Below are positions 1 to 64,000 of a stretch of DNA of 64,000 nt, piece after piece (position 1 is the first letter of the stretch; each line of letters begins with the position of its first letter). This DNA is from Moorella humiferrea (GTDB lineage: Bacteria; Bacillota; DSM-521; Neomoorellales; Neomoorellaceae): contig NZ_CP136419.1 of assembly GCF_039233145.1 (NCBI RefSeq), positions 656,001 through 720,000 on the forward strand, given 5' to 3'. Made by a program: the position numbers and the translations under genes. The notes beneath the pieces are model-generated. The model saw only the letters and a list, made by a program, of their open reading frames with translations, searched no databases and had not been told where the DNA came from.

Positions 1-1
1 T

Positions 2-1792
2 GTGGTGTTTCTCACCGCCATGTCCACCCCGGAGGTACTTGAGCAAGTACGTAAAGTTGCGCGCTACGGCTACGTTTTGAAGGGCGCGCCGGAACACGTG
101 CTGGTGTCTACCGTAGAGATGGCCCTTAAGCTCCATGAAATCATCTCTCAGGCGCGGATGTACCGCAGGATATTTGAAGAGTCCTTGACGGAGGTTTATA
201 TCTTTCACCTCAAAACGTTAAAATTTCTGGCGGTCAACCGCGGGGCCAGAGAAAACCTCGGATACACCATGGAAGAATTAAGGGAGATGACGCCCTTGGA
301 TCTCAAGCCGGAACTTGATTTTCCCAAATTTAAGGCCCTTCTTGACCCTTTGCTTAAGGGCGAGCAAGAAAAAGTAGTGTTTGAGACGGTACATCGGCGC
401 AAAGACGGCACCACCTACCCGGTGGAGGTCCACCTGCAGCAATTCGAACATATGGGGGAAAAAGTGGGAACGGCAGTAGTAATCGACTTGACGGTGCGCC
501 GGAGGATGGAAGAAGAACTTGTAAAGAGCCGCCAGGAGTACCTGGAACTGGCCGAGGATGCCCCCATAGGCATCTTAAAATGCGATCGCCGGGGCAATAT
601 TACTTATGTAAATCAAAAGGTGCCGGAAATATTGGGATCGCCGTCAATAGAAGAGACCAAAAAGATTAATCTCCTCACCTTCCACCAAATGATTAAATTC
701 GGTTTATCCCAAAGACTCGAAGACTGCCTTCAAAACAACAGAAGCGATACTTATGAAGTCCACTATGAATCCAAATGGGGCAAAAAAGTATGGCTGCGGG
801 TGCATGTAAAACCCCTGGCAAACAAAAATGAAGTGACGGGCGCGCAGATGATAATTGATGATATTACCCAAAAGAAACGGCTGGAAGAAGAAAACAGGCG
901 CCGGGAAGAGCGGCTGCGGCTGATGCTTAAAGGCATTCCCAGCCCGGCCTGGCTGATTTCCCGGGAACGCCGCATCCTGGCCCAGAATAAAGCCGCGGCA
1001 GAATTATTTGGCACCAAAGAAGGCGATTACTGCTGGCAGGGCATCCACGGCGGGGAATATTTGCCTAAAGAATACAGGGAAGCCATACAAAAAACCGGTG
1101 TCCCTCTACCCGGCACGAAATGTTACTTCTGCCGCGGCGACGAGGCCCTGGCCGCCAACGAACCCCTGAACAGCGAAGTGGAATTCGCTGAGGGCGTCTG
1201 GGATACGTGGTGGGTCCCCCAGGGCGAAGACGTGTACGTCCATTACGCCGTGGACGTCACCCGGTATAAAAAGATGGAAGAAGAGCTTTATCGTCTGTCC
1301 ATAACGGATCCGTTAACCGGTGTATATAACCGCCGCTATTTCATCCAGACCCTGGAACAAGAAATCGAGCGCGTCCGGCGTAGCGGTCAGCCCTTATCGG
1401 TGATCATGGCCGATCTAGATCATTTTAAAAACATCAACGACCGTTTCGGACACGCCGTCGGCGACCAGGTTCTAAAGGCCATGGCAGCCTCTTTTAAGGA
1501 AAGGCTGCGCAAGACGGACTGCCTTGCCCGCTGGGGCGGGGAGGAATTCGTCATTCTTTTACCCGACACGACGGCAGAAGGAGGCGCCCTTCTGGCCGAA
1601 GACCTGCGCCGGCGTCTAAGCCAGATGGAGATCCCCGGCGTGGGACATGTGACGGCCAGCTTCGGGGTTACCGGATACTTACCGGGAGATACCGTCGACA
1701 CCATCATTCAGCGGGTGGACGACATGATGTACCAGGCCAAGGGGAAAGGACGAAATTGCGTTTGTACCTGTACAGCACCGCCCCCCAGTTAG
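2..1792 (+). CDS. REC-PAS-GGDEF diguanylate cyclase (5' end outside window)
   Basis: This is a cytoplasmic signalling protein predicted to make cyclic di-GMP from two GTP. The first ~45 residues (VVFLTA, then GYVLKGAP) match the end of a response-regulator receiver domain, so the true start lies left of the window. Two or three PAS domains follow, at roughly residues 55-170, 175-290 and 300-420, each ending in a short charged linker helix. The C-terminal GGDEF domain (about 430-590) has the active-site motif GGEEF near residue 511 and the metal-binding segment around MADLDHFKNIND. No EAL or HD-GYP domain is present. The 3' end overlaps the convergent GH13 gene by 89 bp. Domain calls are secure. 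The input sensed by the PAS domains cannot be told. Confidence 0.93.
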   Translation: MVFLTAMSTPEVLEQVRKVARYGYVLKGAPEHVLVSTVEMALKLHEIISQARMYRRIFEESLTEVYIFHLKTLKFLAVNRGARENLGYTMEELREMTPLDLKPELDFPKFKALLDPLLKGEQEKVVFETVHRRKDGTTYPVEVHLQQFEHMGEKVGTAVVIDLTVRRRMEEELVKSRQEYLELAEDAPIGILKCDRRGNITYVNQKVPEILGSPSIEETKKINLLTFHQMIKFGLSQRLEDCLQNNRSDTYEVHYESKWGKKVWLRVHVKPLANKNEVTGAQMIIDDITQKKRLEEENRRREERLRLMLKGIPSPAWLISRERRILAQNKAAAELFGTKEGDYCWQGIHGGEYLPKEYREAIQKTGVPLPGTKCYFCRGDEALAANEPLNSEVEFAEGVWDTWWVPQGEDVYVHYAVDVTRYKKMEEELYRLSITDPLTGVYNRRYFIQTLEQEIERVRRSGQPLSVIMADLDHFKNINDRFGHAVGDQVLKAMAASFKERLRKTDCLARWGGEEFVILLPDTTAEGGALLAEDLRRRLSQMEIPGVGHVTASFGVTGYLPGDTVDTIIQRVDDMMYQAKGKGRNCVCTCTAPPPS

Positions 1793-3518
1793 CCTCTAAG
1801 GGCAAAAGCATCTGGCCGCTTACTACTGTAAAATACCGGCCGTTTAAAGCGTCGGCCCAAACCTCGTCTTCCTGAAGCCCCAGTTCCTCTGCCCGAAGGC
1901 TTACAGACTGGGGAAAATCACTGGCATTTATAACCACGACAACCTTCTCGTTTTTCAAGCGCCGCGCGAAGGCATAAACATCGGTCCCGTCGTCGGTAAA
2001 AAGAGGCTGGAAGAAACCGCCCTTTAAAGGCGGGAGGCTCCTCCTTAATTTTATTAACCGACGGTAGAGGCGTAAAAGTTCCTGATCCCATCGCTGGGGT
2101 TCCCAGGGCATGGTTTGGCGGCAGTCGGGATCAGGCCCGCCCGTCAGGCCTACTTCGTCGCCGTAATAGATCAGTGGGATGCCCGGATAGGTAAACTGGA
2201 GGATTAAAGCCGGGCGCAGGCGCCTCACCGCCTCTTCATAGGTGACGGTGTGGCCCATCCGTTCGGTCAGACCCTGCTGGAAGGCGGTGATCACCCTGGC
2301 GGTGTCATGGCTGCCGAGGAGGTTTAAAAGGGCGAAGTTTGCCGCCTCGGGATAGCGCAGGCGGATAAGCCCCAGGAGAAAATCCAGAGTGGATATGGAA
2401 AAACGGCGGCGGGCGAAAAAGTCCAGAACCAAATCGCGGAAGAGATAGTTCATCACCCCGTCGAAGTATCCGTTCAGGAGCCAGAAGCGGGCGTCGCGCC
2501 AGATCTCGCCCACAATATAGGCGTCGGCTTTAGTTTCTTTAACCTGACGGCGGAATTCCCGCCAGAAGGAAGGCTCTACCTCGTTGGGCACGTCCAGACG
2601 CCAACCATCGATGCCGGCTTCGCGCAACCAGTAAGTGCCCACCCCCAGCAGGTACTCCCGCACTTCGGGGTTCTCCACTTTTAATTTGGGTAGGCTGGGT
2701 ATGTTCCACCAGCAGAGGTAATTGGGCCGCGGTTCCATCTGCACGGGGAAGCCTTCAAAATAGTACCAATCCCTATAGGAAGAGGCGGCTCCTTTAACTA
2801 GGACGTCTTTAAAGGCGAAAAATTCCGTACCTGTATGGTTGAAGACGCCGTCCAGGATCAGCCGCATGTTTGCGGCATGGAGACCCTCAACCAGGCGGTG
2901 GAGGGATTTTTCGTCCCCCAGGGCCGGATCGATTTTTAAGTAGTCGCTGGTATTGTAGCGGTGGTTGGACGGCGAAGCAAAGATAGGATTCAGCCATATG
3001 GTGTTGATGCCGAGGAACTGGAGGTAAGGGATTTTCTGCCATATGCCCTCCAAATCCCCGCCGAAGAAGTTATCCCTGGTGGGAATGCCGCCCCACGGCT
3101 CGGTCCCCGGTGGATCGTTGCGGGGGTCGCCGTTGTAAAAGCGGTCGGGGAAAATCTGGTAGGAGACGGCATCGTAAACCCAAGGGGGTACCTCATAAAT
3201 GTTGGCAGGATCCCAGCGGTAAAGGAAAGGGCGGCCGGGGCCATTTACTCCATCGAATATGTAAAAGGGCTCACCTTCCTCTAACTGGCAGCGGAAAAAG
3301 TACCTGCATTCCCCGGGGCGGGAAACCTCTACTTCCCCCTGGTAGTAGAGGTAATGGGGGGTCGCCGCATATAGATACATGGGCGTCGTCTTAATGCCGC
3401 CGTCTTCATAAAGGATGAGGCAGCGGGCCCTTTTTCCTCGGGGAATTTTTAAGCGCAGGAGGATCACATTGGGCGCTAGGGGCTGGCGAAACCGGTGATG
3501 GCTCCCGTGGAAAACCAT
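1704..3518 (-). CDS. GH13 alpha-amylase / neopullulanase-type hydrolase
   Basis: This 604-residue glycoside hydrolase of family 13 should cleave alpha-1,4 (possibly alpha-1,6) glucosidic bonds in maltodextrins. The conserved regions are in order: DGVFNHTG, GWRLDV with the catalytic Asp near residue 307, GEIWRDA with the acid/base Glu near 338, and GSHDTAR with the transition-state Asp near 403. An N-terminal beta-sandwich of ~120 residues precedes the barrel, as in neopullulanase/cyclomaltodextrinase enzymes, and a beta domain closes the C-terminus. No signal peptide is seen, so the enzyme is probably intracellular. It is divergent from the branching-enzyme operon starting at 3628, which suggests a joint role in storage-glucan turnover. 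The last ~25 codons overlap the upstream cyclase gene. Exact substrate is not certain. Confidence 0.92.
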   Translation of the reverse strand: MVFHGSHHRFRQPLAPNVILLRLKIPRGKRARCLILYEDGGIKTTPMYLYAATPHYLYYQGEVEVSRPGECRYFFRCQLEEGEPFYIFDGVNGPGRPFLYRWDPANIYEVPPWVYDAVSYQIFPDRFYNGDPRNDPPGTEPWGGIPTRDNFFGGDLEGIWQKIPYLQFLGINTIWLNPIFASPSNHRYNTSDYLKIDPALGDEKSLHRLVEGLHAANMRLILDGVFNHTGTEFFAFKDVLVKGAASSYRDWYYFEGFPVQMEPRPNYLCWWNIPSLPKLKVENPEVREYLLGVGTYWLREAGIDGWRLDVPNEVEPSFWREFRRQVKETKADAYIVGEIWRDARFWLLNGYFDGVMNYLFRDLVLDFFARRRFSISTLDFLLGLIRLRYPEAANFALLNLLGSHDTARVITAFQQGLTERMGHTVTYEEAVRRLRPALILQFTYPGIPLIYYGDEVGLTGGPDPDCRQTMPWEPQRWDQELLRLYRRLIKLRRSLPPLKGGFFQPLFTDDGTDVYAFARRLKNEKVVVVINASDFPQSVSLRAEELGLQEDEVWADALNGRYFTVVSGQMLLPLEANWGAVLYRYKRNFVLSPWPGTSCRPPAE

Positions 3519-3566
3519 AACCTCATCATCTCCGCAATTCTATTATTTCTTATTATACGATAAAAA

Positions 3567-3595
3567 TTGACGGGAGAAACTGGATATGATATGAA
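3567..3595 (+). promoter_or_regulatory. Sigma-A-type promoter of the glucan operon
   Basis: TTGACG at 3567-3572 and TATGAA at 3590-3595 are separated by 17 bp and lie about 32 bp before the DUF4912 start codon. This is the only good promoter match in the divergent spacer on this strand. Confidence 0.6.
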
Positions 3596-3627
3596 TAAAG
3601 TAAGAAGACAGGGAAAGGGGAATATTT

Positions 3628-4071
3628 ATGGGAGGTGGCGCCTTCGGCAGGGCGGCGAACGAACTGGTCTGTTTGCTGCAAGATCCCCGGACCCTTTTCG
3701 TTTATTGGGCCTTTTCCCCTGAAAGGATGCAGGTTGTCAGGGATTTTCTAGATAAATTTCATCCCGCTTCCCCGTTGGTCCTGCGGTTGGTGTGCAAAGC
3801 CTCTCCCACCCACAGCCGGGAAATAACCCTGACCTTTCGACCCTCTGGCAGCCACTACTTCCGCGACGTAGACCCGAGCTTTGCCTATCATGTCGAGCTG
3901 GGCTTAAAAACTACCCGGGGTCAGTTTTTAGTTTTAGCCCGCACCCCTGGAATTATACCGGGACCCTTTTGGGCCGGGCAGAAGGCGGGAGAAGAAGCCG
4001 GGGCAGTCAAGGCAGATAAGGCAGATAAAGGCGAAAAAGAATTAAGAAATTTCATAAGTCATCGTTCTTAA
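3628..4071 (+). CDS. DUF4912 domain protein
   Basis: This 147-residue protein has the DUF4912 pattern: an N-terminal stretch with RTLFVYWAFSPER, then a small beta domain with FRDVDPSFAYHVELG. Proteins of this family sit beside GH57 branching enzymes and carbohydrate enzymes in many Firmicutes, as here, where the GH57 gene starts 14 bp downstream. The function is unknown; a carbohydrate-binding or accessory role is inferred from neighbours only. The C-terminal ~25 residues are a low-complexity Ala/Lys/Asp tail. The start is chosen because GGGGAA precedes the ATG. Confidence 0.8.
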   Translation: MGGGAFGRAANELVCLLQDPRTLFVYWAFSPERMQVVRDFLDKFHPASPLVLRLVCKASPTHSREITLTFRPSGSHYFRDVDPSFAYHVELGLKTTRGQFLVLARTPGIIPGPFWAGQKAGEEAGAVKADKADKGEKELRNFISHRS

Positions 4072-4085
4072 AAGGGGAGAAAACC

Positions 4086-6857
4086 ATGGCTTTGAGCCCA
4101 CAAGCGGCCCACGGCTACCTCGCCCTTTTCCTCCACGCCCACCTGCCCTACCTGCCGGCGGGCAAAAGGGGGACGGGCCTGGAGGAGAAATGGCTCTACG
4201 AAGCCCTGACGGAATCTTACCTGCCCCTGTTGTTAAAGTGGGAAACCCTGGCCGGCGAAGGCGTAGATTTCAGCCTCACCCTTTCCCTGTCCCCGACATT
4301 GATCGCCATGCTGGGGGAAAAGGAACGCCAGGAACGCTATGCCCTTTACCTGGAAGGGCTGAAGGAACTGGCCCTTAAGGAGCTGGAGCGGACGGCAGGG
4401 GATCCCCATTTTCAGCCCCTGGCGGAATTTTATTACCAGCGCCTACAAGAAGTGGCTGCGGCCTTTAATAAATACGGGGGCGACCTGTTGACGCCTTTAA
4501 AACGGCTGCGGGATCGCGGCCACCTGGAAATCGTCACGACCTGCGCCACCCACGGTTATCTGCCCCTCATGCTCACGAGGGAAGCCAGATACGCCCAGAT
4601 AAAAATCGCCCTGGACTTTTTTGCCGCCCACATGGGATGGACGCCTGGCGGGTTCTGGTTGCCGGAGTGCGGCTATGCGCCGGGGCTGGAAAAACTGCTG
4701 GCCAGGGCCGGGATTAAATATTTCATTGTTGCCGCCCACGGCATGGTGAACGCCGTCCCGGAACCGCCGGCGGCAGTGTATGCCCCGGTCAAGGTCGGTG
4801 GCGTCGCCTGTTTCGGCCGGGACTGGGAGACTTCCCACCAGGTGTGGAGCCGCACCGAGGGCTATCCCGGGGACCCCGTCTACCGCGAGTTTTACCGCGA
4901 CATTGGCTATGACCTGGACTTCCACTATTTGGCGCCCTACCTCATCGGCGGCGTGCGGGGCGACACCGGCTTTAAATACTACCGCATCACCGGCAGGACC
5001 GAGGTCAAAGAGCCCTACGACTACCGGGCGGCCCGGACCAGGGCGGCGGAACATGCCCGGGACTTTATGGCCAAGCGCGAGCGGCAGGTGCTGGCATGGG
5101 CCGGGGCGGCGGGAGGTGCGCCCATCGTGGTGGCGCCATACGACGCCGAGCTTTTCGGGCACTGGTGGTTTGAGGGCCCCGACTGGTTGGAAGACGTCCT
5201 GCGCCTGGCGGCAGCAGGAGGGACCATGAGGCTCACGACTCTGGCGGCTTATTTAGAAAATCACCCGCCGGTGCAGGAAATAAAGATGGGGCCGTCCAGT
5301 TGGGGGGAAGGGGGGTACAACCGCGTCTGGCTCAATGAGCTAAACGACTGGATTTACCCGCCCTTGCACCGGGCGGAAAAGGCCATGGTCGCCATGGCCT
5401 CCAACCCGCCGCCCCGCGACGCCCTGGGCGAGCGGGCCTTACGGCAGGCGGCCCGGGAGCTGCTCCTCGCCCAGAGCAGCGACTGGCCCTTCATCCTTAC
5501 CAACAGAACGGTGGTGGACTACGCCCGGCGGCGCCTAAAAACCCATTTAGCCAACTTTTTCCGCCTGTACCGGGACTACCGGGAAGGGAAAATAAACGAA
5601 GTCTTCCTGTCACGCCTTGAGGCCCGCCACGGCCTTTTCCCCCATCTGGACTACAGCCTTTATCGCCAAGGCCATTACCCAAACCACGTTGCCCCGGTTG
5701 TTGTCATGCTGAGCTGGGAGTACCCGCCCCACCATGTGGGCGGCCTGGGCATCCACGTCCGCGACCTGGCGGAAGCTCTGGTAAAGAGGGGGTGCCCGGT
5801 CCACGTCCTCACCCCCGGTCCCGGCGGGCGGAGAGCGGCCGAGGTGCGGAAGGGCGTATACCTCCATTATCTACCCTTCAGTTTTAAGCCGGAAACCTTT
5901 GAGGATTTTCTGTACTGGGTCCTGGAATTCAACATAGCTGCGGCCGCCAGGGCTAATGGCTTACGCAACCATTTACCCCCCGGCGGGGTGATCATCCATG
6001 CCCACGACTGGCTGGCGGCGTGGGCGGGCCGAGAACTGCGCGAGGCATGGGGGGTGCCGCTGGTTTGCACCATACATGCCACCGAGTACGGCCGCAATCG
6101 GGGCCTGCACAACGACTGCCAGCGCACCATCCACGAGATCGAAAGGGAACTGGCGGCAGCCGCCGACCGGATAATCTGTTGCAGCCGTTACATGGCCGCA
6201 GAAGTCCAGAGTCTCTTTAAGCAACCTGCGGGCAAAATAAAAGTAATCCCCAACGCCGTCCGGCCGGTACAGGTCCAACCGGTGGCGGGGGACAGGCAGG
6301 TTATCCTCTACGTGGGACGGCTGGTGATCGAAAAAGGGGTGCAGGTGCTCATAGCCGCCTTCGCCCGCCTCCTTAAGTTTTATCCCCGGGCGGAATTAAT
6401 CATCGCCGGCAGGGGACCATATGAAGGGGAACTGATAGCCCTGGCCGTAAATCTAGGCATAGGGGGGAAGGTGCGGTTTTTAGGTTTCGTCACCGAAGAA
6501 GAGCGAAACAAGCTCCTGGGACAGAGCACCGTCGCCGTCTTTCCCAGCCTCTACGAACCCTTCGGCATCGTGGCCCTGGAAGCCATGTCGGCCGGGGTGC
6601 CGGTGATCGTGTCCCGCACCGGCGGATTGGCGGAAATAGTAGAAGACGGGGTGACGGGTCTCGCCTTTACCCCCGGCGACCCGGACGACCTGTTGCGCTG
6701 CCTGCTGGCCGTTTTAAGCAATCCCGGTCGGGCACAAAAGTTAAGCCGCCATGCCCGGGCTAAAGTAGCGCAAGATTATACCTGGGACGCAGTGGCCGAG
6801 GAAACCCTCGCCCTTTATAAGGAGATGATGCAATGCGCGCCCACCACAACTTCATAG
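4086..6857 (+). CDS. GH57 1,4-alpha-glucan branching enzyme fused to GT4 glycogen synthase
   Basis: This 923-residue bifunctional protein has two halves. Residues ~10-525 are a GH57 branching enzyme: HAHLPYL near the start, WLPECGY with the nucleophile Glu near residue 192, and PYDAELFGHWW with the acid/base Asp near 351. Residues ~535-915 are a GT-B glycosyltransferase of family GT4 with SWEYPPHHVGGLG as the N-terminal glycine-rich loop and SLYEPFGIVALEAM as the C-terminal sugar-nucleotide motif. Together they would elongate and branch an alpha-1,4-glucan in the cytoplasm. GH57-GT4 fusions are known in thermophilic Firmicutes. The ATG follows AAAAGGGGAGA. The 3' end overlaps the phosphorylase start by 25 bp, indicating translational coupling. 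Confidence 0.94.
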   Translation: MALSPQAAHGYLALFLHAHLPYLPAGKRGTGLEEKWLYEALTESYLPLLLKWETLAGEGVDFSLTLSLSPTLIAMLGEKERQERYALYLEGLKELALKELERTAGDPHFQPLAEFYYQRLQEVAAAFNKYGGDLLTPLKRLRDRGHLEIVTTCATHGYLPLMLTREARYAQIKIALDFFAAHMGWTPGGFWLPECGYAPGLEKLLARAGIKYFIVAAHGMVNAVPEPPAAVYAPVKVGGVACFGRDWETSHQVWSRTEGYPGDPVYREFYRDIGYDLDFHYLAPYLIGGVRGDTGFKYYRITGRTEVKEPYDYRAARTRAAEHARDFMAKRERQVLAWAGAAGGAPIVVAPYDAELFGHWWFEGPDWLEDVLRLAAAGGTMRLTTLAAYLENHPPVQEIKMGPSSWGEGGYNRVWLNELNDWIYPPLHRAEKAMVAMASNPPPRDALGERALRQAARELLLAQSSDWPFILTNRTVVDYARRRLKTHLANFFRLYRDYREGKINEVFLSRLEARHGLFPHLDYSLYRQGHYPNHVAPVVVMLSWEYPPHHVGGLGIHVRDLAEALVKRGCPVHVLTPGPGGRRAAEVRKGVYLHYLPFSFKPETFEDFLYWVLEFNIAAAARANGLRNHLPPGGVIIHAHDWLAAWAGRELREAWGVPLVCTIHATEYGRNRGLHNDCQRTIHEIERELAAAADRIICCSRYMAAEVQSLFKQPAGKIKVIPNAVRPVQVQPVAGDRQVILYVGRLVIEKGVQVLIAAFARLLKFYPRAELIIAGRGPYEGELIALAVNLGIGGKVRFLGFVTEEERNKLLGQSTVAVFPSLYEPFGIVALEAMSAGVPVIVSRTGGLAEIVEDGVTGLAFTPGDPDDLLRCLLAVLSNPGRAQKLSRHARAKVAQDYTWDAVAEETLALYKEMMQCAPTTTS

Positions 6858-9361
6858 TCCGACCGCGACTGCCAGCCCCATTAGCGCCCCTGGGCGTTTT
6901 GGCTTTAAATCTCTACTGGCCACGGTACTATGAGACGGCAGAACTCTTCCGCTGCCTGTCACCCGAACTATGGGAAGAATGCGGTCATAACCCGGTGTTG
7001 TTCCTCCGGCGGCTGCCCCAGGAAAGACTAAACGCTGCCGCCCAAGATCCTTATTACATAGAAAGCCTGACCCAGATATATGATCCTTCCTGGGCCGCCG
7101 CCCACGGCATGGATGGGGACGCAGTCATCGCCTATTTTTCGGCCGAGTTCGGCCTTAACGAAGCCTTGCCCATATATGCCGGGGGCTTAGGGGTTTTGGC
7201 CGGGGATCACTTGAAGTCCGCCAGCGACCTGACCTTGCCCCTGGTGGGCGTTGGCCTCTTATACCGACACGGCAACTTTCGCCAGCGCCTGGACAGCAAA
7301 GACTGCCAGCAGGAAGTTTACCCCTTTTACGACTTCTACGAACTGCCCCTGGAGCTGGAGCGCGATGGCGACGGCAATCCCCTGACTGTACCGGTTGCTT
7401 TCCCTGAGAGGGAGGTCAGGGTAAAAATCTGGAAGGCCCGGGCAGGCCGCCTTCACCTTTACCTTTTAGACAGCGACTGCCCGGAAAACCGGGAAACCGA
7501 TCGGTCGATTACCGATACCCTTTACGGTGGCGATCTGGAAAAGCGCATCCAGCAAGAAATCCTATTAGGCATTGGGGGCATGCGGGCCCTGGCAGCATTG
7601 AAGATCGAGCCCTCTGTCTATCACCTCAACGAAGGGCACTCGGCCTTCCTCGTTTTAGAACATATTCGCCGACTGCAAGAAAAACACGGCCTGGACTTTG
7701 CCACCGCCTTTGAGCTGGCCAAAGCGAGCCATATCTTTACCACCCATACTCCGGTGCCCGCCGGTATAGACCTGTTTCCGCCCTATCTTATGGACAAATA
7801 TTTCACTGCCTATTACCAGTCCCTAGGCCTTTCCCGCCACGAGTTTTTGGCCCTGGGGCGGCAGGACCCCAACAACCAGCAGGAACCCTTCAATATGGCC
7901 GTTCTGGCCCTGCGCCTGTCATCCTGGGCCAACGGCGTGAGCCGCCTGCACGGGCAAACGGCCCGCAAAATGTGGCAGTCCGTCTGGCCCAACCTGCCGG
8001 CCGAGGAAGTGCCCATCAGCCATGTCACCAACGGCGTCCACATCACCTCCTGGGTGGGCGAAGCAATGTTAAAGCTCTTCGACCGCCACTTAGGCCCCTC
8101 CTGGCGGGAGAACCAGGCAAAAGAAGAAACGTGGGCCCCGGTGGCTAAAATCCCCGATTGGGAGTTGTGGCAGGCCCGGGAAAAACAGCGGCACGCCTTG
8201 ATAAAATTCGCCCGGGAGAAGTTGGCAAGGCAGCTTCTAAACCGCGGGGCCGCCCTGAAGGACATTGAAGAAGCCCGCGCGGCTCTGGACCCTGAGGCTC
8301 TAACCATCGGTTTCGCCCGCCGTTTTGCCGCCTATAAAAGGCCCGCCCTCCTGTTCCATGATGGAGAAAGGCTTAAGCAAATCCTGTCCGACTTCCGGCG
8401 GCCGGTGCAGATAATATTCGCCGGCAAGGCCCACCCGCAGGATGAGGAAGGGAAAAAATTAATCAACTACATTCTCACCCAGAGCCGGCGGGAGGAGTTT
8501 AAAGGAAAGATAATTTTTCTCGAAGACTACGACCTGAATATTGCCAGGTATCTGCTCCAGGGAGTGGATTTATGGCTGGCCAGCCCGCGCCGTCCCCTGG
8601 AAGCCTGCAGCACCAGCGGCATGAAGGCGGTGCTGAACGGGGCGTTACATATCAGCACCCTGGACGGGTGGTGGGATGAAGCCTGGGAACCGGAAACAGG
8701 CTGGGCCATCGGCCGCGGTGAGGTTTACGACGACCCCCTTTATCAAGACGCCGTAGAAGCGGAACTCCTTTATGACCTGCTGGAAAGGGATATAATCCCT
8801 CTATACTATGAACGCGACGCAAGGGGTCTGCCATCAGGGTGGCTGGCCAGGGTGAAAAAATCCATCCAGGCTTACGCCCCTGTCTTCAACTCCCGGCGCA
8901 TGGTAGAAGAATACGCTGACAAGTTTTACCTGCCCGCGGCCAGGTTGTACCGGCGTTTGCATGAGAATGACCAACAGCGGGCCAGGGAACTGGCCCGGTG
9001 GAAGAAAGGGGTGGAGGACAGCTGGAGCCAGGTGCGGATTGAAAAGGTGGAAGGAACGGGAACGGAAAACTTGGAGGTCGGCGACAATTTGTCCATTAGG
9101 GCGATAATAGCATTGGGTCCTTTAAAGCCCGAGGATGTGCGCGTGGCAGTTTACTACGGGCCTGTGGACGGCAAGGGTGAAATTATAGCCGGGGAAAAAC
9201 TCTTCCTCCCTTCCTGTCAGGATCTGGGCGGAGGAAGGTACTTGTATACCGCCTCCCTGCCCTGCCGCCGCAGCGGCCGCCAGGGATATAGCCTTTGCGT
9301 ATTTCCATATCATGAAGATATGGGGCAACCTTACGCTATGGGTTTAATCTTGTGGGGTTAG
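6833..9361 (+). CDS. glgP: Alpha-glucan phosphorylase (GT35, Thermotoga/AgpA-type)
   Basis: This 842-residue enzyme releases glucose-1-phosphate from glycogen or maltodextrin using inorganic phosphate and pyridoxal phosphate. It starts with the DUF3417 domain typical of the shorter bacterial and archaeal phosphorylases, followed by YFSAEFGLNEALPIYAGGLG. The PLP-binding lysine lies in STSGMKAVLNGA near residue 597. It overlaps the upstream branching enzyme/synthase gene, so synthesis and breakdown of the polymer are encoded in one transcript. The start ATG lies within the preceding gene. Confidence 0.95.
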   Translation: MRAHHNFIVRPRLPAPLAPLGVLALNLYWPRYYETAELFRCLSPELWEECGHNPVLFLRRLPQERLNAAAQDPYYIESLTQIYDPSWAAAHGMDGDAVIAYFSAEFGLNEALPIYAGGLGVLAGDHLKSASDLTLPLVGVGLLYRHGNFRQRLDSKDCQQEVYPFYDFYELPLELERDGDGNPLTVPVAFPEREVRVKIWKARAGRLHLYLLDSDCPENRETDRSITDTLYGGDLEKRIQQEILLGIGGMRALAALKIEPSVYHLNEGHSAFLVLEHIRRLQEKHGLDFATAFELAKASHIFTTHTPVPAGIDLFPPYLMDKYFTAYYQSLGLSRHEFLALGRQDPNNQQEPFNMAVLALRLSSWANGVSRLHGQTARKMWQSVWPNLPAEEVPISHVTNGVHITSWVGEAMLKLFDRHLGPSWRENQAKEETWAPVAKIPDWELWQAREKQRHALIKFAREKLARQLLNRGAALKDIEEARAALDPEALTIGFARRFAAYKRPALLFHDGERLKQILSDFRRPVQIIFAGKAHPQDEEGKKLINYILTQSRREEFKGKIIFLEDYDLNIARYLLQGVDLWLASPRRPLEACSTSGMKAVLNGALHISTLDGWWDEAWEPETGWAIGRGEVYDDPLYQDAVEAELLYDLLERDIIPLYYERDARGLPSGWLARVKKSIQAYAPVFNSRRMVEEYADKFYLPAARLYRRLHENDQQRARELARWKKGVEDSWSQVRIEKVEGTGTENLEVGDNLSIRAIIALGPLKPEDVRVAVYYGPVDGKGEIIAGEKLFLPSCQDLGGGRYLYTASLPCRRSGRQGYSLCVFPYHEDMGQPYAMGLILWG

Positions 9362-9392
9362 AAGAAAACGCCGCCCCAAAGGAGGGAAGTCA

Positions 9393-9770
9393 ATGCGCGC
9401 CAAGGATATAATGACGAAGGACGTGATCACCATTAGCGCCTACGCTCCCATCTACGAGCTGACTAAACTGCTGGCCGAAAACGACATCAGCGGCGTGCCG
9501 GTATGCGATGAGAGCGGCAAAGTAATCGGCATGGTCAGCGAGGCCGATCTCATCGCCCTGAAAAACGGCAGCCGCGTCGTGGACATAATGAATCCCGAAG
9601 TAATAGCCGTAAGCCAGGAAACTCCGGTAGAGGAAGTAGCCGTCGTCCTGCACACGAAAAAGATAAAGCGCGTGCCCGTCTATGAAAAAGACCAAATGGT
9701 GGGCATCATCAGCCGCGCCGACATTGTAGCGGCCATGGCCAGGAAGCATATGGAACGCGTAAAACGATAG
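9393..9770 (+). CDS. CBS-pair domain protein
   Basis: This 125-residue protein consists of two CBS motifs and nothing else. The first begins with the DIMTKDVITISAYAPIYE segment and contains DISGVPV; the second runs from VVDIMNPEVIAV to VGIISRADIVAAM. Such stand-alone pairs bind adenine nucleotides or S-adenosylmethionine and act as regulators. It begins 31 bp after glgP behind a strong AAAGGAGGG site, so it is the last gene of the glucan operon and may sense energy charge. That role is inferred. Confidence 0.9.
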   Translation: MRAKDIMTKDVITISAYAPIYELTKLLAENDISGVPVCDESGKVIGMVSEADLIALKNGSRVVDIMNPEVIAVSQETPVEEVAVVLHTKKIKRVPVYEKDQMVGIISRADIVAAMARKHMERVKR

Positions 9771-9784
9771 GCGTTTTCTTCCAG

Positions 9785-9824
9785 GCGCCCGGCCACGTAA
9801 ACGACGTACCGGGCGCAATTTTGT
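9785..9824 (+). terminator. Rho-independent terminator of the glucan operon
   Basis: A perfect 8-bp stem, GCGCCCGG (9785-9792) with CCGGGCGC (9809-9816), is followed by AATTTTGT. It begins 15 bp after the CBS gene stop. Confidence 0.85.
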
Positions 9825-9947
9825 ATGGGGATATGGTTGTGTATTTTGGTTTGATAAAAGATGGACTTTATGGTACCATTTACATAGCCCCCGGCAACAC
9901 TAGCGCCGGTAACGATTGAGAAGACTGTAATTGGTGGGAACCTGATT

Positions 9948-10361
9948 ATGATCAAAATCCCTACCGACCTCATAGCAAAAACTGTTACCCCGGCTCTGGA
10001 GGCCAGGGAGGAGATAGCCGGGGCTTACCTTTTCGGTTCCGCCTTGGAGTTATGCCGCCCTGATAGTGATATTGATATCGGGTTGGTCATAGACCCTCTT
10101 TACGGACCGCCGGAGGAATACTACGAAAGGATAGCCAATAGTATAGCCAACCGCCTTTCCAGACTTAACGGCCATCCTTTTGATGTTGTGCCTTTAAATA
10201 TAATGAACAGCATTTTTGCTTTCAAGGTAATAAGAAACGGTCGCTTGATTTATAACGTCCGGCCACTGATAGTTAGCGATTTCATAGAAAAAATAAGCCG
10301 CCAGTATGCCGAAAATTACCCACGTTACCGGGAGGCCCTAAAGATAATTGTGGGGGTGTAA
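9948..10361 (+). CDS. MntA-type nucleotidyltransferase antitoxin
   Basis: This 137-residue minimal nucleotidyltransferase has the family signature GS(x)nDxD in YLFGSALELCRPDSDIDIG. In HEPN/MNT toxin-antitoxin pairs, such proteins add AMP to a tyrosine of the HepT ribonuclease toxin and so neutralise it. The HepT gene directly downstream begins 3 bp after this stop but is truncated. The antitoxin itself looks full length and intact. There is no clear signal peptide or membrane segment. Function follows from the family and the neighbour. Confidence 0.85.
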   Translation: MIKIPTDLIAKTVTPALEAREEIAGAYLFGSALELCRPDSDIDIGLVIDPLYGPPEEYYERIANSIANRLSRLNGHPFDVVPLNIMNSIFAFKVIRNGRLIYNVRPLIVSDFIEKISRQYAENYPRYREALKIIVGV

Positions 10362-10364
10362 ATT

Positions 10365-10547
10365 GTGGCTATAGATAAAGAACGGGTTCTGCAGAAAATC
10401 GCCTATATCCGTGAGCAAGTAAGCGCTATCGAAGAGCTGGTAAAAACCTCGAAACGACAAGAGCTTCTAAATGATCCCTGGAAGTTAAGGGGCGTCAAAT
10501 ACGCTTTACAAACAGCTATAATTCGTGCTGAGGGACATAAGGGTTAA
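10365..10547 (+). pseudogene. Truncated HEPN (HepT) toxin
   Basis: Sixty codons from a GTG start match the N-terminal half of a HepT/DUF86 HEPN toxin (KIAYIREQVSAIEEL, then DPWKLRGVKYALQTAI). Normal family members are about 110-140 residues and carry the RxxxxH ribonuclease motif in their C-terminal half, which is missing. The last eight codons are unrelated sequence. The break lies just before the terminator of the leftward duplicated block, so recombination bringing in that block probably removed the toxin's active site. It is probably inactive. Confidence 0.75.
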
Positions 10548-10553
10548 AGACAT

Positions 10554-10585
10554 AAAAAGCCGTCCCCTGCCGTCACAGGGGGCTT
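10554..10585 (-). terminator. Terminator of leftward repeat gene, copy 1
   Basis: On the minus strand, AGCCCCCTG and CAGGGGACGGCT form a stem followed by a run of five T residues. It lies immediately after the stop of the gene at 10573-11217. Confidence 0.7.
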
Positions 10586-11217
10586 GCTTTATTTTCTCGG
10601 CGCAGGATTATAATATCACCCCCGCGGTCAACGAGTCGGGCAGAGATGGTGCCGCCGCCGGGCTCGATCACCAGGCAGTAACCGTCCCTTTCCCGGCAGA
10701 TGGTACCGGCGGCGGTGAGTCTTTCCGCAAGCTCCCGGCGGCGCAGGAGGGCCTGTTCCCCTTCGGCCAGGCGCAGGGCAAGGGTATCCATCTTGAGGAG
10801 GCAGGGCAGGACCTGGTTGCCGGCAAGGAACAAGCGTGTACGGTAACACCCTTCCCGGTATGCCTCAAAACCCCTCACCTTACCCCCGACCACATAGCCC
10901 GTCCCGCCTTCATCCCGGCTGCGGGGGCGGCGCAGGCGCAAAGGTACCAGGACCATTTCCGGTCCCAGGACGACGGGAAAAGCATGACTTCTGCCCTGGG
11001 ACCAGGCGGTCTGCTCCTGACGCCAGGAAACACCGAGGTGCGCTGCCAGGGACTTTAGAACCGTCTTCGTCCGGCGGCGGTCTAAAATTTTTGTCCCATC
11101 GTCCAGCCAGACCTCAGTGTAGTTGCCGCAGTCGTCACCCGTGCCGTAGATGGGTACGAGGCAAATTACTTTTTCCCACAGGCCTTCCTTTAACCAGGAT
11201 ATTATCAAGAATGCCAC
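10573..11217 (-). CDS. Unknown protein family, copy 1 (weak ComK resemblance)
   Basis: This 214-residue soluble protein is the first of three near copies (others at 16613-17257 and 27506-28153). Conserved blocks are YGTGDDCGNYTEVWLDDG, KILDRRRTKTVLK, then a Pro/Val-rich core followed by RRPRSRDEGGTGYVVGGKV and a Leu-rich helix. The order DRR, a beta strand ending in P, then R...G(Y/W)(I/V)..KV is faintly like the ComK competence regulator, but this is only a resemblance by eye. The gene was not recognised otherwise. Copy 1 and copy 2 are almost identical through the middle and differ in the first ~20 codons. It has a strong GGAGGTGGC site. Confidence 0.6.
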   Translation of the reverse strand: MAFLIISWLKEGLWEKVICLVPIYGTGDDCGNYTEVWLDDGTKILDRRRTKTVLKSLAAHLGVSWRQEQTAWSQGRSHAFPVVLGPEMVLVPLRLRRPRSRDEGGTGYVVGGKVRGFEAYREGCYRTRLFLAGNQVLPCLLKMDTLALRLAEGEQALLRRRELAERLTAAGTICRERDGYCLVIEPGGGTISARLVDRGGDIIILRRENKASPL

Positions 11218-11440
11218 CTCCTACCTGGTCTCCATTATATAAAACAAATGTTCGAAGATCAAGGCGGTTTTCAATCACGATTCGCGATAAGAGCTTCACT
11301 CCGGTCCCGCCCTGTTTAAGGTTTGCACCAGGGCCTGGATGGCCGCCGTGAGATCATCGAGTTTTTTCTCGACGCGTACCAGTAAATATATCCATCTGAT
11401 AATTATTTTGGAAAGGCTATAGGATAGATTGACTAAGAAA
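10600..11440. repeat. Long direct repeat, copy 1 (partner 16640-17480)
   Basis: This block aligns with 16640-17480 at a constant offset of 6040 bp, without indels. It covers most of the leftward gene, its upstream region and a YvrJ tail. Two segments differ: the first ~60 bp of the coding region and the extreme 3' end. Downstream (to about 11880) the similarity continues at a lower level. Confidence 0.85.
11296..11390 (-). pseudogene. YvrJ C-terminal remnant, copy 1
   Basis: The minus strand encodes YLLVRVEKKLDDLTAAI and the rest of the C-terminal half of a YvrJ protein, followed by a stop. The first ~19 residues, including the membrane segment present in the intact gene at 28286-28435, are absent. 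It marks the edge of a duplicated block. Confidence 0.75.
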
Positions 11441-11911
11441 ACGAGAGAAATACAAAGGGAAAAACACTACAGACAATTAAATTGTACCTTAACGGTTATA
11501 AAAAACTCCTATGGATAATTTTTTACGGTTTAATATTAAAAACATGCTTTGTTTCCGATTAGAACAAAAGATGATTAGAAACAGACGCTGTTATTTATGG
11601 ATTCCTACTATGAACAGATGCCTATGGATATCCCACTTATACTTTCGCCAGCAAATTAATGGGAAATATTGGATTTGTAAAATACTAAGGGATAGGTATA
11701 TCCATATCTCTTTTATCCTTTTTTTCTGCCCCCCGGCGCGTCGTTGCCGGGCCGTTTTTTATTGCGCTTTCTGGCGGTAGAAAAATAGTGATGGGATGTC
11801 ATTCTATAAAAGGAAAATATAGACTTATGGCGAATAATGACATAAAAAACAGTATAAGGGAAACAGAACCGAAAGGCGTGGAGATTATGTCATGTATTTC
11901 ATCTCCTGAAT
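11391..11911. other. Intergenic region upstream of agr cassette A
   Basis: No convincing gene is seen in this AT-rich stretch of about 520 bp. It is a diverged copy of 17431-17940 and, in its last ~150 bp, of 23100-23280. Reading frames are not conserved between the copies. It contains a terminator hairpin (11728-11760) and ends at the paired boxes of the agr promoter. Confidence 0.6.
11728..11760 (+). terminator. Terminator-like hairpin upstream of agr cassette A
   Basis: A GC-rich arm, CCCCGGC, pairs with GCCGGGC and is followed by six T residues. Related hairpins occur at 17803-17836, 21781-21807 and 23099-23130, always upstream of a cassette. Confidence 0.6.
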
Positions 11912-11946
11912 ACCGCATTATATCCTTCTAAAACCGCATTTTGCCC
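11912..11946 (+). promoter_or_regulatory. Paired LytTR-type boxes upstream of agr operon A
   Basis: Two copies of ACCGCATT begin at 11912 and 11933, exactly 21 bp apart. LytTR regulators such as AgrA bind two 9-bp direct repeats separated by 12 bp, which gives this spacing. The site lies ~50 bp before the first gene of the operon that encodes its presumed regulator, consistent with autoinduction. The same architecture occurs at five other places in the window. Confidence 0.75.
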
Positions 11947-11997
11947 TATTTCGGGAGGAAAGAGAAGCCGGTCCAAGAATATTTTAGGAGGTAAAAA

Positions 11998-12462
11998 ATG
12001 GATAAGATGCCATTAATAAATTTGGCCTTACAGTCATTCCCGGAAAGTATCCTGTTATTGCTTTTTGGCTCAGGCCTATTTAAACGTTGTCCCAGCATTT
12101 ACAGACTACTAATTGGGGCGGCCCTTTCCTCCATAATTTCCTATTTTATCAGGAGATTGCCTTTTCCTTATGGCGTTCATGCCTTGATAGGGGTTGCCGT
12201 TTTAACTCTAATATTTTGGCTAATATTCAATTTGGATTTCAATCAAAGTTTGGTAGCATCGCTGGCAACCCTGGCCACCCTTGGCGCTATTGAAATAATT
12301 TTACTGCCTGTGGAAAGTCATTTGTTGGGCTTAAACCGGTTTAGCGAGGCATGGCCTGATCCCAAACTGCGCCTGCTTATGGCCGTACCGGAATTGATAA
12401 TTCTATCATTAATAACATATTCACTATATAGGGCTAACCGCTGTTTTAAAGGAGATTTGTGA
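11998..12462 (+). CDS. Membrane sensor subunit (N-terminal half of a split AgrC-like receptor)
   Basis: This 154-residue protein is nearly all hydrophobic, with about five membrane segments (around residues 5-25, 38-52, 60-78, 84-104 and 125-145). It has no kinase domain. It is followed without spacing by a histidine kinase with two more membrane segments, so together they would reproduce the six- to seven-helix sensor of AgrC. The preceding TAGGAGG site supports the ATG. A second ribosome site, AAAGGAG, lies just before the kinase ATG, arguing for two separate proteins rather than a recent frameshift. Peptide binding is inferred. The gene is absent from cassette C. Confidence 0.65.
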   Translation: MDKMPLINLALQSFPESILLLLFGSGLFKRCPSIYRLLIGAALSSIISYFIRRLPFPYGVHALIGVAVLTLIFWLIFNLDFNQSLVASLATLATLGAIEIILLPVESHLLGLNRFSEAWPDPKLRLLMAVPELIILSLITYSLYRANRCFKGDL

Positions 12463-13305
12463 ATGGCTACCGCAAATCATAGTTACTGGTTAATCGCGGC
12501 CTTGCTAGGTCAGTCCTTTCTAATAAACATTGCTGTCCAGAACCTGCAGCTTTCCCAATATGCCTTCTATAAACCGATAGTCATAGGAGCGAACCTTGTT
12601 AGCCTGTCATTTTATCTTATGATTCTCTTATTGATTAAAAAAATATTGGAACTAAGGCGGCAACAGCAACTCCTGGAGCAAAAAGAAACGGAGCTGGACA
12701 GCGTTCAGAGCCTCCTGCGCACCGTACGCGCCCAAAGGCACGATATCATTAACCATCTTGATACTGTCTATGCCCTGCTTTCCTTGGGAAAAGAAGTCCT
12801 GGCCCGGGAGTACGCCTCGCATTTAGTGCAAATTGCTGGCAATACCAGCCACCTGATATGGTTGGAGCAACCCGTGATTGCCGCCTTCTTACAAAATAAA
12901 CTCAATCAGGCTATAGCCAAGGAAATAACTATGTATATTGACGTAAGTACGGATTTAAAGGATTTGGCTGTAAAGCCGTATGCTCTTGTTACCATACTGG
13001 GGAACCTCCTGGAAAACGCCATGGAGGCGGTAGAGACCTTACCGCCCGGGCAACGCCAGATAGAATTGGAAATATCCAGGGCCAACCTGTATTATCTATT
13101 TACCGTCAGCAATTCCGGCCCTCCCTTAGACTCCGCAATTAAAGATGTTATCTTCCAGCCGGGCGTCTCTACCAAAGGGCCCGACCGGGGTCTGGGCCTG
13201 GCTACGGTAAAGGAAGTGGTCGAGAATCACGGGGGGACAATTGAAGTCGAGGCTGATCCGGTTACTTTCCGAATTAAGTTTCCTGCAACAATTCAGCAAG
13301 GATGA
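12463..13305 (+). CDS. AgrC-like sensor histidine kinase
   Basis: This 280-residue kinase has two N-terminal membrane helices (about 8-28 and 40-60), a coiled linker (62-90), a phospho-acceptor site in QRHDIINHLD (His93) of the SpoOB/AgrC type, and a HATPase domain. The nucleotide-binding boxes are NLLENAMEAVE and DRGLGLATVKEVVENHGG. It should phosphorylate the LytTR regulator encoded 10 bp downstream in response to the AgrD-derived peptide. The gene is missing from cassette C, where a clean 1335-bp deletion removes it. Confidence 0.9.
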   Translation: MATANHSYWLIAALLGQSFLINIAVQNLQLSQYAFYKPIVIGANLVSLSFYLMILLLIKKILELRRQQQLLEQKETELDSVQSLLRTVRAQRHDIINHLDTVYALLSLGKEVLAREYASHLVQIAGNTSHLIWLEQPVIAAFLQNKLNQAIAKEITMYIDVSTDLKDLAVKPYALVTILGNLLENAMEAVETLPPGQRQIELEISRANLYYLFTVSNSGPPLDSAIKDVIFQPGVSTKGPDRGLGLATVKEVVENHGGTIEVEADPVTFRIKFPATIQQG

Positions 13306-13315
13306 GGTGAATTAT

Positions 13316-14047
13316 ATGCTAACAGCTATAATTGCCGATGATAACGTGGCGGAAAGAACTTATTTTTGCGGATTACTCCGAGAAACGCAAAAAGTAAAGG
13401 TAGTAGGCGAAGCCGCTGATGGCCTGGCAGCCCTGGATTTAGCCTCCCATCTGCGGCCGGACATTGCCTTTTTAGATATCCAAATGCCCGGGCCGAATGG
13501 TCTTGAAGTAGCCAGGGAAATTATGACAACCGTTCCCCTGACTTTAATCGTCTTTTTTACGGCTCATTCTGGGTATGCCGCCAATGCCTTTGAAATAAAC
13601 AGCGTCGATTATCTTCTCAAACCCTTTGACGCCTTCCGCGTAAGGAAGGCCCTGGCTAGAATTGAAGAAAAGTTGGCCCTCAGGCAAGTTAATAAAAGAA
13701 GTCAAAAGTTAAACAAACTGGCTTTAAAAAGCAGGGGAGAAATGATCCTTATCGACCTCAACGAAATAGTGTTTATCGAAAAGAGCGGCAAGAACACAAC
13801 AATAGTTCATACTGTCAAAAGGGACTTTACCACGAGTCAAACCATTGGAGAACTGGAGCAGCAACTGGAGGGAAATGACTGCTTTCAGAGGGTTCATAAA
13901 TCATACCTGATAAATTTAAATATGGTGGAAAGGATCAGCCCTTTTGCCGATAACTCCTTTGTGGTCAGGTTTGCCGGATACAAAAAGGATGCCCTCATTA
14001 GCAGGAACAATATTGAATTGGTCAAAAAGCATCTTAATCTTGCTTAG
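13316..14047 (+). CDS. AgrA-like LytTR response regulator, copy A
   Basis: This 243-residue regulator has a receiver domain with the phospho-acceptor Asp54 in IAFLDIQMPGPNGLEVA and the acidic pair Asp8/Asp9. A LytTR DNA-binding domain (about 140-243) contains IVFIEKSGKNTTIVHT and FQRVHKSYLINLN. It is predicted to bind the 21-bp-spaced box pairs in this region. The ATG at 13316 is chosen because GGATGAGGTG lies seven bases upstream. A longer frame starting at 13241 would overlap the kinase. The protein encoded at 23350 is identical. Confidence 0.92.
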   Translation: MLTAIIADDNVAERTYFCGLLRETQKVKVVGEAADGLAALDLASHLRPDIAFLDIQMPGPNGLEVAREIMTTVPLTLIVFFTAHSGYAANAFEINSVDYLLKPFDAFRVRKALARIEEKLALRQVNKRSQKLNKLALKSRGEMILIDLNEIVFIEKSGKNTTIVHTVKRDFTTSQTIGELEQQLEGNDCFQRVHKSYLINLNMVERISPFADNSFVVRFAGYKKDALISRNNIELVKKHLNLA

Positions 14048-14074
14048 AATTTATTCCAGCAAAGGACTGATTGA

Positions 14075-14707
14075 ATGCTTCATAACCTATCGCTGCGCCT
14101 GGCAAAGTCTTTGGCCTTTAACGGCGGCCTTGATCCCTCCCGGATACCTGTTATTACTTATGGACTGGAAATAATCCTGGGAATTGTAGTTAAAACATTT
14201 TGTTTTTTAGCCATTCCCTCTGTACTGGGCGTTTTGCCCCAAACCCTGGCAGCCTTCACGGCTTCAGCCCTTTTCCGCCTCCCGGCCGGGGGCGCCCATT
14301 GTACGGGCTTCGCTCGTTGTTTATTTGGAAGCATTGTTGCTTTTACAGCAATTGGGATCCTTGCCAGGTTTATCGGGGGGTTGGGCGATTGGACATTGAC
14401 ACTATTTTATATTGTCCTCGGCCTGGCCATCCTGTTAACTCTATCCCAGGTTCCCGTAGATAATCCCTCCAGACCGGTTAAAAAACCGGAAGAAAGGTCA
14501 CATATGCAGAAATGGGCTTTAGGAGTTTTGTTTTCGTACGTTTTGATGGTAAACGTCTTGCCACTTACGAACGACTTGATTTTCGCGGCTTCCTTAGGGT
14601 TATTGCTGCAGCTATTCACGCTACTGCCGGCAGGTTATAAGTTGATGCACCATTACGACATGTTGTTAGTAAAAGTTACCAGCTTTATTACTAAAGGGGG
14701 GAGGTGA
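14075..14707 (+). CDS. agrB: AgrB-type peptide-processing membrane protease, copy A
   Basis: This 210-residue integral membrane cysteine protease cleaves the AgrD C-terminal tail and forms the cyclic intermediate. The catalytic pair is visible in GGAHCTGFARC: His75 and Cys82, seven residues apart as in staphylococcal AgrB. Several hydrophobic segments follow. It sits 27 bp after the regulator and five bases before agrD. Compared with copy C, differences are concentrated in residues ~90-180. Confidence 0.93.
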   Translation: MLHNLSLRLAKSLAFNGGLDPSRIPVITYGLEIILGIVVKTFCFLAIPSVLGVLPQTLAAFTASALFRLPAGGAHCTGFARCLFGSIVAFTAIGILARFIGGLGDWTLTLFYIVLGLAILLTLSQVPVDNPSRPVKKPEERSHMQKWALGVLFSYVLMVNVLPLTNDLIFAASLGLLLQLFTLLPAGYKLMHHYDMLLVKVTSFITKGGR

Positions 14708-14712
14708 TCCGG

Positions 14713-14838
14713 ATGAAGAGGCGCTTTTTATTTGCCCTGGTGGCTAACTTAGCGGTATTTGTCGCCCTGTTGGGTGTCCGGCCGACCAGCTGGCTGGCCT
14801 GGTACCAACCGGAAGCTCCTAGAGAATTTTTGAAGTAA
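14713..14838 (+). CDS. agrD: AgrD-type cyclic lactone autoinducer precursor, copy A
   Basis: This 41-residue precursor is too short for most gene callers. It has a basic, amphipathic N-terminal helix (MKRRFLFALVANLAVF), a core VRPTSWLAWY and a charged C-terminal tail QPEAPREFLK, the standard AgrD layout. There is no cysteine. Ser26 is the only plausible ring nucleophile, so the signal would be a lactone rather than a thiolactone. A GGGGGGAGGTGA ribosome site precedes the ATG. It lies directly after agrB, as expected. The exact ring and N-terminal trimming cannot be read from sequence. Confidence 0.88.
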   Translation: MKRRFLFALVANLAVFVALLGVRPTSWLAWYQPEAPREFLK

Positions 14839-14843
14839 ATTAC

Positions 14844-14878
14844 TAAAGGGGCCAGGAATAAAACCTGAGTCCCTTTAA
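14844..14878 (+). terminator. Attenuator/terminator-like hairpin after agrD A
   Basis: TAAAGGG...CAGG pairs with CCTG...CCCTTTA. There is no long T-run, so it may be a weak terminator. The same hairpin follows agrD in cassette C at 24878-24912. Confidence 0.4.
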
Positions 14879-14925
14879 AATTAGTCAAATACATTTACCG
14901 GCACCCCTGATTTCGTCTGGCAAAA

Positions 14926-14997
14926 ACCGCATTATATCCACCAAAAACCGCATTGTATCCCAGAAAAAGATCGGATTGGGTATAATGGTGATAAAAT
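14926..14997 (+). promoter_or_regulatory. LytTR-type promoter of cargo A
   Basis: Boxes ACCGCATT begin at 14926 and 14947, 21 bp apart. Downstream are TATAAT at 14981-14986 and TAAAAT at 14992-14997. The second hexamer is the one kept in all four cargo-type promoters. There is no consensus -35, as expected for an activator-dependent promoter. A Shine-Dalgarno AAGGAGG at 15013 is followed by a five-codon open frame, then the cargo gene at 15167. Confidence 0.72.
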
Positions 14998-15166
14998 GGA
15001 AGCAAGAAATGAAAAGGAGGGGTAATTTCATGGAGTATGTTACATAGACTGATGCATAAGTGCAAAACAGACAAGTGATATATATGGTAGTTAATCGAAA
15101 GTAAGTCTTTGTTTGGGGTAAATAATGAAAATGGACTTTTTAAAGAAAAAATCAGGAGGGATTTTT

Positions 15167-15691
15167 ATGAAAAATTGTTTAAAAAAAGGGCTACCCATAT
15201 TTTTGGTTATTATTCTTATAATGATGCTTTTTAGTAATTTAGCATTTGCAGCATATAAAACAAGTGAAGATCAAAAAACCACAATTATTATAAATAGCGA
15301 CAAAGTACCATACACGGTTACAATAACTAACGGGGCACGTGAAGAATGGACCCAATATGATCGGTTTGATAATAGAATATACTATCATATAAGTGATGGT
15401 TTTGTTGTAGCGGGATTAAGTTTTCCTTTTGATATTTATGCGGATACTTCCACTTATATAAAATCTAATGGAGTTACCATGGGTACCATAGCAATGTATG
15501 AATGGGAACCACGTGATGTTTTAAAACCTCGTTGGGATTATCTATATTATGGTGGTGAAGTTTATAAAGATTTCTTTTTACCGATTGAAGGTTCTGTAAT
15601 AGATGCAAGTGTATTTTATGGCTTTCAGGCTTTTGACGACGCTGGTTTACTGGGCGGCTGTCAGGACTATAACAATTTTAATTTATGGTAA
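15167..15691 (+). CDS. Secreted protein of unknown function (agr cargo A1)
   Basis: This is a 174-residue predicted exported protein. It has a classic signal peptide: basic KNCLKKG, a hydrophobic core and a cleavage site at LAFA|AY near residue 28. The mature part is beta-rich and aromatic, without cysteine except one near the C-terminus, and no family was recognised. The start at 15167 follows CAGGAGGGATTT; an in-frame ATG at 15125 lacks a good site. It is AT-rich compared with the neighbouring agr genes. Placement behind the LytTR-type promoter suggests quorum control. A bacteriocin, toxin or matrix role is possible but not shown. Confidence 0.75.
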   Translation: MKNCLKKGLPIFLVIILIMMLFSNLAFAAYKTSEDQKTTIIINSDKVPYTVTITNGAREEWTQYDRFDNRIYYHISDGFVVAGLSFPFDIYADTSTYIKSNGVTMGTIAMYEWEPRDVLKPRWDYLYYGGEVYKDFFLPIEGSVIDASVFYGFQAFDDAGLLGGCQDYNNFNLW

Positions 15692-15722
15692 TATAATATA
15701 AAATATATGGGGGGTTCTAACT

Positions 15723-16436
15723 ATGAAACTTGGAAAGTGGATTGCTTTGTTGGCATTAGTTTTAATATCAACATTTTCTATTATGACTACAATACATGCA
15801 GAAGAAGATGCTAAAATAAAAAGGGCTGAAGATATGGCTTTAGCTGATAAGGACGTAGAAAAAGCAGACAAAGTAGTAGCGTACGTAAATAATATCCCTA
15901 TTACATCCGGAGAATATTTATCTTGTTATGCAAGTGCTCAATATAGTAACACTTTATTGCAGCAAGACGCTAATAAATTGGGGCCTCAAGGTAAGAAGAT
16001 AGCAGAAAACGCAAGTAAATTATTTGCTAAATATCCACCTGAAACCAGAGCTTTAGCCCAAGTATTGGCAGATACCGCTATATATAGCGAAGCAATAAAA
16101 AAAGGTTTATTGAAAAGCGATCAAGAGGTAACAGAATATATACAATCTGTACGGAAAATGGAGGATTCATCTCCTGAATTAAAAAAAATTGTTCAAGTAC
16201 TTGGTGAGGAACGTTATTGGAATGATTTATTGCCCAGATTAGTAAAAAAGAATTTGACTATAGGGGCCCTAAAAACTCAAATTATATTTGAGCAAAAAGA
16301 TTGGACGCAATATAAATACGAGTTGGTAAAAAATGCTGAATTAAAAATTGTTGACACCAACTTAATAACCTCATCAAAAGAAGAGGTTTTGAAATACCTG
16401 CAAGAGAAGGAAGAAATATTTAATAGTCTTTTTTAG
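15723..16436 (+). CDS. Secreted SurA-N-like protein (agr cargo A2)
   Basis: This 237-residue exported protein has a signal peptide ending near TIHA|EE (residue 26). The segment VVAYVNNIPITSGEY is the hallmark start of the SurA/PrsA N-terminal chaperone domain, followed by helices. No parvulin (PPIC) domain is present, so it is a chaperone-like module without isomerase. It follows cargo A1 by 31 bp behind GGGGGGTTCT. A related protein (25171-25908) accompanies a different secreted protein in cassette C, suggesting that it helps fold or hold its partner. That role is inferred. Confidence 0.75.
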   Translation: MKLGKWIALLALVLISTFSIMTTIHAEEDAKIKRAEDMALADKDVEKADKVVAYVNNIPITSGEYLSCYASAQYSNTLLQQDANKLGPQGKKIAENASKLFAKYPPETRALAQVLADTAIYSEAIKKGLLKSDQEVTEYIQSVRKMEDSSPELKKIVQVLGEERYWNDLLPRLVKKNLTIGALKTQIIFEQKDWTQYKYELVKNAELKIVDTNLITSSKEEVLKYLQEKEEIFNSLF

Positions 16437-16513
16437 ATACAAGGTCGATAAGGGATAACTGGCTTAACATATAAGGATCTGAGACAAAGATAAGTAAGGA
16501 TGACCAAACCTCC

Positions 16514-16640
16514 ACTTTCAGGAACACCAGAGATGCGGCAGGATTTTCTAGCAGCCGTTTAAAGTCTGGATAGCAAGAACAAGGAAAAATAAACAGAAAA
16601 CAGCCCCTGGAATCACAGGGAGCTCGAACTAACTTCCCGA
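16514..16640. repeat. Direct repeat (partner 27408-27533)
   Basis: About 127 bp beginning CACTTTCAGGAACACC and ending at the 3' end of the leftward repeat gene are practically identical at both places. The segment includes the terminator of that gene. Confidence 0.85.
16594..16625 (-). terminator. Terminator of leftward repeat gene, copy 2
   Basis: On the minus strand AGCTCCCTG and CAGGGGCT form a stem followed by GTTTTCTGTTT. An identical structure ends copy 3 at 27487-27518. Confidence 0.6.
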
Positions 16641-17257
16641 CGCAGGATTATAATATCGCCACCGCGGTCGATGAGCCGGGCAGGGACGGTTTTGCCACCG
16701 GGCTCGATCACCAGGCAGTAACCGTCCCTTTCCCGGCAGATGGTACCGGCGGCGGTGAGTCTTTCCGCAAGCTCCCGGCGGCGCAGGAGGGCCTGTTCCC
16801 CTTCGGCCAGGCGCAGGGCCAGGGTATCCATCTTGAGGAGGCAGGGCAGGACCTGGTTGCCAGCAAGGAACAAGCGTGTACGGTAACACCCTTCCCGGTA
16901 TGCCTCAAAACCCCTTACCTTACCCCCGACCACATAGCCCGTCCCGCCTTCATCCCGGCTGCGGGGGCGGCGCAGGCGCAAAGGTACCAGGACCATTTCC
17001 GGTCCCAGGACGACGGGAAAAGCATGACTTCTGCCCTGGGACCAGGCGGTCTGCTCCTGACGCCAGGAAACACCGAGGTGCGCTGCCAGGGACTTTAGAA
17101 CCGTCTTCGTCCGGCGGCGGTCTAAAATTTTTGTCCCATCGTCCAGCCAGACCTCAGTGTAGTTGCCGCAGTCGTCACCCGTGCCGTAGACCGGCACCAA
17201 GCAGTTGAGCCTCTGCCACAAGCCCTCTTTAATCCAGTTGATTGCCAATAATGCCAC
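16613..17257 (-). CDS. Unknown protein family, copy 2 (weak ComK resemblance)
   Basis: This 214-residue paralogue is a mosaic. Its central ~170 residues are identical or nearly so to copy 1. Its C-terminal ~25 residues (ending LRREVSSSSL) match copy 3 instead. Its N-terminal ~20 residues are intermediate (NWIKEGLWQRLNCLVPVYGTG). This pattern fits gene conversion between copies. No function was recognised. It precedes the degraded cassette B, just as copy 1 precedes cassette A. Confidence 0.6.
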   Translation of the reverse strand: MALLAINWIKEGLWQRLNCLVPVYGTGDDCGNYTEVWLDDGTKILDRRRTKTVLKSLAAHLGVSWRQEQTAWSQGRSHAFPVVLGPEMVLVPLRLRRPRSRDEGGTGYVVGGKVRGFEAYREGCYRTRLFLAGNQVLPCLLKMDTLALRLAEGEQALLRRRELAERLTAAGTICRERDGYCLVIEPGGKTVPARLIDRGGDIIILRREVSSSSL

Positions 17258-17480
17258 CTCCTACCTGGTCTCCATTATATAAAACAAATGTTCGAAGATC
17301 AAGGCGGTTTTCAATCACGATTCGCGATAAGGACCTCACTCCGGTCCCGCCCTGTTTAAGGTTTGCACCAGGGCCTGGATGGCCGCCGTGAGATCATCGA
17401 GTTTTTTCTCGACGCGGACCAGTAAATATATCCTTCTGATATTATTTTGGAAAGGCTACAGGGTAGATTGATTAAGAAAA
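16640..17480. repeat. Long direct repeat, copy 2 (partner 10600-11440)
   Basis: Same block as 10600-11440, offset 6040 bp, without indels. Confidence 0.85.
17336..17430 (-). pseudogene. YvrJ C-terminal remnant, copy 2
   Basis: This is the same 3' fragment as at 11296-11390, truncated at the same point. The shared breakpoint shows that truncation came before the duplication. Confidence 0.75.
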
Positions 17481-17941
17481 CGAGAGGAATACAAAGGAAA
17501 AAATACTGCAGACATTTTATTTGTATCTTAACGATTATATGAACTCCTGTAGCTAATTTTTATGGTTTGATATGACAAACATGCTCGGTTTCCGGTTGAA
17601 ACAAAGAGATGATCAGAACCAGGCATCGTTATTCTAGGATACCTATCACGAACAAATGACTATGGATATCCCACTTATACTTTTGACAGCAACTTGAGGG
17701 GATATATTGGGTTCATGTGAACTCTAACAGTAGAAAAATTCATATTGAGATGGTAAATCCTAAGGGATAGGTCTAACCATATCCCTTTTAGCTTTTTTTC
17801 TACCGCCCGGCGCGTTGTTGCCAGGCGGTTTTTTATTACCTTCCTGGCGATATGAACTAGCTGCGGAATCCCTATCTATGACAGGGAAATTTAGGTTTAT
17901 GGCGAATAATGACATAAAAAACAGTATAGGGAAAACCGGTC
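17431..17941. other. Intergenic region upstream of cassette B
   Basis: A diverged copy of 11391-11880. No conserved frame is seen. It contains the terminator at 17803-17836. From 17800 to 17940 it is nearly identical to 23097-23240, then breaks into IS3-type sequence. Confidence 0.6.
17803..17836 (+). terminator. Terminator hairpin upstream of cassette B
   Basis: CCGCCCGGC pairs, with one mismatch, with GCCAGGCGG and is followed by six T residues. Confidence 0.65.
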
Positions 17942-18427
17942 AGAACGCGCTTTTTATTGACTACATAGCCTATATCCCTTTGTAGTATATGCAGGTGCGG
18001 TTGGTCTAAAAGTTCCGCCTGCCTCTTTACTGAGATTTCGGGGTGATGACGCTCCACCATTTCACGTCTTTTGACGGCGCTCGTTGAGTTCGGCAGATTT
18101 TTTTCAACCAATTGACCTCTATGGTCAACTGGCCTATTTGCTTGATCAGTTCCTCCTTCTCGGCTTCATACTGCTTTCTCATCTTTTCCAGTTCGCTGGC
18201 GCCGCGGGTGAAAAGGGAAGGGAGGTTCTCTATGGCCTCAGCCTTCCATCGGTGTAGTTGGGCGGGGTGGACTTCGTATTGAGCAGCGATCTCGGCTACT
18301 GTCTTCTCCCCACGGAGCATTTCCAACACGATGTTTGCATAAAGTTATAATTTTATTCACTTTTCCATGTTACCATTATAGCTTAATTTTTACTTTTTGT
18401 GTCTTAACCTATGGGTCCATTATAGGC
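17942..18427 (-). mobile_element. Degraded IS3-family element
   Basis: The minus strand from 18329 encodes an IS3 OrfA start (GEKTVAEIAAQYEVHPAQLH, a helix-turn-helix) and a leucine-rich coiled region. It then shifts frame near 18100 into an OrfB-like piece (EKNLPNSTSAVKRREMVERH) that is internally deleted and ends near 17950. No catalytic DDE part remains. The right boundary falls inside an agrD copy, so this element, now dead, broke cassette B. Confidence 0.75.
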
Positions 18428-18479
18428 GTCCGACCGACCAGTTGGCTGGCCTGGTACCAGCCAGAAGCTCCACGAGAAA
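18425..18479 (+). pseudogene. agrD relic of cassette B
   Basis: In frame, this encodes GVRPTSWLAWYQPEAPRE, the same core and tail start as the two intact precursors. The leader half was lost to the IS3 insertion. A ~95-bp deletion relative to cassette A removes the normal stop and fuses the frame into the promoter. It proves that a third agr locus once existed here. Confidence 0.85.
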
Positions 18480-18493
18480 TTTCGTCTTGCAAA

Positions 18494-18566
18494 ACCGCAT
18501 TTTATCCCAATATTTCCTCATTATATCCCACAAATGGATCCGATTAGGAAAAGTGGTGGTAAAATA
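18494..18566 (+). promoter_or_regulatory. LytTR-type promoter of cargo B, cut off by an IS
   Basis: Boxes at 18494 (ACCGCATT) and 18515 (TCCTCATT) are 21 bp apart. The second has two changes. TAAAAT at 18560-18565 matches the conserved -10; the first TATAAT of the other promoters is mutated here. A Shine-Dalgarno AGGGAGGGGG follows at 18581. The IS4-family element starts 56 bp past the -10, separating the promoter from the cargo gene. Confidence 0.65.
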
Positions 18567-18621
18567 GAGGTAGCAAGAATAGGGAGGGGGAGATACCGTT
18601 GGATTAATTTAGAAGAATTAT

Positions 18622-20197
18622 CACTAGCGTTGCATAAAAATTTTTAGCACAGTGCAAGGCAATATATGGAAGGCAGAATATGTTATATAATAACATTAAT
18701 GGTGTATACAACCATGCATTTTCTTCCTTCACTGGCCAAAGGACTTAGGTTATCAGGGGTAGTCCTTATCCACATATTGCCATATAAAGTTGCTTAAAGA
18801 ACTAAGGGGTCATAAGTTACGTCGTTTAAATAATCAGCTTCGCCAGCTAAAACTTGCTTTACTAAATCCTGATAGATGCCTTCATAGTCTATCTTGTGCC
18901 GCCCATAAGACCTTCGTTTGGGTTTACGGTGCAGGCTTTGGACGAAGAAGGTAAAGGGCTCATATAGACAGGTGCGGATTAAACGTTTAATAGTGAGAAA
19001 TGGTCCTTGATAGCCGGCCTTTAATTGCAGCATAACCATCAGGCAGTAGGTTATTAGCGCTATGAAGAGCTGGTTTTCTACAGCCTGTTCGCTTTTACCA
19101 TAAAAATGTTTCACCTGCAGGTGTTGTTTCATCCATTTGAAGAAGAGTTCTATCTGCCAGCGCTTACGATAAATCTCGCTTAATTCTTCCGCCGGTAACT
19201 CGAAATCATTGGTGACTATAATTACCGGTTGCCCTTGGGTATCTTCGGTTGTTATCAGCCGTAAAGGGTGCTTCATTTTGGTAACTCCATCTTTGCCAAG
19301 GTAAACAAGCTGTTCCTTTTTAACCTTGCTGTCAGGGTTTACCGGCAACTCGGCGATTATTTCTACCAGAGCATTACCCTTTAAGCGGCTGGCAAAGCGG
19401 ACGCCTTCTTCACAGTATCTGTCAAACTTCTTGTAATCGACATAGCCGCGGTCAAAGACGTTTAAGGCTTCTTCTTCCTCTACTACGAGGGTATCCATCT
19501 GGGTTTTATCTGCCTTCCGGGCCGGGGTGACAATTGCTTTATCAGGTAGAACCTCTTCTTCACAGAACTTTAAGCGCAGGTGGAGTTTTATCCCGCTTTT
19601 AGTCCTGCGAAACTCGGCCCAGAGGTACTGGGTAAAACAGAGACTAATGATAGTGGAATCGATGAGGTAAATACGTCCTGCGGTATTTCTTAAGTTTTCA
19701 AAGCCGATTTCCCGGCCTATCCGGGTGGTGAGATGGCTGAATAATAGCCGGATGAATTGCGGCGATAAATCCCTTAAACGGCGCGCTATCTGGGAGAAAC
19801 TGATACTCTCTAAATTGATAACCCGGCTAAATTGCGGGTCATTGAAGCTATTGCTGATATCCCGCAAGCCATTAAGTTGTTCCAGCTGAGCGAAGGCTAT
19901 TAGTTTAATGAGTTGAAGGGAATTTAGCTTCTTAGCGTACTTATCGACCCCCATACCGGCGGTTAACTGCCAAAAATAGTCGTTAGAAACTGGAGCAAAC
20001 AGTTGATGAAATGTGGATAATGTGGTATCCTTACCTTGCATTTGGGCCTCCTTATGTTAGAGGTTGGGGCAAGGACTACCCTCAATCTCTAGTATAAGGA
20101 GTTTTTTCTTGCAAGGCTAGGTTATTTCAGGAATTTGGCTGTTTTTTGGGCGTTATTTCCCTTGACAAGTTTATTTTTTCTTTATGCAACGCTAGTG
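18622..20197 (-). mobile_element. Intact IS4-family insertion sequence
   Basis: The element of 1576 bp is bounded by perfect 17-bp inverted repeats, CACTAGCGTTGCATAAA at the left and its complement at the right. A perfect 9-bp target duplication AAGAATTAT lies outside each end (18613-18621 and 20198-20206). It carries a single full-length transposase gene. The intact ends and duplication indicate recent insertion. Confidence 0.93.
18794..20041 (-). CDS. IS4-family transposase
   Basis: This 415-residue DDE transposase has catalytic residues Asp128 (YLIDST), Asp197 (VFDRGYVDY) and Glu298 in YRKRWQIELFFKWMK. The last fits the IS4 signature Y-(2)-R-(3)-E-(6)-K exactly. The N-terminal domain is of the DUF4372 type. 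It is the only gene in the element and appears complete, so the element could still be active. Confidence 0.95.
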   Translation of the reverse strand: MQGKDTTLSTFHQLFAPVSNDYFWQLTAGMGVDKYAKKLNSLQLIKLIAFAQLEQLNGLRDISNSFNDPQFSRVINLESISFSQIARRLRDLSPQFIRLLFSHLTTRIGREIGFENLRNTAGRIYLIDSTIISLCFTQYLWAEFRRTKSGIKLHLRLKFCEEEVLPDKAIVTPARKADKTQMDTLVVEEEEALNVFDRGYVDYKKFDRYCEEGVRFASRLKGNALVEIIAELPVNPDSKVKKEQLVYLGKDGVTKMKHPLRLITTEDTQGQPVIIVTNDFELPAEELSEIYRKRWQIELFFKWMKQHLQVKHFYGKSEQAVENQLFIALITYCLMVMLQLKAGYQGPFLTIKRLIRTCLYEPFTFFVQSLHRKPKRRSYGRHKIDYEGIYQDLVKQVLAGEADYLNDVTYDPLVL

Positions 20198-20346
20198 AAG
20201 AATTATATAAAATGTAACCCCGGTGAAGGCAGAAAGTGGATGAACTAACAGCAAAAATGGTAAAAAAGCAAAAGGAGGGGGACAATGGATCGATGAAGTA
20301 GTTCTGATTGTGCATTATATGATAACCATAAAAACGTTCAGGAAGC
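20198..20346 (+). other. Leader of cargo B with abortive start
   Basis: After the target duplication there is an AAAGGAGGGGG ribosome site (20270-20280), followed by ATG and only two more codons before TGA. The real frame of the next gene is entered further downstream. The original start or signal peptide was probably lost. Confidence 0.45.
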
Positions 20347-21051
20347 TTGCCAAGGGAATTGGTCTTTTTGGAGGAGAAGAGAAAACACAAGGAATTAATC
20401 AGAGAAGCCCTAAGGAGCCTAATAGATAAGCATACGAAGAGAACTTTAACTACTGTTGCGTTCGCGCAGCAAAGTGAAGTTGCTGTAATAACAAAAAATA
20501 ATGTTAAAGACATGTTAGAAAAGGCTAATAAAGGCGATCAAGCTGCCATTAAAGCACTTTCCAAATTCTCAATTTTTGACCCTAAGAAAGTTGCAGAAAA
20601 AGTTAATGGTGTACGAGTATACGCTGGCCAAACCAAAACCATTGATTTCGGAGACGGAAGTGCCATTACATTAGACTATCAGATAACTTCCGGTGGAACT
20701 CAAATCCCGGCCTATTATACATGGGAAGGCGATTACGTACATGCTATAGCAATGCATAAGTGGTTTCTTTTGGGAGTAGAAGTTGGAAGATACGAGTTAC
20801 ATTTCATTTATGATCCTAATGGCAACAATCCCATTCTCAAGGAAAAATGGGATATTGGGTCTGCTATTTATGGTAATCAGGTGAATCCGCTTGGAACAGA
20901 TGTGTTAACCGATGTTGGCCCTTACGCAGTTGGTGTTACTGGTAGGGGTATTTGGTCAACAAATATGGGGGCAAGCCAAACAGTAAAAATAAACGCTTAT
21001 GGATACTTTGATCCGTCTCTCAATTGGGCTGAAGAATGGATATATTATTAG
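20347..21051 (+). CDS. Secreted-type protein of unknown function (agr cargo B), 5' end damaged
   Basis: The frame encodes up to 234 residues from a TTG. Residues ~35-45 (TTVAFAQQSE) look like the cleavage end of a signal peptide. The preceding ~30 residues are highly charged instead of hydrophobic, so export is probably lost. The mature part starts with a helical spacer, then an aromatic beta-rich domain (AGQTKTIDFGDGSAITLDY) and ends in WAEEWIYY. No family was recognised. It lies beyond an insertion sequence that separates it from its agr-type promoter. It is either silent or driven from the IS end. Confidence 0.55.
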   Translation: MPRELVFLEEKRKHKELIREALRSLIDKHTKRTLTTVAFAQQSEVAVITKNNVKDMLEKANKGDQAAIKALSKFSIFDPKKVAEKVNGVRVYAGQTKTIDFGDGSAITLDYQITSGGTQIPAYYTWEGDYVHAIAMHKWFLLGVEVGRYELHFIYDPNGNNPILKEKWDIGSAIYGNQVNPLGTDVLTDVGPYAVGVTGRGIWSTNMGASQTVKINAYGYFDPSLNWAEEWIYY

Positions 21052-21072
21052 TTTAACCTAACGGGTGTCTAT

Positions 21073-21279
21073 ATGCTAATGCCTCCAGAGGCACCATGGT
21101 ATGCCGGTTTCTACAACTCCTTCCTTTTGCTAATTCCTATAGTGATTATAATTGTTTTTGGGATCTTATTAACGACGATTATTGTTTTATTGCTTAGATT
21201 GAAGAAAATGCAAGAAGAAATAACCATAAAATTGGACAGAATATCTAAAGAGGTTACGAACAGGATTAAGGAGAAATAA
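21073..21279 (+). CDS. Small single-span membrane protein
   Basis: This 68-residue protein has one long hydrophobic segment (about residues 14-43) and a basic, charged C-terminal tail rich in Lys and Glu. It follows cargo B by 21 bp and may be its immunity or accessory partner. Only the position suggests this. No family was recognised and the ribosome site (AACGGGTG) is weak. Confidence 0.5.
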   Translation: MLMPPEAPWYAGFYNSFLLLIPIVIIIVFGILLTTIIVLLLRLKKMQEEITIKLDRISKEVTNRIKEK

Positions 21280-21318
21280 CCCCTCACACTTAAAAGCAGT
21301 AAACCGACTGAACAACTT

Positions 21319-21450
21319 ATGAATCGGGAAAAAATAGAGGGCGCTGTGCGTCTAGCTGACGAACAGCGCCTTGTAAAGGGAAAATTTTGTACTAAAGTGC
21401 GATTTCGTGAAAATTTAGCGGAGGGACTTTATGTGGTCTCTCCATTATAA
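21319..21450 (+). CDS. Possible 43-residue small protein
   Basis: An ATG frame encodes a charged peptide (MNREKIEGAVRLADEQRL at its start). A clear AAGGAGG follows its stop but leads to no start codon. It overlaps, in antisense, the putative leftward transcript, and its start overlaps that transcript's terminator. Coding status is doubtful. It may be a remnant of a lost gene. Confidence 0.25.
   Translation: MNREKIEGAVRLADEQRLVKGKFCTKVRFRENLAEGLYVVSPL
21328..21370 (-). terminator. Leftward terminator of the putative regulatory RNA
   Basis: On the minus strand GGCGCTGT (complement of 21363-21370) and ACAGCGCC (complement of 21340-21347) form a perfect 8-bp stem, followed by CTCTATTTTTT. Confidence 0.7.
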
Positions 21451-21583
21451 GGAGGTATTTTTATTCGGCTAAGATTGAGGTAATGCTTTTAAAAGCATAT
21501 TAAGTTTAGTTATATTGTTCTATCGAAGCCAAAATCTCTACGGAAGCTTACTGTTCTATCATGATTTTCATCATTACTTTCTT
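21329..21583 (-). ncRNA. Candidate agr-controlled regulatory RNA (RNAIII-like position)
   Basis: A leftward LytTR-type promoter (21590-21661) and a leftward terminator (21328-21370) bracket about 255 bp that hold only tiny open frames (7 to 18 codons). In staphylococci AgrA drives the regulatory RNAIII from such a promoter. That comparison is by architecture only. No sequence similarity to RNAIII is claimed. Confidence 0.4.
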
Positions 21584-21589
21584 AATTCC

Positions 21590-21661
21590 ATTATACCACC
21601 ATTATTCCCAATTCGATTCTTCCGTGGGATATAATGTAGGTTTCGGCAGATAAAATGCGGC
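21590..21661 (-). promoter_or_regulatory. Leftward LytTR-type promoter
   Basis: Read on the minus strand, CCGCATT and CTACATT boxes lie exactly 21 bp apart (plus-strand positions 21654-21660 and 21633-21639). AATAAT and TATAAT hexamers follow at the same distances as in the cargo promoters. TATAAT occupies 21590-21595. It points away from the adjoining cassette genes. Confidence 0.65.
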
Positions 21662-21724
21662 TTTTGCCAGAAGAAAACCGGCAACGTGTGAAGATAGGGT
21701 GATACCTTTTATACAGAAAAAGGG

Positions 21725-21807
21725 GAAAAGCATTTCAGGCATAAGTAAAAATGCCAGGTAAAACATATTCTTTATTGCTGCCGCCCGGTGCGTTGCTGCC
21801 GGGCTGG
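21725..21807. repeat. Fourth copy of the pre-cassette block (partner 23044-23125)
   Basis: GGAAAAGCATTTCA and the following hairpin CCGCCCGGTGCG...GCCGGGC match 23044-23125. It marks the scar of a further cassette now reduced to fragments. Confidence 0.6.
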
Positions 21808-21808
21808 T

Positions 21809-21988
21809 CAAACTTTTACAGAAAATTATTCCCGGCTAAATGTTTTTCAGGTTGAACTTAAAGCAGGTCATTACTATCGAGCTTATTTAATAACTCAAGG
21901 TTATACTGTTATAAATGGTGTATTTAACTCTTATGAGCTTTCTACTAATAAATATAGTGATTGGTATCGCATACGGATAGACTTTTAA
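21809..21988 (+). pseudogene. C-terminal fragment of a secreted-type protein
   Basis: The frame (VELKAGHYYRAYLITQGYTV, ending DWYRIRIDF) is AT-rich, tyrosine-rich and beta-like, similar in composition to the cargo proteins. It opens inside the hairpin repeat without a ribosome site or signal peptide. It is most likely the 3' end of a lost cargo gene. Confidence 0.45.
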
Positions 21989-22362
21989 TGTTTAGCTTAA
22001 AAAATTAACTTATGAAGGAGGGGGTATTTATCCCCCTAATTTTTTAAAGAAAACATATTAGATCTATTACCAAACTGGAAGGAACATGTAATCGGAAGAG
22101 CGAATCATGATGAGGATGGATAATTAGAGATAGACGATGGGCAAAAATGATGAGCGAGAAGTCCAATGAAGCAAGCTGTTCTACTATTCAACCTGGAAGA
22201 AGGGGTTACCTCTAACCACTTTTTAAGAGCAGTTAACAAAGGACCTCAGCTTCATCTATGAACTTACTCATTCGTTCTATAGCTGCACGAAGGCTTAGAG
22301 TGTCAACGCTTGGAAATTTCCAAGAACTAATGTAAAAATTTAAGATATAAGAGGTGAATTTA
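21989..22362. other. Gene-poor stretch between cassette remnants
   Basis: No credible gene, repeat or RNA was recognised in this AT-rich segment. A GGAGGGGG at 22017 leads to no frame of useful length. Confidence 0.5.
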
Positions 22363-22650
22363 GTGGATATTTTTAGCATGCCACTTGTGTTTATAGGGAT
22401 TTTAATCTGCCATAAATATAAATACAATAACCTTTATCGTTATGCCACAAGGTTTTTTATTTTACTTGCCGTTTCGCAAATATTTATTTTAGCTCCAAGT
22501 CTCCTATATTCAACTAAGCTTTCACTGAAAACCACTTTATTTATTATAAATGCTTTTCGTTACTCAGGCTATATTTTAATTATTATTGCCTATATAATGC
22601 TTGTTCTGAGTTTCTGGTGCTATAAAAACAATAGAGGCGATAAATCATGA
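22363..22650 (+). CDS. Small three-span membrane protein
   Basis: This is a 95-residue hydrophobic protein from a GTG start with GAGGTGA six bases upstream. Segments at about 5-18, 30-50 and 65-90 are membrane-spanning, ending in a short charged tail. No family was recognised. It overlaps the next gene by 4 bp (ATGA), so the two are translationally coupled. Confidence 0.6.
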   Translation: MDIFSMPLVFIGILICHKYKYNNLYRYATRFFILLAVSQIFILAPSLLYSTKLSLKTTLFIINAFRYSGYILIIIAYIMLVLSFWCYKNNRGDKS

Positions 22651-22955
22651 CATTATTAGTATATATTATAATCTCTATTATAGCCATTACAGGAATGTAT
22701 GTTTGCTATGCACAGATTAAAAAGGACTTGATTTTTTGTTATGGAATATGGTTTTTTGCTCTGGTTGTATTTTATTACCTTATTAAGATAACTATACACT
22801 TTATCCCATTAAATTTATTTCTTAGAGGGGTAGGCATGTCTTATACTAATATTGGTATGGTGATATCAGGGATTCAAATTTTTAATAGCTTAATCTTATT
22901 TACAGCCTTTATAATCCTTATTGTTGGTTTTTCTCGATGTAAAAACTCCCTGTAG
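22647..22955 (+). CDS. Small membrane protein coupled to the previous gene
   Basis: This 102-residue protein has three predicted membrane spans (about 3-20, 28-50 and 78-96). It is of similar size and composition to its neighbour but without clear sequence identity. The pair could form a two-component membrane complex, for example immunity or transport for a peptide. This is inference from layout alone. Confidence 0.6.
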   Translation: MTLLVYIIISIIAITGMYVCYAQIKKDLIFCYGIWFFALVVFYYLIKITIHFIPLNLFLRGVGMSYTNIGMVISGIQIFNSLILFTAFIILIVGFSRCKNSL

Positions 22956-23280
22956 TGAACTCCCCCTAACCCGGGGTTAGGGTAGTATCCTGCATAGCAG
23001 CCTGGAGGAGGGTATATGTTCTGATAGCCTGATGGCTGCTCCGGAAAAGCATTTCAAGCATAAGTTAAATGTTAGTTAAAACACGTTCTTTATTGCTACC
23101 GCCCGGCGCGTTGTTGCCAGGCGGTTTTTTATTACCTTCCTGGCGATATAGAACTAGCTGCGGAATGCCTATCTATGACAGGAAAATTTAGGTTTATGGC
23201 GAATAATGACATTAAATACAGTATAGGGAAAACCGATCCGAAAGGGTGGGATACAAAGCCATGCATTTCATCCGCCGAAT
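22956..23280. other. Intergenic region upstream of cassette C
   Basis: It contains the palindrome CCCTAACCCGGGGTTAGGG near 22965, the repeated pre-cassette block and a terminator (23099-23130). From 23097 to 23240 it is nearly identical to 17800-17940. No gene is seen. Confidence 0.6.
23099..23130 (+). terminator. Terminator hairpin upstream of cassette C
   Basis: CCGCCCGGC pairs with GCCAGGCGG (one mismatch) and is followed by six T residues. Confidence 0.65.
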
Positions 23281-23315
23281 ACCGCATTATATCCTTCTAA
23301 AACCGCATTTTGCCC
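23281..23315 (+). promoter_or_regulatory. Paired LytTR-type boxes upstream of agr operon C
   Basis: ACCGCATT at 23281 and again at 23302, 21 bp apart, is a near-exact copy of the cassette A operator. The regulator gene begins ~40 bp downstream because the sensor genes are deleted. Confidence 0.75.
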
Positions 23316-23349
23316 TAATTCGGGAGGAAAGAGAAGCCGGGTGAATTAT

Positions 23350-24081
23350 ATGCTAACAGCTATAATTGCCGATGATAACGTGGCGGAAAGAACTTATTTT
23401 TGCGGATTACTCCGAGAAACGCAAAAAGTAAAGGTAGTAGGCGAAGCCGCTGATGGCCTGGCAGCCCTGGATTTAGCCTCCCATCTGCGGCCGGACATTG
23501 CCTTTTTAGATATCCAAATGCCCGGGCCGAATGGTCTTGAAGTAGCCAGGGAAATTATGACAACCGTTCCCCTGACTTTAATCGTCTTTTTTACGGCTCA
23601 TTCTGGGTATGCCGCCAATGCCTTTGAAATAAACAGCGTCGATTATCTTCTCAAACCCTTTGACGCCTTCCGCGTAAGGAAGGCCCTGGCTAGAATTGAA
23701 GAAAAGTTGGCCCTCAGGCAAGTTAATAAAAGAAGTCAAAAGTTAAACAAACTGGCTTTAAAAAGCAGGGGAGAAATGATCCTTATCGACCTCAACGAAA
23801 TAGTGTTTATCGAAAAGAGCGGCAAGAACACAACAATAGTTCATACTGTCAAAAGGGACTTTACCACGAGTCAAACCATTGGAGAACTGGAGCAGCAACT
23901 GGAGGGAAATGACTGCTTTCAGAGGGTTCATAAATCATACCTGATAAATTTAAATATGGTGGAAAGGATCAGCCCTTTTGCCGATAACTCCTTTGTGGTC
24001 AGGTTTGCCGGATACAAAAAGGATGCCCTCATTAGCAGGAACAATATTGAATTGGTCAAAAAGCATCTTAATCTTGCTTAG
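23350..24081 (+). CDS. AgrA-like LytTR response regulator, copy C
   Basis: The 243-residue product is identical to that at 13316-14047, with the same receiver Asp54 and LytTR domain. Here the deletion joins the operon leader directly to a GTG at 23341 and the ATG at 23350. The nearest Shine-Dalgarno, GGGAGG at 23322, lies 13 bases from the GTG and 22 from the ATG, so expression may be reduced. There is no adjacent sensor; the kinase of cassette A could serve both. Confidence 0.88.
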   Translation: MLTAIIADDNVAERTYFCGLLRETQKVKVVGEAADGLAALDLASHLRPDIAFLDIQMPGPNGLEVAREIMTTVPLTLIVFFTAHSGYAANAFEINSVDYLLKPFDAFRVRKALARIEEKLALRQVNKRSQKLNKLALKSRGEMILIDLNEIVFIEKSGKNTTIVHTVKRDFTTSQTIGELEQQLEGNDCFQRVHKSYLINLNMVERISPFADNSFVVRFAGYKKDALISRNNIELVKKHLNLA

Positions 24082-24108
24082 AATTTATTCCAGCAAAGGA
24101 CTGATTGA

Positions 24109-24741
24109 ATGCTTCATAACCTATCGCTGCGCCTGGCAAAGTCTTTGGCCTTTAACGGCGGCCTTGATCCCTCCCGGATACCTGTTATTACTTATGGACT
24201 GGAAATAATCCTGGGAATTGTAGTTAAAACATTTTGTTTTTTAGCCATTCCCTCTGTACTGGGCGTTTTGCCCCAAACCCTGGCAGCCTTCACGGCTTCA
24301 GCCCTTTTCCGCCTCCCGGCCGGGGGCGCCCATTGTACGGGCTTCGCTCGTTGTTTATTTGGAAGCATTGTTGCTTTTACAGGGATTGGGATCCTTGCCA
24401 GTTTTATCGGAGGATTGAGCAACTGGACATTGACACTATTTTATATTGTCCTCGGCCTGGCCATCCTGTTAACCCTATCCCGGGTTCCCGTAGATAATCC
24501 CTCCAGACCGGTTAAAAAACCGGAAGAAAGGGTACGCATGCAGAAATGGGCTTTAGGAATTCTGTTTACCTATTTTATGTTGGTAAACATACTGCCTCTT
24601 ACGAGCGATTTAATTTTCGCGGCTTCCTTAGGGTTATTGCTGCAGCTATTCACGCTACTGCCGGCAGGTTATAAGTTGATGCACCATTACGACATGTTGT
24701 TAATAAAAGTTACCAGCTCTATTACTAAAGGGGGGAGGTGA
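24109..24741 (+). CDS. agrB: AgrB-type peptide-processing membrane protease, copy C
   Basis: This 210-residue protein has the same catalytic pair (His75, Cys82 in GGAHCTGFARC). Compared with copy A, about 20 substitutions lie in residues ~90-180, such as FIGGLSNW for FIGGLGDW and FTYFMLVNILPLTSD for FSYVLMVNVLPLTND. The first 90 residues are identical. The protein looks functional. Confidence 0.92.
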   Translation: MLHNLSLRLAKSLAFNGGLDPSRIPVITYGLEIILGIVVKTFCFLAIPSVLGVLPQTLAAFTASALFRLPAGGAHCTGFARCLFGSIVAFTGIGILASFIGGLSNWTLTLFYIVLGLAILLTLSRVPVDNPSRPVKKPEERVRMQKWALGILFTYFMLVNILPLTSDLIFAASLGLLLQLFTLLPAGYKLMHHYDMLLIKVTSSITKGGR

Positions 24742-24746
24742 TCCGG

Positions 24747-24872
24747 ATGAAGAGGCGCTTTTTATTTGCCCTGGTAGCTAACTTAGCGGTATTTGTCGCC
24801 CTGTTGGGGGTCCGGCCGACCAGCTGGCTGGCGTGGTACCAACCGGAAGTTCCTAGAGAATTTTTGAAGTAA
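24747..24872 (+). CDS. agrD: AgrD-type cyclic lactone autoinducer precursor, copy C
   Basis: This 41-residue precursor is identical to copy A except Val for Ala at position 35 in the tail (QPEVPREFLK). The predicted signal region VRPTSWLAWY, with Ser26, is unchanged, so both cassettes should make the same peptide. The ribosome site is GGGGGGAGGTGA. Confidence 0.88.
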   Translation: MKRRFLFALVANLAVFVALLGVRPTSWLAWYQPEVPREFLK

Positions 24873-24959
24873 ATTACTAAAGGGGCCAGGAATAAAACCT
24901 GAGTCCCTTTAAAATTAGTCAAATACATTTACCGGCACCCCTGATTTCGTCTGGCAAAA

Positions 24960-25031
24960 ACCGCATTATATCCGCCAAAAACCGCATTGTATCCCAGAAA
25001 AAGATCGGATTGGGTATAATGGTAATAAAAT
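24960..25031 (+). promoter_or_regulatory. LytTR-type promoter of cargo C
   Basis: ACCGCATT boxes start at 24960 and 24981. TATAAT lies at 25015-25020 and TAAAAT at 25026-25031. A Shine-Dalgarno AAGGAG at 25047 is followed by a TTG frame of seven codons, after which the sequence has no similarity to cassette A. Confidence 0.72.
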
Positions 25032-25170
25032 GGAAGCAGGAAATGAAAAGGAGTTGATTCCGTTGGTTGCACTACGAAACCCATAGCGATTGAGGTCAGG
25101 TTAGTGCTTAAGTAATTTATTATTTCTGGGTAAGTAAATATAATTTAAAATAAAAAGGGGGGCTAAGTGT

Positions 25171-25908
25171 ATGTTTAAGAAGAAGACGGGTGTATTATTA
25201 ACAGTGTTATCAATAGTTTTGATTGGGATATTTAGCATAAATGCTATTAACAGTGTAACCTATGCCCAGGGACAAAAAACAATAGAGGAATTTTTTCAAC
25301 CTATAGGTGAATTTATCCAAAGCAACCCTGATTTACTTAGAGATTTAAATAAAACCTTAGAGACGGCAGAAGTATCTCCTGATGAAACTGTTGCATGGGT
25401 AAATGAGCTACCTATTACAATAGGAGAATTAGAATTCAGAAGAGGCTTAAATCAAAAAGCTAATAAACGTTACCAAAGCTATACAGAAGTATTTAATGTT
25501 TTAGTTGAGGAAAAAATAGTTTTCGATTATGCCATTAAAAACAAGCTATTACCGACTGAAGATGAGGTAAAAAGGTTTATTGCTGAGGAACAAAATCAAT
25601 ATGCCACGAATGACGAGTATAAAACGTTAGTAGACAATTTGTGTAAAGCCGCCAACATGTCTCTTGAGGATTACTGGAACACTTATGAATGGTATAATGC
25701 CTTTCGATTATTAACCTTCAGCAAGTCCTTTGCGAATGCAACCAAGGACATAGTTTTTGAGGCAGCAAAGCAACATGAAGAAGAAAAAGCTAAAAAGGAA
25801 CTGTGGCTTAATATGAAAACCAAATTAAAATATGAGGCTAAAGTGAAAATAAATGAGAAATTTAAAGAGTTCAACTTTGTATTGGACAAATCAAAGTTAT
25901 ATTTATAA
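25171..25908 (+). CDS. Secreted SurA-N-like protein (agr cargo C1)
   Basis: This 245-residue exported protein has a signal peptide (core VLLTVLSIVLIGIFSI, cleavage near TYAQ|GQ). VAWVNELPITIGELEFRRG is the typical opening of a SurA/PrsA N-terminal domain and the rest is helical with a lysine-rich tail. There is no parvulin domain. It shares the domain type but little identity with cargo A2. Here it comes first in the operon, and the partner secreted gene second, the reverse of cassette A. The ribosome site is GGGGGG. Confidence 0.75.
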   Translation: MFKKKTGVLLTVLSIVLIGIFSINAINSVTYAQGQKTIEEFFQPIGEFIQSNPDLLRDLNKTLETAEVSPDETVAWVNELPITIGELEFRRGLNQKANKRYQSYTEVFNVLVEEKIVFDYAIKNKLLPTEDEVKRFIAEEQNQYATNDEYKTLVDNLCKAANMSLEDYWNTYEWYNAFRLLTFSKSFANATKDIVFEAAKQHEEEKAKKELWLNMKTKLKYEAKVKINEKFKEFNFVLDKSKLYL

Positions 25909-25925
25909 GCTAGGGGGTTATCTAG

Positions 25926-26486
25926 ATGATAAATTACAGGAAGCTATTGCTAATTTTAGTCTTTCTCATTCTTATTATTGTTAGTGTTATACCTTTTGCC
26001 TACGCAAGTACACTTATTACTACAGGCAATAATTTTTCTCATAGTTCATGGAGCCCTGATTGGGGAATCAAAAATTTTAACTACAGTTTTTCATATGCAG
26101 GTGATGCTTTCAGTGGATATGAAGCGGGCAGTTACTATGAAGCAGTAGAAAATCATGATTTCTATGCTTACAAAACCCCTAGTCAGATAATATGGCCTCC
26201 TGAGGTGGGTAATGGGTCATGTTCAATTTATAGAGTTGAAATGGTTGATAGTAGCAATAATGTGGACGATTACTTAACTTCAAGCGCTTTTCAAAATGGA
26301 AATATAAGAGGGTATATATTGCCTGGTGGGACATATTTTTATTTCGTTAAGAAAAGCACATACTGGCTACAAGTTTTTGCAAGTGATGAATACTATGTAA
26401 AAGCCAAAGCGATATTTGAATTAGATAGCGATCAGTGGTATCCTAGTGGGCCTTGGATTGACTCTTCTTCTACAAGCACTTTCTAA
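25926..26486 (+). CDS. Secreted protein of unknown function (agr cargo C2)
   Basis: This 186-residue exported protein has a strong signal peptide (LLLILVFLILIIVSVI, cleavage near YAS|TL). The mature region is rich in Ser, Tyr, Gly and Trp and looks all-beta, ending in a Ser/Thr tail. No family was recognised. It lies 17 bp after cargo C1. It differs in sequence from cargo A1 and B but has the same composition and genetic position. Confidence 0.7.
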   Translation: MINYRKLLLILVFLILIIVSVIPFAYASTLITTGNNFSHSSWSPDWGIKNFNYSFSYAGDAFSGYEAGSYYEAVENHDFYAYKTPSQIIWPPEVGNGSCSIYRVEMVDSSNNVDDYLTSSAFQNGNIRGYILPGGTYFYFVKKSTYWLQVFASDEYYVKAKAIFELDSDQWYPSGPWIDSSSTSTF

Positions 26487-26589
26487 GAAGATTCTATATA
26501 CTCTGTTTAGGTTGAGGAAAGTCTTGGATACTTCTGTACTAACAGTATTAGTCGAAGCGAGACTTCTTGGTCTTTAAGGCTACTGCGTT
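26487..26589. other. Cargo C trailer
   Basis: No gene seen. The segment leads into the IS21-type end sequences. Confidence 0.4.
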
Positions 26590-26665
26590 TGTCAATACAA
26601 AAGTGATCCACTATGACAAAGTAAATCTGATCCATTTATGCTAAAGTAAAAGTGATCCACCCTAT
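26590..26665. mobile_element. IS21-type terminal repeat cluster
   Basis: The motif AAAGTGATCCAC or a close variant occurs three times within 76 bp (first after TGTCAATAC, last before CCTATGTG). Multiple short end repeats of this form are typical of IS21-family termini. Confidence 0.6.
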
Positions 26666-26746
26666 GTGAAAACGTTGAGGATGAAGGGATGCTGCCTAAC
26701 CCTTCCCCAGAGAAGGGTTAGGCAGTGCGACCGACGAACAGCCTTT

Positions 26747-26975
26747 CTAGCCAGCTCTGGCTTTTTGGCGCTGCTTCAGGCGATAGGATTCAGCGTTCAT
26801 GTTCAAGATGTGGGATTTAAAGGTAACCCGGTCTACCAGGGCTGCCGCCAACATACGGTCGCCGAAAATTTCTTCCCATTTGGAGAAGTCCAGGTTGGTG
26901 TTAATAATTACACTGCCGCGCTCACTCCTTTCGGAAATAACTTGAAAGAGGAATTCAGCAAGAGGAACTGCGTTC
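26747..26975 (-). pseudogene. IstB (IS21 helper ATPase) C-terminal fragment
   Basis: The minus strand encodes LAEFLFQVISERSERGSVII, then NLDFSKWEEIFGDRMLAAAL and the tail ending QRQKARAG. This is the C-terminal third of an IstB-type AAA+ protein. Walker A and B regions and all of istA are absent. It adjoins the IS21-type end repeats and the broken protease gene. Confidence 0.8.
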
Positions 26976-27047
26976 GGGAAAATACCTTCCCAGTCCCAAA
27001 GGAACTACCAAGGATATTTCAATCCAGGGCGGTTCAGGGAAGCGCTT

Positions 27048-27353
27048 GTGTTAGACTTAGTACCCCAGGAAACGAATTATTATTGCGGTCCCGCTACTGT
27101 ATATATGATGCTAGATTACCTTGGTGTCACCAATGGTCCTGAAGACCAACCTTTAACTCAGAGTAACCTGGCAAAGTATATGGGAACAAACACACAGGGT
27201 ACAGATTTCAACAAGATTCCAGTATGCTTAAATGATTGGTGGGGACGACAATGGTATGTAAATAAATGGGCTCCAACTGCCCAGCAAGTTCATGATTATA
27301 CGAAACTGAATGTTGATTTAAATTACCCTGTGAATTATGATGCCCACACATAG
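27048..27353 (+). pseudogene. C39-like papain-fold peptidase fragment
   Basis: VPQETNYYCGPATVYMML is the active-site Cys segment of the Peptidase_C39_2 family, followed by LTQSNLAKYMGT and TAQQVHDYTKLNV. The frame stops at NYDAHT, just before the stretch that normally holds the catalytic His and Asn/Asp. The frame is open upstream to ~27000 without a signal peptide and abuts the IS21 remnant. Both ends are therefore probably lost. It may be the relic of another exported cargo protein. Confidence 0.65.
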
Positions 27354-27385
27354 AGCCCCGGAATAAAGAAGGGGGGCTCTTTTCT
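27352..27385 (+). terminator. Terminator after the C39-like fragment
   Basis: GAGCCCC pairs with GGGGGCTC across an 11-13 nt loop and is followed by TTTTC. Confidence 0.7.
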
Positions 27386-27407
27386 GTCTTGCCAGCCGCA
27401 AACCTCA

Positions 27408-27533
27408 CTTTCAGGAACACCAGAGATGCGGCAGGATTTTCTAGCAGCCGTTTAAAGTCTGGATAGCAAGAACAAGGAAAAATAAACAGAAAACAGCCCC
27501 TGGAATCACAGGGAGCTCGAACTAACTTCCCGG
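27408..27533. repeat. Direct repeat (partner 16514-16640)
   Basis: Identical segment that precedes, and includes the terminator of, the leftward repeat gene in both places. Confidence 0.85.
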
Positions 27534-28153
27534 CGAAGGATTATAATATCGCCACCGCGGTCGATGAGCCGGGCAGGGACGGTGCTACCGCCCGGCTCAA
27601 CCACCAGGTAGCAGTTATCTTTAGTGCGGCGGGTGGAAATGCGGGCGGAAAGCTCGCAGAAGGTTTCCCGGTGGCGCTCCAGGGCCCTTTCCCCTTCCGC
27701 CAGGCGCAGGGCAAGGGTATCCATATTGAGGAGGCAAGGCAGGACCTGGTTGCCGGCAAGAAGCAGGCGTGTACGGTAATACCCTTCCCGGTATGCCTCA
27801 AAACTCTTCACCTTACCGCCGACCACATAGCCCGTACCGCCCTCATCCCTGCTGCGGGGCCGGCGCAGGCGCAAGGGCACTAGGACCAACTCCGGCCCCA
27901 GGACAATGGGGGCCAGGTGGCTGCGGCCTTCCCGGGACCAGGCGGTATTATCCTGCCGCCAGGAGACCCCCAGGTGGGCGGCCAGGGCCTTGAGGACGGT
28001 TTTCGTCCGGCGGCGGTCGAGGATTTTTTGCCCGTCATCCAGCCAGACCTCGGTGTAGTTACCGCAGTCGTCGCCCGTGCCGTAGACCGGCACCAGGCAG
28101 TTAAGATTTTGCCACAAACCTTTCTGTATCCAGCTGACTGCCAAATATACCAC
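27506..28153 (-). CDS. Unknown protein family, copy 3 (weak ComK resemblance)
   Basis: This 215-residue paralogue is the most diverged of the three. It keeps YGTGDDCGNYTEVWLDDG, KILDRRRTKTVLKALAAHLG and DEGGTGYVVGGKV. The region before the C-terminus (HRETFCELSARISTRRTKDN) is its own. It is the last gene of a leftward operon with DUF1659, DUF2922, a zinc-knuckle protein and YvrJ, so this is likely the parental locus of copies 1 and 2. Function unknown. The start follows a GGAGGTGG site. Confidence 0.65.
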   Translation of the reverse strand: MVYLAVSWIQKGLWQNLNCLVPVYGTGDDCGNYTEVWLDDGQKILDRRRTKTVLKALAAHLGVSWRQDNTAWSREGRSHLAPIVLGPELVLVPLRLRRPRSRDEGGTGYVVGGKVKSFEAYREGYYRTRLLLAGNQVLPCLLNMDTLALRLAEGERALERHRETFCELSARISTRRTKDNCYLVVEPGGSTVPARLIDRGGDIIILRREVSSSSL

Positions 28154-28285
28154 CTCCTGACCGGGTTTTATTATAACCGAACAAAACTTCGCTTATCAAG
28201 ATGGGCTAAATCACGAATCGTCATAAGGACAGGGGCCGGCCTGCGGCCTCCGGCAGGGTATTCAGATTACTGCCCGGCTGCGGCT

Positions 28286-28435
28286 TTAGCCCGGCGCGGC
28301 CCTGTTTAAGGTTTGCACCAGGGCCTGGATGGCCGCCGTGAGATCATCGAGTTTTTTCTCGACGCGGACCAGCAAATAAAAGGCCACAACCATGGGGAAG
28401 CCGTAATTGCCGATCTGTACCCACAAATTTTCCAT
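28286..28435 (-). CDS. YvrJ family protein
   Basis: This is a 49-residue protein (MENLWVQIGNYGFPMVVAFY, then the LLVRVEKKLDDL segment) with one membrane helix and an amphipathic C-terminal helix, typical of YvrJ. GGGGAGGAAGG precedes the ATG, which lies one base after the upstream gene's stop. It is too short for most gene callers. Its C-terminal half occurs as relics at 11296 and 17336. Confidence 0.85.
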   Translation of the reverse strand: MENLWVQIGNYGFPMVVAFYLLVRVEKKLDDLTAAIQALVQTLNRAAPG

Positions 28436-28436
28436 A

Positions 28437-28667
28437 TTAGCCTTCCTCCCCCTCACCGGTAAAGTTCCACTGTTTGACCACCCTTTCCCGGTCCCGACTG
28501 GTCAGCTCTTCCCAGGCGGCCGCGCACTCGCCGCAGAGGATGAGGTCGCCTATGAGGGAGGCGTCATCCAGGAGGAGGAGCTTCACTTCCAGGGTCTGCT
28601 GGCGGTCACAGCAGTCGCAGCGGCCCCGCCGGGGTCGGGCGAAGTAGCTGAAGTGCACCTTGAGCAT
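28437..28667 (-). CDS. Small cysteine-rich (zinc-knuckle) protein
   Basis: This 76-residue protein has GRCDCCDRQQ and, about 30 residues later, LCGECAAAWEEL, two CxxC pairs that could bind one zinc ion. The C-terminal part is acidic. The start at 28667 is preferred over upstream ATG codons because GGAAGGGAGAT precedes it. It lies between DUF2922 and yvrJ in the same operon. No function is known. Confidence 0.65.
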   Translation of the reverse strand: MLKVHFSYFARPRRGRCDCCDRQQTLEVKLLLLDDASLIGDLILCGECAAAWEELTSRDRERVVKQWNFTGEGEEG

Positions 28668-28785
28668 ACATGGATCTCCCTTCCGCGTAATAAATCGGCA
28701 CCGGGCGGCGCTGCCGGCGCAGGTCCCGAAGCCTGTCTTAAACCGCATCCGCGGCCGCCGCCCGGTTCAACAAGGCTACAGAACA

Positions 28786-29007
28786 TTAAGCAGCGATGAT
28801 GTCGGTTACCTCCCTGGTGACGATGCGGGCGCCGACGATGGCCACCAGATCACCGCCGGGCGAGGTAAAGATGTTTTTGGCCAGAATAAGCTCCATGGCG
28901 GCCCGGACTTCGGCCTCAGTCAGGTTTTCCCGGGGGTCGATGACCGCCAGGGTGGAGCGGTTGCCGGCGGCGTTCTGGAAAATCAGCTCCAGCCTTTTGG
29001 TGATCAC
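28786..29007 (-). CDS. DUF2922 domain protein
   Basis: This 73-residue protein matches the DUF2922 pattern: an N-terminal strand KRLELIFQNAAGNRSTLAV, the motif DPRENLTEAEVRAAM, and a C-terminal segment GARIVTREVTDII. These small Firmicutes proteins nearly always follow a DUF1659 gene, as here. Molecular role unknown. GGGAGGTGAAAC precedes the start. Confidence 0.88.
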   Translation of the reverse strand: MITKRLELIFQNAAGNRSTLAVIDPRENLTEAEVRAAMELILAKNIFTSPGGDLVAIVGARIVTREVTDIIAA

Positions 29008-29100
29008 GACGTTTCACCTCCCTTCCACCGCGGCGGGGCGGGTGCGCCCCAAAAGGGGCGCCGGCCCGGCCCAAGTTAAACCGCGAGCTTAATCAGCACC

Positions 29101-29328
29101 TTAAGAGCTGGCACTTAGGTCGTTCTCATTGACGCGGCTAACGGCAATCACGGGGTGGACCTGTAGGCCGCCCAGGGCCTGGGCCACGTCGAAAACGTCC
29201 TGATCTGCCGCCCCGGGCTTGACGCGGCTGTAAGAGCGCGTCCGGTACACGGGCTGCCCGTTGGCGTCGGTCCCCACCTGCACCTGGAAGCGCAGGGTAG
29301 AGGCCAGGGGTGTGCTGACTACCGGCAT
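29101..29328 (-). CDS. DUF1659 domain protein
   Basis: This 75-residue protein starts MPVVSTPLASTLRFQVQVG and contains GQPVYRTRSYSRVKPGA and VFDVAQALGGLQ, as in the DUF1659 family. The ATG at 29328 has GGGAGGTGAAAC upstream; the in-frame ATG at 29349 is less likely. It is the first gene of a leftward operon of five small genes. Function unknown. Confidence 0.88.
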   Translation of the reverse strand: MPVVSTPLASTLRFQVQVGTDANGQPVYRTRSYSRVKPGAADQDVFDVAQALGGLQVHPVIAVSRVNENDLSASS

Positions 29329-29349
29329 TTGTTTCACCTCCCTTCGCAC

Positions 29350-29647
29350 AGCTAAAGCATAGCATGGACGGCGCTAAAAACGAACTATTGTTTGGAGCGA
29401 ATTACGAAAGGAAGGCAGCCGTAAATTCCCATCCTGCAGGCAAAAGAGAACGGAAGTTCGTCAAATACGAAAGGAAGAAGAACGTATTCGTCGGTGGACC
29501 TAGAAAAAACCTGGAAGAAAGCAGGAAAATTGCCATCCGTGTAGAATAAAAGGGAAGTGGACAGAAAGACCTTTAAGGGAAACTGGGAAAATAAACGGCA
29601 CTCTTGTTGCCAATAAATAACAACGGCCACAAATAAAGACCCGCCGG
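29350..29647. other. Divergent spacer between the DUF1659 operon and the polysaccharide cluster
   Basis: A frame of 61 codons exists at 29364 but has unnatural composition and no ribosome site. The motif TACGAAAGGAAG occurs twice (about 29402 and 29467). No reliable gene is seen. Confidence 0.5.
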
Positions 29648-29764
29648 GCAAAGGTTGCCGTGGTGGGCTTAGGCTATGTGGGCCTTCCCCTGGCCGTGGA
29701 GAAAGTAAGGTTAGGCTTAAAAATTCTGGGCGGAACGCTAATTAACATTCGAAAGTTCAGGTGA
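29648..29764 (+). pseudogene. UDP-sugar dehydrogenase N-terminal fragment
   Basis: KVAVVGLGYVGLPLAVE is the NAD-binding Rossmann start of UDP-glucose/UDP-ManNAc dehydrogenases. About 20 unrelated codons follow before a stop at the rmlA leader. The remainder of the ~430-residue enzyme is missing. Confidence 0.75.
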
Positions 29765-29772
29765 AATCGACC

Positions 29773-30840
29773 ATGAAAGGCCTCATCCTCTCGGGCGGCA
29801 AGGGCACCCGCCTGCGCCCCCTCACTTATACGACAACTAAACAGCTCATCCCCGTGGCCAACCGGCCCATTTTATTTTTTGTCATCGAGCAGGTCGTCCA
29901 GGCCGGGATTAGCGACATCGGCATCATCATCTCCCCGGAGACAGGGGAGAGCGTGCGCCAGGCGGTGGGCGACGGCAGCCGCTTCGGCGCGCAGGTGACG
30001 TACATACTCCAGGAAAAACCGCTGGGGCTGGCCCACGCGGTGCTTACGGCCCGCGATTTTCTTAAGGACGAGCCCTTCCTCATGTTCCTGGGGGACAACC
30101 TCATCCAGGACGGCGTGACCGGCCTGGTAGAGACCTTCCAGAAAGAAACCGCCGACGCCGCCATCCTGCTGAAGGAAGTCCCCGACCCCAGGGCCTTCGG
30201 CGTCGCCGTCCTGGACGGGGATGGCCGGGTGACCCGCCTCATTGAGAAACCCAAAGAACCGCCCAGCAACCTGGCCCTGGTAGGCATCTACCTTTTCACC
30301 CCGGCCATCCACCGGGCCATTGCCAATATCCGCCCCTCCTGGCGGGGCGAGCTGGAGATCACCGACGCCATCCAGGAGCTCCTCCAGTCCGGCGGCCGGG
30401 TCCTGGCCCGCCGGGTGGAAGGCTGGTGGCTGGATACCGGCAAGAAGGACGACATCCTGGAGGCCAACCGGGCCGTCCTGGACGCCTACGCCCGCACCGC
30501 CATCGAAGGAGAAGTCGACGCCGGGAGCCATATCGCCGGCAGGGTCGCCATCGGCCCCGGCAGCAAGGTAAAGAACACCACCATCCGCGGGCCAGCTGTC
30601 ATCGGCAAAGGCGTGACCCTGGAAGACTGCTTCATCGGCCCCTTCACGGCCATCGGCGACGGCAGCACCCTGACCAGGGTGGGTCTGGAGCACTCCGTGG
30701 TCCTGGAAGGCTGCGTTTTAAGCGACATCCCCCGCATTGAGGACAGCCTCATCGGCCGCAACACCCGCGTCCGCCGCGCCGGCGACGGCCGCCAGGCCCT
30801 GCGCCTCTTCCTTGGGGACGACGCGGAGGTCGCTGTTTAA
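29773..30840 (+). CDS. rmlA: Glucose-1-phosphate thymidylyltransferase (long form)
   Basis: This 355-residue enzyme makes dTDP-glucose from dTTP and glucose-1-phosphate, the first step to dTDP-rhamnose. [20 protein letters not shown] is the nucleotide-binding signature. The C-terminal ~110 residues form hexapeptide repeats of a left-handed beta helix, which identifies the long RmlA type. The ATG at 29773 has AGGTGA seven bases upstream, so the earlier GTG at 29761 is not used. It is the first gene of the rhamnose operon. Confidence 0.94.
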
Positions 30841-30865
30841 ACCGGAAAGAAAGAAGGATAGAATT

Positions 30866-31327
30866 ATGGAACTTATCGACGGCGTAAAATTGCGGCAACT
30901 GCGCCTTATCCCCGACAGCCGGGGTTACCTCATGGAGATGCTCCGCCGCGACTGGGAAGAATTCATGCAGTTCGGCCAGGCCTACATCACCGCCTGCTAC
31001 CCCGGCGTCATCAAAGCCTGGCACTACCATAAACTGCAGTGGGACCATTTTGTCTGCGTCAGCGGCATGGCCCGGGTGGTCCTCTACGACGACCGGGAAG
31101 GCAGCCCCACCAGGGGGCTGGTCAACGAGTTTCACATCGGCTGCTTAAACCCGGTGCTCTTAAAAATCCCGCCCCTGGTCTACCACGGCTTCACCGCCGA
31201 AGGACCGGAGACGGCTTTAATCGTCAATTTTCCCACCGAGCTCTACAACTACCAGCAGCCGGACGAGTACCGCCGGCCCTACAACGACCCGGCCATCCCC
31301 TACACCTGGGAGGTAAAGCATGGCTAA
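30866..31327 (+). CDS. rmlC: dTDP-4-dehydrorhamnose 3,5-epimerase family protein
   Basis: This 153-residue cupin protein has the RmlC fold motifs: FPDSRG-like LIPDSRGYL at the start, VIKAWHYHKLQWDHF with the catalytic-type His, and VYHGFTAEG. It is shorter than classical RmlC (~180) and closer to the dTDP-sugar isomerase-like subgroup. It lies between rmlA and rmlD, supporting a role in dTDP-rhamnose synthesis. It overlaps rmlD by 8 bp. Confidence 0.85.
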   Translation: MELIDGVKLRQLRLIPDSRGYLMEMLRRDWEEFMQFGQAYITACYPGVIKAWHYHKLQWDHFVCVSGMARVVLYDDREGSPTRGLVNEFHIGCLNPVLLKIPPLVYHGFTAEGPETALIVNFPTELYNYQQPDEYRRPYNDPAIPYTWEVKHG

Positions 31328-32177
31328 ATTCCTCATAACCGGAGCCGGGGGCATGCTGGGTCAGGCCGTAACCCGGGAATTCCAGGGCCGTAACCACACG
31401 GTTACGGCTCTAAGTCATGCCTGGCTGGACATAACCGACCTGGCAGCAGTCAAGCAGGCCCTGGTAGAATACACCCCGGAAGTCATAATAAACTGCGCCG
31501 CCTACACCAAAGTCGACCAGGCCGAGACCGATTACGAAGCGGCCGTACAAGTTAACGCCCTGGGCGTAAGGAATCTCGCCCTGGCCTGCAAAGAGACAGG
31601 TGCCGTGCTGGTCCACATCAGCACCGATTACGTCTTCGACGGGCAAAAAAATGAGCCCTGGAATATCTATGACACGAGGCATCCCATTAACGCCTACGGC
31701 CGCAGCAAGTACCTGGGGGAGCGCTTCCTGGAAACCATAGCGCCCCGTTATTACCTGGTTCGCACCTCCTGGCTCTTCGGCCCCGGCGGCCCGAACTTTG
31801 TCGAAACCATCCTGAAACTGGCCCGGGAAAAGGAAACCCTTACCGTAGTCGACGACCAGTGGGGCTGTCCCACTTATACAATTGACCTGGCCCGCGCCCT
31901 GGCCGGCCTGGTGGCAAGCGGCTGCTACGGCGTGTACCATATCACCAACCAGGGAGCCACCACCTGGTACCGCTTTGCCCGGGAAATCCTGGCCGCGGCA
32001 GGTGTTAAGACCAACATTAAACCCGTTACCACCGCCGCATTCCCGCGCCCGGCCCGGCGCCCGGCTTACTCGGTGCTGGACCCCTTTCCGTTAAAAGAAA
32101 CTATTGGCTACCTCCTGCCACCCTGGCAGGACGCATTGATGCGCTACTTTGCTGAAAGGAGAAACACGGATTGGTAA
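31320..32177 (+). CDS. rmlD: dTDP-4-dehydrorhamnose reductase
   Basis: This 285-residue short-chain dehydrogenase makes the last reduction to dTDP-L-rhamnose. GAGGMLGQAV is the NAD(P)-binding loop, STDYVFDG the family motif, and YGRSKYLGE the catalytic YxxxK. It overlaps both neighbours by 7-8 bp, so the four rml genes are translationally coupled. Confidence 0.94.
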   Translation: MAKFLITGAGGMLGQAVTREFQGRNHTVTALSHAWLDITDLAAVKQALVEYTPEVIINCAAYTKVDQAETDYEAAVQVNALGVRNLALACKETGAVLVHISTDYVFDGQKNEPWNIYDTRHPINAYGRSKYLGERFLETIAPRYYLVRTSWLFGPGGPNFVETILKLAREKETLTVVDDQWGCPTYTIDLARALAGLVASGCYGVYHITNQGATTWYRFAREILAAAGVKTNIKPVTTAAFPRPARRPAYSVLDPFPLKETIGYLLPPWQDALMRYFAERRNTDW

Positions 32178-33193
32178 AGCTGTTAGTCACCGGCGGCGCT
32201 GGCTTTATCGGCTCTAACTTTATCCGGCACATATTAAAAGAGCATCCCGACTGGTACATAGTCAACCTGGACAAGCTCACCTATGCCGGCAACCTGGAAA
32301 ACCTGAAGGACGTAGAGGACAACCCTTGCTATCGCTTTGTCCGTGGGGACATAGCCGACCGGGAGCTGGTCGACCGTCTTTTCCGGGAGGAAAAATTCGA
32401 TCTCGTCGCCAACCTGGCCGCCGAGTCCCATGTGGACCGCAGCATCCTCGACCCGGCGCCCTTTATCGAGACCAACATCAAGGGCACCCAGGTGCTGCTG
32501 GAGGCCGCCCGGCAGCACGGCGTCCGGAAATTCCTCCAGGTATCCACCGATGAGGTCTACGGCTCCCTGCAGCCGGACGACCCGCCCTTCACCGAAGCAA
32601 GCCCCATCCGGCCCAACAGCCCCTACTCGGCCAGCAAAGCGGCGGCAGATCTCTTCTGCCGGGCTTACTTTCGTACCTACGGCGTGCCCGTAGTTATAAC
32701 CCGGTGCTCCAACAACTACGGCCCCTACCAGTTCCCGGAAAAGTTCATACCGGTGTGCATTACCAATGCGCTAGAAGGAAAGCCCATCCCCATGTATGGC
32801 GATGGCTTAAATATCCGGGACTGGATACACGTAGAAGATCACTGCCAGGCCCTGGACCTGGTATTACAGAAGGGCAGGCCGGGTGAGGTTTACAACATAG
32901 GCGCCAGCAACGAGCACACGAATCTAGAGATCGTGAAAACCATTTTAAAGCTCATGGGCAAACCCGAAAGCCTAATCACCTTTGTTAAGGACCGGCCCGG
33001 GCATGATAGGCGTTACGCCATTGACGCAAAGAAAATCCGGCAGGAGCTGGGCTGGGCACCTGCCAGGGACTTTGTCAGCGGCCTTGAGGAACTGATCCAC
33101 TGGTACACTATAAACACATCCTGGTGGGAACGAGTAAAGAGCGGCGAGTACCGGGAATATGCGGAAAAATGGTATGGGTCTTTGGCCAAGTAA
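32171..33193 (+). CDS. rmlB: dTDP-glucose 4,6-dehydratase
   Basis: This 340-residue enzyme converts dTDP-glucose to the 4-keto-6-deoxy sugar. GGAGFIGSNFIRH binds NAD, STDEVYGSL contains the catalytic Thr-Asp-Glu triad and YSASKAAADL the YxxxK pair. The start is a TTG preceded by AAAGGAG. It completes the RmlABCD set in the unusual order A-C-D-B. Confidence 0.95.
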   Translation: MVKLLVTGGAGFIGSNFIRHILKEHPDWYIVNLDKLTYAGNLENLKDVEDNPCYRFVRGDIADRELVDRLFREEKFDLVANLAAESHVDRSILDPAPFIETNIKGTQVLLEAARQHGVRKFLQVSTDEVYGSLQPDDPPFTEASPIRPNSPYSASKAAADLFCRAYFRTYGVPVVITRCSNNYGPYQFPEKFIPVCITNALEGKPIPMYGDGLNIRDWIHVEDHCQALDLVLQKGRPGEVYNIGASNEHTNLEIVKTILKLMGKPESLITFVKDRPGHDRRYAIDAKKIRQELGWAPARDFVSGLEELIHWYTINTSWWERVKSGEYREYAEKWYGSLAK

Positions 33194-33222
33194 ACCGAAA
33201 ATAATACTTAGGAGCAACCGCC

Positions 33223-33999
33223 ATGTGGGGTCGCCTTAAAGAAATATATACCTACCGTGAGATGCTACTAAATCTTGTCGCCAAAGAATTGCGGGCGAGA
33301 TACAAAGGTTCGGTCCTGGGCTTCTTCTGGACCTTTTTTAACCCGCTCCTTATGTTAATAGTTTACAGCATCGTTTTCTCCTTTATTATGCGGTCGAACA
33401 TAAAAAACTACGCCATGTTCCTTTTTGTAGCGCTCCTTCCCTGGAATTACTTATCTAGCTCCATCCTCCAGGGGGCGGCAAGCCTCGTGCAGAACGCAGG
33501 GCTGATAAAGAAAGTATACTTCCCCCGGGAGGTGTTACCCCTCTCGGTGGTGCTGGCCAATCTAGTGAACTACCTTTTAAGTCTACTTATACTTATACCG
33601 GCCCTTTTGCTCTTTAAAGTGCGGATGACGAGCGTCCTTCTAGCCTTTCCTTTAGTTCTTTTTACCGAAACTCTTCTCGTGGCTTCCCTGACCCTTTTAG
33701 TCGCGGTGGGCAATGTCTACTTCCGGGACCTGGAGCATATAACCGGGGTCTTCATGACCGTATGGTTTTTCCTCACCCCGGTCCTCTACCCGGTGGAAAT
33801 GGTACCTACTGACGTAAGAAAATTTTTCGCTCTAAACCCGGCAGCCCCTCTTATCGAGGCCTACCGGGACATATTTTTCGAGGGCACCTGGCCTGACTGG
33901 CGGATGCTCCTTTACCTCGCCTTAGGCTACTTTTTATTTTTCTGTATAAGCCTTTTAGCCTTTGAGCGCTGGCAGCGGGCCGTAGCAGAAGAAGTATAG
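33223..33999 (+). CDS. ABC-2 type polysaccharide export permease
   Basis: This is a 258-residue six-helix membrane protein of the Wzm/TagG type. KGSVLGFFWTFFNPLLM near residue 27 and FLTPVLYPVEMVP near 185 are family features. With the ATPase encoded downstream it would export a lipid-linked polysaccharide across the cytoplasmic membrane. It lies 29 bp after rmlB in the same operon. Confidence 0.93.
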   Translation: MWGRLKEIYTYREMLLNLVAKELRARYKGSVLGFFWTFFNPLLMLIVYSIVFSFIMRSNIKNYAMFLFVALLPWNYLSSSILQGAASLVQNAGLIKKVYFPREVLPLSVVLANLVNYLLSLLILIPALLLFKVRMTSVLLAFPLVLFTETLLVASLTLLVAVGNVYFRDLEHITGVFMTVWFFLTPVLYPVEMVPTDVRKFFALNPAAPLIEAYRDIFFEGTWPDWRMLLYLALGYFLFFCISLLAFERWQRAVAEEV

Positions 34000-34022
34000 G
34001 AAAGATAAGGGAAGGGTCTGGC

Positions 34023-34766
34023 TTGGCAAAAGAAGCTAAAGAAGTGGCTATAGAAGTAAAAGATGTATGGAAAAAATTCCGCCTTTATCACGACAAAGCT
34101 TATAGCCTAAAGGAAAGGGTTCTCTTCTGGGGACGAAATAAGGCCGAAGATTTCTGGGCCTTAAAAGGGATAAACTTAAGTGTAGCCAAAGGCAGCACCG
34201 TAGGGCTTATAGGCCGCAATGGCTCAGGCAAAAGCACCCTTTTAAAAATTATAAGCCGCATCCTTTACCCCACCCGGGGGGGGGTAAAAGTAAACGGCCG
34301 GGTTTCCACTCTCTTGGAGCTGGGGGCTGGCTTCCACCCGGATTTCACCGGCCGGGAAAATATTTTCTTAAACGCCTCTATCCTGGGGCTTAGCCGCAAG
34401 GAAGTAAAAGAGCGCCTTAACGACATAATTTCCTTTGCCGAACTCGGCGACTTTATCGACAACCCCGTACGCAACTACTCTTCCGGGATGTACATGCGGC
34501 TGGGCTTTGCTGTGGCCGTGCACGTGGACCCGGAAATCTTACTTATAGATGAAGTTCTGGCTGTGGGAGACCTGGCTTTTCAGGAGAAATGTTTGGCCAG
34601 GATAAAGGAATTACAGAAAAAGGGGACTACCATTATTTTTGTTACCCACTCACCCCAGCAAGTCGAGGAACTATGCGACCTGGCCGTGTGGCTTGACAAG
34701 GGAGAAATAAAAATGCAGGGCCCGGCCAGGGAGGTTATTGTGGCTTATGAGGAATCTCTTAGATAA
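34023..34766 (+). CDS. ABC polysaccharide export ATPase
   Basis: This 247-residue ATPase of the Wzt/TagH type has GRNGSGKST (Walker A), YSSGMYMRLGFA (signature) and ILLIDEVLAVGD (Walker B). It lacks the C-terminal carbohydrate-binding domain that some Wzt proteins use for substrate choice, so export may not depend on a terminal cap. It starts at TTG after AAGGGAAGGG. Confidence 0.93.
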   Translation: MAKEAKEVAIEVKDVWKKFRLYHDKAYSLKERVLFWGRNKAEDFWALKGINLSVAKGSTVGLIGRNGSGKSTLLKIISRILYPTRGGVKVNGRVSTLLELGAGFHPDFTGRENIFLNASILGLSRKEVKERLNDIISFAELGDFIDNPVRNYSSGMYMRLGFAVAVHVDPEILLIDEVLAVGDLAFQEKCLARIKELQKKGTTIIFVTHSPQQVEELCDLAVWLDKGEIKMQGPAREVIVAYEESLR

Positions 34767-34886
34767 TTATCCAGGAAAAAAGGCATTGGAAGGCAAAGAA
34801 GAGGCTGGGCTAGCAGGGTAATATTTCTAGAACAGACAAATATTTACAAAATTGGTGTTCGCCCTTGTTTACGGAGGGCTTGAGAG

Positions 34887-35130
34887 TGATGGAGGACAAA
34901 ATCGGAGTAGGTGTCATTGGCTGAGGTTATATGATTGGGAAACAGACGGGGGAGTTATCTTGGAGGCCTATAGTGAGATTTATTTACTGCATGCATAGCA
35001 GACAAAAGTCGTTGTGTTCTGGCGAGGAAGGAGAATGGGCAATTCAAGTCGCTGAAGCAGCATACATCAATGTTATGGGCCAGATAGCGGACTTGCCTTT
35101 AAAAGAGGTCGACATTGCTGCGGGAAGGGG
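34887..35130 (+). pseudogene. Gfo/Idh/MocA oxidoreductase remnant
   Basis: After ATG at ~34890 the frame reads MEDKIGVGVIG, a stop where a Cys codon is usual, then GYMIGK: the NAD-binding start of a Gfo/Idh/MocA oxidoreductase. About 100 bp later [22 protein letters not shown] resembles the end of the same family. The middle ~300 codons are missing. Confidence 0.6.
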
Positions 35131-35139
35131 GCATCGATA

Positions 35140-38100
35140 TTGGCAACGAGCGAATTCAACCTATCAAGTTGCCCATACTGTTCAAATGGAAATTTCATCG
35201 ACAGACCATTCAGACGCGGCGACGGAATACCTGTCTATCTGTGTCTGCGGTGTGGCCTGATGTGGGCAGCGGAAATTTCCAGCACGCTAGCCTCTATATA
35301 CGATTCTTCATATTTTGAGAAGCCACAACTTTCAAAGGATGAGACTCCAGCGGTAGGCTATGCTGCGTATGGCGACTTGCTCCCAGTAGATTTTCTATGG
35401 CAACAGGCTCTTGTGAAGCTGTTCGCTGGGGAAACACGGGGTACATTGCTGGATTTGGGGTGTGCTACAGGACGATTTTTAATGCTTGCAGAAGAACTCG
35501 GCTTCCAGAGCTTGGGCGTTGAAATAGCTAGCAGTGTTGCAGAAGTTGCTGTCAAGGCCGGGCTGCGCGTGATAAATCAGCCCGTGGAAGTGCAACAGTT
35601 TGATGAAGGGCAGTTTGATTTAATTACAGCATGGGACTTTTTTGAACACATTCTTGATTTTCGAAATCTCCTCGAAAAGTGCTACCGTTGGCTCAAACCA
35701 GGGGGTCTAATACTCTTCTCTACACCAGATGCCGGAGCCGATATTGTCAAGCTTAGAAAGGATCGATGGGTTGGTTTTCGTTCTTCACTCGAACATGTTT
35801 TATACCTCACCTCCCCATTCCTTTGTCGTGCTTTTAATGATGTATTTGGGTGTGTTCCGCTATTGGTTTCTTTCACTTACGGAGGTGATTACGCTACACT
35901 TGTAGGGATTGCCCGGAAAGGCGGATTACGTCCTGCTGACTGGGAAGTTGCCAACTGGCTTCAGAACCGTACTTTTCCGGTTGATGAGGGATTGTTTCAA
36001 CGGTACAGTGAACCATTGTCAGAGATTTACTTACATTTCCAACAAATTGAGGCACTGAAACGAATGAGCTTTTATTTTGACGGTGACAATCTTCAAGAGA
36101 TACAAATGGTAGTTCAAGCAGGAATTCATATTCTCGAAGGCCGCATTGACGATGCGATTGCGACTCTTAGACTTGCGGCTCAAGCAAATTGGTCTGATTC
36201 CAAGGTATGGCAAAGGTTATGTAAAGCATACGAAATACATAGTGACACAATCAATACAAAGATGACAACTGAGTACCAAGCAATTAAACATGAAAAAGAC
36301 CGTATACTGCAAGTATTCCAATATCAAATTTTAGAAAAAGAACGCATGATAGAAGAGTTAGAAAAACAAATAAAAGAAAAGATGCAGCTAGTGGAAAATT
36401 TGCGGGCTGAGGCGGCTGAGAAAGAGGGAGCAATCCATCAACTGCGGGAGCAATTAGCTGATAAAGAACATGCATTACAAGAAGTTAAAGGATTTCTGCA
36501 TCAGATACAACAAAGGTTCACCTGGAAACGATACAGGGTAGCTGATGCCATCATTGCGCTATATTGGTACTTTTGTCATCCGAAGCAATTACTGCAAAAG
36601 GTTAAAGATATAGCATGGAAAACAGGCCGGAAGTGGCTTCCAACTTCTGTAAAGTTCTGGATTAAAAGAGTAATACTACGCCAACCAGCGCCCTCGTGGA
36701 CTCCGCCAGAGCTGCTTCGTGATGAGAAGGGAGATGGCGAAAAAAGGAGGCATCCTTATTCAGAATTACAAGCTGTTAAAACTGCTTGTTACGATGTTAT
36801 TGTTTTCCCTATAATCGATTGGGGGTTTAGGTTCCAACGCCCGCAGCATCTCGCAAGAAGATTTGCAAGAAAAGGTCACCGTGTTTTTTACCTAAAAACA
36901 ACATTCAATCCGAAAAGTGATGTTAGCGCCACAGTCAAAATGCTAGAAAAAAATATTGCGGAGGTAGAACTTCCAGGTTCCCCTAAATTAAATGTTTATC
37001 GTAATCAAGTAGATGCTTCTACTTTGCAAAGGTGGGTAGATTCCTTCGAATACTTGCGTCGGCACTACAGTATAGTAGAGGCCATTTGTCTCGTTCAATT
37101 ACCATTTTGGCAACCAGTAGCTTTTCGCTTACGAGAGCAGTTTGGATGGAAAGTGGTTTACGACTGTATGGATGAACATGGAGGATTTTCAACCAATAGT
37201 CCTGCAATGCTCACTTTGGAGGAAAATCTCAGCTCCGGGAGCGATTTGATTCTAGCAACCTCGCAAAAACTGTTGGAAAAGCAAAAGGGTTACTCCTCAA
37301 ATTGCTTGCTCGTACCCAACGCGTGCGAGTTTGAACATTTCAGTGTTAGCTTTAAAACTCTACCTCACGAAATAGCCCCCTTATCGAGGCCTATCATCGG
37401 GTATTATGGTGCTATCTCCGATTGGTTTGATTCCAAATTGGTTGCGAGAATGGCACGCCTGAAACCTGATTGGAGTTTTGTATTAATTGGGAGCACCTTT
37501 GGAGCTAACCTGGCTCCGTTCACTGATCTCAAGAATGTTTATTTATTCGGAGAAAAGCCCTACCAAGAACTCCCAGCCTATTTGCATGCTTTTGATGCGT
37601 GCATAATTCCTTTTAAGCGGACGCCCCTGACGGAAGCCACAAATCCCGTTAAATTTTATGAATACCTAAGCGCGGGCAAGCCCGTAGTATCCGTACCTCT
37701 CCCAGAGGTTGCTTTATATGAAGCGGAAAAGCTTGTGTATCTGGCAAGCACCCCAGAAGAGTTTATAGAAAAAATTGAGCGGGCATTACAGGAAAATAGC
37801 GCCGAGATGGTGGCGGCTCGCCAGCGCTTTGCTCAACAAAATACATGGGAGGAGCGCTTTGCCCGTATTGAACCCGCCATTCAGAATCTATATCCTAAAG
37901 TTAGCATTATTATACTTACTCACAACAATATTCATTTTACCAGATTATGTGTAAACAGTATCTACCGGAATACCCTTTGGCCAAACTTTGAGTTGATTAT
38001 TGTTGATAATGCCTCAACCGACGGTACCCGCGAATATTTGAAAGAGTTGGTACAACAGCATTCAAACATTCGGTTAATCTTAAATGAACATAATGAGGGA

Positions 38101-38667
38101 TTTGCACGCGCCAATAACCAGGGCATTCGAGCTTCTACGGGCGAATATATAGTACTGCTCAACAACGATACCATCGTGACTAGGGGCTGGCTCGGGAGGC
38201 TCATCCGACACTTGGAGCGTGATCTTAACATCGGGATGGTCGGACCGGTAACTAACTCGGCCGGAAATGAGGCTAAAATCGACGTAAACTATTCTAGTAT
38301 AGAAGAGATGGAATCATTTGCGGAACGCCGTTCACATGAATACGAAGGTAAATACTTTGACATTAAAATGCTAGCCCTATTTTGTACAGCGATGCGGCGC
38401 AGATTATTTGACGAAATAGGACTTTTAGATGAACGCTTTGAAGTCGGGATGTTCGAAGACGATGATTTAGCATTACGAGTTAGACAAGCAGGTTACAAGA
38501 TAATTTGCGTTGAGGATGTCTTTATTCATCATTTTCACAGCGCCACATTTAAGCTGTACGGTGAACAAGAGTACTTGCGCTTGTTTGAGGCTAATCGGAA
38601 GAGATTTGAGGAAAAATGGGGTATTCGCTGGGAACCCCATAGATATCGAGAGAGAAAATATGTATAA
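35140..38667 (+). CDS. Methyltransferase / coiled-coil / GT4 / GT2 fusion protein
   Basis: This 1175-residue multidomain protein acts on surface glycans. Residues 10-40 hold two CxxC pairs (CPYC, CLRC), then a class I SAM methyltransferase with [12 protein letters not shown] at 103-114. Residues ~375-460 are a charged coiled coil. Residues ~550-880 form a GT-B glycosyltransferase ([39 protein letters not shown]). Residues ~920-1165 are a GT2 domain ([27 protein letters not shown]). Such fusions with coiled-coil rulers can modify and limit chain length; here that is inferred. The start is TTG after GGAAGGGGG. It is AT-richer than the rml genes, suggesting separate origin. Confidence 0.88.
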
Positions 38668-38773
38668 GAATTGTGCGAACTGTAAAACTCAGAGGTTTAT
38701 GAGAAGGTAAAATAAGTTTTTGCCCAAATTAGATCATAACGATTATGTAAAAAGCTGGGAAGGAGGAAGATAG

Positions 38774-39490
38774 ATGCGAGTGCTGGCCATTGTACCAGCT
38801 TACAACGAGGAGGGGAATATCGACCAGGTGGTTAAAAGCATTCGCCGGGCACAGCCGGAGATAGATATTGTGGTGGTCAACGATGGTTCTTCTGACGGGA
38901 CGTCCCGCTTGGCTCGCAGGGCCGGGGCCACCGTACTGGACCTGCCAGTAAACTTAGGCATTGGGGGAGCGGTACAAACGGGATACAAATACGCCGAGGT
39001 GCACGGTTATGATGTGGCCGTACAAATAGACGGGGATGGCCAGCATGATCCACGTGACGTGACCCGCTTGCTGGAGGTTCTGGCCCGCGGCGAAGCCGAT
39101 ATGGTCATCGGTTCCCGCTTTGTCACCGATACTGGTTACCAGCCTCCCCTCGACCGGAAAGTAGGTATGAAGATATTTTCTTTCTTGATAAGCAAAATTA
39201 TCCGCCAACCCATCCGAGATACCACCTCGGGCTACCGAGCCGTCAACCGTCGGGTGATCGGTTTATTCGCTCGAGAATACCCCACCGACTACCCAGAGGT
39301 GGAAGTCCTGGTCTTGTTGCACCGGTACGGCTTCCGCATAAAGGAGGTACCGGTAACCATGGCCTATCGGCAAAGCGGCTCTTCCTCCATTACCCTTTGG
39401 CGCTCGATATATTATGTGGCCAAGGTGTTACTGGCCATTCTAGTCATGCTTACCAGACCACGGACAGGGAGTGTATTCCATGAGTTTTAA
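38774..39490 (+). CDS. GT2 glycosyltransferase, polyprenyl-phosphate mannose synthase-like
   Basis: This 238-residue GT-A enzyme has VPAYNEEGNI, VNDGSSDGT and QIDGDGQHDPRD (DxD-type metal site). It is of the DPM1/bactoprenol glucosyl transferase type and would load a sugar on undecaprenyl phosphate. It overlaps the DUF2304 gene and is followed by an SMR-like flippase candidate and a GT39 enzyme, which use such lipid-linked sugars. GGAAGGAGGA precedes the ATG. Confidence 0.9.
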   Translation: MRVLAIVPAYNEEGNIDQVVKSIRRAQPEIDIVVVNDGSSDGTSRLARRAGATVLDLPVNLGIGGAVQTGYKYAEVHGYDVAVQIDGDGQHDPRDVTRLLEVLARGEADMVIGSRFVTDTGYQPPLDRKVGMKIFSFLISKIIRQPIRDTTSGYRAVNRRVIGLFAREYPTDYPEVEVLVLLHRYGFRIKEVPVTMAYRQSGSSSITLWRSIYYVAKVLLAILVMLTRPRTGSVFHEF

Positions 39491-39869
39491 CGTTTACCTG
39501 CTCTCCATACTTTTTTCGGGCGTGTTTTTAATCATCACCCTCGGCCTGGTGCGCAAAAAGCATCTTAAAGAACAATATTCCTTGATGTGGATCCTGGTGG
39601 CCGCACTAATGTTTTTGGTTTCCCTGAACCCCTCCGTGGTAGAAACCGCGGCCCGCTGGCTGGATGTTAAGTATGCTCCCTCCATGCTGTTTCTCTTTGG
39701 TCTTGTTTTTGCTTTCGTCCTAACCCTGCATTTAACGGTGGTAGTTTCCCGCTTATCGGAAAAAGTTGTGCACTTGACCCAAGAAGTGGCCCTGCTGCGC
39801 CACGAAGTGTATCGGCATGACCCAGGGAATAGGGAAGGTTCAGCCAGCGGAGAACAACCTGCAATTTAA
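39480..39869 (+). CDS. DUF2304 membrane protein
   Basis: This 129-residue protein has three membrane helices (about 5-22, 30-50 and 65-88) and a charged C-terminal coil, the DUF2304 layout. It overlaps the end of the GT2 gene by 11 bp. Members usually accompany DPM-type GT2 enzymes and may hold them at the membrane. ATG at 39480 is chosen because of ACAGGGAGTG. Confidence 0.85.
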   Translation: MSFNVYLLSILFSGVFLIITLGLVRKKHLKEQYSLMWILVAALMFLVSLNPSVVETAARWLDVKYAPSMLFLFGLVFAFVLTLHLTVVVSRLSEKVVHLTQEVALLRHEVYRHDPGNREGSASGEQPAI

Positions 39870-39935
39870 ATAGGAATAGTCATCCAGGACACCAAAAGCC
39901 GCGGTTAACCATCGGCCAAGGAGGAGTTACTTTTA

Positions 39936-40283
39936 ATGGCTGTATACGGGTTAATCTTACTCAATGTCGTTTTGTTGGTATCCGGCCAGGTATTTTGGAA
40001 GCTCGGACTGGATCGTTTGGGCGGGCTTTCCGTACAAAATTGGACTGGCGTCTTTATTTCTCCTTTCATCTGGAGCGGGATCGTTTTATATGTCTTGGCC
40101 ACCGTTGTTTGGTTTATCGTTTTATCCCGAGCTAATTTAAGCGTGGCTTACCCCATGCAAAGCATTGCCTACGTTTTCGGTATGCTGGCCGGGCTGTTTA
40201 TCTTTCAGGAAAGCATTACACCTCTGGCTTGGCTAGGAATGGTCCTAGTTATGACAGGTGTGACATTAATTGGCTTGCGTTAA
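39936..40283 (+). CDS. Small four-helix DMT/SMR-like transporter
   Basis: This 115-residue protein has four membrane segments and an EamA/SMR-like pattern (LSVAYPMQSIAYVFGMLAG; GMVLVMTGVTLIG). In glycan clusters such proteins (ArnE/F-like) are thought to flip undecaprenyl-phosphate sugars. GCCAAGGAGGAG precedes the ATG. Confidence 0.82.
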   Translation: MAVYGLILLNVVLLVSGQVFWKLGLDRLGGLSVQNWTGVFISPFIWSGIVLYVLATVVWFIVLSRANLSVAYPMQSIAYVFGMLAGLFIFQESITPLAWLGMVLVMTGVTLIGLR

Positions 40284-40466
40284 GTGAAGTGACTGGGATG
40301 TGAATAAGTATACGAAATATAGAAAATTTTTGTCTTTTATAACAATTACCATATCGCTGTCATACCTACGTAGATATTCCTGTCTAATAAGGTGAGGAAA
40401 GTTGGACAATAATTACTTCAACAATGGTTATCTTATAGCTGCGTTGGATATTCAGGAGGAGCCAAA

Positions 40467-42830
40467 ATGATCGAATTTGGGTTATTACATTATATAGTGA
40501 TAACTGGGTTAGGGCTTATTAGTTATCTGTTAGGAAGAGAGCTTTTGATAAAGGTAAAGTTCGCCTCGATTTGGGAGGAAATTGTTTTTTCGATAAGTTT
40601 GGGCCTCGGAAGTATTAGTTATTTGGTTTTAACTCTAGGTGTTTTAGGCCTGATAAACCGTTCAAACTTATTGGTTATATTTTTAAAACTTATAGCCGTT
40701 TCAGTTTTATACCCACCAATTCGGACTTTTTGGTTATATAAGTTGACCGCCTTTCAGAAAAGAGTTGGAATCCTTAAGAAGAAAAGCGGCGTTAAATATT
40801 TAATTTTTATTTTTATAAGTATTATCGTTTTACTACCTATAATGCTGATGCCTCTATATCCACCAATAGCTTGGGATTCGATAGAGTATCATTTAGCTGT
40901 TGCCAAAATATATGCCCATGAACATCATATTAAGCCAACACCTTTTTTACGCTTCCCATTTTTTCCGCAAACTAATGAAATGCTTTTTACTTTAATGTTG
41001 ATAATCTTCGATGACATCACAGCACAATTAGTTCAGTTTTTGATGATGGTTCTAGTTGCGATTGCATTATATTCCTGGGGGCATCGTAGCTTTTCTTCAA
41101 GGGTAGGCTTGTGGGCTACAGCGCTTTGGCTTGGAACCCCACTGGTACTTTGGCTTGGAAGTTCGGCCTATATTGACGTCGGGTTAACGTTGTTCGTAAC
41201 ACTGGCGGTTTACAGTTTATGGAATTGGCTCTATTCTAAAGAATGGAACTGGCTTATATTGGCTGGAGTCTTCGTTGGCTTCGCCGCTAGCTCCAAGTAT
41301 TCTGCCCTTGTTTTTCTTGGACTCTTGGGGATCATCGTCTTTTACATTAGTATAAGGGAGCGCCGATACTTAGCTCCCTTGGTCTTCGTAACTATAGCTA
41401 CTGCTATAGCAGCCCCTTGGTATTTACGTAATTTCTATTACACCGGTAATCCCGTTTTTCCCTTTTTATCCTCGCTATTTGGCAATAATTATTTATATAC
41501 TGCTGAAGATCTAAAAGCGCTTTTATATGATTTACAACATGCACATGGTATTGGGCGTAGTCTTACCGCGTTAATTACGCTCCCGTGGCATCTGGCTTTT
41601 AATCAGGACGTCTTTATTATGGAGGCTCCGCTTTCTAAAACTTATTTTTTTGCAATACCGATATTATTAGTCTTTAGTATCTACAGCACCAAAATCAGGG
41701 GTATTCTAGCTCTAATTCTGGCTTACTTCCTTTTCTGGTTTTTCAGTGCTCAAATCTTGCGTTATTTATTACCAATAATTCCATTACTTAGTTTATTAAC
41801 GGCAGCAGTAGTAGAACGTTTCTTTCTCTGGTTACCTTTTTTGCAAAGATGGTCGGTTCATTCGTTCATTACTGGCATAATGGCAATATTTCTGGTATCA
41901 CCGGGATGGCTTTATGCGACGCATAAAGTGTTAGAACAGGGACCTGTACCAGTAACGCAAGATCAACGAGACACCTATTTAGCACGGCATCTACTCTCTT
42001 ATCCTGCTTATAAATTTTTAAACGACCTCAAAGGAAGTAAGTATACCCTATATGCTTTGTACGATGAAAATATGGCCTATTTTGCTGATGGACAATTTAT
42101 GGGTGACTGGTTTGGCCCAGCACGTTACTCCCGGATTTCAAGTAAGCTGGCTGATTCGCAGGCTTTATACGAAGAGCTTAAAACATTAGGGGCAAATTAT
42201 ATCCTAATTAATAAACAGCGTAGCAGGTTGGAGTTACCTGATGACAAATTTTTTCAGAACCATTTCAAACTTATTTATGCACGGGCCTATGTTTTACTAT
42301 TTGAGCTGAGCGAAAAACCTTTAAAACGTAAATTGGGACCGGAACTGTTAAAGAACTCAGGTTTTGAGAATTTGGAAGGGGAACAACCAAGTAGCTGGCA
42401 ACATGTAGGTAAACCTGCAATTGATACATCTGGTCTCCGTAGCCATAGTGGGTTTGTTGCCGTACGTGGTGAGGGTGCCGAAAACGTCTTTTATCAAACT
42501 GTGCCAGTGAAGCCTGGGGGACTTTATCTGCTGAGTTACTACGCGCGTGCAAACAGGCAGGGACAGATGGCGAGGTTACAGGTTAATTGGTCAAATGCAC
42601 AAGGAGGATTTCTCAAAACGGATATAGAACTTGTCGAAATTGGAGCCGACTGGAAGCAATATGAGATGACGGTAACAGCGCCTTCACAAGCGGCTTTTGC
42701 AACAGTCTATGTTAGTCCTCATGAACAGAGCTCAGTATGGTTTGATGACCTCTCTTTCGTGGAGGTAACATACACTACTGAAGGAAAAACGTCAGAAGCC
42801 TCGCCACTAGATACTAACTTTAGTTCCTAA
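40467..42830 (+). CDS. GT39-type membrane glycosyltransferase with C-terminal carbohydrate-binding domain
   Basis: This is a 787-residue membrane protein. Some 11-13 hydrophobic segments fill residues 5-490. The first outer loop carries WDSIEYHLAVAKIYA, like the acidic catalytic loop of GT39/ArnT-type enzymes. Residues ~620-775 form a beta-sandwich resembling CBM4/9 modules (LLKNSGFENLEGEQPSSWQH; WKQYEMTVTAP). It probably transfers a sugar from a polyprenyl-phosphate donor outside the membrane, with the tail binding glycan. It is markedly AT-rich. It starts after CAGGAGGAG. Confidence 0.82.
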   Translation: MIEFGLLHYIVITGLGLISYLLGRELLIKVKFASIWEEIVFSISLGLGSISYLVLTLGVLGLINRSNLLVIFLKLIAVSVLYPPIRTFWLYKLTAFQKRVGILKKKSGVKYLIFIFISIIVLLPIMLMPLYPPIAWDSIEYHLAVAKIYAHEHHIKPTPFLRFPFFPQTNEMLFTLMLIIFDDITAQLVQFLMMVLVAIALYSWGHRSFSSRVGLWATALWLGTPLVLWLGSSAYIDVGLTLFVTLAVYSLWNWLYSKEWNWLILAGVFVGFAASSKYSALVFLGLLGIIVFYISIRERRYLAPLVFVTIATAIAAPWYLRNFYYTGNPVFPFLSSLFGNNYLYTAEDLKALLYDLQHAHGIGRSLTALITLPWHLAFNQDVFIMEAPLSKTYFFAIPILLVFSIYSTKIRGILALILAYFLFWFFSAQILRYLLPIIPLLSLLTAAVVERFFLWLPFLQRWSVHSFITGIMAIFLVSPGWLYATHKVLEQGPVPVTQDQRDTYLARHLLSYPAYKFLNDLKGSKYTLYALYDENMAYFADGQFMGDWFGPARYSRISSKLADSQALYEELKTLGANYILINKQRSRLELPDDKFFQNHFKLIYARAYVLLFELSEKPLKRKLGPELLKNSGFENLEGEQPSSWQHVGKPAIDTSGLRSHSGFVAVRGEGAENVFYQTVPVKPGGLYLLSYYARANRQGQMARLQVNWSNAQGGFLKTDIELVEIGADWKQYEMTVTAPSQAAFATVYVSPHEQSSVWFDDLSFVEVTYTTEGKTSEASPLDTNFSS

Positions 42831-43095
42831 AATAATAGCCCAAGTTAGAATGAAATCTTCAGGTGGGGATAGGTTCATATAGGAATAGCAGGTCTATCAA
42901 TAAATCTTCAAACCGGTTGAGAAAAAGAATCTTGAATTTACTAATACATTTACATTTATTAGTTGAGCAGGAGGAACTCAGGAGGTAACAAGGAATTCCA
43001 GAAGGGAGTAGCGGCCTTTTACCTTAATAACTAAATTAACCTCGTTGAAACTATTATATCATCGTCAGGTTAAAGTGGGAGGAAAAAGCCACGGG
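42831..43095. other. Intergenic region
   Basis: AT-rich spacer. No gene or clear promoter was recognised. Confidence 0.4.
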
Positions 43096-44241
43096 ATGCA
43101 GCCCTCTTGCTTGCAGCGGGTGCTAATTTGTCGGTCAAACCCGGTAGCTCCAGACCCCAGAGTAGAAAAAATAGCTCAAGCCTTGTGTCAAGCTGGCTAT
43201 GAGGTCCTTGTACTAGCGTGGGATCGTACAGGGCAATTGCCCAGAGAAGAGTGGCAGCAAGGTTATCATATAGTGCGGTTTTCTCATCCTGCTTCTTATG
43301 GGTTGGGACTTAAAAACATTTTTCATATACTACGTTGGCAGACTTTTCTTTTACGATTTTTTATCCGTAACCGTCAAGGTATAAGGATTTGCCATGCCTG
43401 TGATTTTGATACTCTCTTGCCATGCTTATTTAGCAAAGTATTCAGGGGCAACCGCGTGATCTATGATGTTTTTGACTTTTATGCTGATAGTAGACGGACT
43501 ATACCCGGTTTCATGCGCAAGCTACTTTATATGTTTGAGCTTAAAGCCCTCAACCATGCAGATGCCGTTATACTTGTAGATGAGGCCCGCCGGAAACAGA
43601 TTGCTAGAGGTAAGCCTCGTCACGTTACCATTGTTTACAACAGTCCACCCGATATATTAGACGCCTTGAGATTCAACGTTTCTCCAATACGCCGGGCTGA
43701 GCTTTACCTGGCTTATGTCGGACTCCTCCAGGTGGAACGGGGATTGTTGGAGATATTGGAGGTGCTTACGCGTCACCCAGAGTGGCATTTAGACCTGGCT
43801 GGTTTTGGCGGTGGTGATGAAGAACGCATCCTGGGCTTGGCTCGCTTGCTGTCCAACGTTACCTGGCATGGTCGGGTACCATACAAGCAAGCCCTGGAGC
43901 TGAGTTATGCCGCCGATGTTCTGTTCGCTACCTATGACCCGGCTATCCCCAACCATCGCTACTCCAGCCCGAATAAAGTGTTTGAGGCTATGATGTTGGC
44001 AAAACCTGTTGTGGTGGCCCGGGGCACGGGTATAGACCGCCTTGTTGAGGAGGTTAATTGCGGCCTAGTCGTGGTATACGGGGATGTGGCGGCCCTCGAA
44101 GCAGCACTTATTCGCCTAGCTCGGGACCCGGCTTTACGGCAGAGGCTAGGGGAAAACGGGAGGCGAGCTTATGAGGAAAAATACAGTTGGAATTTGATGC
44201 GCGAGCGTCTGCTTGCGTTATATAGGAAGATATCCATTTAA
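43096..44241 (+). CDS. GT4 glycosyltransferase
   Basis: This 381-residue GT-B enzyme starts with RVLICRSNPVAPDPRVEKIA and has the C-terminal motif SSPNKVFEAMMLAKPVVV. It is predicted to add a sugar from a nucleotide donor to a lipid-linked oligosaccharide in the cytoplasm. The ATG at 43096 is preferred to the TTG at 43045 because GGGAGG lies upstream and the family start aligns there. Sugar and linkage are unknown. Confidence 0.88.
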   Translation: MQPSCLQRVLICRSNPVAPDPRVEKIAQALCQAGYEVLVLAWDRTGQLPREEWQQGYHIVRFSHPASYGLGLKNIFHILRWQTFLLRFFIRNRQGIRICHACDFDTLLPCLFSKVFRGNRVIYDVFDFYADSRRTIPGFMRKLLYMFELKALNHADAVILVDEARRKQIARGKPRHVTIVYNSPPDILDALRFNVSPIRRAELYLAYVGLLQVERGLLEILEVLTRHPEWHLDLAGFGGGDEERILGLARLLSNVTWHGRVPYKQALELSYAADVLFATYDPAIPNHRYSSPNKVFEAMMLAKPVVVARGTGIDRLVEEVNCGLVVVYGDVAALEAALIRLARDPALRQRLGENGRRAYEEKYSWNLMRERLLALYRKISI

Positions 44242-44254
44242 GGTATTCATAAAC

Positions 44255-44695
44255 CTTTTTACAGGCAAGATGTCGGGGCATTTCTTCTTTGCCGATGAGT
44301 ATTACGGGTACGACGATGCCCTCTATACAGCAGCGAGGCTCCTGCGCCTTCTATCCCGGGAGGAAAGGCCGCTGTCTGGGCTCCTGGCGAGCGTGCCCCG
44401 GTACTGCGCTACCCCTGAGACACGTATCCCCTGTGCTGACGAATGTAAAGCGGAGGTAGTCTCCGGCGTGATAGAGTATTTCAGGCAGAAGGGCTATGAG
44501 GTTATCGACGTGGACGGCGCCAGGGTCATCTTCCCTGGAGGCTGAGGCCTGGTGCGGGCGTCGAACACCCAGCCTGTCCTAGTAGCCAGGTGTGAGGCCC
44601 GAACGCGGGAGGACTTGCAAAAAATATGCGCCATCATAAAGGCAGCCCTTAAGGAATTTCCACCCGTTGGTGCCTTCGAGTGGGAACTGCCATAA
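44255..44695 (+). pseudogene. Phosphomannomutase C-terminal fragment with internal stop
   Basis: The frame encodes GKMSGHFFFADEYYGYDDAL, the substrate loop of phosphomannomutase/phosphoglucomutase, through VIFPGG, then TGA at 44543. It continues in the same frame as GLVRASNTQPVLVARCEA to a stop at 44693. The TGA sits where family members usually have Trp, so TGG to TGA is the likely change. The N-terminal ~300 residues with the phosphoserine are absent, so the gene is dead regardless. Confidence 0.85.
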
Positions 44696-44767
44696 AGCGG
44701 GGGCAGGATTTTAAGTCTAGGCCCTTTCCCTTAACAGGCTTGCCTTTTTGGAAAGGCTCATCCATAA

Positions 44768-45922
44768 GTGGCAGGGGTTGAGAGGTTGACTAACTCAAAA
44801 GGCAGGATTTTGTTTCTCGCCACTGTTTACACCCACCTGGCCGCTTTTCACCTGCCTTTCATGCAGCTTTTGCAAAGTAAAGGATATGAGGTGCACGCGG
44901 CGGCCTCCTCAGATCAGGGGAGAAAGGAAGAGGTGGAGGCTATAGGTGTGAGATGCTGGGAAATACCTTTTTCCCGCTCGCCCTATAGCCTTAAAAATTG
45001 GCGCGCTTTCAGGGAATTAGGCCGGCTGTTTAAAGCTTGCCGGTTTGATCTCATCCATGTCCACACCCCGGTAGCCAGTTTTTTGGGGAGATATCTGGCC
45101 AGGGTTACGGGGCAGGGACCTGTGCTCTATACCGCCCACGGCTTCCACTTTTACTGGGGCGCGTCTTTACGGAACTGGCTCCTTTACTACCCTGCCGAGC
45201 GGCTGGCGGCCCGGTGGACGGACGGGCTGATAGTGATGAACAGGGAAGATTACGATAGCGCAGTTAAAATGGGCTTCAGGCCGGGGAAAAACCTCTTTTA
45301 TGTGCACGGCGTAGGGGTGGACCTGAAGAAGTTTGCCGGGGGTACTGGTAGCATCAATATCCGGGAAAGGCTGGGGTTGGGTAAAAACGATATAGTGGTA
45401 ACTTGCGTGGCTGAATTTTCAACCGTAAAGAATCATGCTTTTTTGCTAGAGGCATGGTCTAGATTTATTGCCAGAACAAAAGATACCTCTCTCTGGCTGG
45501 CCGGTGACGGGTATTTACGGCCTTATTTTGAACGGCTGGTGCTAGAAAAAAGGATTGGCAGGGTTCATTTCCTAAAGTTTTGCCGCGATATACCCCAGGT
45601 CTTGCAGGAGACGGATATCTTCGTCCTGGTCTCCCGGCGCGAAGGCCTCCCCAGATCCCTTATGGAAGCCATGGCCGCGGGCAAGCCGGTGGTGGCGAGC
45701 AACGTGCGCGGCAACCGGGATCTGGTAGACCACGGCCGGACGGGGTTCCTGGTGGAGCTGGACGACGTAGAGGGGCTGGTTGGCTATTTGGAACTGCTGG
45801 CCCGGGATGAAAACCTGCGCCTGGCCTTGGGTAGAGCGGGCCGGGAGAAGATTGGCGATTATTCCCTTGACAAAGTGCTCGCCGAGATGGATGCTGTTTA
45901 TAGCCGCTATTTACCAGGTTAA
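44768..45922 (+). CDS. GT4 glycosyltransferase
   Basis: This is a 384-residue GT-B enzyme with ILFLATVYTHLAAFHLPFM at the N-terminus, HTPVASFLGRYLAR and the C-terminal motif SRREGLPRSLMEAMAAGKPV. It is typical of EPS/capsule GT4 enzymes acting early on the lipid-linked sugar made by the neighbouring sugar transferase. GTG at 44768 and TTG at 44786 (with AGGGG seven bases upstream) are both possible starts. Confidence 0.9.
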   Translation: MAGVERLTNSKGRILFLATVYTHLAAFHLPFMQLLQSKGYEVHAAASSDQGRKEEVEAIGVRCWEIPFSRSPYSLKNWRAFRELGRLFKACRFDLIHVHTPVASFLGRYLARVTGQGPVLYTAHGFHFYWGASLRNWLLYYPAERLAARWTDGLIVMNREDYDSAVKMGFRPGKNLFYVHGVGVDLKKFAGGTGSINIRERLGLGKNDIVVTCVAEFSTVKNHAFLLEAWSRFIARTKDTSLWLAGDGYLRPYFERLVLEKRIGRVHFLKFCRDIPQVLQETDIFVLVSRREGLPRSLMEAMAAGKPVVASNVRGNRDLVDHGRTGFLVELDDVEGLVGYLELLARDENLRLALGRAGREKIGDYSLDKVLAEMDAVYSRYLPG

Positions 45923-45963
45923 GAACGCGTAGCTTCTGCTCGTCTCGGGGGAGGGATGGGATT

Positions 45964-47310
45964 TTGCGCTGGACAAAGGTGGTAAAAATAGCCGGGGATC
46001 TTTTTTTAGTTAACTTCAGCTTCTGGTTGGCTTTCTGGCTCCGCTTCGGTGGCAGCATTCCTGCTGTTAACTGGCACGCCTACCGGACGATTGCCATCTG
46101 GATTACCCTGGCGGCCTTTGTCTTTTTTTACAGCTACGGGCTCTACGTCGGCGGCCGTTACCGCTGGATAGAGATCTTTGCCGCCCTGGTCTGGGTGGTG
46201 GCTTTGACTATCCTCAGCGGCCTGGGCATTTCATACATGCTGCAAAAGTATGCCTTCCCCCGCTCGGTGTTTCTCCTGACTGCACCAATCCAGCTCGCGC
46301 TTTTGAGCATCTGGCGGTATGCTGTCTGGCGCTGCTCTATCTGGTTACAGGGAACCCTTACGCTGGTTGTTGTTGGTCCTGCGGTTACAGCTTGCCAGCG
46401 GGCACGGCAGGTTGCCCGGGAAGACAACCGCCTCTACCAGGTGGCGGGTCTGGTAGTCGAGGGCGGTTCGACAATGTCTGAGATAGAGTTTCCAGTGCTG
46501 GGAACTTATCATGAACTTCCTCAAGCCCTTGATGCCAGCCGGCCCGGGGCGGTACTATTTTGCGATGGGATTCCCTTGGAATATCGCGAAATGATGCTGA
46601 AAGAAATTATGGCTCGTAATCTGCCCGCTTTTATAGTTCCTGATATCTATGAAATCTTTTTAGCCCAAGCCCGCCTGGGACAGCTCGACGGCATCCCTGT
46701 TTTTCGGGTGGACGGCTTTATAGCTGTGCCTTCACGCGCCTGGAAGCGTGCCTTCGATATTGCCCTGTCCCTATGTCTGTCCATAATAGCCGTACCCTTG
46801 ATTTTGCTGGCGGCCCTGGCGATAAAAATAGAATCTCCCCGGGGACCGGTTTTTTACCGCCAGCAGCGGGTGGGCCAGGGAGGCCGGGTGTTCCAGTTAA
46901 TCAAATTGCGGACCATGATACCTAACGCTGAAAAGGATACCGGTCCGGTACTGGCCACGGCCGGCGACCCGCGCCTGACCCGGGTGGGCCGGATTCTAAG
47001 GGCCACTCGCATTGACGAGCTACCCCAGCTCTGGAATGTCCTTAAAGGTGAAATGAGTTTCATCGGCCCCCGGCCGGAGCGGCCGATCTTTGTGGAGCAG
47101 TTCAGAAAAGAAGTGCCGGGCTACGACTGGCGCCACCAGTTGAAAGTCGGCATCACCGGCCTGGCCCAGGTCCAGGGGCGCTACAGCACCACCCCGGCCG
47201 ATAAACTGCGTTATGACCTGCTCTATGCGAAAACCATCTCGCCTTTAAGCGACGCCCAGATTCTTTTACATACCCTGAAAGTCATGCTCATGCGCGATAA
47301 AGCATCATAG
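45964..47310 (+). CDS. Polyprenyl-phosphate sugar phosphotransferase (bacterial sugar transferase)
   Basis: This 448-residue membrane enzyme starts polysaccharide assembly by transferring a sugar-1-phosphate to undecaprenyl phosphate. Four N-terminal membrane helices are followed by a CoA-binding-like domain and a fifth hydrophobic segment (residues ~262-285). The catalytic domain has IKLRTMIPNAE, RIDELPQLWNVLKGEMSFIG and RPERPIF. It starts at TTG after GGGGGAGGGA. Position upstream of galE suggests a hexose-phosphate substrate. Confidence 0.92.
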   Translation: MRWTKVVKIAGDLFLVNFSFWLAFWLRFGGSIPAVNWHAYRTIAIWITLAAFVFFYSYGLYVGGRYRWIEIFAALVWVVALTILSGLGISYMLQKYAFPRSVFLLTAPIQLALLSIWRYAVWRCSIWLQGTLTLVVVGPAVTACQRARQVAREDNRLYQVAGLVVEGGSTMSEIEFPVLGTYHELPQALDASRPGAVLFCDGIPLEYREMMLKEIMARNLPAFIVPDIYEIFLAQARLGQLDGIPVFRVDGFIAVPSRAWKRAFDIALSLCLSIIAVPLILLAALAIKIESPRGPVFYRQQRVGQGGRVFQLIKLRTMIPNAEKDTGPVLATAGDPRLTRVGRILRATRIDELPQLWNVLKGEMSFIGPRPERPIFVEQFRKEVPGYDWRHQLKVGITGLAQVQGRYSTTPADKLRYDLLYAKTISPLSDAQILLHTLKVMLMRDKAS

Positions 47311-48315
<1,005 letters not shown>

Positions 48316-48532
48316 TAGTAGCTCTTGGATTTTGCCGGAGGAAAAGATGGGTGAAGATACGGCCCGTCAGGGGCATAGACAGGGGACCTCGTCAGAGGCA
48401 GGAATAGGCCCGGCAGGGTCGGCAGGAGCTTCACGGTTTGGCTGGGAAGTTTAGAGAAATAAGTAAAAGACCGGCACTGTTAAGACGGGCCGGTCCTGGG
48501 AAGCCAGGGTAATCCTCTATCCAGAGGGCGTA
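48316..48532. other. Spacer after galE
   Basis: No gene. Holds the leftward hairpin at 48466-48495. Confidence 0.4.
48466..48495 (-). terminator. Terminator for the Rpn-type gene, copy 1
   Basis: On the minus strand GACCGGC and GCCGGTC form a 7-bp stem followed by TTTTAC. A longer version ends copy 2 at 55310. Confidence 0.6.
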
Positions 48533-49393
48533 TCAATGTTTAATATCAAGGACCTTCAACAGTTCATCCTCGCTGGTGATGTCAAGTATCTTTTCAGCCA
48601 GGTCATCTAGCTGCTCCACTGATAAAGTCTTTATCTTCGCTTCCACTTCAGAAGAAATGGTACCCAGGCGTTTCCTTAGCTGTCTTAAAAGTATTTCCTG
48701 CCTGCCTTCCTGCCTGCCTTCCTGCCTGCCCTGCTGCCAGCCTTTTAAATGCCAGGATGTGGTTAATTCCATAACCCTTTGCACCTCCTCGGGTTGAAGT
48801 TCTTCCGGCAACTTCTCTTGCAAGGTTTTTTCTTCTTCGGGGTTTAATACCAGGTAGCTTTCAAAAAAGGCGGTTATCAGTTCCATCCTTGCTGGGTCCA
48901 ACTGCATTCTGCACCCGTTCCCGGGGCGAATAGTCCATCTTGCTTAACAATGCCGCTGCTACGGGGTTGGTGCTGTTGAGGTACTGCCGCCATGGGAGTC
49001 TCTTGAGCTGTAATTTGTAGAACTCGAATTGCAGGACCTTGAGAAAAGGAAACTCTACTTCATGCCGGTTGGTTTCTTCTGCCTTACTGTCATGGGCAAA
49101 GACGGCGATGGGCAGCACCTTATGAACATGCGCCGGGCGAAGTCGGCTTGCCGGTAAGCCTGGGGTTCGATATGGACCAGGACGCAGCCGTCTTCGCCTT
49201 TGACTTTTACTTCCGCCAGGATATCCACGTAGTGCTTGTCGCCGGCGGTAATATCGGTTATAACTTCCTGGGTTAAAAACCTGGTATTCGTATAATCGAT
49301 TAAAGCATGGGCTTTAGGGAAAAAGAGCTCCATAACCTCCCGGAAAAAGGTGGTCAGCAGTTCTTTGAACAAGCGGTCGTGATCAATGGACAT
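48533..49393 (-). pseudogene. Rpn/DUF4351 nuclease-like gene, copy 1, frameshifted
   Basis: From 49393 the frame encodes the start of a PD-(D/E)XK Rpn-family protein (DRLFKELLTTFFREVMELFF; VDILAEVKVKG; VLVHIEPQAY). Compared with copy 2, ~35 bp are lost near 49125, causing a shift. The next piece (VLPIAVFAHDSKAEETNRHE) runs to ~48930, where another deletion shifts into the C-terminal DUF4351 part ending KVLDIKH. A run of GRQE repeats is encoded near 48720. Family members act in recombination-promoting or transposase-like roles. Confidence 0.85.
48696..48745. repeat. 12-bp tandem repeat inside the Rpn-type gene
   Basis: Units of TTCCTGCCTGCC occur about three to four times in tandem and encode GRQE repeats on the minus strand. 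Unit number could vary between strains. Confidence 0.75.
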
Positions 49394-49509
49394 TGGCAGT
49401 TTCTCCTGTTTTTCTTTATTTTACTTGAGAGGACCTGGGTTGAGCAAGGGTTATTTTTTTAATATATTGGCAAAGGTCCGGCCCCGGAACTGCAGTCCCG
49501 TCCAGTTCC

Positions 49510-49656
49510 CCAGGCGATCCTGCCGATGTGATTATTGTCCTCTCGGGTGAACAGGGCGAACGGTGGGCTATCAGCACCTATGAAAACGCCCTTTACAGCC
49601 TTATGGCTCCAGGACCGGGGGATAGAAGTGGTGGGCCTGGATATCCTTATCCTTAC
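49510..49656 (+). pseudogene. ydcF fragments, copy 1
   Basis: [13 protein letters not shown] is the conserved start of the YdcF (DUF218) catalytic domain. It is followed, after a deletion, by a scrap that matches the YdcF C-terminal part at 56190-56222 (LQDRGIEVVGL). Upstream ~50 bp match 55918-55975. Confidence 0.65.
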
Positions 49657-50040
49657 GTTATTTCAACGCCGCCGGGGTGTCGCCGGCAGGGGATATTGGG
49701 GACGGCGGTGCGGGACTACATCCACGTCGACGACCTAGCGGCAGCCCAAATCCTGGCCCTGGCTTCCCTGGAGCAGGGCAGCACTACGGCGGCCTATAAC
49801 CTTGGCAGCGGCCGGGGCTATTCGGTTCTGGAGGTAATAAAAGCGGCGGAAAAGGTGACGGGGCAGAAAGTACCTTACCGTGGCGGTCCCCCCCGGCCCG
49901 GCGACCCGGCGGTGCTAGTAGCCTCGGCAGAAAAAGCCATGGCGGAGTTAGGGTGGCGGCCGCGGTATACCGAACTGGAGGACATCATTGCTACTGCCTG
50001 GCAGTGGCACCGCCGCAGGCCGCGAGGTTATTCTCAAGGT
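49657..50040 (+). pseudogene. galE C-terminal fragment F1
   Basis: The nucleotides encode RYFNAAG-type sequence, an internal deletion with frame change, then VRDYIHVDDLAAAQILAL, YNLGSGRGYSVLEVIKAAEK and a C-terminal segment ending WQWHRRRPRGY. These belong to the C-terminal half of a UDP-hexose 4-epimerase. The NAD-binding half is missing. Confidence 0.85.
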
Positions 50041-50513
50041 ATCATTTTTTCCAGGATGTCGAGGGGGCGGTAAAAATGATGCAACTCAGGCTGTTTCTCT
50101 TCAAGTTCCGGCAGGTAAATTTGCCTTAACCATATCTTGGTGCATAAGGCCACATCCATCTCTAGTTGACAATTTTGGAGATAGTTTTTAAAGAAGGCGT
50201 CCAGCACCAGTCGCTCCCAGAAAAAATTCACCATATAAGGGATGCCGTAATGCCCCTAACAGTGCCTAGCTCATCTTCGTTAAGGAATACCCGCGGCTTA
50301 TTAATAAAAGCCAGGGCCAACTAGAACAGCCGTTCGTCATACGTTACCTACCACTTTCCCTAGGGATAGGGGTAGGCACCATCTCTTCATTCTCAACGTT
50401 TTCACGAAGACTGGATTACTTTTACTTTAGAACAAGTGTTCAGATTTACTTTGCATAGTTGATCATTTTTTGTATTGACAAACGTAGTTTTCGAGAGGGT
50501 GGTGTAAGGGGGC
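50041..50513. other. Region without a recognised gene
   Basis: Leftward frames at 50034-50234 (LVLDAFFKNYLQNCQLEMDV) suggest a small relic of a DUF4351/Rpn-type or unrelated protein, but nothing can be assigned. Promoter-like AT-rich sequence precedes the HNH gene. Confidence 0.35.
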
Positions 50514-51470
50514 GTGTTTAGGTGCATTATTTGTCTAAGAGAGCTAGATAACGCAACTGCCAGTGAGGAGCACATTTTTCCGGAAGCGCTTGGGGGAAAC
50601 ATTACTATCAAAAACGTGTGCCGGGAGTGTAATTCCAAACTTGGCAGATATGTGGACGCTCCCTTAATCAACAATTGGTTGATTGAAGCGAAGCGGATGC
50701 TACTTTGTTTGCCGGGAAAGAGTGGAAAGATTCCCAATCCTTTAGAAAAGGGATACATTGCCGGTGATCCGCAACACGAAGTTCGTTATGAATTCGATAG
50801 TAGCGGCAAACCAAAAAGACTCTATACGGTGCCGAAGGTCATCCGTGAGGAAATCGATACGGGAGAGCGTATACGAATTATCCTGGACAAAAGCGACGAA
50901 AATAGACTACCTATTATCCTGGAGAAAATCGCTCAGAGGGCGAAAAATAAGAGCTTGAGGATGGAGTTGCTCTCACGGAAGGAAGTACATGTTGAACATC
51001 CAACGATGGAACTGAATTTCACATTCAATCTGTGGGACTGGCAACGGGGCCTGCTCAAAATCGTCTATGAGCTGGCCTGCATGGAGTTGGGGCCAGAGTA
51101 CTTGGAAGACCCTACCGCGGCGAAATTTCGTGCAATTCTCCGGCCAGAAACCCTTAGCCGAGAGCAAGCTTTACAGCAAGGCCTAAAGGGGACTATCCGC
51201 ATTCTCGGGGGTGAAAAGCCGCTGCTTTTCCTCGTGGATAATCCAGATTGGATGGTTGGTGGACTACTGGCCACGGGCAGTAGCATTTGCGGTTATGTGA
51301 ACCTCTTTAACATTTTCGAAGGCAGTATTGTGGTTACCGTGGAGCGGGAAAAATACTGGACGCGCCAGGATAATGGAATCATATGGGTGATAGATGTTCC
51401 CAATAAATCGGCCTCCAGGAACACCCTGATGGAACTTGTCATGGCGTTCACTGCGGAGTCCTTTGAATAG
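50514..51470 (+). CDS. HNH endonuclease-domain protein
   Basis: This 318-residue protein has an N-terminal HNH-type zinc/nuclease motif: CIIC (4-7), EEHIFPEALGG with His20, and CRECNSKLG (36-44). The remaining ~270 residues are an uncharacterised alpha/beta domain found with this HNH_5-like module. Such stand-alone proteins occur in defence and mobile regions, and their DNA targets are unknown. It starts at GTG after AAGGGGGC. It is flanked by galE fragments F1 and F2, so it looks like inserted cargo. Confidence 0.75.
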   Translation: MFRCIICLRELDNATASEEHIFPEALGGNITIKNVCRECNSKLGRYVDAPLINNWLIEAKRMLLCLPGKSGKIPNPLEKGYIAGDPQHEVRYEFDSSGKPKRLYTVPKVIREEIDTGERIRIILDKSDENRLPIILEKIAQRAKNKSLRMELLSRKEVHVEHPTMELNFTFNLWDWQRGLLKIVYELACMELGPEYLEDPTAAKFRAILRPETLSREQALQQGLKGTIRILGGEKPLLFLVDNPDWMVGGLLATGSSICGYVNLFNIFEGSIVVTVEREKYWTRQDNGIIWVIDVPNKSASRNTLMELVMAFTAESFE

Positions 51471-51616
51471 ATGGCCGTGGGCGGATATACTGTAGCTAGT
51501 GCCATACCAGTTACATACTAAATGGCATTAATTGGTAGCATGAAGATCAATACAGGCATTAGCAACTTCCTTTAACTTCCTGCTAGACCAGTGCAATAAA
51601 AAAGTATCATACTGGA

Positions 51617-51901
51617 GCCCTGGAAGCCCTGGAGCAGGGCAGCCCCACGGCGGCCTATAACCTGGGCACCGGCCGGGGCTATTCGGTTCTGGAGGTAATA
51701 AAAGCGGCGGAAAAGGTGACGGGGAAAAAGGTGCCCTACCGTATCGGTCCCCGGCGGCTCGGCGACCCGGCGGTGCTGGTAGCCTCGGTAGGAAAAGCCA
51801 TGGCGGAGTTAGGCTGGCGACCGCGGTATACCGAACTGGAGGACATTATTACTACGGCCTGGCAGTGGCACCGTCGCAAGCCGCGGGGATTTAACGGTTA
51901 A
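51617..51901 (+). pseudogene. galE C-terminal fragment F2
   Basis: Encodes the same galE segment as F1 (GRGYSVLEVIKAAEKVTGKK onward, ending RRKPRGFNG). It begins inside ALEALEQG without the preceding catalytic part. The ~35 bp after its stop match those after F4. Confidence 0.85.
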
Positions 51902-52043
51902 GTTATACCACGGTCATAGGGGAGCAGATGCGGCAGGATGGTCGGGTGTTTAAAGAAGAAACAGATACCAGATTGAGTTGGAGACGTTTTTGGGGTATAA
52001 TCTTACAGAATATAATTGATATTACCCTTGGGCCTTAGGAGTG

Positions 52044-52313
52044 ATGGCATTGCTACAGGTTAAGAGAAGAGTAGAGCCAGGCGGAAGAATTACCATCGGA
52101 GAAGTATTGAAAATGGCCAAAATTAAACCTGGTGATTGGGTAGAGATTATCCCGGGTACGAACAAGATAACCATTAAGCTGACTAAACGTAGTAAATCAA
52201 AAGGTGCTGTCCTGGCGGCTGCGGGTATCTTAAAGGACCATCCTCAATTGGTTGAGGAGATGTTACGCATCAGGGAGGATGAAGATGATCGATCAGGGGT
52301 CGTACCCGAATAA
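52044..52313 (+). CDS. AbrB/SpoVT-type antitoxin
   Basis: This 89-residue protein has a swapped-hairpin AbrB start (VKRRVEPGGRITIGEVLKMA; KPGDWVEII) and an acidic helical tail. It would bind its own promoter and the PIN-domain toxin encoded immediately after, overlapping by 29 bp. AGGAG precedes the start; ATG 52044 and TTG 52050 are both possible. Confidence 0.85.
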   Translation: MALLQVKRRVEPGGRITIGEVLKMAKIKPGDWVEIIPGTNKITIKLTKRSKSKGAVLAAAGILKDHPQLVEEMLRIREDEDDRSGVVPE

Positions 52314-52719
52314 ATATGTGGTCGATACTAACATAATTATTTATACACTGGCAGGAGTAAAAGCAGCAGTTTGGGCAATGAAGAAACTAGAAGACGACGA
52401 TATAGAAGTCTATTATTCAACAATAGTCGAGGCAGAGCTGTTTTCATTCCATGAACTAACTCTTGAACAAAAATCAAAGATAAGAGGTATTCTGGATATA
52501 GGAGAAATAGTGGAAGTTGATTCTAACGTCGCTCTTAAAGCCGCCAAATTACGCGCCATTAGTAAAAAGGATCATAATCGCAAGCTAAAATTACCAGATG
52601 CCATCGTTGCAGCTACAGCCTTATTATTAGCGGCTGTTTTAGTCACACGGAATGTTGAAGATTTCAAACATCTTCGCAGGCATGGTCTACATTTATACAA
52701 TCCTTTTGAACAAAGATAA
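52285..52719 (+). CDS. PIN-domain (VapC-type) ribonuclease toxin
   Basis: This is a 144-residue PIN-domain protein. Conserved acidic residues are seen in YVVDTNIIIY, STIVEAELFSF, KLPDAIVAATA and VTRNVEDF, the four positions that bind Mg2+/Mn2+. VapC-type toxins cut tRNA or rRNA. It overlaps the AbrB-type antitoxin, and the ATG at 52285 is chosen from the GGGAGG six bases upstream. The pair sits between galE fragments F2 and F3 and appears intact. Confidence 0.88.
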   Translation: MIDQGSYPNKYVVDTNIIIYTLAGVKAAVWAMKKLEDDDIEVYYSTIVEAELFSFHELTLEQKSKIRGILDIGEIVEVDSNVALKAAKLRAISKKDHNRKLKLPDAIVAATALLLAAVLVTRNVEDFKHLRRHGLHLYNPFEQR

Positions 52720-52769
52720 TAGTTAACGGCATACGGCCTTATTTGAGGGTATCCGTTTGAGCTTCTACA

Positions 52770-53160
52770 TCCTTACGTTATTTCAACGCAGCCGGGGCTT
52801 CGCCGGCAGGGGATATTGGGCACGGCGGTGCGGGACTACATCCACGTCGAGGACTTGGCGGCAGCCCACGTATTCGCCCTGGAAGCCCTGGAGCAGGGCG
52901 GTCCTACGGCGGCCGATAACCTTAGCATTGGCCGGGGCTATTCGGTACTGGAGGTAATAAAAGCGGCGGAAAAGGTGACGGGGCAGAAAGTACCTTACCG
53001 TTTCGGTCCCCGGCGGCCCGGCGTCCCGGCGGTGCTGGTAGCCTCGGCAGGAAAAGCCATCGAAGAGATGGGATGGCGGCCGCGATATACTAGTTTGGAG
53101 GAGATTATCGCCACTGCCTGGATGTGGCATAGAAACAAGCCGGGCGGGTATTCTCAAGTT
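52770..53160 (+). pseudogene. galE C-terminal fragment F3
   Basis: Carries the same deletion junction as F1 and F4 (GGGGATATTGGGCACGG), then [20 protein letters not shown] and the epimerase C-terminus. In-frame changes (DNLSIGRGYS, PGVPAVLV) show independent decay. Confidence 0.85.
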
Positions 53161-53165
53161 TATTC

Positions 53166-53330
53166 GCCGGAGGGCCGGTGACGGTGACCCACCCGGAGAT
53201 GACCCGCTACTTTATGATCATCCCTGAGGCGGTGCAGCTCGTTATCCAGGCCGGGGCTTTAGTGAAAAGCGGGGAGATTTTCGTTCTCGACATGGGCGAG
53301 CCGGGAATTAGAGGAATTGCCTATACCCGG
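53166..53330 (+). pseudogene. capD/flaA1-type fragment
   Basis: [20 protein letters not shown], continuing QLVIQAGAL...[11 protein letters not shown], is the C-terminal domain of a polysaccharide-type NDP-sugar dehydratase/epimerase (CapD/FlaA1). It joins F3 directly at the 5' side and another foreign frame at the 3' side. The same segment is found again at 63480. Confidence 0.85.
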
Positions 53331-53640
53331 GAAGGTCGACCTTGTGAATTTCCGCGGGGTAGCCGGGGAATTCGCGCAAAACGCCCATGCCTTCTATGCC
53401 ATTTCTGCCTTGGGGGAACTGTTGGGGGAGTGCGATACTACCTATATATTCGTGGATGAAGCGGAACTGGGCCAGTTGGAATATGCGGGCGCGGCGGTGT
53501 TCAGCCCTTGTACAAAGAGTTGAAAGCGGGGCAGAGCAAGTATTTTTCCCGACCTGGTCATTGCCGACATAGTATGGACATTGGAAAAGTTTTATCGCCA
53601 ACCTAAAGCTATTTTTTGCCTTACTGGTCCAGGTGAATGG
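53317..53640 (+). pseudogene. Fragments of unknown and PIN-type genes
   Basis: One frame ([20 protein letters not shown] and on to [15 protein letters not shown]) reads like real protein but has no recognised family and stops at 53523. Next, DLVIADIVWTLEKFYRQPKA near 53555 resembles the start of a PIN-domain toxin helix. Both are scraps. Confidence 0.4.
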
Positions 53641-53765
53641 TCCTCCAATACTACCCATAAACTGATAGCCTGCTCCGCCTGGTAGTGGGAATAGGTAAGA
53701 ACCCTGTAGTACGGTTGACGCCGGCGCGTAACGGCCGGACACAAGCATTTTTCACGGAGGACAAT

Positions 53766-54287
53766 ATGGTGCGCAAATTACCTAAATACCTGAAGGCGGA
53801 TATTGAACGCGGTTTTATCCTGGCCTATTATGAAATGGTAAAAGGCTGTACGGTGAGCCTGGATATTCCCGGGGAAAATATTGTCCCGGTAGTGGCTTTT
53901 GCCCATAAACCTGGAGAAATTTACGGCATGGATTTTTCCAGTATATATCATTTTGCAGAAAAAGAGAAGCTGCAAACAAGGCTACGCCGGGTGCAGAAAA
54001 AAGTTGCCGCACTCCAACGCTATGCAGAGTTTGCAGCATTGCAAATGGAAATGAAGTATCAGGTGGTCTACGAAATCTGGTGTTTCATGCCGCCCAACAA
54101 ATTAGTGCTTGAAACAGTGAGTAAAGCCAGAGAAGAGGGAATGCCGGTAGAGCTGGTATCTGTACAAGAGGTACATGCCCGCTTAAAGCAGGTAGCCCTT
54201 CTCGAACCCATGGACAAGGACATTATTTACGAGAATGCTTTCCTGTGGGCGGCAAGTCTTTTCCGTAATGCCGGCGCTTGGAAATAG
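53766..54287 (+). CDS. Unknown protein, 173 residues
   Basis: The ATG has ACGGAGGACA upstream and the frame has good codon use. The protein is alpha/beta with a charged coiled stretch near residues 78-100 (LQTRLRRVQKKVAALQRYAE). There is no signal peptide or motif recognised. It lies just before the 294-residue gene and may be its partner. Confidence 0.6.
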   Translation: MVRKLPKYLKADIERGFILAYYEMVKGCTVSLDIPGENIVPVVAFAHKPGEIYGMDFSSIYHFAEKEKLQTRLRRVQKKVAALQRYAEFAALQMEMKYQVVYEIWCFMPPNKLVLETVSKAREEGMPVELVSVQEVHARLKQVALLEPMDKDIIYENAFLWAASLFRNAGAWK

Positions 54288-54343
54288 CCGGATAGCTTAT
54301 TAGGAAAAGAAGCAACTATAATAACCGCAGGGATAGGGTGGGT

Positions 54344-55228
54344 ATGATTATGCCAGATTTAGTAGAACTAATCGTTTTGGCGGCAGGAAAGACGAATCTG
54401 CGCTGCCTCCGGTTACCGGAACGGGAGATTATTATCTTGCGGCCGGTCGGAGGCGTCAGGGATGAAACTGAGGGAGAAATCCTCAGGGTCATCCCCAATA
54501 AAGAATGGGAATACAAGAAGCATACTTATCTTTCGGGTAAAGTCATTGATTCTTACATAGACGGTTCCGTATTAACACCTGTTCCCCTGAGACTGTACTC
54601 GCATGGCACCTGGGATTCTTTTTATTACTTTGCCGAGCTGTGGGAAATTGATCTGGACCGGGAATTGCCTTCGTCTTTACCTGAGTGGGTAATTGCTGTT
54701 CTGAAAGCAGGTCCCCGTGAGGTATTTGAAATGGAGCAAATTATCCCAGGGGCGAACCCTGAGGAAATGGAGGACCCAATATCCCTGGCGGTTGAATATG
54801 CTCATCAGGGCAATATTGATAAAACGTGGGAAATTTTGCAGGGGTGCCTGACCAAAGATCTGCGCTGCATTGATGCCTTTGTCCACCTGGGCACATATAC
54901 GTTTGGAGATGGGCGCAGCGCCTGGCATGCAAAAAGAGCGATGCAACGTTACCTCGCAGGGGTTAAAGTTGGCGAGCAGGCCCTGCCGCCAGGCTTTAAC
55001 GGACTGCTTCCGTGGAGCTGGATAAATAATCGCCCTTTTCTGCGCGCCCTGCACGGGCTAGGCTTCTGCCAGTGGCGCCTGGGCCAGTTTGATGCCGCCC
55101 GCAATACATTCTGGCGCATTTTAATGTTTGATCCCATGGATGCCCTGGGATGCCGGTTTATTCTCCCGGATGTAGAAAAGGGTCACGATTACCTTACGGT
55201 TATGGTGGAGGAAAATAGGCCTTGTTAG
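54344..55228 (+). CDS. Unknown protein with TPR-like repeat
   Basis: This 294-residue soluble protein has an N-terminal half that is beta-rich (LRCLRLPEREIIILRPVGG). The C-terminal half contains helical pairs (ISLAVEYAHQGNIDKTWEIL; HGLGFCQWRLGQFDAARNTF) with tetratricopeptide spacing. It is probably a protein-binding adaptor. GTG 54338, ATG 54344 and ATG 54350 are candidate starts. It forms an apparent pair with the gene before it. Confidence 0.6.
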   Translation: MIMPDLVELIVLAAGKTNLRCLRLPEREIIILRPVGGVRDETEGEILRVIPNKEWEYKKHTYLSGKVIDSYIDGSVLTPVPLRLYSHGTWDSFYYFAELWEIDLDRELPSSLPEWVIAVLKAGPREVFEMEQIIPGANPEEMEDPISLAVEYAHQGNIDKTWEILQGCLTKDLRCIDAFVHLGTYTFGDGRSAWHAKRAMQRYLAGVKVGEQALPPGFNGLLPWSWINNRPFLRALHGLGFCQWRLGQFDAARNTFWRILMFDPMDALGCRFILPDVEKGHDYLTVMVEENRPC

Positions 55229-55309
55229 AGGCGATTACGCTGGCTTGACCATCCCAGTGTTATATCCATTGGTTACTGATATAATCCACGGGGATTTAAA
55301 GGATGACTT

Positions 55310-55342
55310 AAAGACCGGCCTGGTTAAACCTGGCCGGTCTTT
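55310..55342. terminator. Bidirectional terminator
   Basis: AAAGACCGGCC and GGCCGGTCTTT form a perfect 11-bp stem with an 11-nt loop. The T-rich ends face both ways. It serves the Rpn-type gene copy 2 on the minus strand. Confidence 0.8.
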
Positions 55343-55346
55343 GAGG

Positions 55347-55895
55347 CTAGGGCGACCTTAAGCCCAGAGTGGAGCTTACCGGGTCCACCTGCATCCGGGT
55401 CAACAGGCGCAAAAACTCGATCTTTACCTGTACCCGCTCCCGGGGCGAATAGTCCATTTTGCTCAACAATGCCGCCGCTACCGGGTTGTTGCTGTTGATG
55501 TACTGCCGCCAGGGGAGTCTCTTGAGCTGTACTTTGTAAAACTCGAACTGCAACACCTTGAGAAAGGGAAACTCTACTTCATGCCGGTTGGTTTCTTCTG
55601 CCTTACTGTCATGGGCAAAGACGGCGATGGGGAGCACTCTTTTCTGGTGTTTTTCGTAAAGCCGGCTGAAGTAAATAAACATGCGCCGGGCGAAGTTGGC
55701 TTGCCGGTAGGCCTGGGGCTCGATATGGACCAGGACGCAGCCGTCTTCGCCTTTGATTTTAACTTCCGCCAGGATATCAACGTAGTGTTTGTCGCCGGCG
55801 GTAATATCGGTAATAACTTCCTGGGTTAAAAACCTGGTATTCGTATAATCGATAAAATTTTTCTTTATTTTACCTGAGAGGGCCTGGCTGAGCAA
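55347..55895 (-). pseudogene. Rpn nuclease-like gene, copy 2, truncated at both ends
   Basis: The central Rpn region is intact and in frame (VDILAEVKIKG, VLVHIEPQAYRQANFARRMF, VLPIAVFAHDSKAEETNRHE). The first ~35 residues are replaced by unrelated sequence, and the DUF4351 tail is lost after LLTRMQVDP. It is a sister of 48533-49393 and shows what was deleted there. Confidence 0.85.
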
Positions 55896-55969
55896 AGGTT
55901 ATTTTTTAATATATTGGCAAAGGCCTGGCCCCGGAGCTGCAGTCCCGTCCAGTTCCCCCGGCGAGCCTG

Positions 55970-56222
55970 CAGATGTGATTATTGTCCTCTCGGGTGAACA
56001 GGGCGAGCGGGTGGCGACCGGGGTAAAGTTCTACCAGGAAAAATGGCTGGTATTCGGTCATTGTCGTTACTTCTCCTTACCACCTGCGGCGCACCAGGAT
56101 GACTTTTAACAATGTATTTCGGGGCAGTGGCATCCGTTTGAGCTTCTACGGGGCGGAGGATCCGTGGCTGGATCCTACCCGCTGGTGGCTCCAGGACCGG
56201 GGGATAGAAGTGGTGGGCCTGG
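55970..56222 (+). pseudogene. ydcF fragments, copy 2
   Basis: [20 protein letters not shown] and, after a deletion, GIRLSFYGAEDPWLDPTRWW represent the start and end of a YdcF/DUF218 protein. The middle is missing. Confidence 0.75.
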
Positions 56223-56224
56223 AT

Positions 56225-56616
56225 ATCCTTACGTTACTTCAACGCAGCCGGGGCTTCGCCGGCAGGGGATATTGGGCACGGCGGTGCGGGACTAAATCCA
56301 CGTCGACGACCTGGCGGCAGCCTGCGTGCTGGCCCTGGAAGCCCTGGAGCGGGGCGGCCCCACGGCAGCCTATAACCTGGGCAGCGGCCGGGGCTATTCG
56401 GTCCTGGAGGTAATCCGGGCGGCAGAAAAGGTTACGGGGAAAAAGGTGCCCTGCCGTGTCGGTCCCCGGCGGCCCGGCGACCCGGCGGTGCTGGTAGCCG
56501 CGGCAGGAAAAGCCATGGCGGAGTTAGGCTGGCGACCGCGGTATACAGAACTGGAGGACATCATTGCTGCGGCCTGGCAGTGGCACCGCCGCAGGCCGCG
56601 GGGATTTAAAGGTTGA
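56225..56616 (+). pseudogene. galE C-terminal fragment F4
   Basis: Has the same internal deletion as F1 and F3, a stop in place of Tyr (GACTAAATCC for DYIH), then VDDLAAACVLALEALERGG and YNLGSGRGYSVLEVIRAAEK to a stop at 56616. Confidence 0.85.
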
Positions 56617-57019
56617 GTTATACGAGGGTCATAGGGGAGCAGATGCGGCGGGATATAACTGCCGGGCGAGGCGGCTGGGGAAAATAAAGCTGGTGTTTAA
56701 TACAACTTTATGGTTGCTACGTTCATTAAACGGAGTGGGTACGGCGATGGTACGGTGATGTTCGTCCTGGCCAGTTAAGTGCAATTTAACGAGGGGATAA
56801 GTCCTACTGTACCGGCAGCTGGCCGTGCCTGCTGCAGCCATACCGCTGTAACAACTCTAATATTTTCTCGCGATACGGCAAACTTTTTCCGGGCAGGGAA
56901 CTTAGACTGGCAGGTAGTCCTTCGCATCCTGATGGTTACGTTTACGGCAGCCGGGTTCCCGGCCGGTTACGAAATTAGCCGCTTCCTTTAGCCCCTGCTA
57001 GAATGAGGGGCGAAAGGAG
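56617..57019. other. Region without a recognised gene
   Basis: The first ~50 bp repeat the sequence after F2. Beyond that no gene, RNA or repeat was recognised. Confidence 0.5.
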
Positions 57020-57028
57020 GTGGACACC

Positions 57029-57373
57029 ATGGCTAAAGTGACAGCGCCCCTGATGTCCCTGGATGCCAGCGGTGCCCTGGGGAAGGCCCTGGTCTTTGCC
57101 AAATGGAAGGGGATCAATTATGCCCGGCGCTATTTTGTGCCCATGAACCCCAATACGGAGAACCAGGAAAGGGTCCGCAGCTACTTCACCCGGGCGGTGA
57201 CGAGCTGGCAGGGGGAGAGCCCTGAGACCAGGGCCATGTGGAACGCGGCCGTGCGCGGCCGGCCGCTGACGGGGATGAATTACTACCTGGCCCAGTATAT
57301 CAAGTATCTATCCAGTCACAACGGCGAAGCCCCAGCCACGCCTTTCCTGCCCCCGGTCCAACAGCAATCCTAA
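57029..57373 (+). CDS. Phage-type small structural-like protein
   Basis: This 114-residue basic protein has pattern SASGALGKALVFAKWKG-like (SGALGKALVFAKWKGINYAR), NPNTENQERVRSYFTRAVTSW and RAMWNAAVRGRPLTGMNYYL, as in a common family of short phage/prophage proteins of unknown function. AAAGGAGGTGG precedes the ATG. No other phage genes are nearby. Confidence 0.6.
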   Translation: MAKVTAPLMSLDASGALGKALVFAKWKGINYARRYFVPMNPNTENQERVRSYFTRAVTSWQGESPETRAMWNAAVRGRPLTGMNYYLAQYIKYLSSHNGEAPATPFLPPVQQQS

Positions 57374-57451
57374 AAGCATCAGCCGGGAAGCGGCAGGGCC
57401 GGAGGCTTTGCCGCTTCTCCAACTGTAGCCCATCGGATTAGGGCTTTCATC

Positions 57452-58585
57452 ATGGAGTGGGAGCTGAAGAGGGCAAGGGTTAAGAAGAAAAAATTCTTTA
57501 TAAGGTTAGAAGCAGAACTGGAACGCAAGGGATATACCTTCTCTGAAGAAGAAAGGTTACTTGGAAAGTGCACCAGTCTATTGCATGATATAGGCCATGG
57601 TCCACTATCTCATGTTTTAGAAGGCATAATAACTCCCGGGAAGAAACACGAGGCTTGGGCTCGAGATATTATTTTAGGCCCGACGGAACTCCGATGTGCT
57701 CTTCAAAAAATAGATCCCAAATTGCCGGAGAAGATATGTCAAGTACTTCAAGGCGATCCTCAGTGGCAGTTACTAAAGAATATCATTTCCTCCCAAATCG
57801 ATATAGATCGTATGGATTATCTTTTACGTGATGCAGTTATGACCGGGACTAGCTATGGGCATTTTGATCTTACCAGGCTTCTGGCAGTAATCGAATTGAG
57901 TAATAAGCGTACGGGTTTAATAATCAATAATAAAGGACTTATGGCGGCAGAACAGTTTATCTTTGCTCGTTACTATGCTTACTGGCAAATATATTTTCAT
58001 AAGACTACCCGGGGAGCCGAAAAAGTTCTTCATACCATTTGGAAAAGGGCCAAAGAGCTCTTCAGTCAAGGTTTCTTGCCCAATGATTTAATACCTGGTC
58101 CCCTTAAACCCTTTCTGGAAGACAAGTGGAATAGCGATGATTATTTAGCTATAGATGATGTTGATATCTGGCATGCTTTAAAAATGTGGCAGTCCAGTCC
58201 GGATCCCATTCTGTCTGATTTGTCGAAACGTATTTGGATAAGAGAACTGTTTAAGCCTGTCAGGCTGGCTGATAGCGCCTCGCTTAATTTTTTAGAAGTA
58301 CTGCCTAGAATGAGACATATACTTCAGCAGAATGGTTATGACCCGGATTATTACCTTTTATGGGATACTCAATCAGATGTAGCCCATGATTATTATACAT
58401 CGCCTGAAGAAGAAGATACCAACAAACCGCCTATCCGGGTACGTGATGAAAATGGTAGAGAGTGGGACATAATGAAGCTTTCAGACCCGATTCGCGCTAT
58501 CGCCGGTACGCGCAAAGTTGTGATTTATGTTTATGTTCCAGATGAAAATTGCCGTCAAGATGTGATAAAGTTAATACGAAAATAA
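57452..58585 (+). CDS. HD-domain phosphohydrolase, N-terminally truncated
   Basis: This 377-residue protein matches the YwfO/SAMHD1-like HD family: SLLHDIGHGPLSHVLEG with the His45-Asp46 metal pair and QIDIDRMDYLLRDA further on. The family's first motif (RFEHSLGV with the leading His) is missing; the first ~35 residues are lysine-rich unrelated sequence. Activity may be impaired, as one metal ligand is lost. It is followed 19 bp later by a YwgA-type gene, the usual neighbour. Confidence 0.8.
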   Translation: MEWELKRARVKKKKFFIRLEAELERKGYTFSEEERLLGKCTSLLHDIGHGPLSHVLEGIITPGKKHEAWARDIILGPTELRCALQKIDPKLPEKICQVLQGDPQWQLLKNIISSQIDIDRMDYLLRDAVMTGTSYGHFDLTRLLAVIELSNKRTGLIINNKGLMAAEQFIFARYYAYWQIYFHKTTRGAEKVLHTIWKRAKELFSQGFLPNDLIPGPLKPFLEDKWNSDDYLAIDDVDIWHALKMWQSSPDPILSDLSKRIWIRELFKPVRLADSASLNFLEVLPRMRHILQQNGYDPDYYLLWDTQSDVAHDYYTSPEEEDTNKPPIRVRDENGREWDIMKLSDPIRAIAGTRKVVIYVYVPDENCRQDVIKLIRK

Positions 58586-58604
58586 AGTTAGGGGAGTTGG
58601 TTAA

Positions 58605-59123
58605 ATGAATATATTGAATAAGTATTATATGTTAATAAAGCTACTAACTGCAGTGGGAGAAGTGCATGGTCGCAAAAAACTACAGAAAATGGTATATCTA
58701 CTTCAAGAACAAGGATATGCCTTTAAGGAAAGTTTTGGCTATCACCTTTACGGGCCATACTCAGAAGAACTTTCTACGGAAGTAGATGAAATGAAATTCC
58801 TAGGTTTATTGGAAGAGAAGGTGGAAACGACAGTTTATGGATACAAACAATATATATATTCTTTATCCGAGAGGGGGAAAAGGGCGTCGGACTTTGCTGG
58901 CCATTTGGCAGTCCCGGATTCCTTTGAGGAAGCAGCCAGGGAATTGGCCCAGTTTGATGCCCGTACTCTAGAGTTGATTGCCACCTTAAGGTTTCTTCGG
59001 AAAATAAATTATTCAGATACAGAGGCTGCCCGTTATGTAAAGGAACTAAAGCCAGAACAAGAATATAAAGATGGGGAAATTGAAAAGGCCTTAAAATTTT
59101 TGGAGGAGAAGTTTTCAAAGTAA
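58605..59123 (+). CDS. YwgA family protein
   Basis: This 172-residue protein starts NKYYMLIKLLTAVGEVHGRK, then KLQKMVYLLQEQGYAFKESF and HLYGPYSEELSTEVDEM, the YwgA pattern, related to SocA/Panacea-type (DUF4065) proteins. Its gene typically follows an HD phosphohydrolase gene. A toxin-antitoxin-like relation between HD enzyme and partner has been proposed for related pairs; here it is inference. GGGGAGTTGG precedes the start. Confidence 0.82.
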   Translation: MNILNKYYMLIKLLTAVGEVHGRKKLQKMVYLLQEQGYAFKESFGYHLYGPYSEELSTEVDEMKFLGLLEEKVETTVYGYKQYIYSLSERGKRASDFAGHLAVPDSFEEAARELAQFDARTLELIATLRFLRKINYSDTEAARYVKELKPEQEYKDGEIEKALKFLEEKFSK

Positions 59124-59149
59124 TAGTATATGTTGTTTAATCACATATG

Positions 59150-59385
59150 ATACTTGCATCCGCGACTACATCCAGGTGGATGACCTGGCGGCAGCCCATG
59201 TGTTGGGCCTGGAGCACCAGCTGGCCGGCGGCCAGGCGCCCTGCCGGCTCTGGTGGCAGATGCTGAAAATAAGCACCTCTCTTTTATCCCTCCGAGGTAT
59301 GCGGCTTTCTAGCAAGTCGGTGGCTAGGAAAGCGTTGGAGTGGTATGTAAAAAAACCCAGGTGGAGTGGAGCGAAGCAACTGTAA
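59150..59385 (+). pseudogene. galE C-terminal fragment F5
   Basis: Begins [20 protein letters not shown], an epimerase C-terminal signature, then leaves the family after ~30 residues. It is closer to the intact galE (TCIRDYIHV) than F1-F4 are. Confidence 0.65.
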
Positions 59386-59429
59386 TCATCGCTGGGCGTA
59401 AAGTTTAGGTGCAGCTATTCTGCTACCGC

Positions 59430-59827
59430 TCTTGCTGACCAGACCAGTCTGGTACTGGAACACTACCTGCCGGTGCTGGTGCAAAAGCCGCGTTCCCTGG
59501 CCAATGCAGCACCTTTTACGCCGGGCTTTCTTGCCTCCGGGTCTTTATGAGCTTAAAGAGCGCCTCTTAGGCCGGGGGGAGGACCGGGAACTGGCGCGTA
59601 TCCTGGGCCTGATCCTCGAGTATGGTATTGAGGAAGTAAAGAAGGCCATAAGACTTGCCCTCAAAAGCGTCCAGGATAGTTTCCAGGCAGTTCCGCTATT
59701 ACCTGGGCCAGGAAGATAATGCGGACACTAACCAGGTACAGCCGGATGCCGCCTTCCCCATGGTGGCAGCAGTCAACCTGGAAGCATACGATAGCCTCCT
59801 GGGAGGTGGCGTCCGTGGCGTCCATTG
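59430..59827 (+). pseudogene. IstA (IS21 transposase) C-terminal fragment
   Basis: Three frames in turn encode LVLEHYLPVLVQKPRSLANA, LYELKERLLGRGEDRELARI and QPDAAFPMVAAVNLEAYDSL, the C-terminal region of an IS21-type IstA. Two frameshifts (near 59530 and 59690) and the missing catalytic core make it dead. Confidence 0.75.
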
Positions 59828-59886
59828 AACAAGGCAGCTAGCCTGGGTATAAAGTATAACGCTGATTGAGATCAGGGGTGTCAGCT

Positions 59887-60861
59887 GTGCTGGGTTCTCA
59901 AAAACCTCTTATTATATCTGCTAGCCGCCGTACTGATATTCCAGCATTTTATGGCGAGTGGTTTATGAGGCGTATCCGTGAGGGTTGGGTTTTTGCCTAT
60001 AATCCGTATAACCACCGCGCTAAAAAAGTTTCATTAGCAACATCTCAAGTGGCAGCCATTGTTTTCTGGTCCAAAAACTTTAGACCCTTTTTAGGTTATT
60101 TGGATGAACTGGATAGTAAGGGTTACAACATGGTTTTTCTTTACACTATCACCGGGTTGCCTCAGGTATTCGAAAACAGGGTGCCAGAGGCTACTAGTTC
60201 CATTTCCATTTTCCAAATGATATCGAAACGGTATTCCCCTAAACATATCCAATGGCGCTACGATCCTATATTAGTTAGCACATACACTGATTGGGCGTTT
60301 CATCTAAAGACTTTTAAGGTATTGTGCCAGAGCCTTGAAGGATATACCACGAGGTGTTATACAAGCTTTGCTAATCTCTATTCTAAAGTAAGGCGGCGAT
60401 TGAACTCTTTAGAAAAAACAGGTATTAACTTAATCCCTATTTCTGAAGAAGAACAGTCGACCCTGGTAAATGAACTGGCAGAAATAGCCTTGCAACACGG
60501 TATACAATTATATAGCTGTTGTAACGACCATCTGGTAGGCGGGTCTATAAAGAAAGCCCATTGTGTGGACGTGGAGTTATTGGGAGATTTATTTCAAATA
60601 AACAAAATGGCTTATAAGATCAAACCTACCCGAAAGGAGTGTGCATGCTACGAAAGTGTAGATATTGGTATGTACGATACATGTTCCCATGATTGTGTAT
60701 ACTGCTATGCAAATACCAGCTTTGAATGCCCCCCCAAAAACCTTATACATGATCCCGATTTCCCGCTCCTCATCAAAAACAAAGTTATTCGATTAGAGGA
60801 GGAAGAAATTAACGTGGAACGCGGAGAAGTCTGTCAACAACAGGTGTTCAACTGGGAGTGA
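59887..60861 (+). CDS. DUF1848 protein (radical-SAM-like)
   Basis: This 324-residue protein has LIISASRRTDIPAFYGEWF at the N-terminus, FWSKNFRPFL, and the C-terminal cysteine cluster CACYESVDIGMYDTCSHDCV followed by YCYANTS. The layout fits DUF1848, a family with a possible iron-sulfur site. The GTG at 59887 follows AGGGGTG. It abuts a truncated methyltransferase gene by 6 bp, so the two were probably one operon. Substrate unknown. Confidence 0.82.
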   Translation: MLGSQKPLIISASRRTDIPAFYGEWFMRRIREGWVFAYNPYNHRAKKVSLATSQVAAIVFWSKNFRPFLGYLDELDSKGYNMVFLYTITGLPQVFENRVPEATSSISIFQMISKRYSPKHIQWRYDPILVSTYTDWAFHLKTFKVLCQSLEGYTTRCYTSFANLYSKVRRRLNSLEKTGINLIPISEEEQSTLVNELAEIALQHGIQLYSCCNDHLVGGSIKKAHCVDVELLGDLFQINKMAYKIKPTRKECACYESVDIGMYDTCSHDCVYCYANTSFECPPKNLIHDPDFPLLIKNKVIRLEEEEINVERGEVCQQQVFNWE

Positions 60862-60867
60862 ACGGGG

Positions 60868-61520
60868 ATGGAGTGTCGAGGGGTGTATACGGCAAATATA
60901 CTGGAAGCTTCTCAGGTTATGCTTGACTTGTATGCAGCATTGATGGATCATTTCGACTGTGACAACAATTATACCGGCTATAAGTTCTGGAAGGATCCGC
61001 GAGCTACTACTCCAATGCAGTTGGCTGGAACGCTCTATTACCATTTCCCCGCCCATTTCTATAAAGCTCTTCATACTATTCACCAATACGAAGAGGAACA
61101 TCATGAGTTAACAACTTCTCTACTTAAGCAGAAAAAAATAACTGTGGTGGATATAGGAGCGGGGGTTGGCACTTTTTCCCTGGCACTGATGGATTTTCTT
61201 TATAAATGGAGTAACAGCATAAAAACTGAATTAGACGTCATACTTATTGAACCTAATACTTTAACCCACAAAATTGCCAAAAAGTTAATAACGACCTATG
61301 CTGCTAAAACGGGTATAGTCCTTAATAGATTAGAGATAATTTCTGAGCCGTTCCCTGAAAGCAGGTGTTTAGAACAGGTATGCGCAGTTATTGAGCGTAT
61401 ACCTGTCGAATCAGTTAAGGGCAAGCCGGGAACTGATAATGGTCTGGCCGGCGAGGATATGAAGACGATAAAGAAAAAGCCATCAGGAAAAACTCTTGAT
61501 ATTTTTCTGCCTACCCTAAA
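60868..61520 (+). pseudogene. Class I SAM methyltransferase, 3' truncated
   Basis: ITVVDIGAGVGTFSLALMDF is the SAM-binding loop and DVILIEPNTLTHKIAKKLI the second motif. After ~180 residues the frame enters unrelated sequence and ends at 61563. The catalytic C-terminal part is missing. It was likely a partner of the DUF1848 protein. Confidence 0.7.
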
Positions 61521-61524
61521 TTAC

Positions 61525-61771
61525 GGCTCATTTGCGCGAAAAAGGTGTGTTGGAAGAGGATGATTTGAGGAAACTTCGCATGGCTGCCCTTTTGCATGAT
61601 ATTGGTCATTACCCCCTTTCACACGTAGGTGAAGCGGTTTTTATGCGCATTCAATTCGAGAAAGAGCAAGTTGTTCAAAAGAAAACACCCAATTTTGGAG
61701 AAAGTGCCTTGACCAGAGCAGGTGATAAAATCTTTGTCACAAATTATCGGTCACGCTGTCAAGCTTCATAG
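61525..61771 (+). pseudogene. HD-domain phosphohydrolase fragment, second copy
   Basis: HLREKGVLEEDDLRKLRMAA followed by LLHDIGHYPLSHVGEAVF is an HD motif with the helix that precedes it. It is a different gene from 57452-58585. It ends within ~80 residues in scrambled sequence. Confidence 0.7.
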
Positions 61772-61959
61772 GCTCAAAGGTTATGGCGGCAACTCTGCAA
61801 AAAACTGAAGGGTGGGCGGAGCAGGTATTGCCGTTGTTTGCAGGAGATCTCCATTCGGAACCGTGGTTCAATTTTGCCCTTTATGCATCGAGAAGAACTA
61901 TTGGCATTTCTTTGGCCCAGTAGACTACCGGCTAGTAGGATTTCAAGCATTCTCACTTG

Positions 61960-62140
61960 CACCATTTTAGAAGACATCTTGGGCCGGGAGCCGGTCAGGG
62001 TGGACCTGGCGGCCATGGCTGGTTACCTGGCGGGGGAAGTGGTCCTGGTTACCGGCGCCGGCGGTTCCATCGGGTGCTGCGCCTGGTCCTGCCGGGCTTT
62101 CGGGTAGAGAAAGGGCAGGAAATGGTGCAGGTGGGGTAGG
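61960..62140 (+). pseudogene. capD/flaA1-type fragments
   Basis: DILGREPVRVDLAAMAGYLA followed by GEVVLVTGAGGSIG is the linker and NAD-binding start of a CapD protein. It is joined to LRLVLPGFRVEKGQEMVQVG, its C-terminal end. The ~300 residues between are deleted. Confidence 0.75.
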
Positions 62141-62271
62141 GTGTTAATTGTCAGGCTCCCTTCCTGCAGCCTGGCAGGTTATGAAGTTTATAAACTCAAA
62201 ATAGCAGGATTTCTACGGTTAAGCTAGAACCTATTTCCATTAGGTTATCTAACCTATATCGGGGGCATAAT

Positions 62272-62790
62272 ATGGTAAGGGTTTTTATAGGTTTTCATGG
62301 TACTAGTAAAGCAAGTGCTGATATGATATTATTGGATAAAAGATTTTTACCTTCAAATAGAGAAGATGAATGGTTGGGGAAGGGTATATACTTTTTTGAG
62401 GATGATCCTGACCAGGCTATTGATTGGTGTGTACGCGCCAGGAAATATAAAGAATGGGCTATCTTAAAAACTGTTATTGAAGCCCAGGAGGTTCTTGATT
62501 TAACACGAAAGCGGGAATGGGATATGTTTTTGTCGATAATAAAACAACTACAGGGCAAAATGAAGCAGACAAAGTATAAAGGAAAACGCCTTTTAAATGG
62601 TGTGGCTATAAATTTTATCTGCCAACAATTTCCTTATGAGTGGTTAGAGCTGTTTTTCTTGTGCCCGGCCGGAGTTATCCGTACGACATTACTAATATTC
62701 CCCCGGTACAAATTCAAATATGCGTAAAAGAAGAGCGGTGTATAAAATCTATTGAACAATGGAGGTGCAGTAACGGTGGATTTTAAAGAA
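62272..62790 (+). pseudogene. ADP-ribosyltransferase-like toxin with one frameshift
   Basis: The first frame (62272-62727) opens with FIGFHGTSKASADMILLDKR, then PSNREDEWLGKGIYFFEDDP and AIDWC, the HxT and G(I/V)YF pattern of DUF3990-like ADP-ribosyltransferase-fold proteins. Near 62640 one G seems lost. The other frame continues naturally as VRAVFLVPGRSYPYDI and VQIQICVKEERCIKSIE to a stop at 62790. The full protein would be ~172 residues. Its end overlaps the next start. Toxin function is inferred from fold and neighbours. Confidence 0.6.
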
Positions 62791-63009
62791 GTAGTTGAGC
62801 AGATAAACCAATATCTTGCCCAGGTAACTATTGAACAATTTGAAAGGGATTTACAGAGGGCTGGGATTGAGCAATGTCCCGATATTGGGGAGGAAGCAGA
62901 TAGTGAATGGCAACCAGAAAGGTTAATCGTTGAATATAGTATTCTTGAGGAACCATATAGCGACTTAACAAATGGTTATATTGCTATTGCAAATGGTGAG
63001 GCGGCATGA
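62776..63009 (+). CDS. Small acidic protein, likely antitoxin
   Basis: This 77-residue acidic protein starts at GTG with GGAGGTG eight bases upstream. It is helical at the start (DFKEVVEQINQYLAQVTIEQ) and lies between an ADP-ribosyltransferase-like gene and a SecB-like gene, overlapping both by a few bases. In toxin-antitoxin-chaperone systems the antitoxin occupies this place. No family was recognised by eye. Confidence 0.6.
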   Translation: MDFKEVVEQINQYLAQVTIEQFERDLQRAGIEQCPDIGEEADSEWQPERLIVEYSILEEPYSDLTNGYIAIANGEAA

Positions 63010-63436
63010 TAGACAAGTCTATAGAGAGCAATTTGATTTTTCGGGGGTATAAAGTTTTACATTTATCTTATAAGTTGAATCAGAACTTTAAATCACAGAA
63101 GAATAAGTCTATACCGCTTGACTTCAAAGTACGGACTGAATCAACTGTTGATGAAACAAATAATGAGATTACCGTTGATTTATTTTGTAATATATTTGAA
63201 GAAAGCCCCGAAAAAGATAATCCATTTCACTTAGAAGTTAATTTACGGGGCTGGTTTAAAACTAACTCTGCTGTTGAAAAGAATGAGTTGTATCGTTATG
63301 CAGAAATTAACGCTCCGGCTATTCTTTTTCCTTCTTGAGAACAGTTGTTTCGAGTATTACTATGGCTGCAAATGTTCCACCCGTAATACTTCCATTAGTT
63401 AACATCAATCGTTTAAATGAGCTTCAAAAACAATAA
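63006..63436 (+). pseudogene. SecB-like chaperone with one frameshift
   Basis: The first frame ends at 63338 after YAEINAPAILFPS. One base seems lost near 63331, and the next frame continues as FLRTVVSSITMAANVPPVIL and [14 protein letters not shown] to 63436. That is the standard C-terminus of SecB-like proteins (NAPAILFPYLR...G.PP..LP..N). Central strands NNEITVDLFCNIFEES and PFHLEVNLRGWF also fit. Such solitary SecB homologues protect antitoxins in TAC systems. The overlap of ATGA with the previous gene shows an operon. Confidence 0.7.
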
Positions 63437-63459
63437 TAATCGCGCAATGGTCACTGAGT

Positions 63460-63790
63460 TAAAGCATGCTATCGCCGGATGGAGAGGCGTAAAGCGCAAC
63501 GTCCTGGGCAGCCGCGGCAGCGTCGTGCCCCTTTTTCAGCGCCAGATTGCCGCCGGGGGGCCGGTGACAGTGACCCACCCGGAGATGACCCGCTACTTTA
63601 TGACAATCCCCGAGGCAGTGCAGCTGGTCATCCAGGCCGGCGCCCTTGTCCTAATGCCACTTCCCGCGAGAGCATCTTTATTGCCCGGCCGGAGGAATTC
63701 GACGCCGCCAAGCTGGAGCACTTCCTGGCGCTGGTCTCCCAGCCCGGCTGGCGGGCCGACATGGCCGGGGTGGAAGAACTGCTGCGCCTG
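63460..63790 (+). pseudogene. capD/flaA1-type fragment
   Basis: [20 protein letters not shown] and [20 protein letters not shown], then a frame change, then [20 protein letters not shown] and [11 protein letters not shown]. These are C-terminal parts of a CapD protein; a ~100-bp deletion lies near 63652. The last codons run in frame into the ydcF gene. Confidence 0.8.
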
Positions 63791-64000
63791 GTCTGTCTTT
63801 TAATTATTACCGCAGGTCTCTTTTTATTTTTGTGGACAACGAAAAGTTTCTGGTTACCGTTTGCTGCCCGCTGGCTGATGGTAGGAGACAAAGATTTACA
63901 TCCTGACGATGTGATTATTGTCCTCTCGGGTGAACAGGGCGAGCTGGTGGCAACGGGGGTAAAGCTCTACCAGGAAGGCCTGGCTCTAAGGCTTCTGATG
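63788..64000 (+). CDS. YdcF/DUF218 family protein (3' end outside window)
   Basis: The frame reads [20 protein letters not shown], a membrane anchor, then [20 protein letters not shown] and [15 protein letters not shown], the normal start of a YdcF/SanA-type protein. It has no own start codon visible upstream because it is joined in frame to capD sequence. An ATG at 63878 is possible. It may be the source of the ydcF scraps at 49510 and 55970. Function in envelope metabolism is suspected for the family. Confidence 0.65.

Follow-up and report, generated by a model that had tools for sequence, protein, structure and literature searches.

A predicted serine-closed agr-type signal in Moorella humiferrea and the frequency of serine ring residues among related AgrD precursors

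Results

Inspection of a 64,000-nt segment of Moorella humiferrea DNA (contig NZ_CP136419.1; hereafter the window; genome size 2.67 Mb) revealed what is very probably an agr-type quorum-sensing locus. Its signal is predicted to be a lactone, SWLAW, closed by a serine; it would act through a split AgrC and a LytTR-type AgrA that recognizes direct repeats, leading to autoinduction and to control of neighbouring genes. Our search of the open-access literature found no agr work on Moorella, a genus of heat-loving acetogens used for gas fermentation.

Organization of the agr copies

The window contains two agr copies (Table 1). In copy A the order is sensor ORF, kinase, AgrA-type regulator with a LytTR domain, AgrB and AgrD, and copy B is comprised of AgrA, AgrB and AgrD only, with no agrC or kinase gene. 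Over the 1,535 bp compared (13306-14840 and 23340-24874) the copies share 97.7% identity, and their first 1,043 bp are 100% identical. The 35 mismatches that follow are mostly clustered at 14349-14578, inside agrB, which suggests mosaic exchange. Around the copies, an ORF of 214-215 aa occurs three times together with its flanks (10573-11217, 16613-17257 and 27506-28153, all on the minus strand; 76-92% identity over sampled segments); these repeats may mark duplicated units.

Table 1. Features of the agr region, in window coordinates
Feature	Position	Strand	Description
LytTR-type box pair upstream of operon A	11912..11946	+	weaker third box 21 bp upstream
agrC, sensor half	11998..12462	+	154-aa five-helix membrane domain, separate ORF; AlphaFold pLDDT 92, five long helices
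agrC, kinase half	12463..13305	+	GHKL ATPase, SPOB_a
agrA, copy A	13316..14047	+	Response_reg 5.2e-20, LytTR 2.8e-19
agrB, copy A	14075..14707	+	membrane cysteine peptidase/cyclase; Pfam PF04647 E 6.4e-30; His75, Cys82; AlphaFold pLDDT 90.6
agrD, copy A	14713..14838	+	41 aa; predicted ring Ser26-Trp30 (codons 14788-14802), predicted tail from Tyr31
Perfect LytTR-type box pair	14926..14960	+	about 90 bp past agrD A, before secreted-protein genes
Putative target, 188 aa	15125..15691	+	N-terminal hydrophobic segment; behind box pair 14926; no Pfam family above cut-off
Putative target, 237 aa, SurA_N-like	15723..16436	+	PF13624 E 9.6e-5, below cut-off
agrD relic GVRPTSWLAWYQPEAPREI, leaderless	about 18425..18482	+	86% identity over 58 nt
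LytTR-type box pair behind relic agrD	18494..18528	+	
LytTR-type box pair	21627..21661	-	
Three LytTR-type boxes, 21-bp steps	23260..23315	+	upstream of agrA B
agrA, copy B	23350..24081	+	first 300 nt 100% identical to copy A
agrB, copy B	24109..24741	+	102.7 bits; His75, Cys82
agrD, copy B	24747..24872	+	one tail substitution, same ring
Perfect LytTR-type box pair	24960..24994	+	about 90 bp past agrD B
Putative target, 245 aa, SurA_N-like	25171..25908	+	behind copy B boxes; PF13624 E 0.015, weak
Putative target, 186 aa	25926..26486	+	N-terminal hydrophobic segment

Each agrB gene adjoins an agrD gene and encodes a catalytic His and Cys seven residues apart. The normal His75/Cys82 pair had already been recognized in an earlier, sequence-only reading of this DNA; it is present in both copies and, together with Gly73, is invariant in an alignment of 141 AgrB sequences, 135 of which also have Arg68. 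His75, Cys82, Gly73 and Arg68 correspond to H77, C84, G75 and R70 of S. aureus AgrB, which are needed for proteolysis (PMC10196373), and this correspondence makes it plausible that AgrD is processed by the usual acyl-enzyme route. Sequence and fold searches of the PDB with AgrB yielded no match, as did a contig scan with a single AgrB as the query and a plasmid search.

Judging from homology, the membrane ORF at the head of operon A is the sensor half of AgrC, since in 16 relatives the sensor domain and kinase are fused in one ORF of 422-477 aa, and the kinase half hits PDB entry 6e52, the S. aureus AgrC kinase structure, at 8e-7, and also 4bxi. For the sensor domain, a fold search found no counterpart in the PDB. 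The AgrC membrane sensor kinase is encoded by two ORFs, which lie in the same frame with a TGA immediately ahead of the ATG. Recoding of this stop codon need not be invoked: the junctions differ among other relatives, where gaps or 4-nt overlaps are found, which makes a split receptor likelier than readthrough. Split AgrC also occurs at loci L035, L054, L046, L048, L073 and others.

Putative AgrA binding sites and target genes

Genome-wide, six pairs of direct repeats of the form ACCGCATTx, 12 bp, ACCGCATTx (21-bp period) were counted, every one of them inside the window, against zero matches for the reversed control pattern. Box pairs recur at corresponding positions in a further four Moorella genomes, so that tandem direct repeats, which we regard as putative AgrA sites, lie upstream of the operon in five genomes. 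Their geometry is that published for LytTR sites (9-mer, 12 bp, 9-mer; PMC6193735), and we infer that AgrA binds them. Through these boxes AgrA would bring about autoinduction as well as control of the neighbouring secreted-protein genes, a variable cargo. Different loci have different genes behind the boxes; their products are predicted to be secreted, and some of them weakly resemble SurA_N. The variable cassettes extend over 14926-16436, 18494-21279 and 24960-26486 in the window, 4364-5897 in L035 and 388-3578 (minus strand) in L054. In the cassette of the relic agrD, a DDE transposase gene of the DUF4372 type (18794-20041, minus strand) separates the box pair at 18494 from a 234-aa ORF at 20347. 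RNAIII, the effector of staphylococcal agr, had no Rfam match in region 9000-29000; clostridial agr systems reportedly lack it too (PMC12312760).

AgrD precursors

Both AgrD copies are 41 aa long, contain no Cys and have Ser as residue 26. The copy A precursor is MKRRFLFALVANLAVFVALLGVRPTSWLAWYQPEAPREFLK (translation of 14713-14838), from which copy B (translation of 24747-24872) differs by a single A-to-V substitution in the tail. A strong ribosome-binding site, GGGGGGAGGTGATCCGG, precedes the ATG at 14713, which confirms the residue numbering of the sequence-only reading. The window has three occurrences of DNA encoding the motif GVRPTSWLAWYQPE and shuffled sequences have none; the third occurrence (18428-18451) is a fragment with neither leader nor start. 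Translation and motif search therefore bear out the statement that two intact precursors and a relic share this Cys-free motif. Membership of the AgrD family is indicated by a match to NCBIfam TIGR04223 (quorum_AgrD; 35.1 bits, cut-off 19) and by a layout comprising a hydrophobic/amphipathic leader, a nucleophile position 7 residues before the Pro of xQPExP, and a charged C-terminal tail. With Ser at the ring position and no Cys, the precursor has the sequence features of the lactone (Ser) AIP subgroup.

Ser26 aligns with the ring Cys of GVKPTCNFFFYQPEVP, encoded by a paralogue in the same genome (L001); a second paralogue in this genome, GALPTSLLAWHQPEVP, has serine. We surveyed 141 AgrB-AgrD pairs from the genus, family and phylum without fixing which residue stands at the ring position. 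Counted over the 138 distinct precursors linked to an AgrB, this residue is C in 67, S in 64, T in 4 and K in 1; in the remaining two the ring residue seems to lie one position off, and L122 and L150 align only when the spacing is moved by one residue. These proportions are approximate, because the sampling, ranked by AgrB score, was uneven and 18 AgrBs had no recognized AgrD. The counts outside the family are similar (C 55, S 45, T 3), which indicates that the abundance of Ser does not result from oversampling of Moorella relatives. An AgrB-alignment search of named genomes brought up further Ser precursors, among them one in Brevibacillus (class Bacilli) and another in Acetivibrio. Altogether, C, S or T occupies the residue 7 before the conserved Pro in 135/138 precursors, compared with 9-20/138 elsewhere in the ring, where positions 2-4 vary strongly and position 5 almost as much. 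Such a pattern would be expected of a ring in which the nucleophile alone is fixed.

The sequence-only reading had taken Ser26 as a replacement of the ring cysteine, and the homology of this position to the Cys of paralogues and relatives argues for that assignment. Its interpretation thus holds as regards the ring position and the AgrB catalytic pair, and has to be revised as regards the end of the ring (see below) and the supposed rarity of serine rings. As judged from the alignments, serine rings are in this phylum a lineage trait about as common as cysteine rings, and the type found in the window is kept in five genomes of the genus, where VRPTSWLAWYQPE is unchanged in seven copies despite synonymous changes. 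Given the positional homology of Ser26 and the normal catalytic pair of AgrB, the best reading is most likely a Ser-closed lactone formed by standard AgrB chemistry. Thr25 was rejected as a general nucleophile, as Ser types may have A, T, Y, N, V or M directly before the Ser. Thermostability is not a sufficient cause of the serine, since Cys and Ser precursors coexist in one genome.

Four loci (L040, L015, L138 and L153; AgrD ...AATG...YQPEVP) have Thr at the ring position and stand beside Ser precursors (L045, L143) that closely resemble them; the products of these four loci are possibly threonine lactones. The single Lys occurs within the Ser clade, in the L135 precursor ANISATKVFILYEPDTP, and may reflect either a lactam, a ring shifted to the preceding Thr, or decay.

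In the AgrB tree, 41 of the 43 members of the clade containing the window proteins have Ser partners, and the whole tree requires a minimum of 13 changes among S, C and T. Two AgrB positions follow the ring residue closely: position 36 is Gly in 47/67 Ser types versus 4/69 Cys types, and position 79 is aromatic in 53/67 versus 3/69, with Pro in 50/69 Cys types. Co-evolution of these positions with the ring residue is inseparable from shared ancestry, as most of the four well-supported independent contrasts show no difference at either position. A kinase gene is present at 51/61 Ser loci versus 17/62 Cys loci; its correlation with the ring residue is likewise inseparable from shared ancestry, there being too few independent switches on the tree. 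Cys-ring loci often have an AgrC-type sensor ORF right before agrB and no kinase nearby (42 of the 62 Cys loci with flanks, e.g. L072, 4937-5431).

Discussion

According to the mechanism that we propose, AgrB would cut AgrD between Trp30 and Tyr31 and retain the peptide as an acyl-enzyme, whose bond would be attacked by the Ser26 hydroxyl to give the five-residue ring S-W-L-A-W. Another protease would then remove the leader, leaving a tail ending in ...RPT. The exported lactone would be sensed by the split AgrC, comprised of the five-helix sensor and kinase proteins, which would phosphorylate AgrA; on its repeats, AgrA would raise expression of the agr operon and of the neighbouring genes for predicted secreted proteins. 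The two agrD copies agree in the ring that they encode, so one and the same signal from both should reach the single AgrC of that type. Genes, motifs, homology, nucleophile conservation and boxes were observed, and they form the basis on which the cleavage site, lactone chemistry, sensing, DNA binding and regulon are predicted.

Serine rings have been published for S. pseudintermedius, for E. faecalis (GBAP) and, as a listed AIP, for C. difficile Agr2 (PMC12312760, Table 1). The agr system of S. pseudintermedius/intermedius, whose AIP is the lactone RIPT[STGFF] (PMC3673130, PMC12312760), resembles that of the window in carrying Ser where a Cys ring would have its Cys, in a ring of five residues (the size predicted for the window), in Pro-Thr before the Ser and in the AgrB-AgrD-AgrC-AgrA logic. 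It differs in its ring residues and gene order (BDCA, in contrast to sensor-kinase-AgrA-AgrB-AgrD), and the window has AgrC split into two ORFs and no RNAIII match in Rfam. Clostridioides difficile agr2, with the AIP listed as NSA[SSWVA] (PMC12312760, Table 1), shares the Ser at the ring position, the five-residue ring and an AgrC and AgrA of its own, although sequence and gene order differ. In the fsr system of Enterococcus faecalis, GBAP is a Ser-closed lactone made via the AgrB homologue FsrB, with FsrC/FsrA (PMC12312760, PMC3673130); Ser at the ring position and an AgrB-type enzyme are common to both systems, but GBAP has a nine-residue ring and fsrD lies inside fsrB, and the window lactone is a predicted one. 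The Cys type of Moorella itself (L001) has a paralogous precursor and AgrB, with Cys at the position of Ser26; unlike the window locus, it has a Cys ring and an adjoining five-helix sensor ORF only, with no kinase.

The size of the ring depends on the cleavage site. The conserved Y/H-Q/E-P sequence starts 5 residues after the nucleophile, with Y/H directly after the ring in 136/138 precursors and Q/E-P following. We take the Y/H/D position to be the first discarded residue in the Listeria and C. perfringens precursors as well. In S. aureus AgrD1, AgrB cuts between M32 and D33, giving a five-residue ring from C28 to M32 (PMC10196373); the L. monocytogenes AIP is CFMFV (PMC4916163), and that of C. 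perfringens is listed as [CLWFT] (PMC12312760). By homology to these precursors of determined processing, AgrB of the window should cut between Trp30 and Tyr31, which yields the five-residue ring SWLAW and makes Tyr31 the start of the discarded tail. The sequence-only reading had let the ring end at Tyr31, which by the same homology appears to be off by one residue. The six-residue ring SWLAWY that this implies has a precedent in the six-residue ring reported for C. acetobutylicum (PMC4916163, PMC12312760), but we consider it improbable, because a post-ring Y/H that hardly varies is likelier to be a recognition residue than part of a variable signal, and the equivalent position is the first to be discarded in S. 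aureus.

A linear signal would arise if AgrB, given a precursor without cysteine, only cleaved it, or if the lactone hydrolysed at once, AgrC then sensing a linear peptide. The ring is here a prediction from sequence, and oxoester formation is a possibility, rather than a certainty, for the AgrB of the window. A linear signal is nevertheless very unlikely: it would give no reason for the occupancy of the ring position by Ser, Thr and Cys only, and Ser lactones have been reported for staphylococci of the S. intermedius group and for E. faecalis, whose AgrB enzymes are of the same type (PMC3673130, PMC12312760). Still less credible is the view that the window holds decaying duplicates in which Ser reflects degenerative loss of Cys. 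Decay would fit the relic copy, the nearby transposase genes and the lack of AgrC in copy B, but comparison between genomes contradicts it: the Ser type is retained under synonymous change in five Moorella genomes, the AgrB clade is dominated by Ser partners, and both regulators and boxes are conserved.

While Ser-closed AIPs as such are already known, their commonness in the phylum and the threonine branch may be new. A broader proposal, to which we give even odds, is that hydroxyl-closed AIPs (with Ser or, in a branch exemplified by AAATGPWS followed by YQPEVP, with Thr) are a major and anciently established agr chemistry of the phylum, concentrated in loci with their own kinase, Cys rings dominating loci with only a stand-alone AgrC-type sensor domain. 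If this is true, threonine-lactone signals exist; none was found in the literature searched.

Of the agr signals in Moorella and many of its relatives, about one half appear to be esters and not thioesters, which changes the choice of synthetic peptides for studies of signalling in thermophilic acetogens. With Ser and Cys systems side by side in the same cell, it can be asked what sets ring chemistry, and the conserved boxes mark out a few genes for predicted secreted proteins as a testable regulon.
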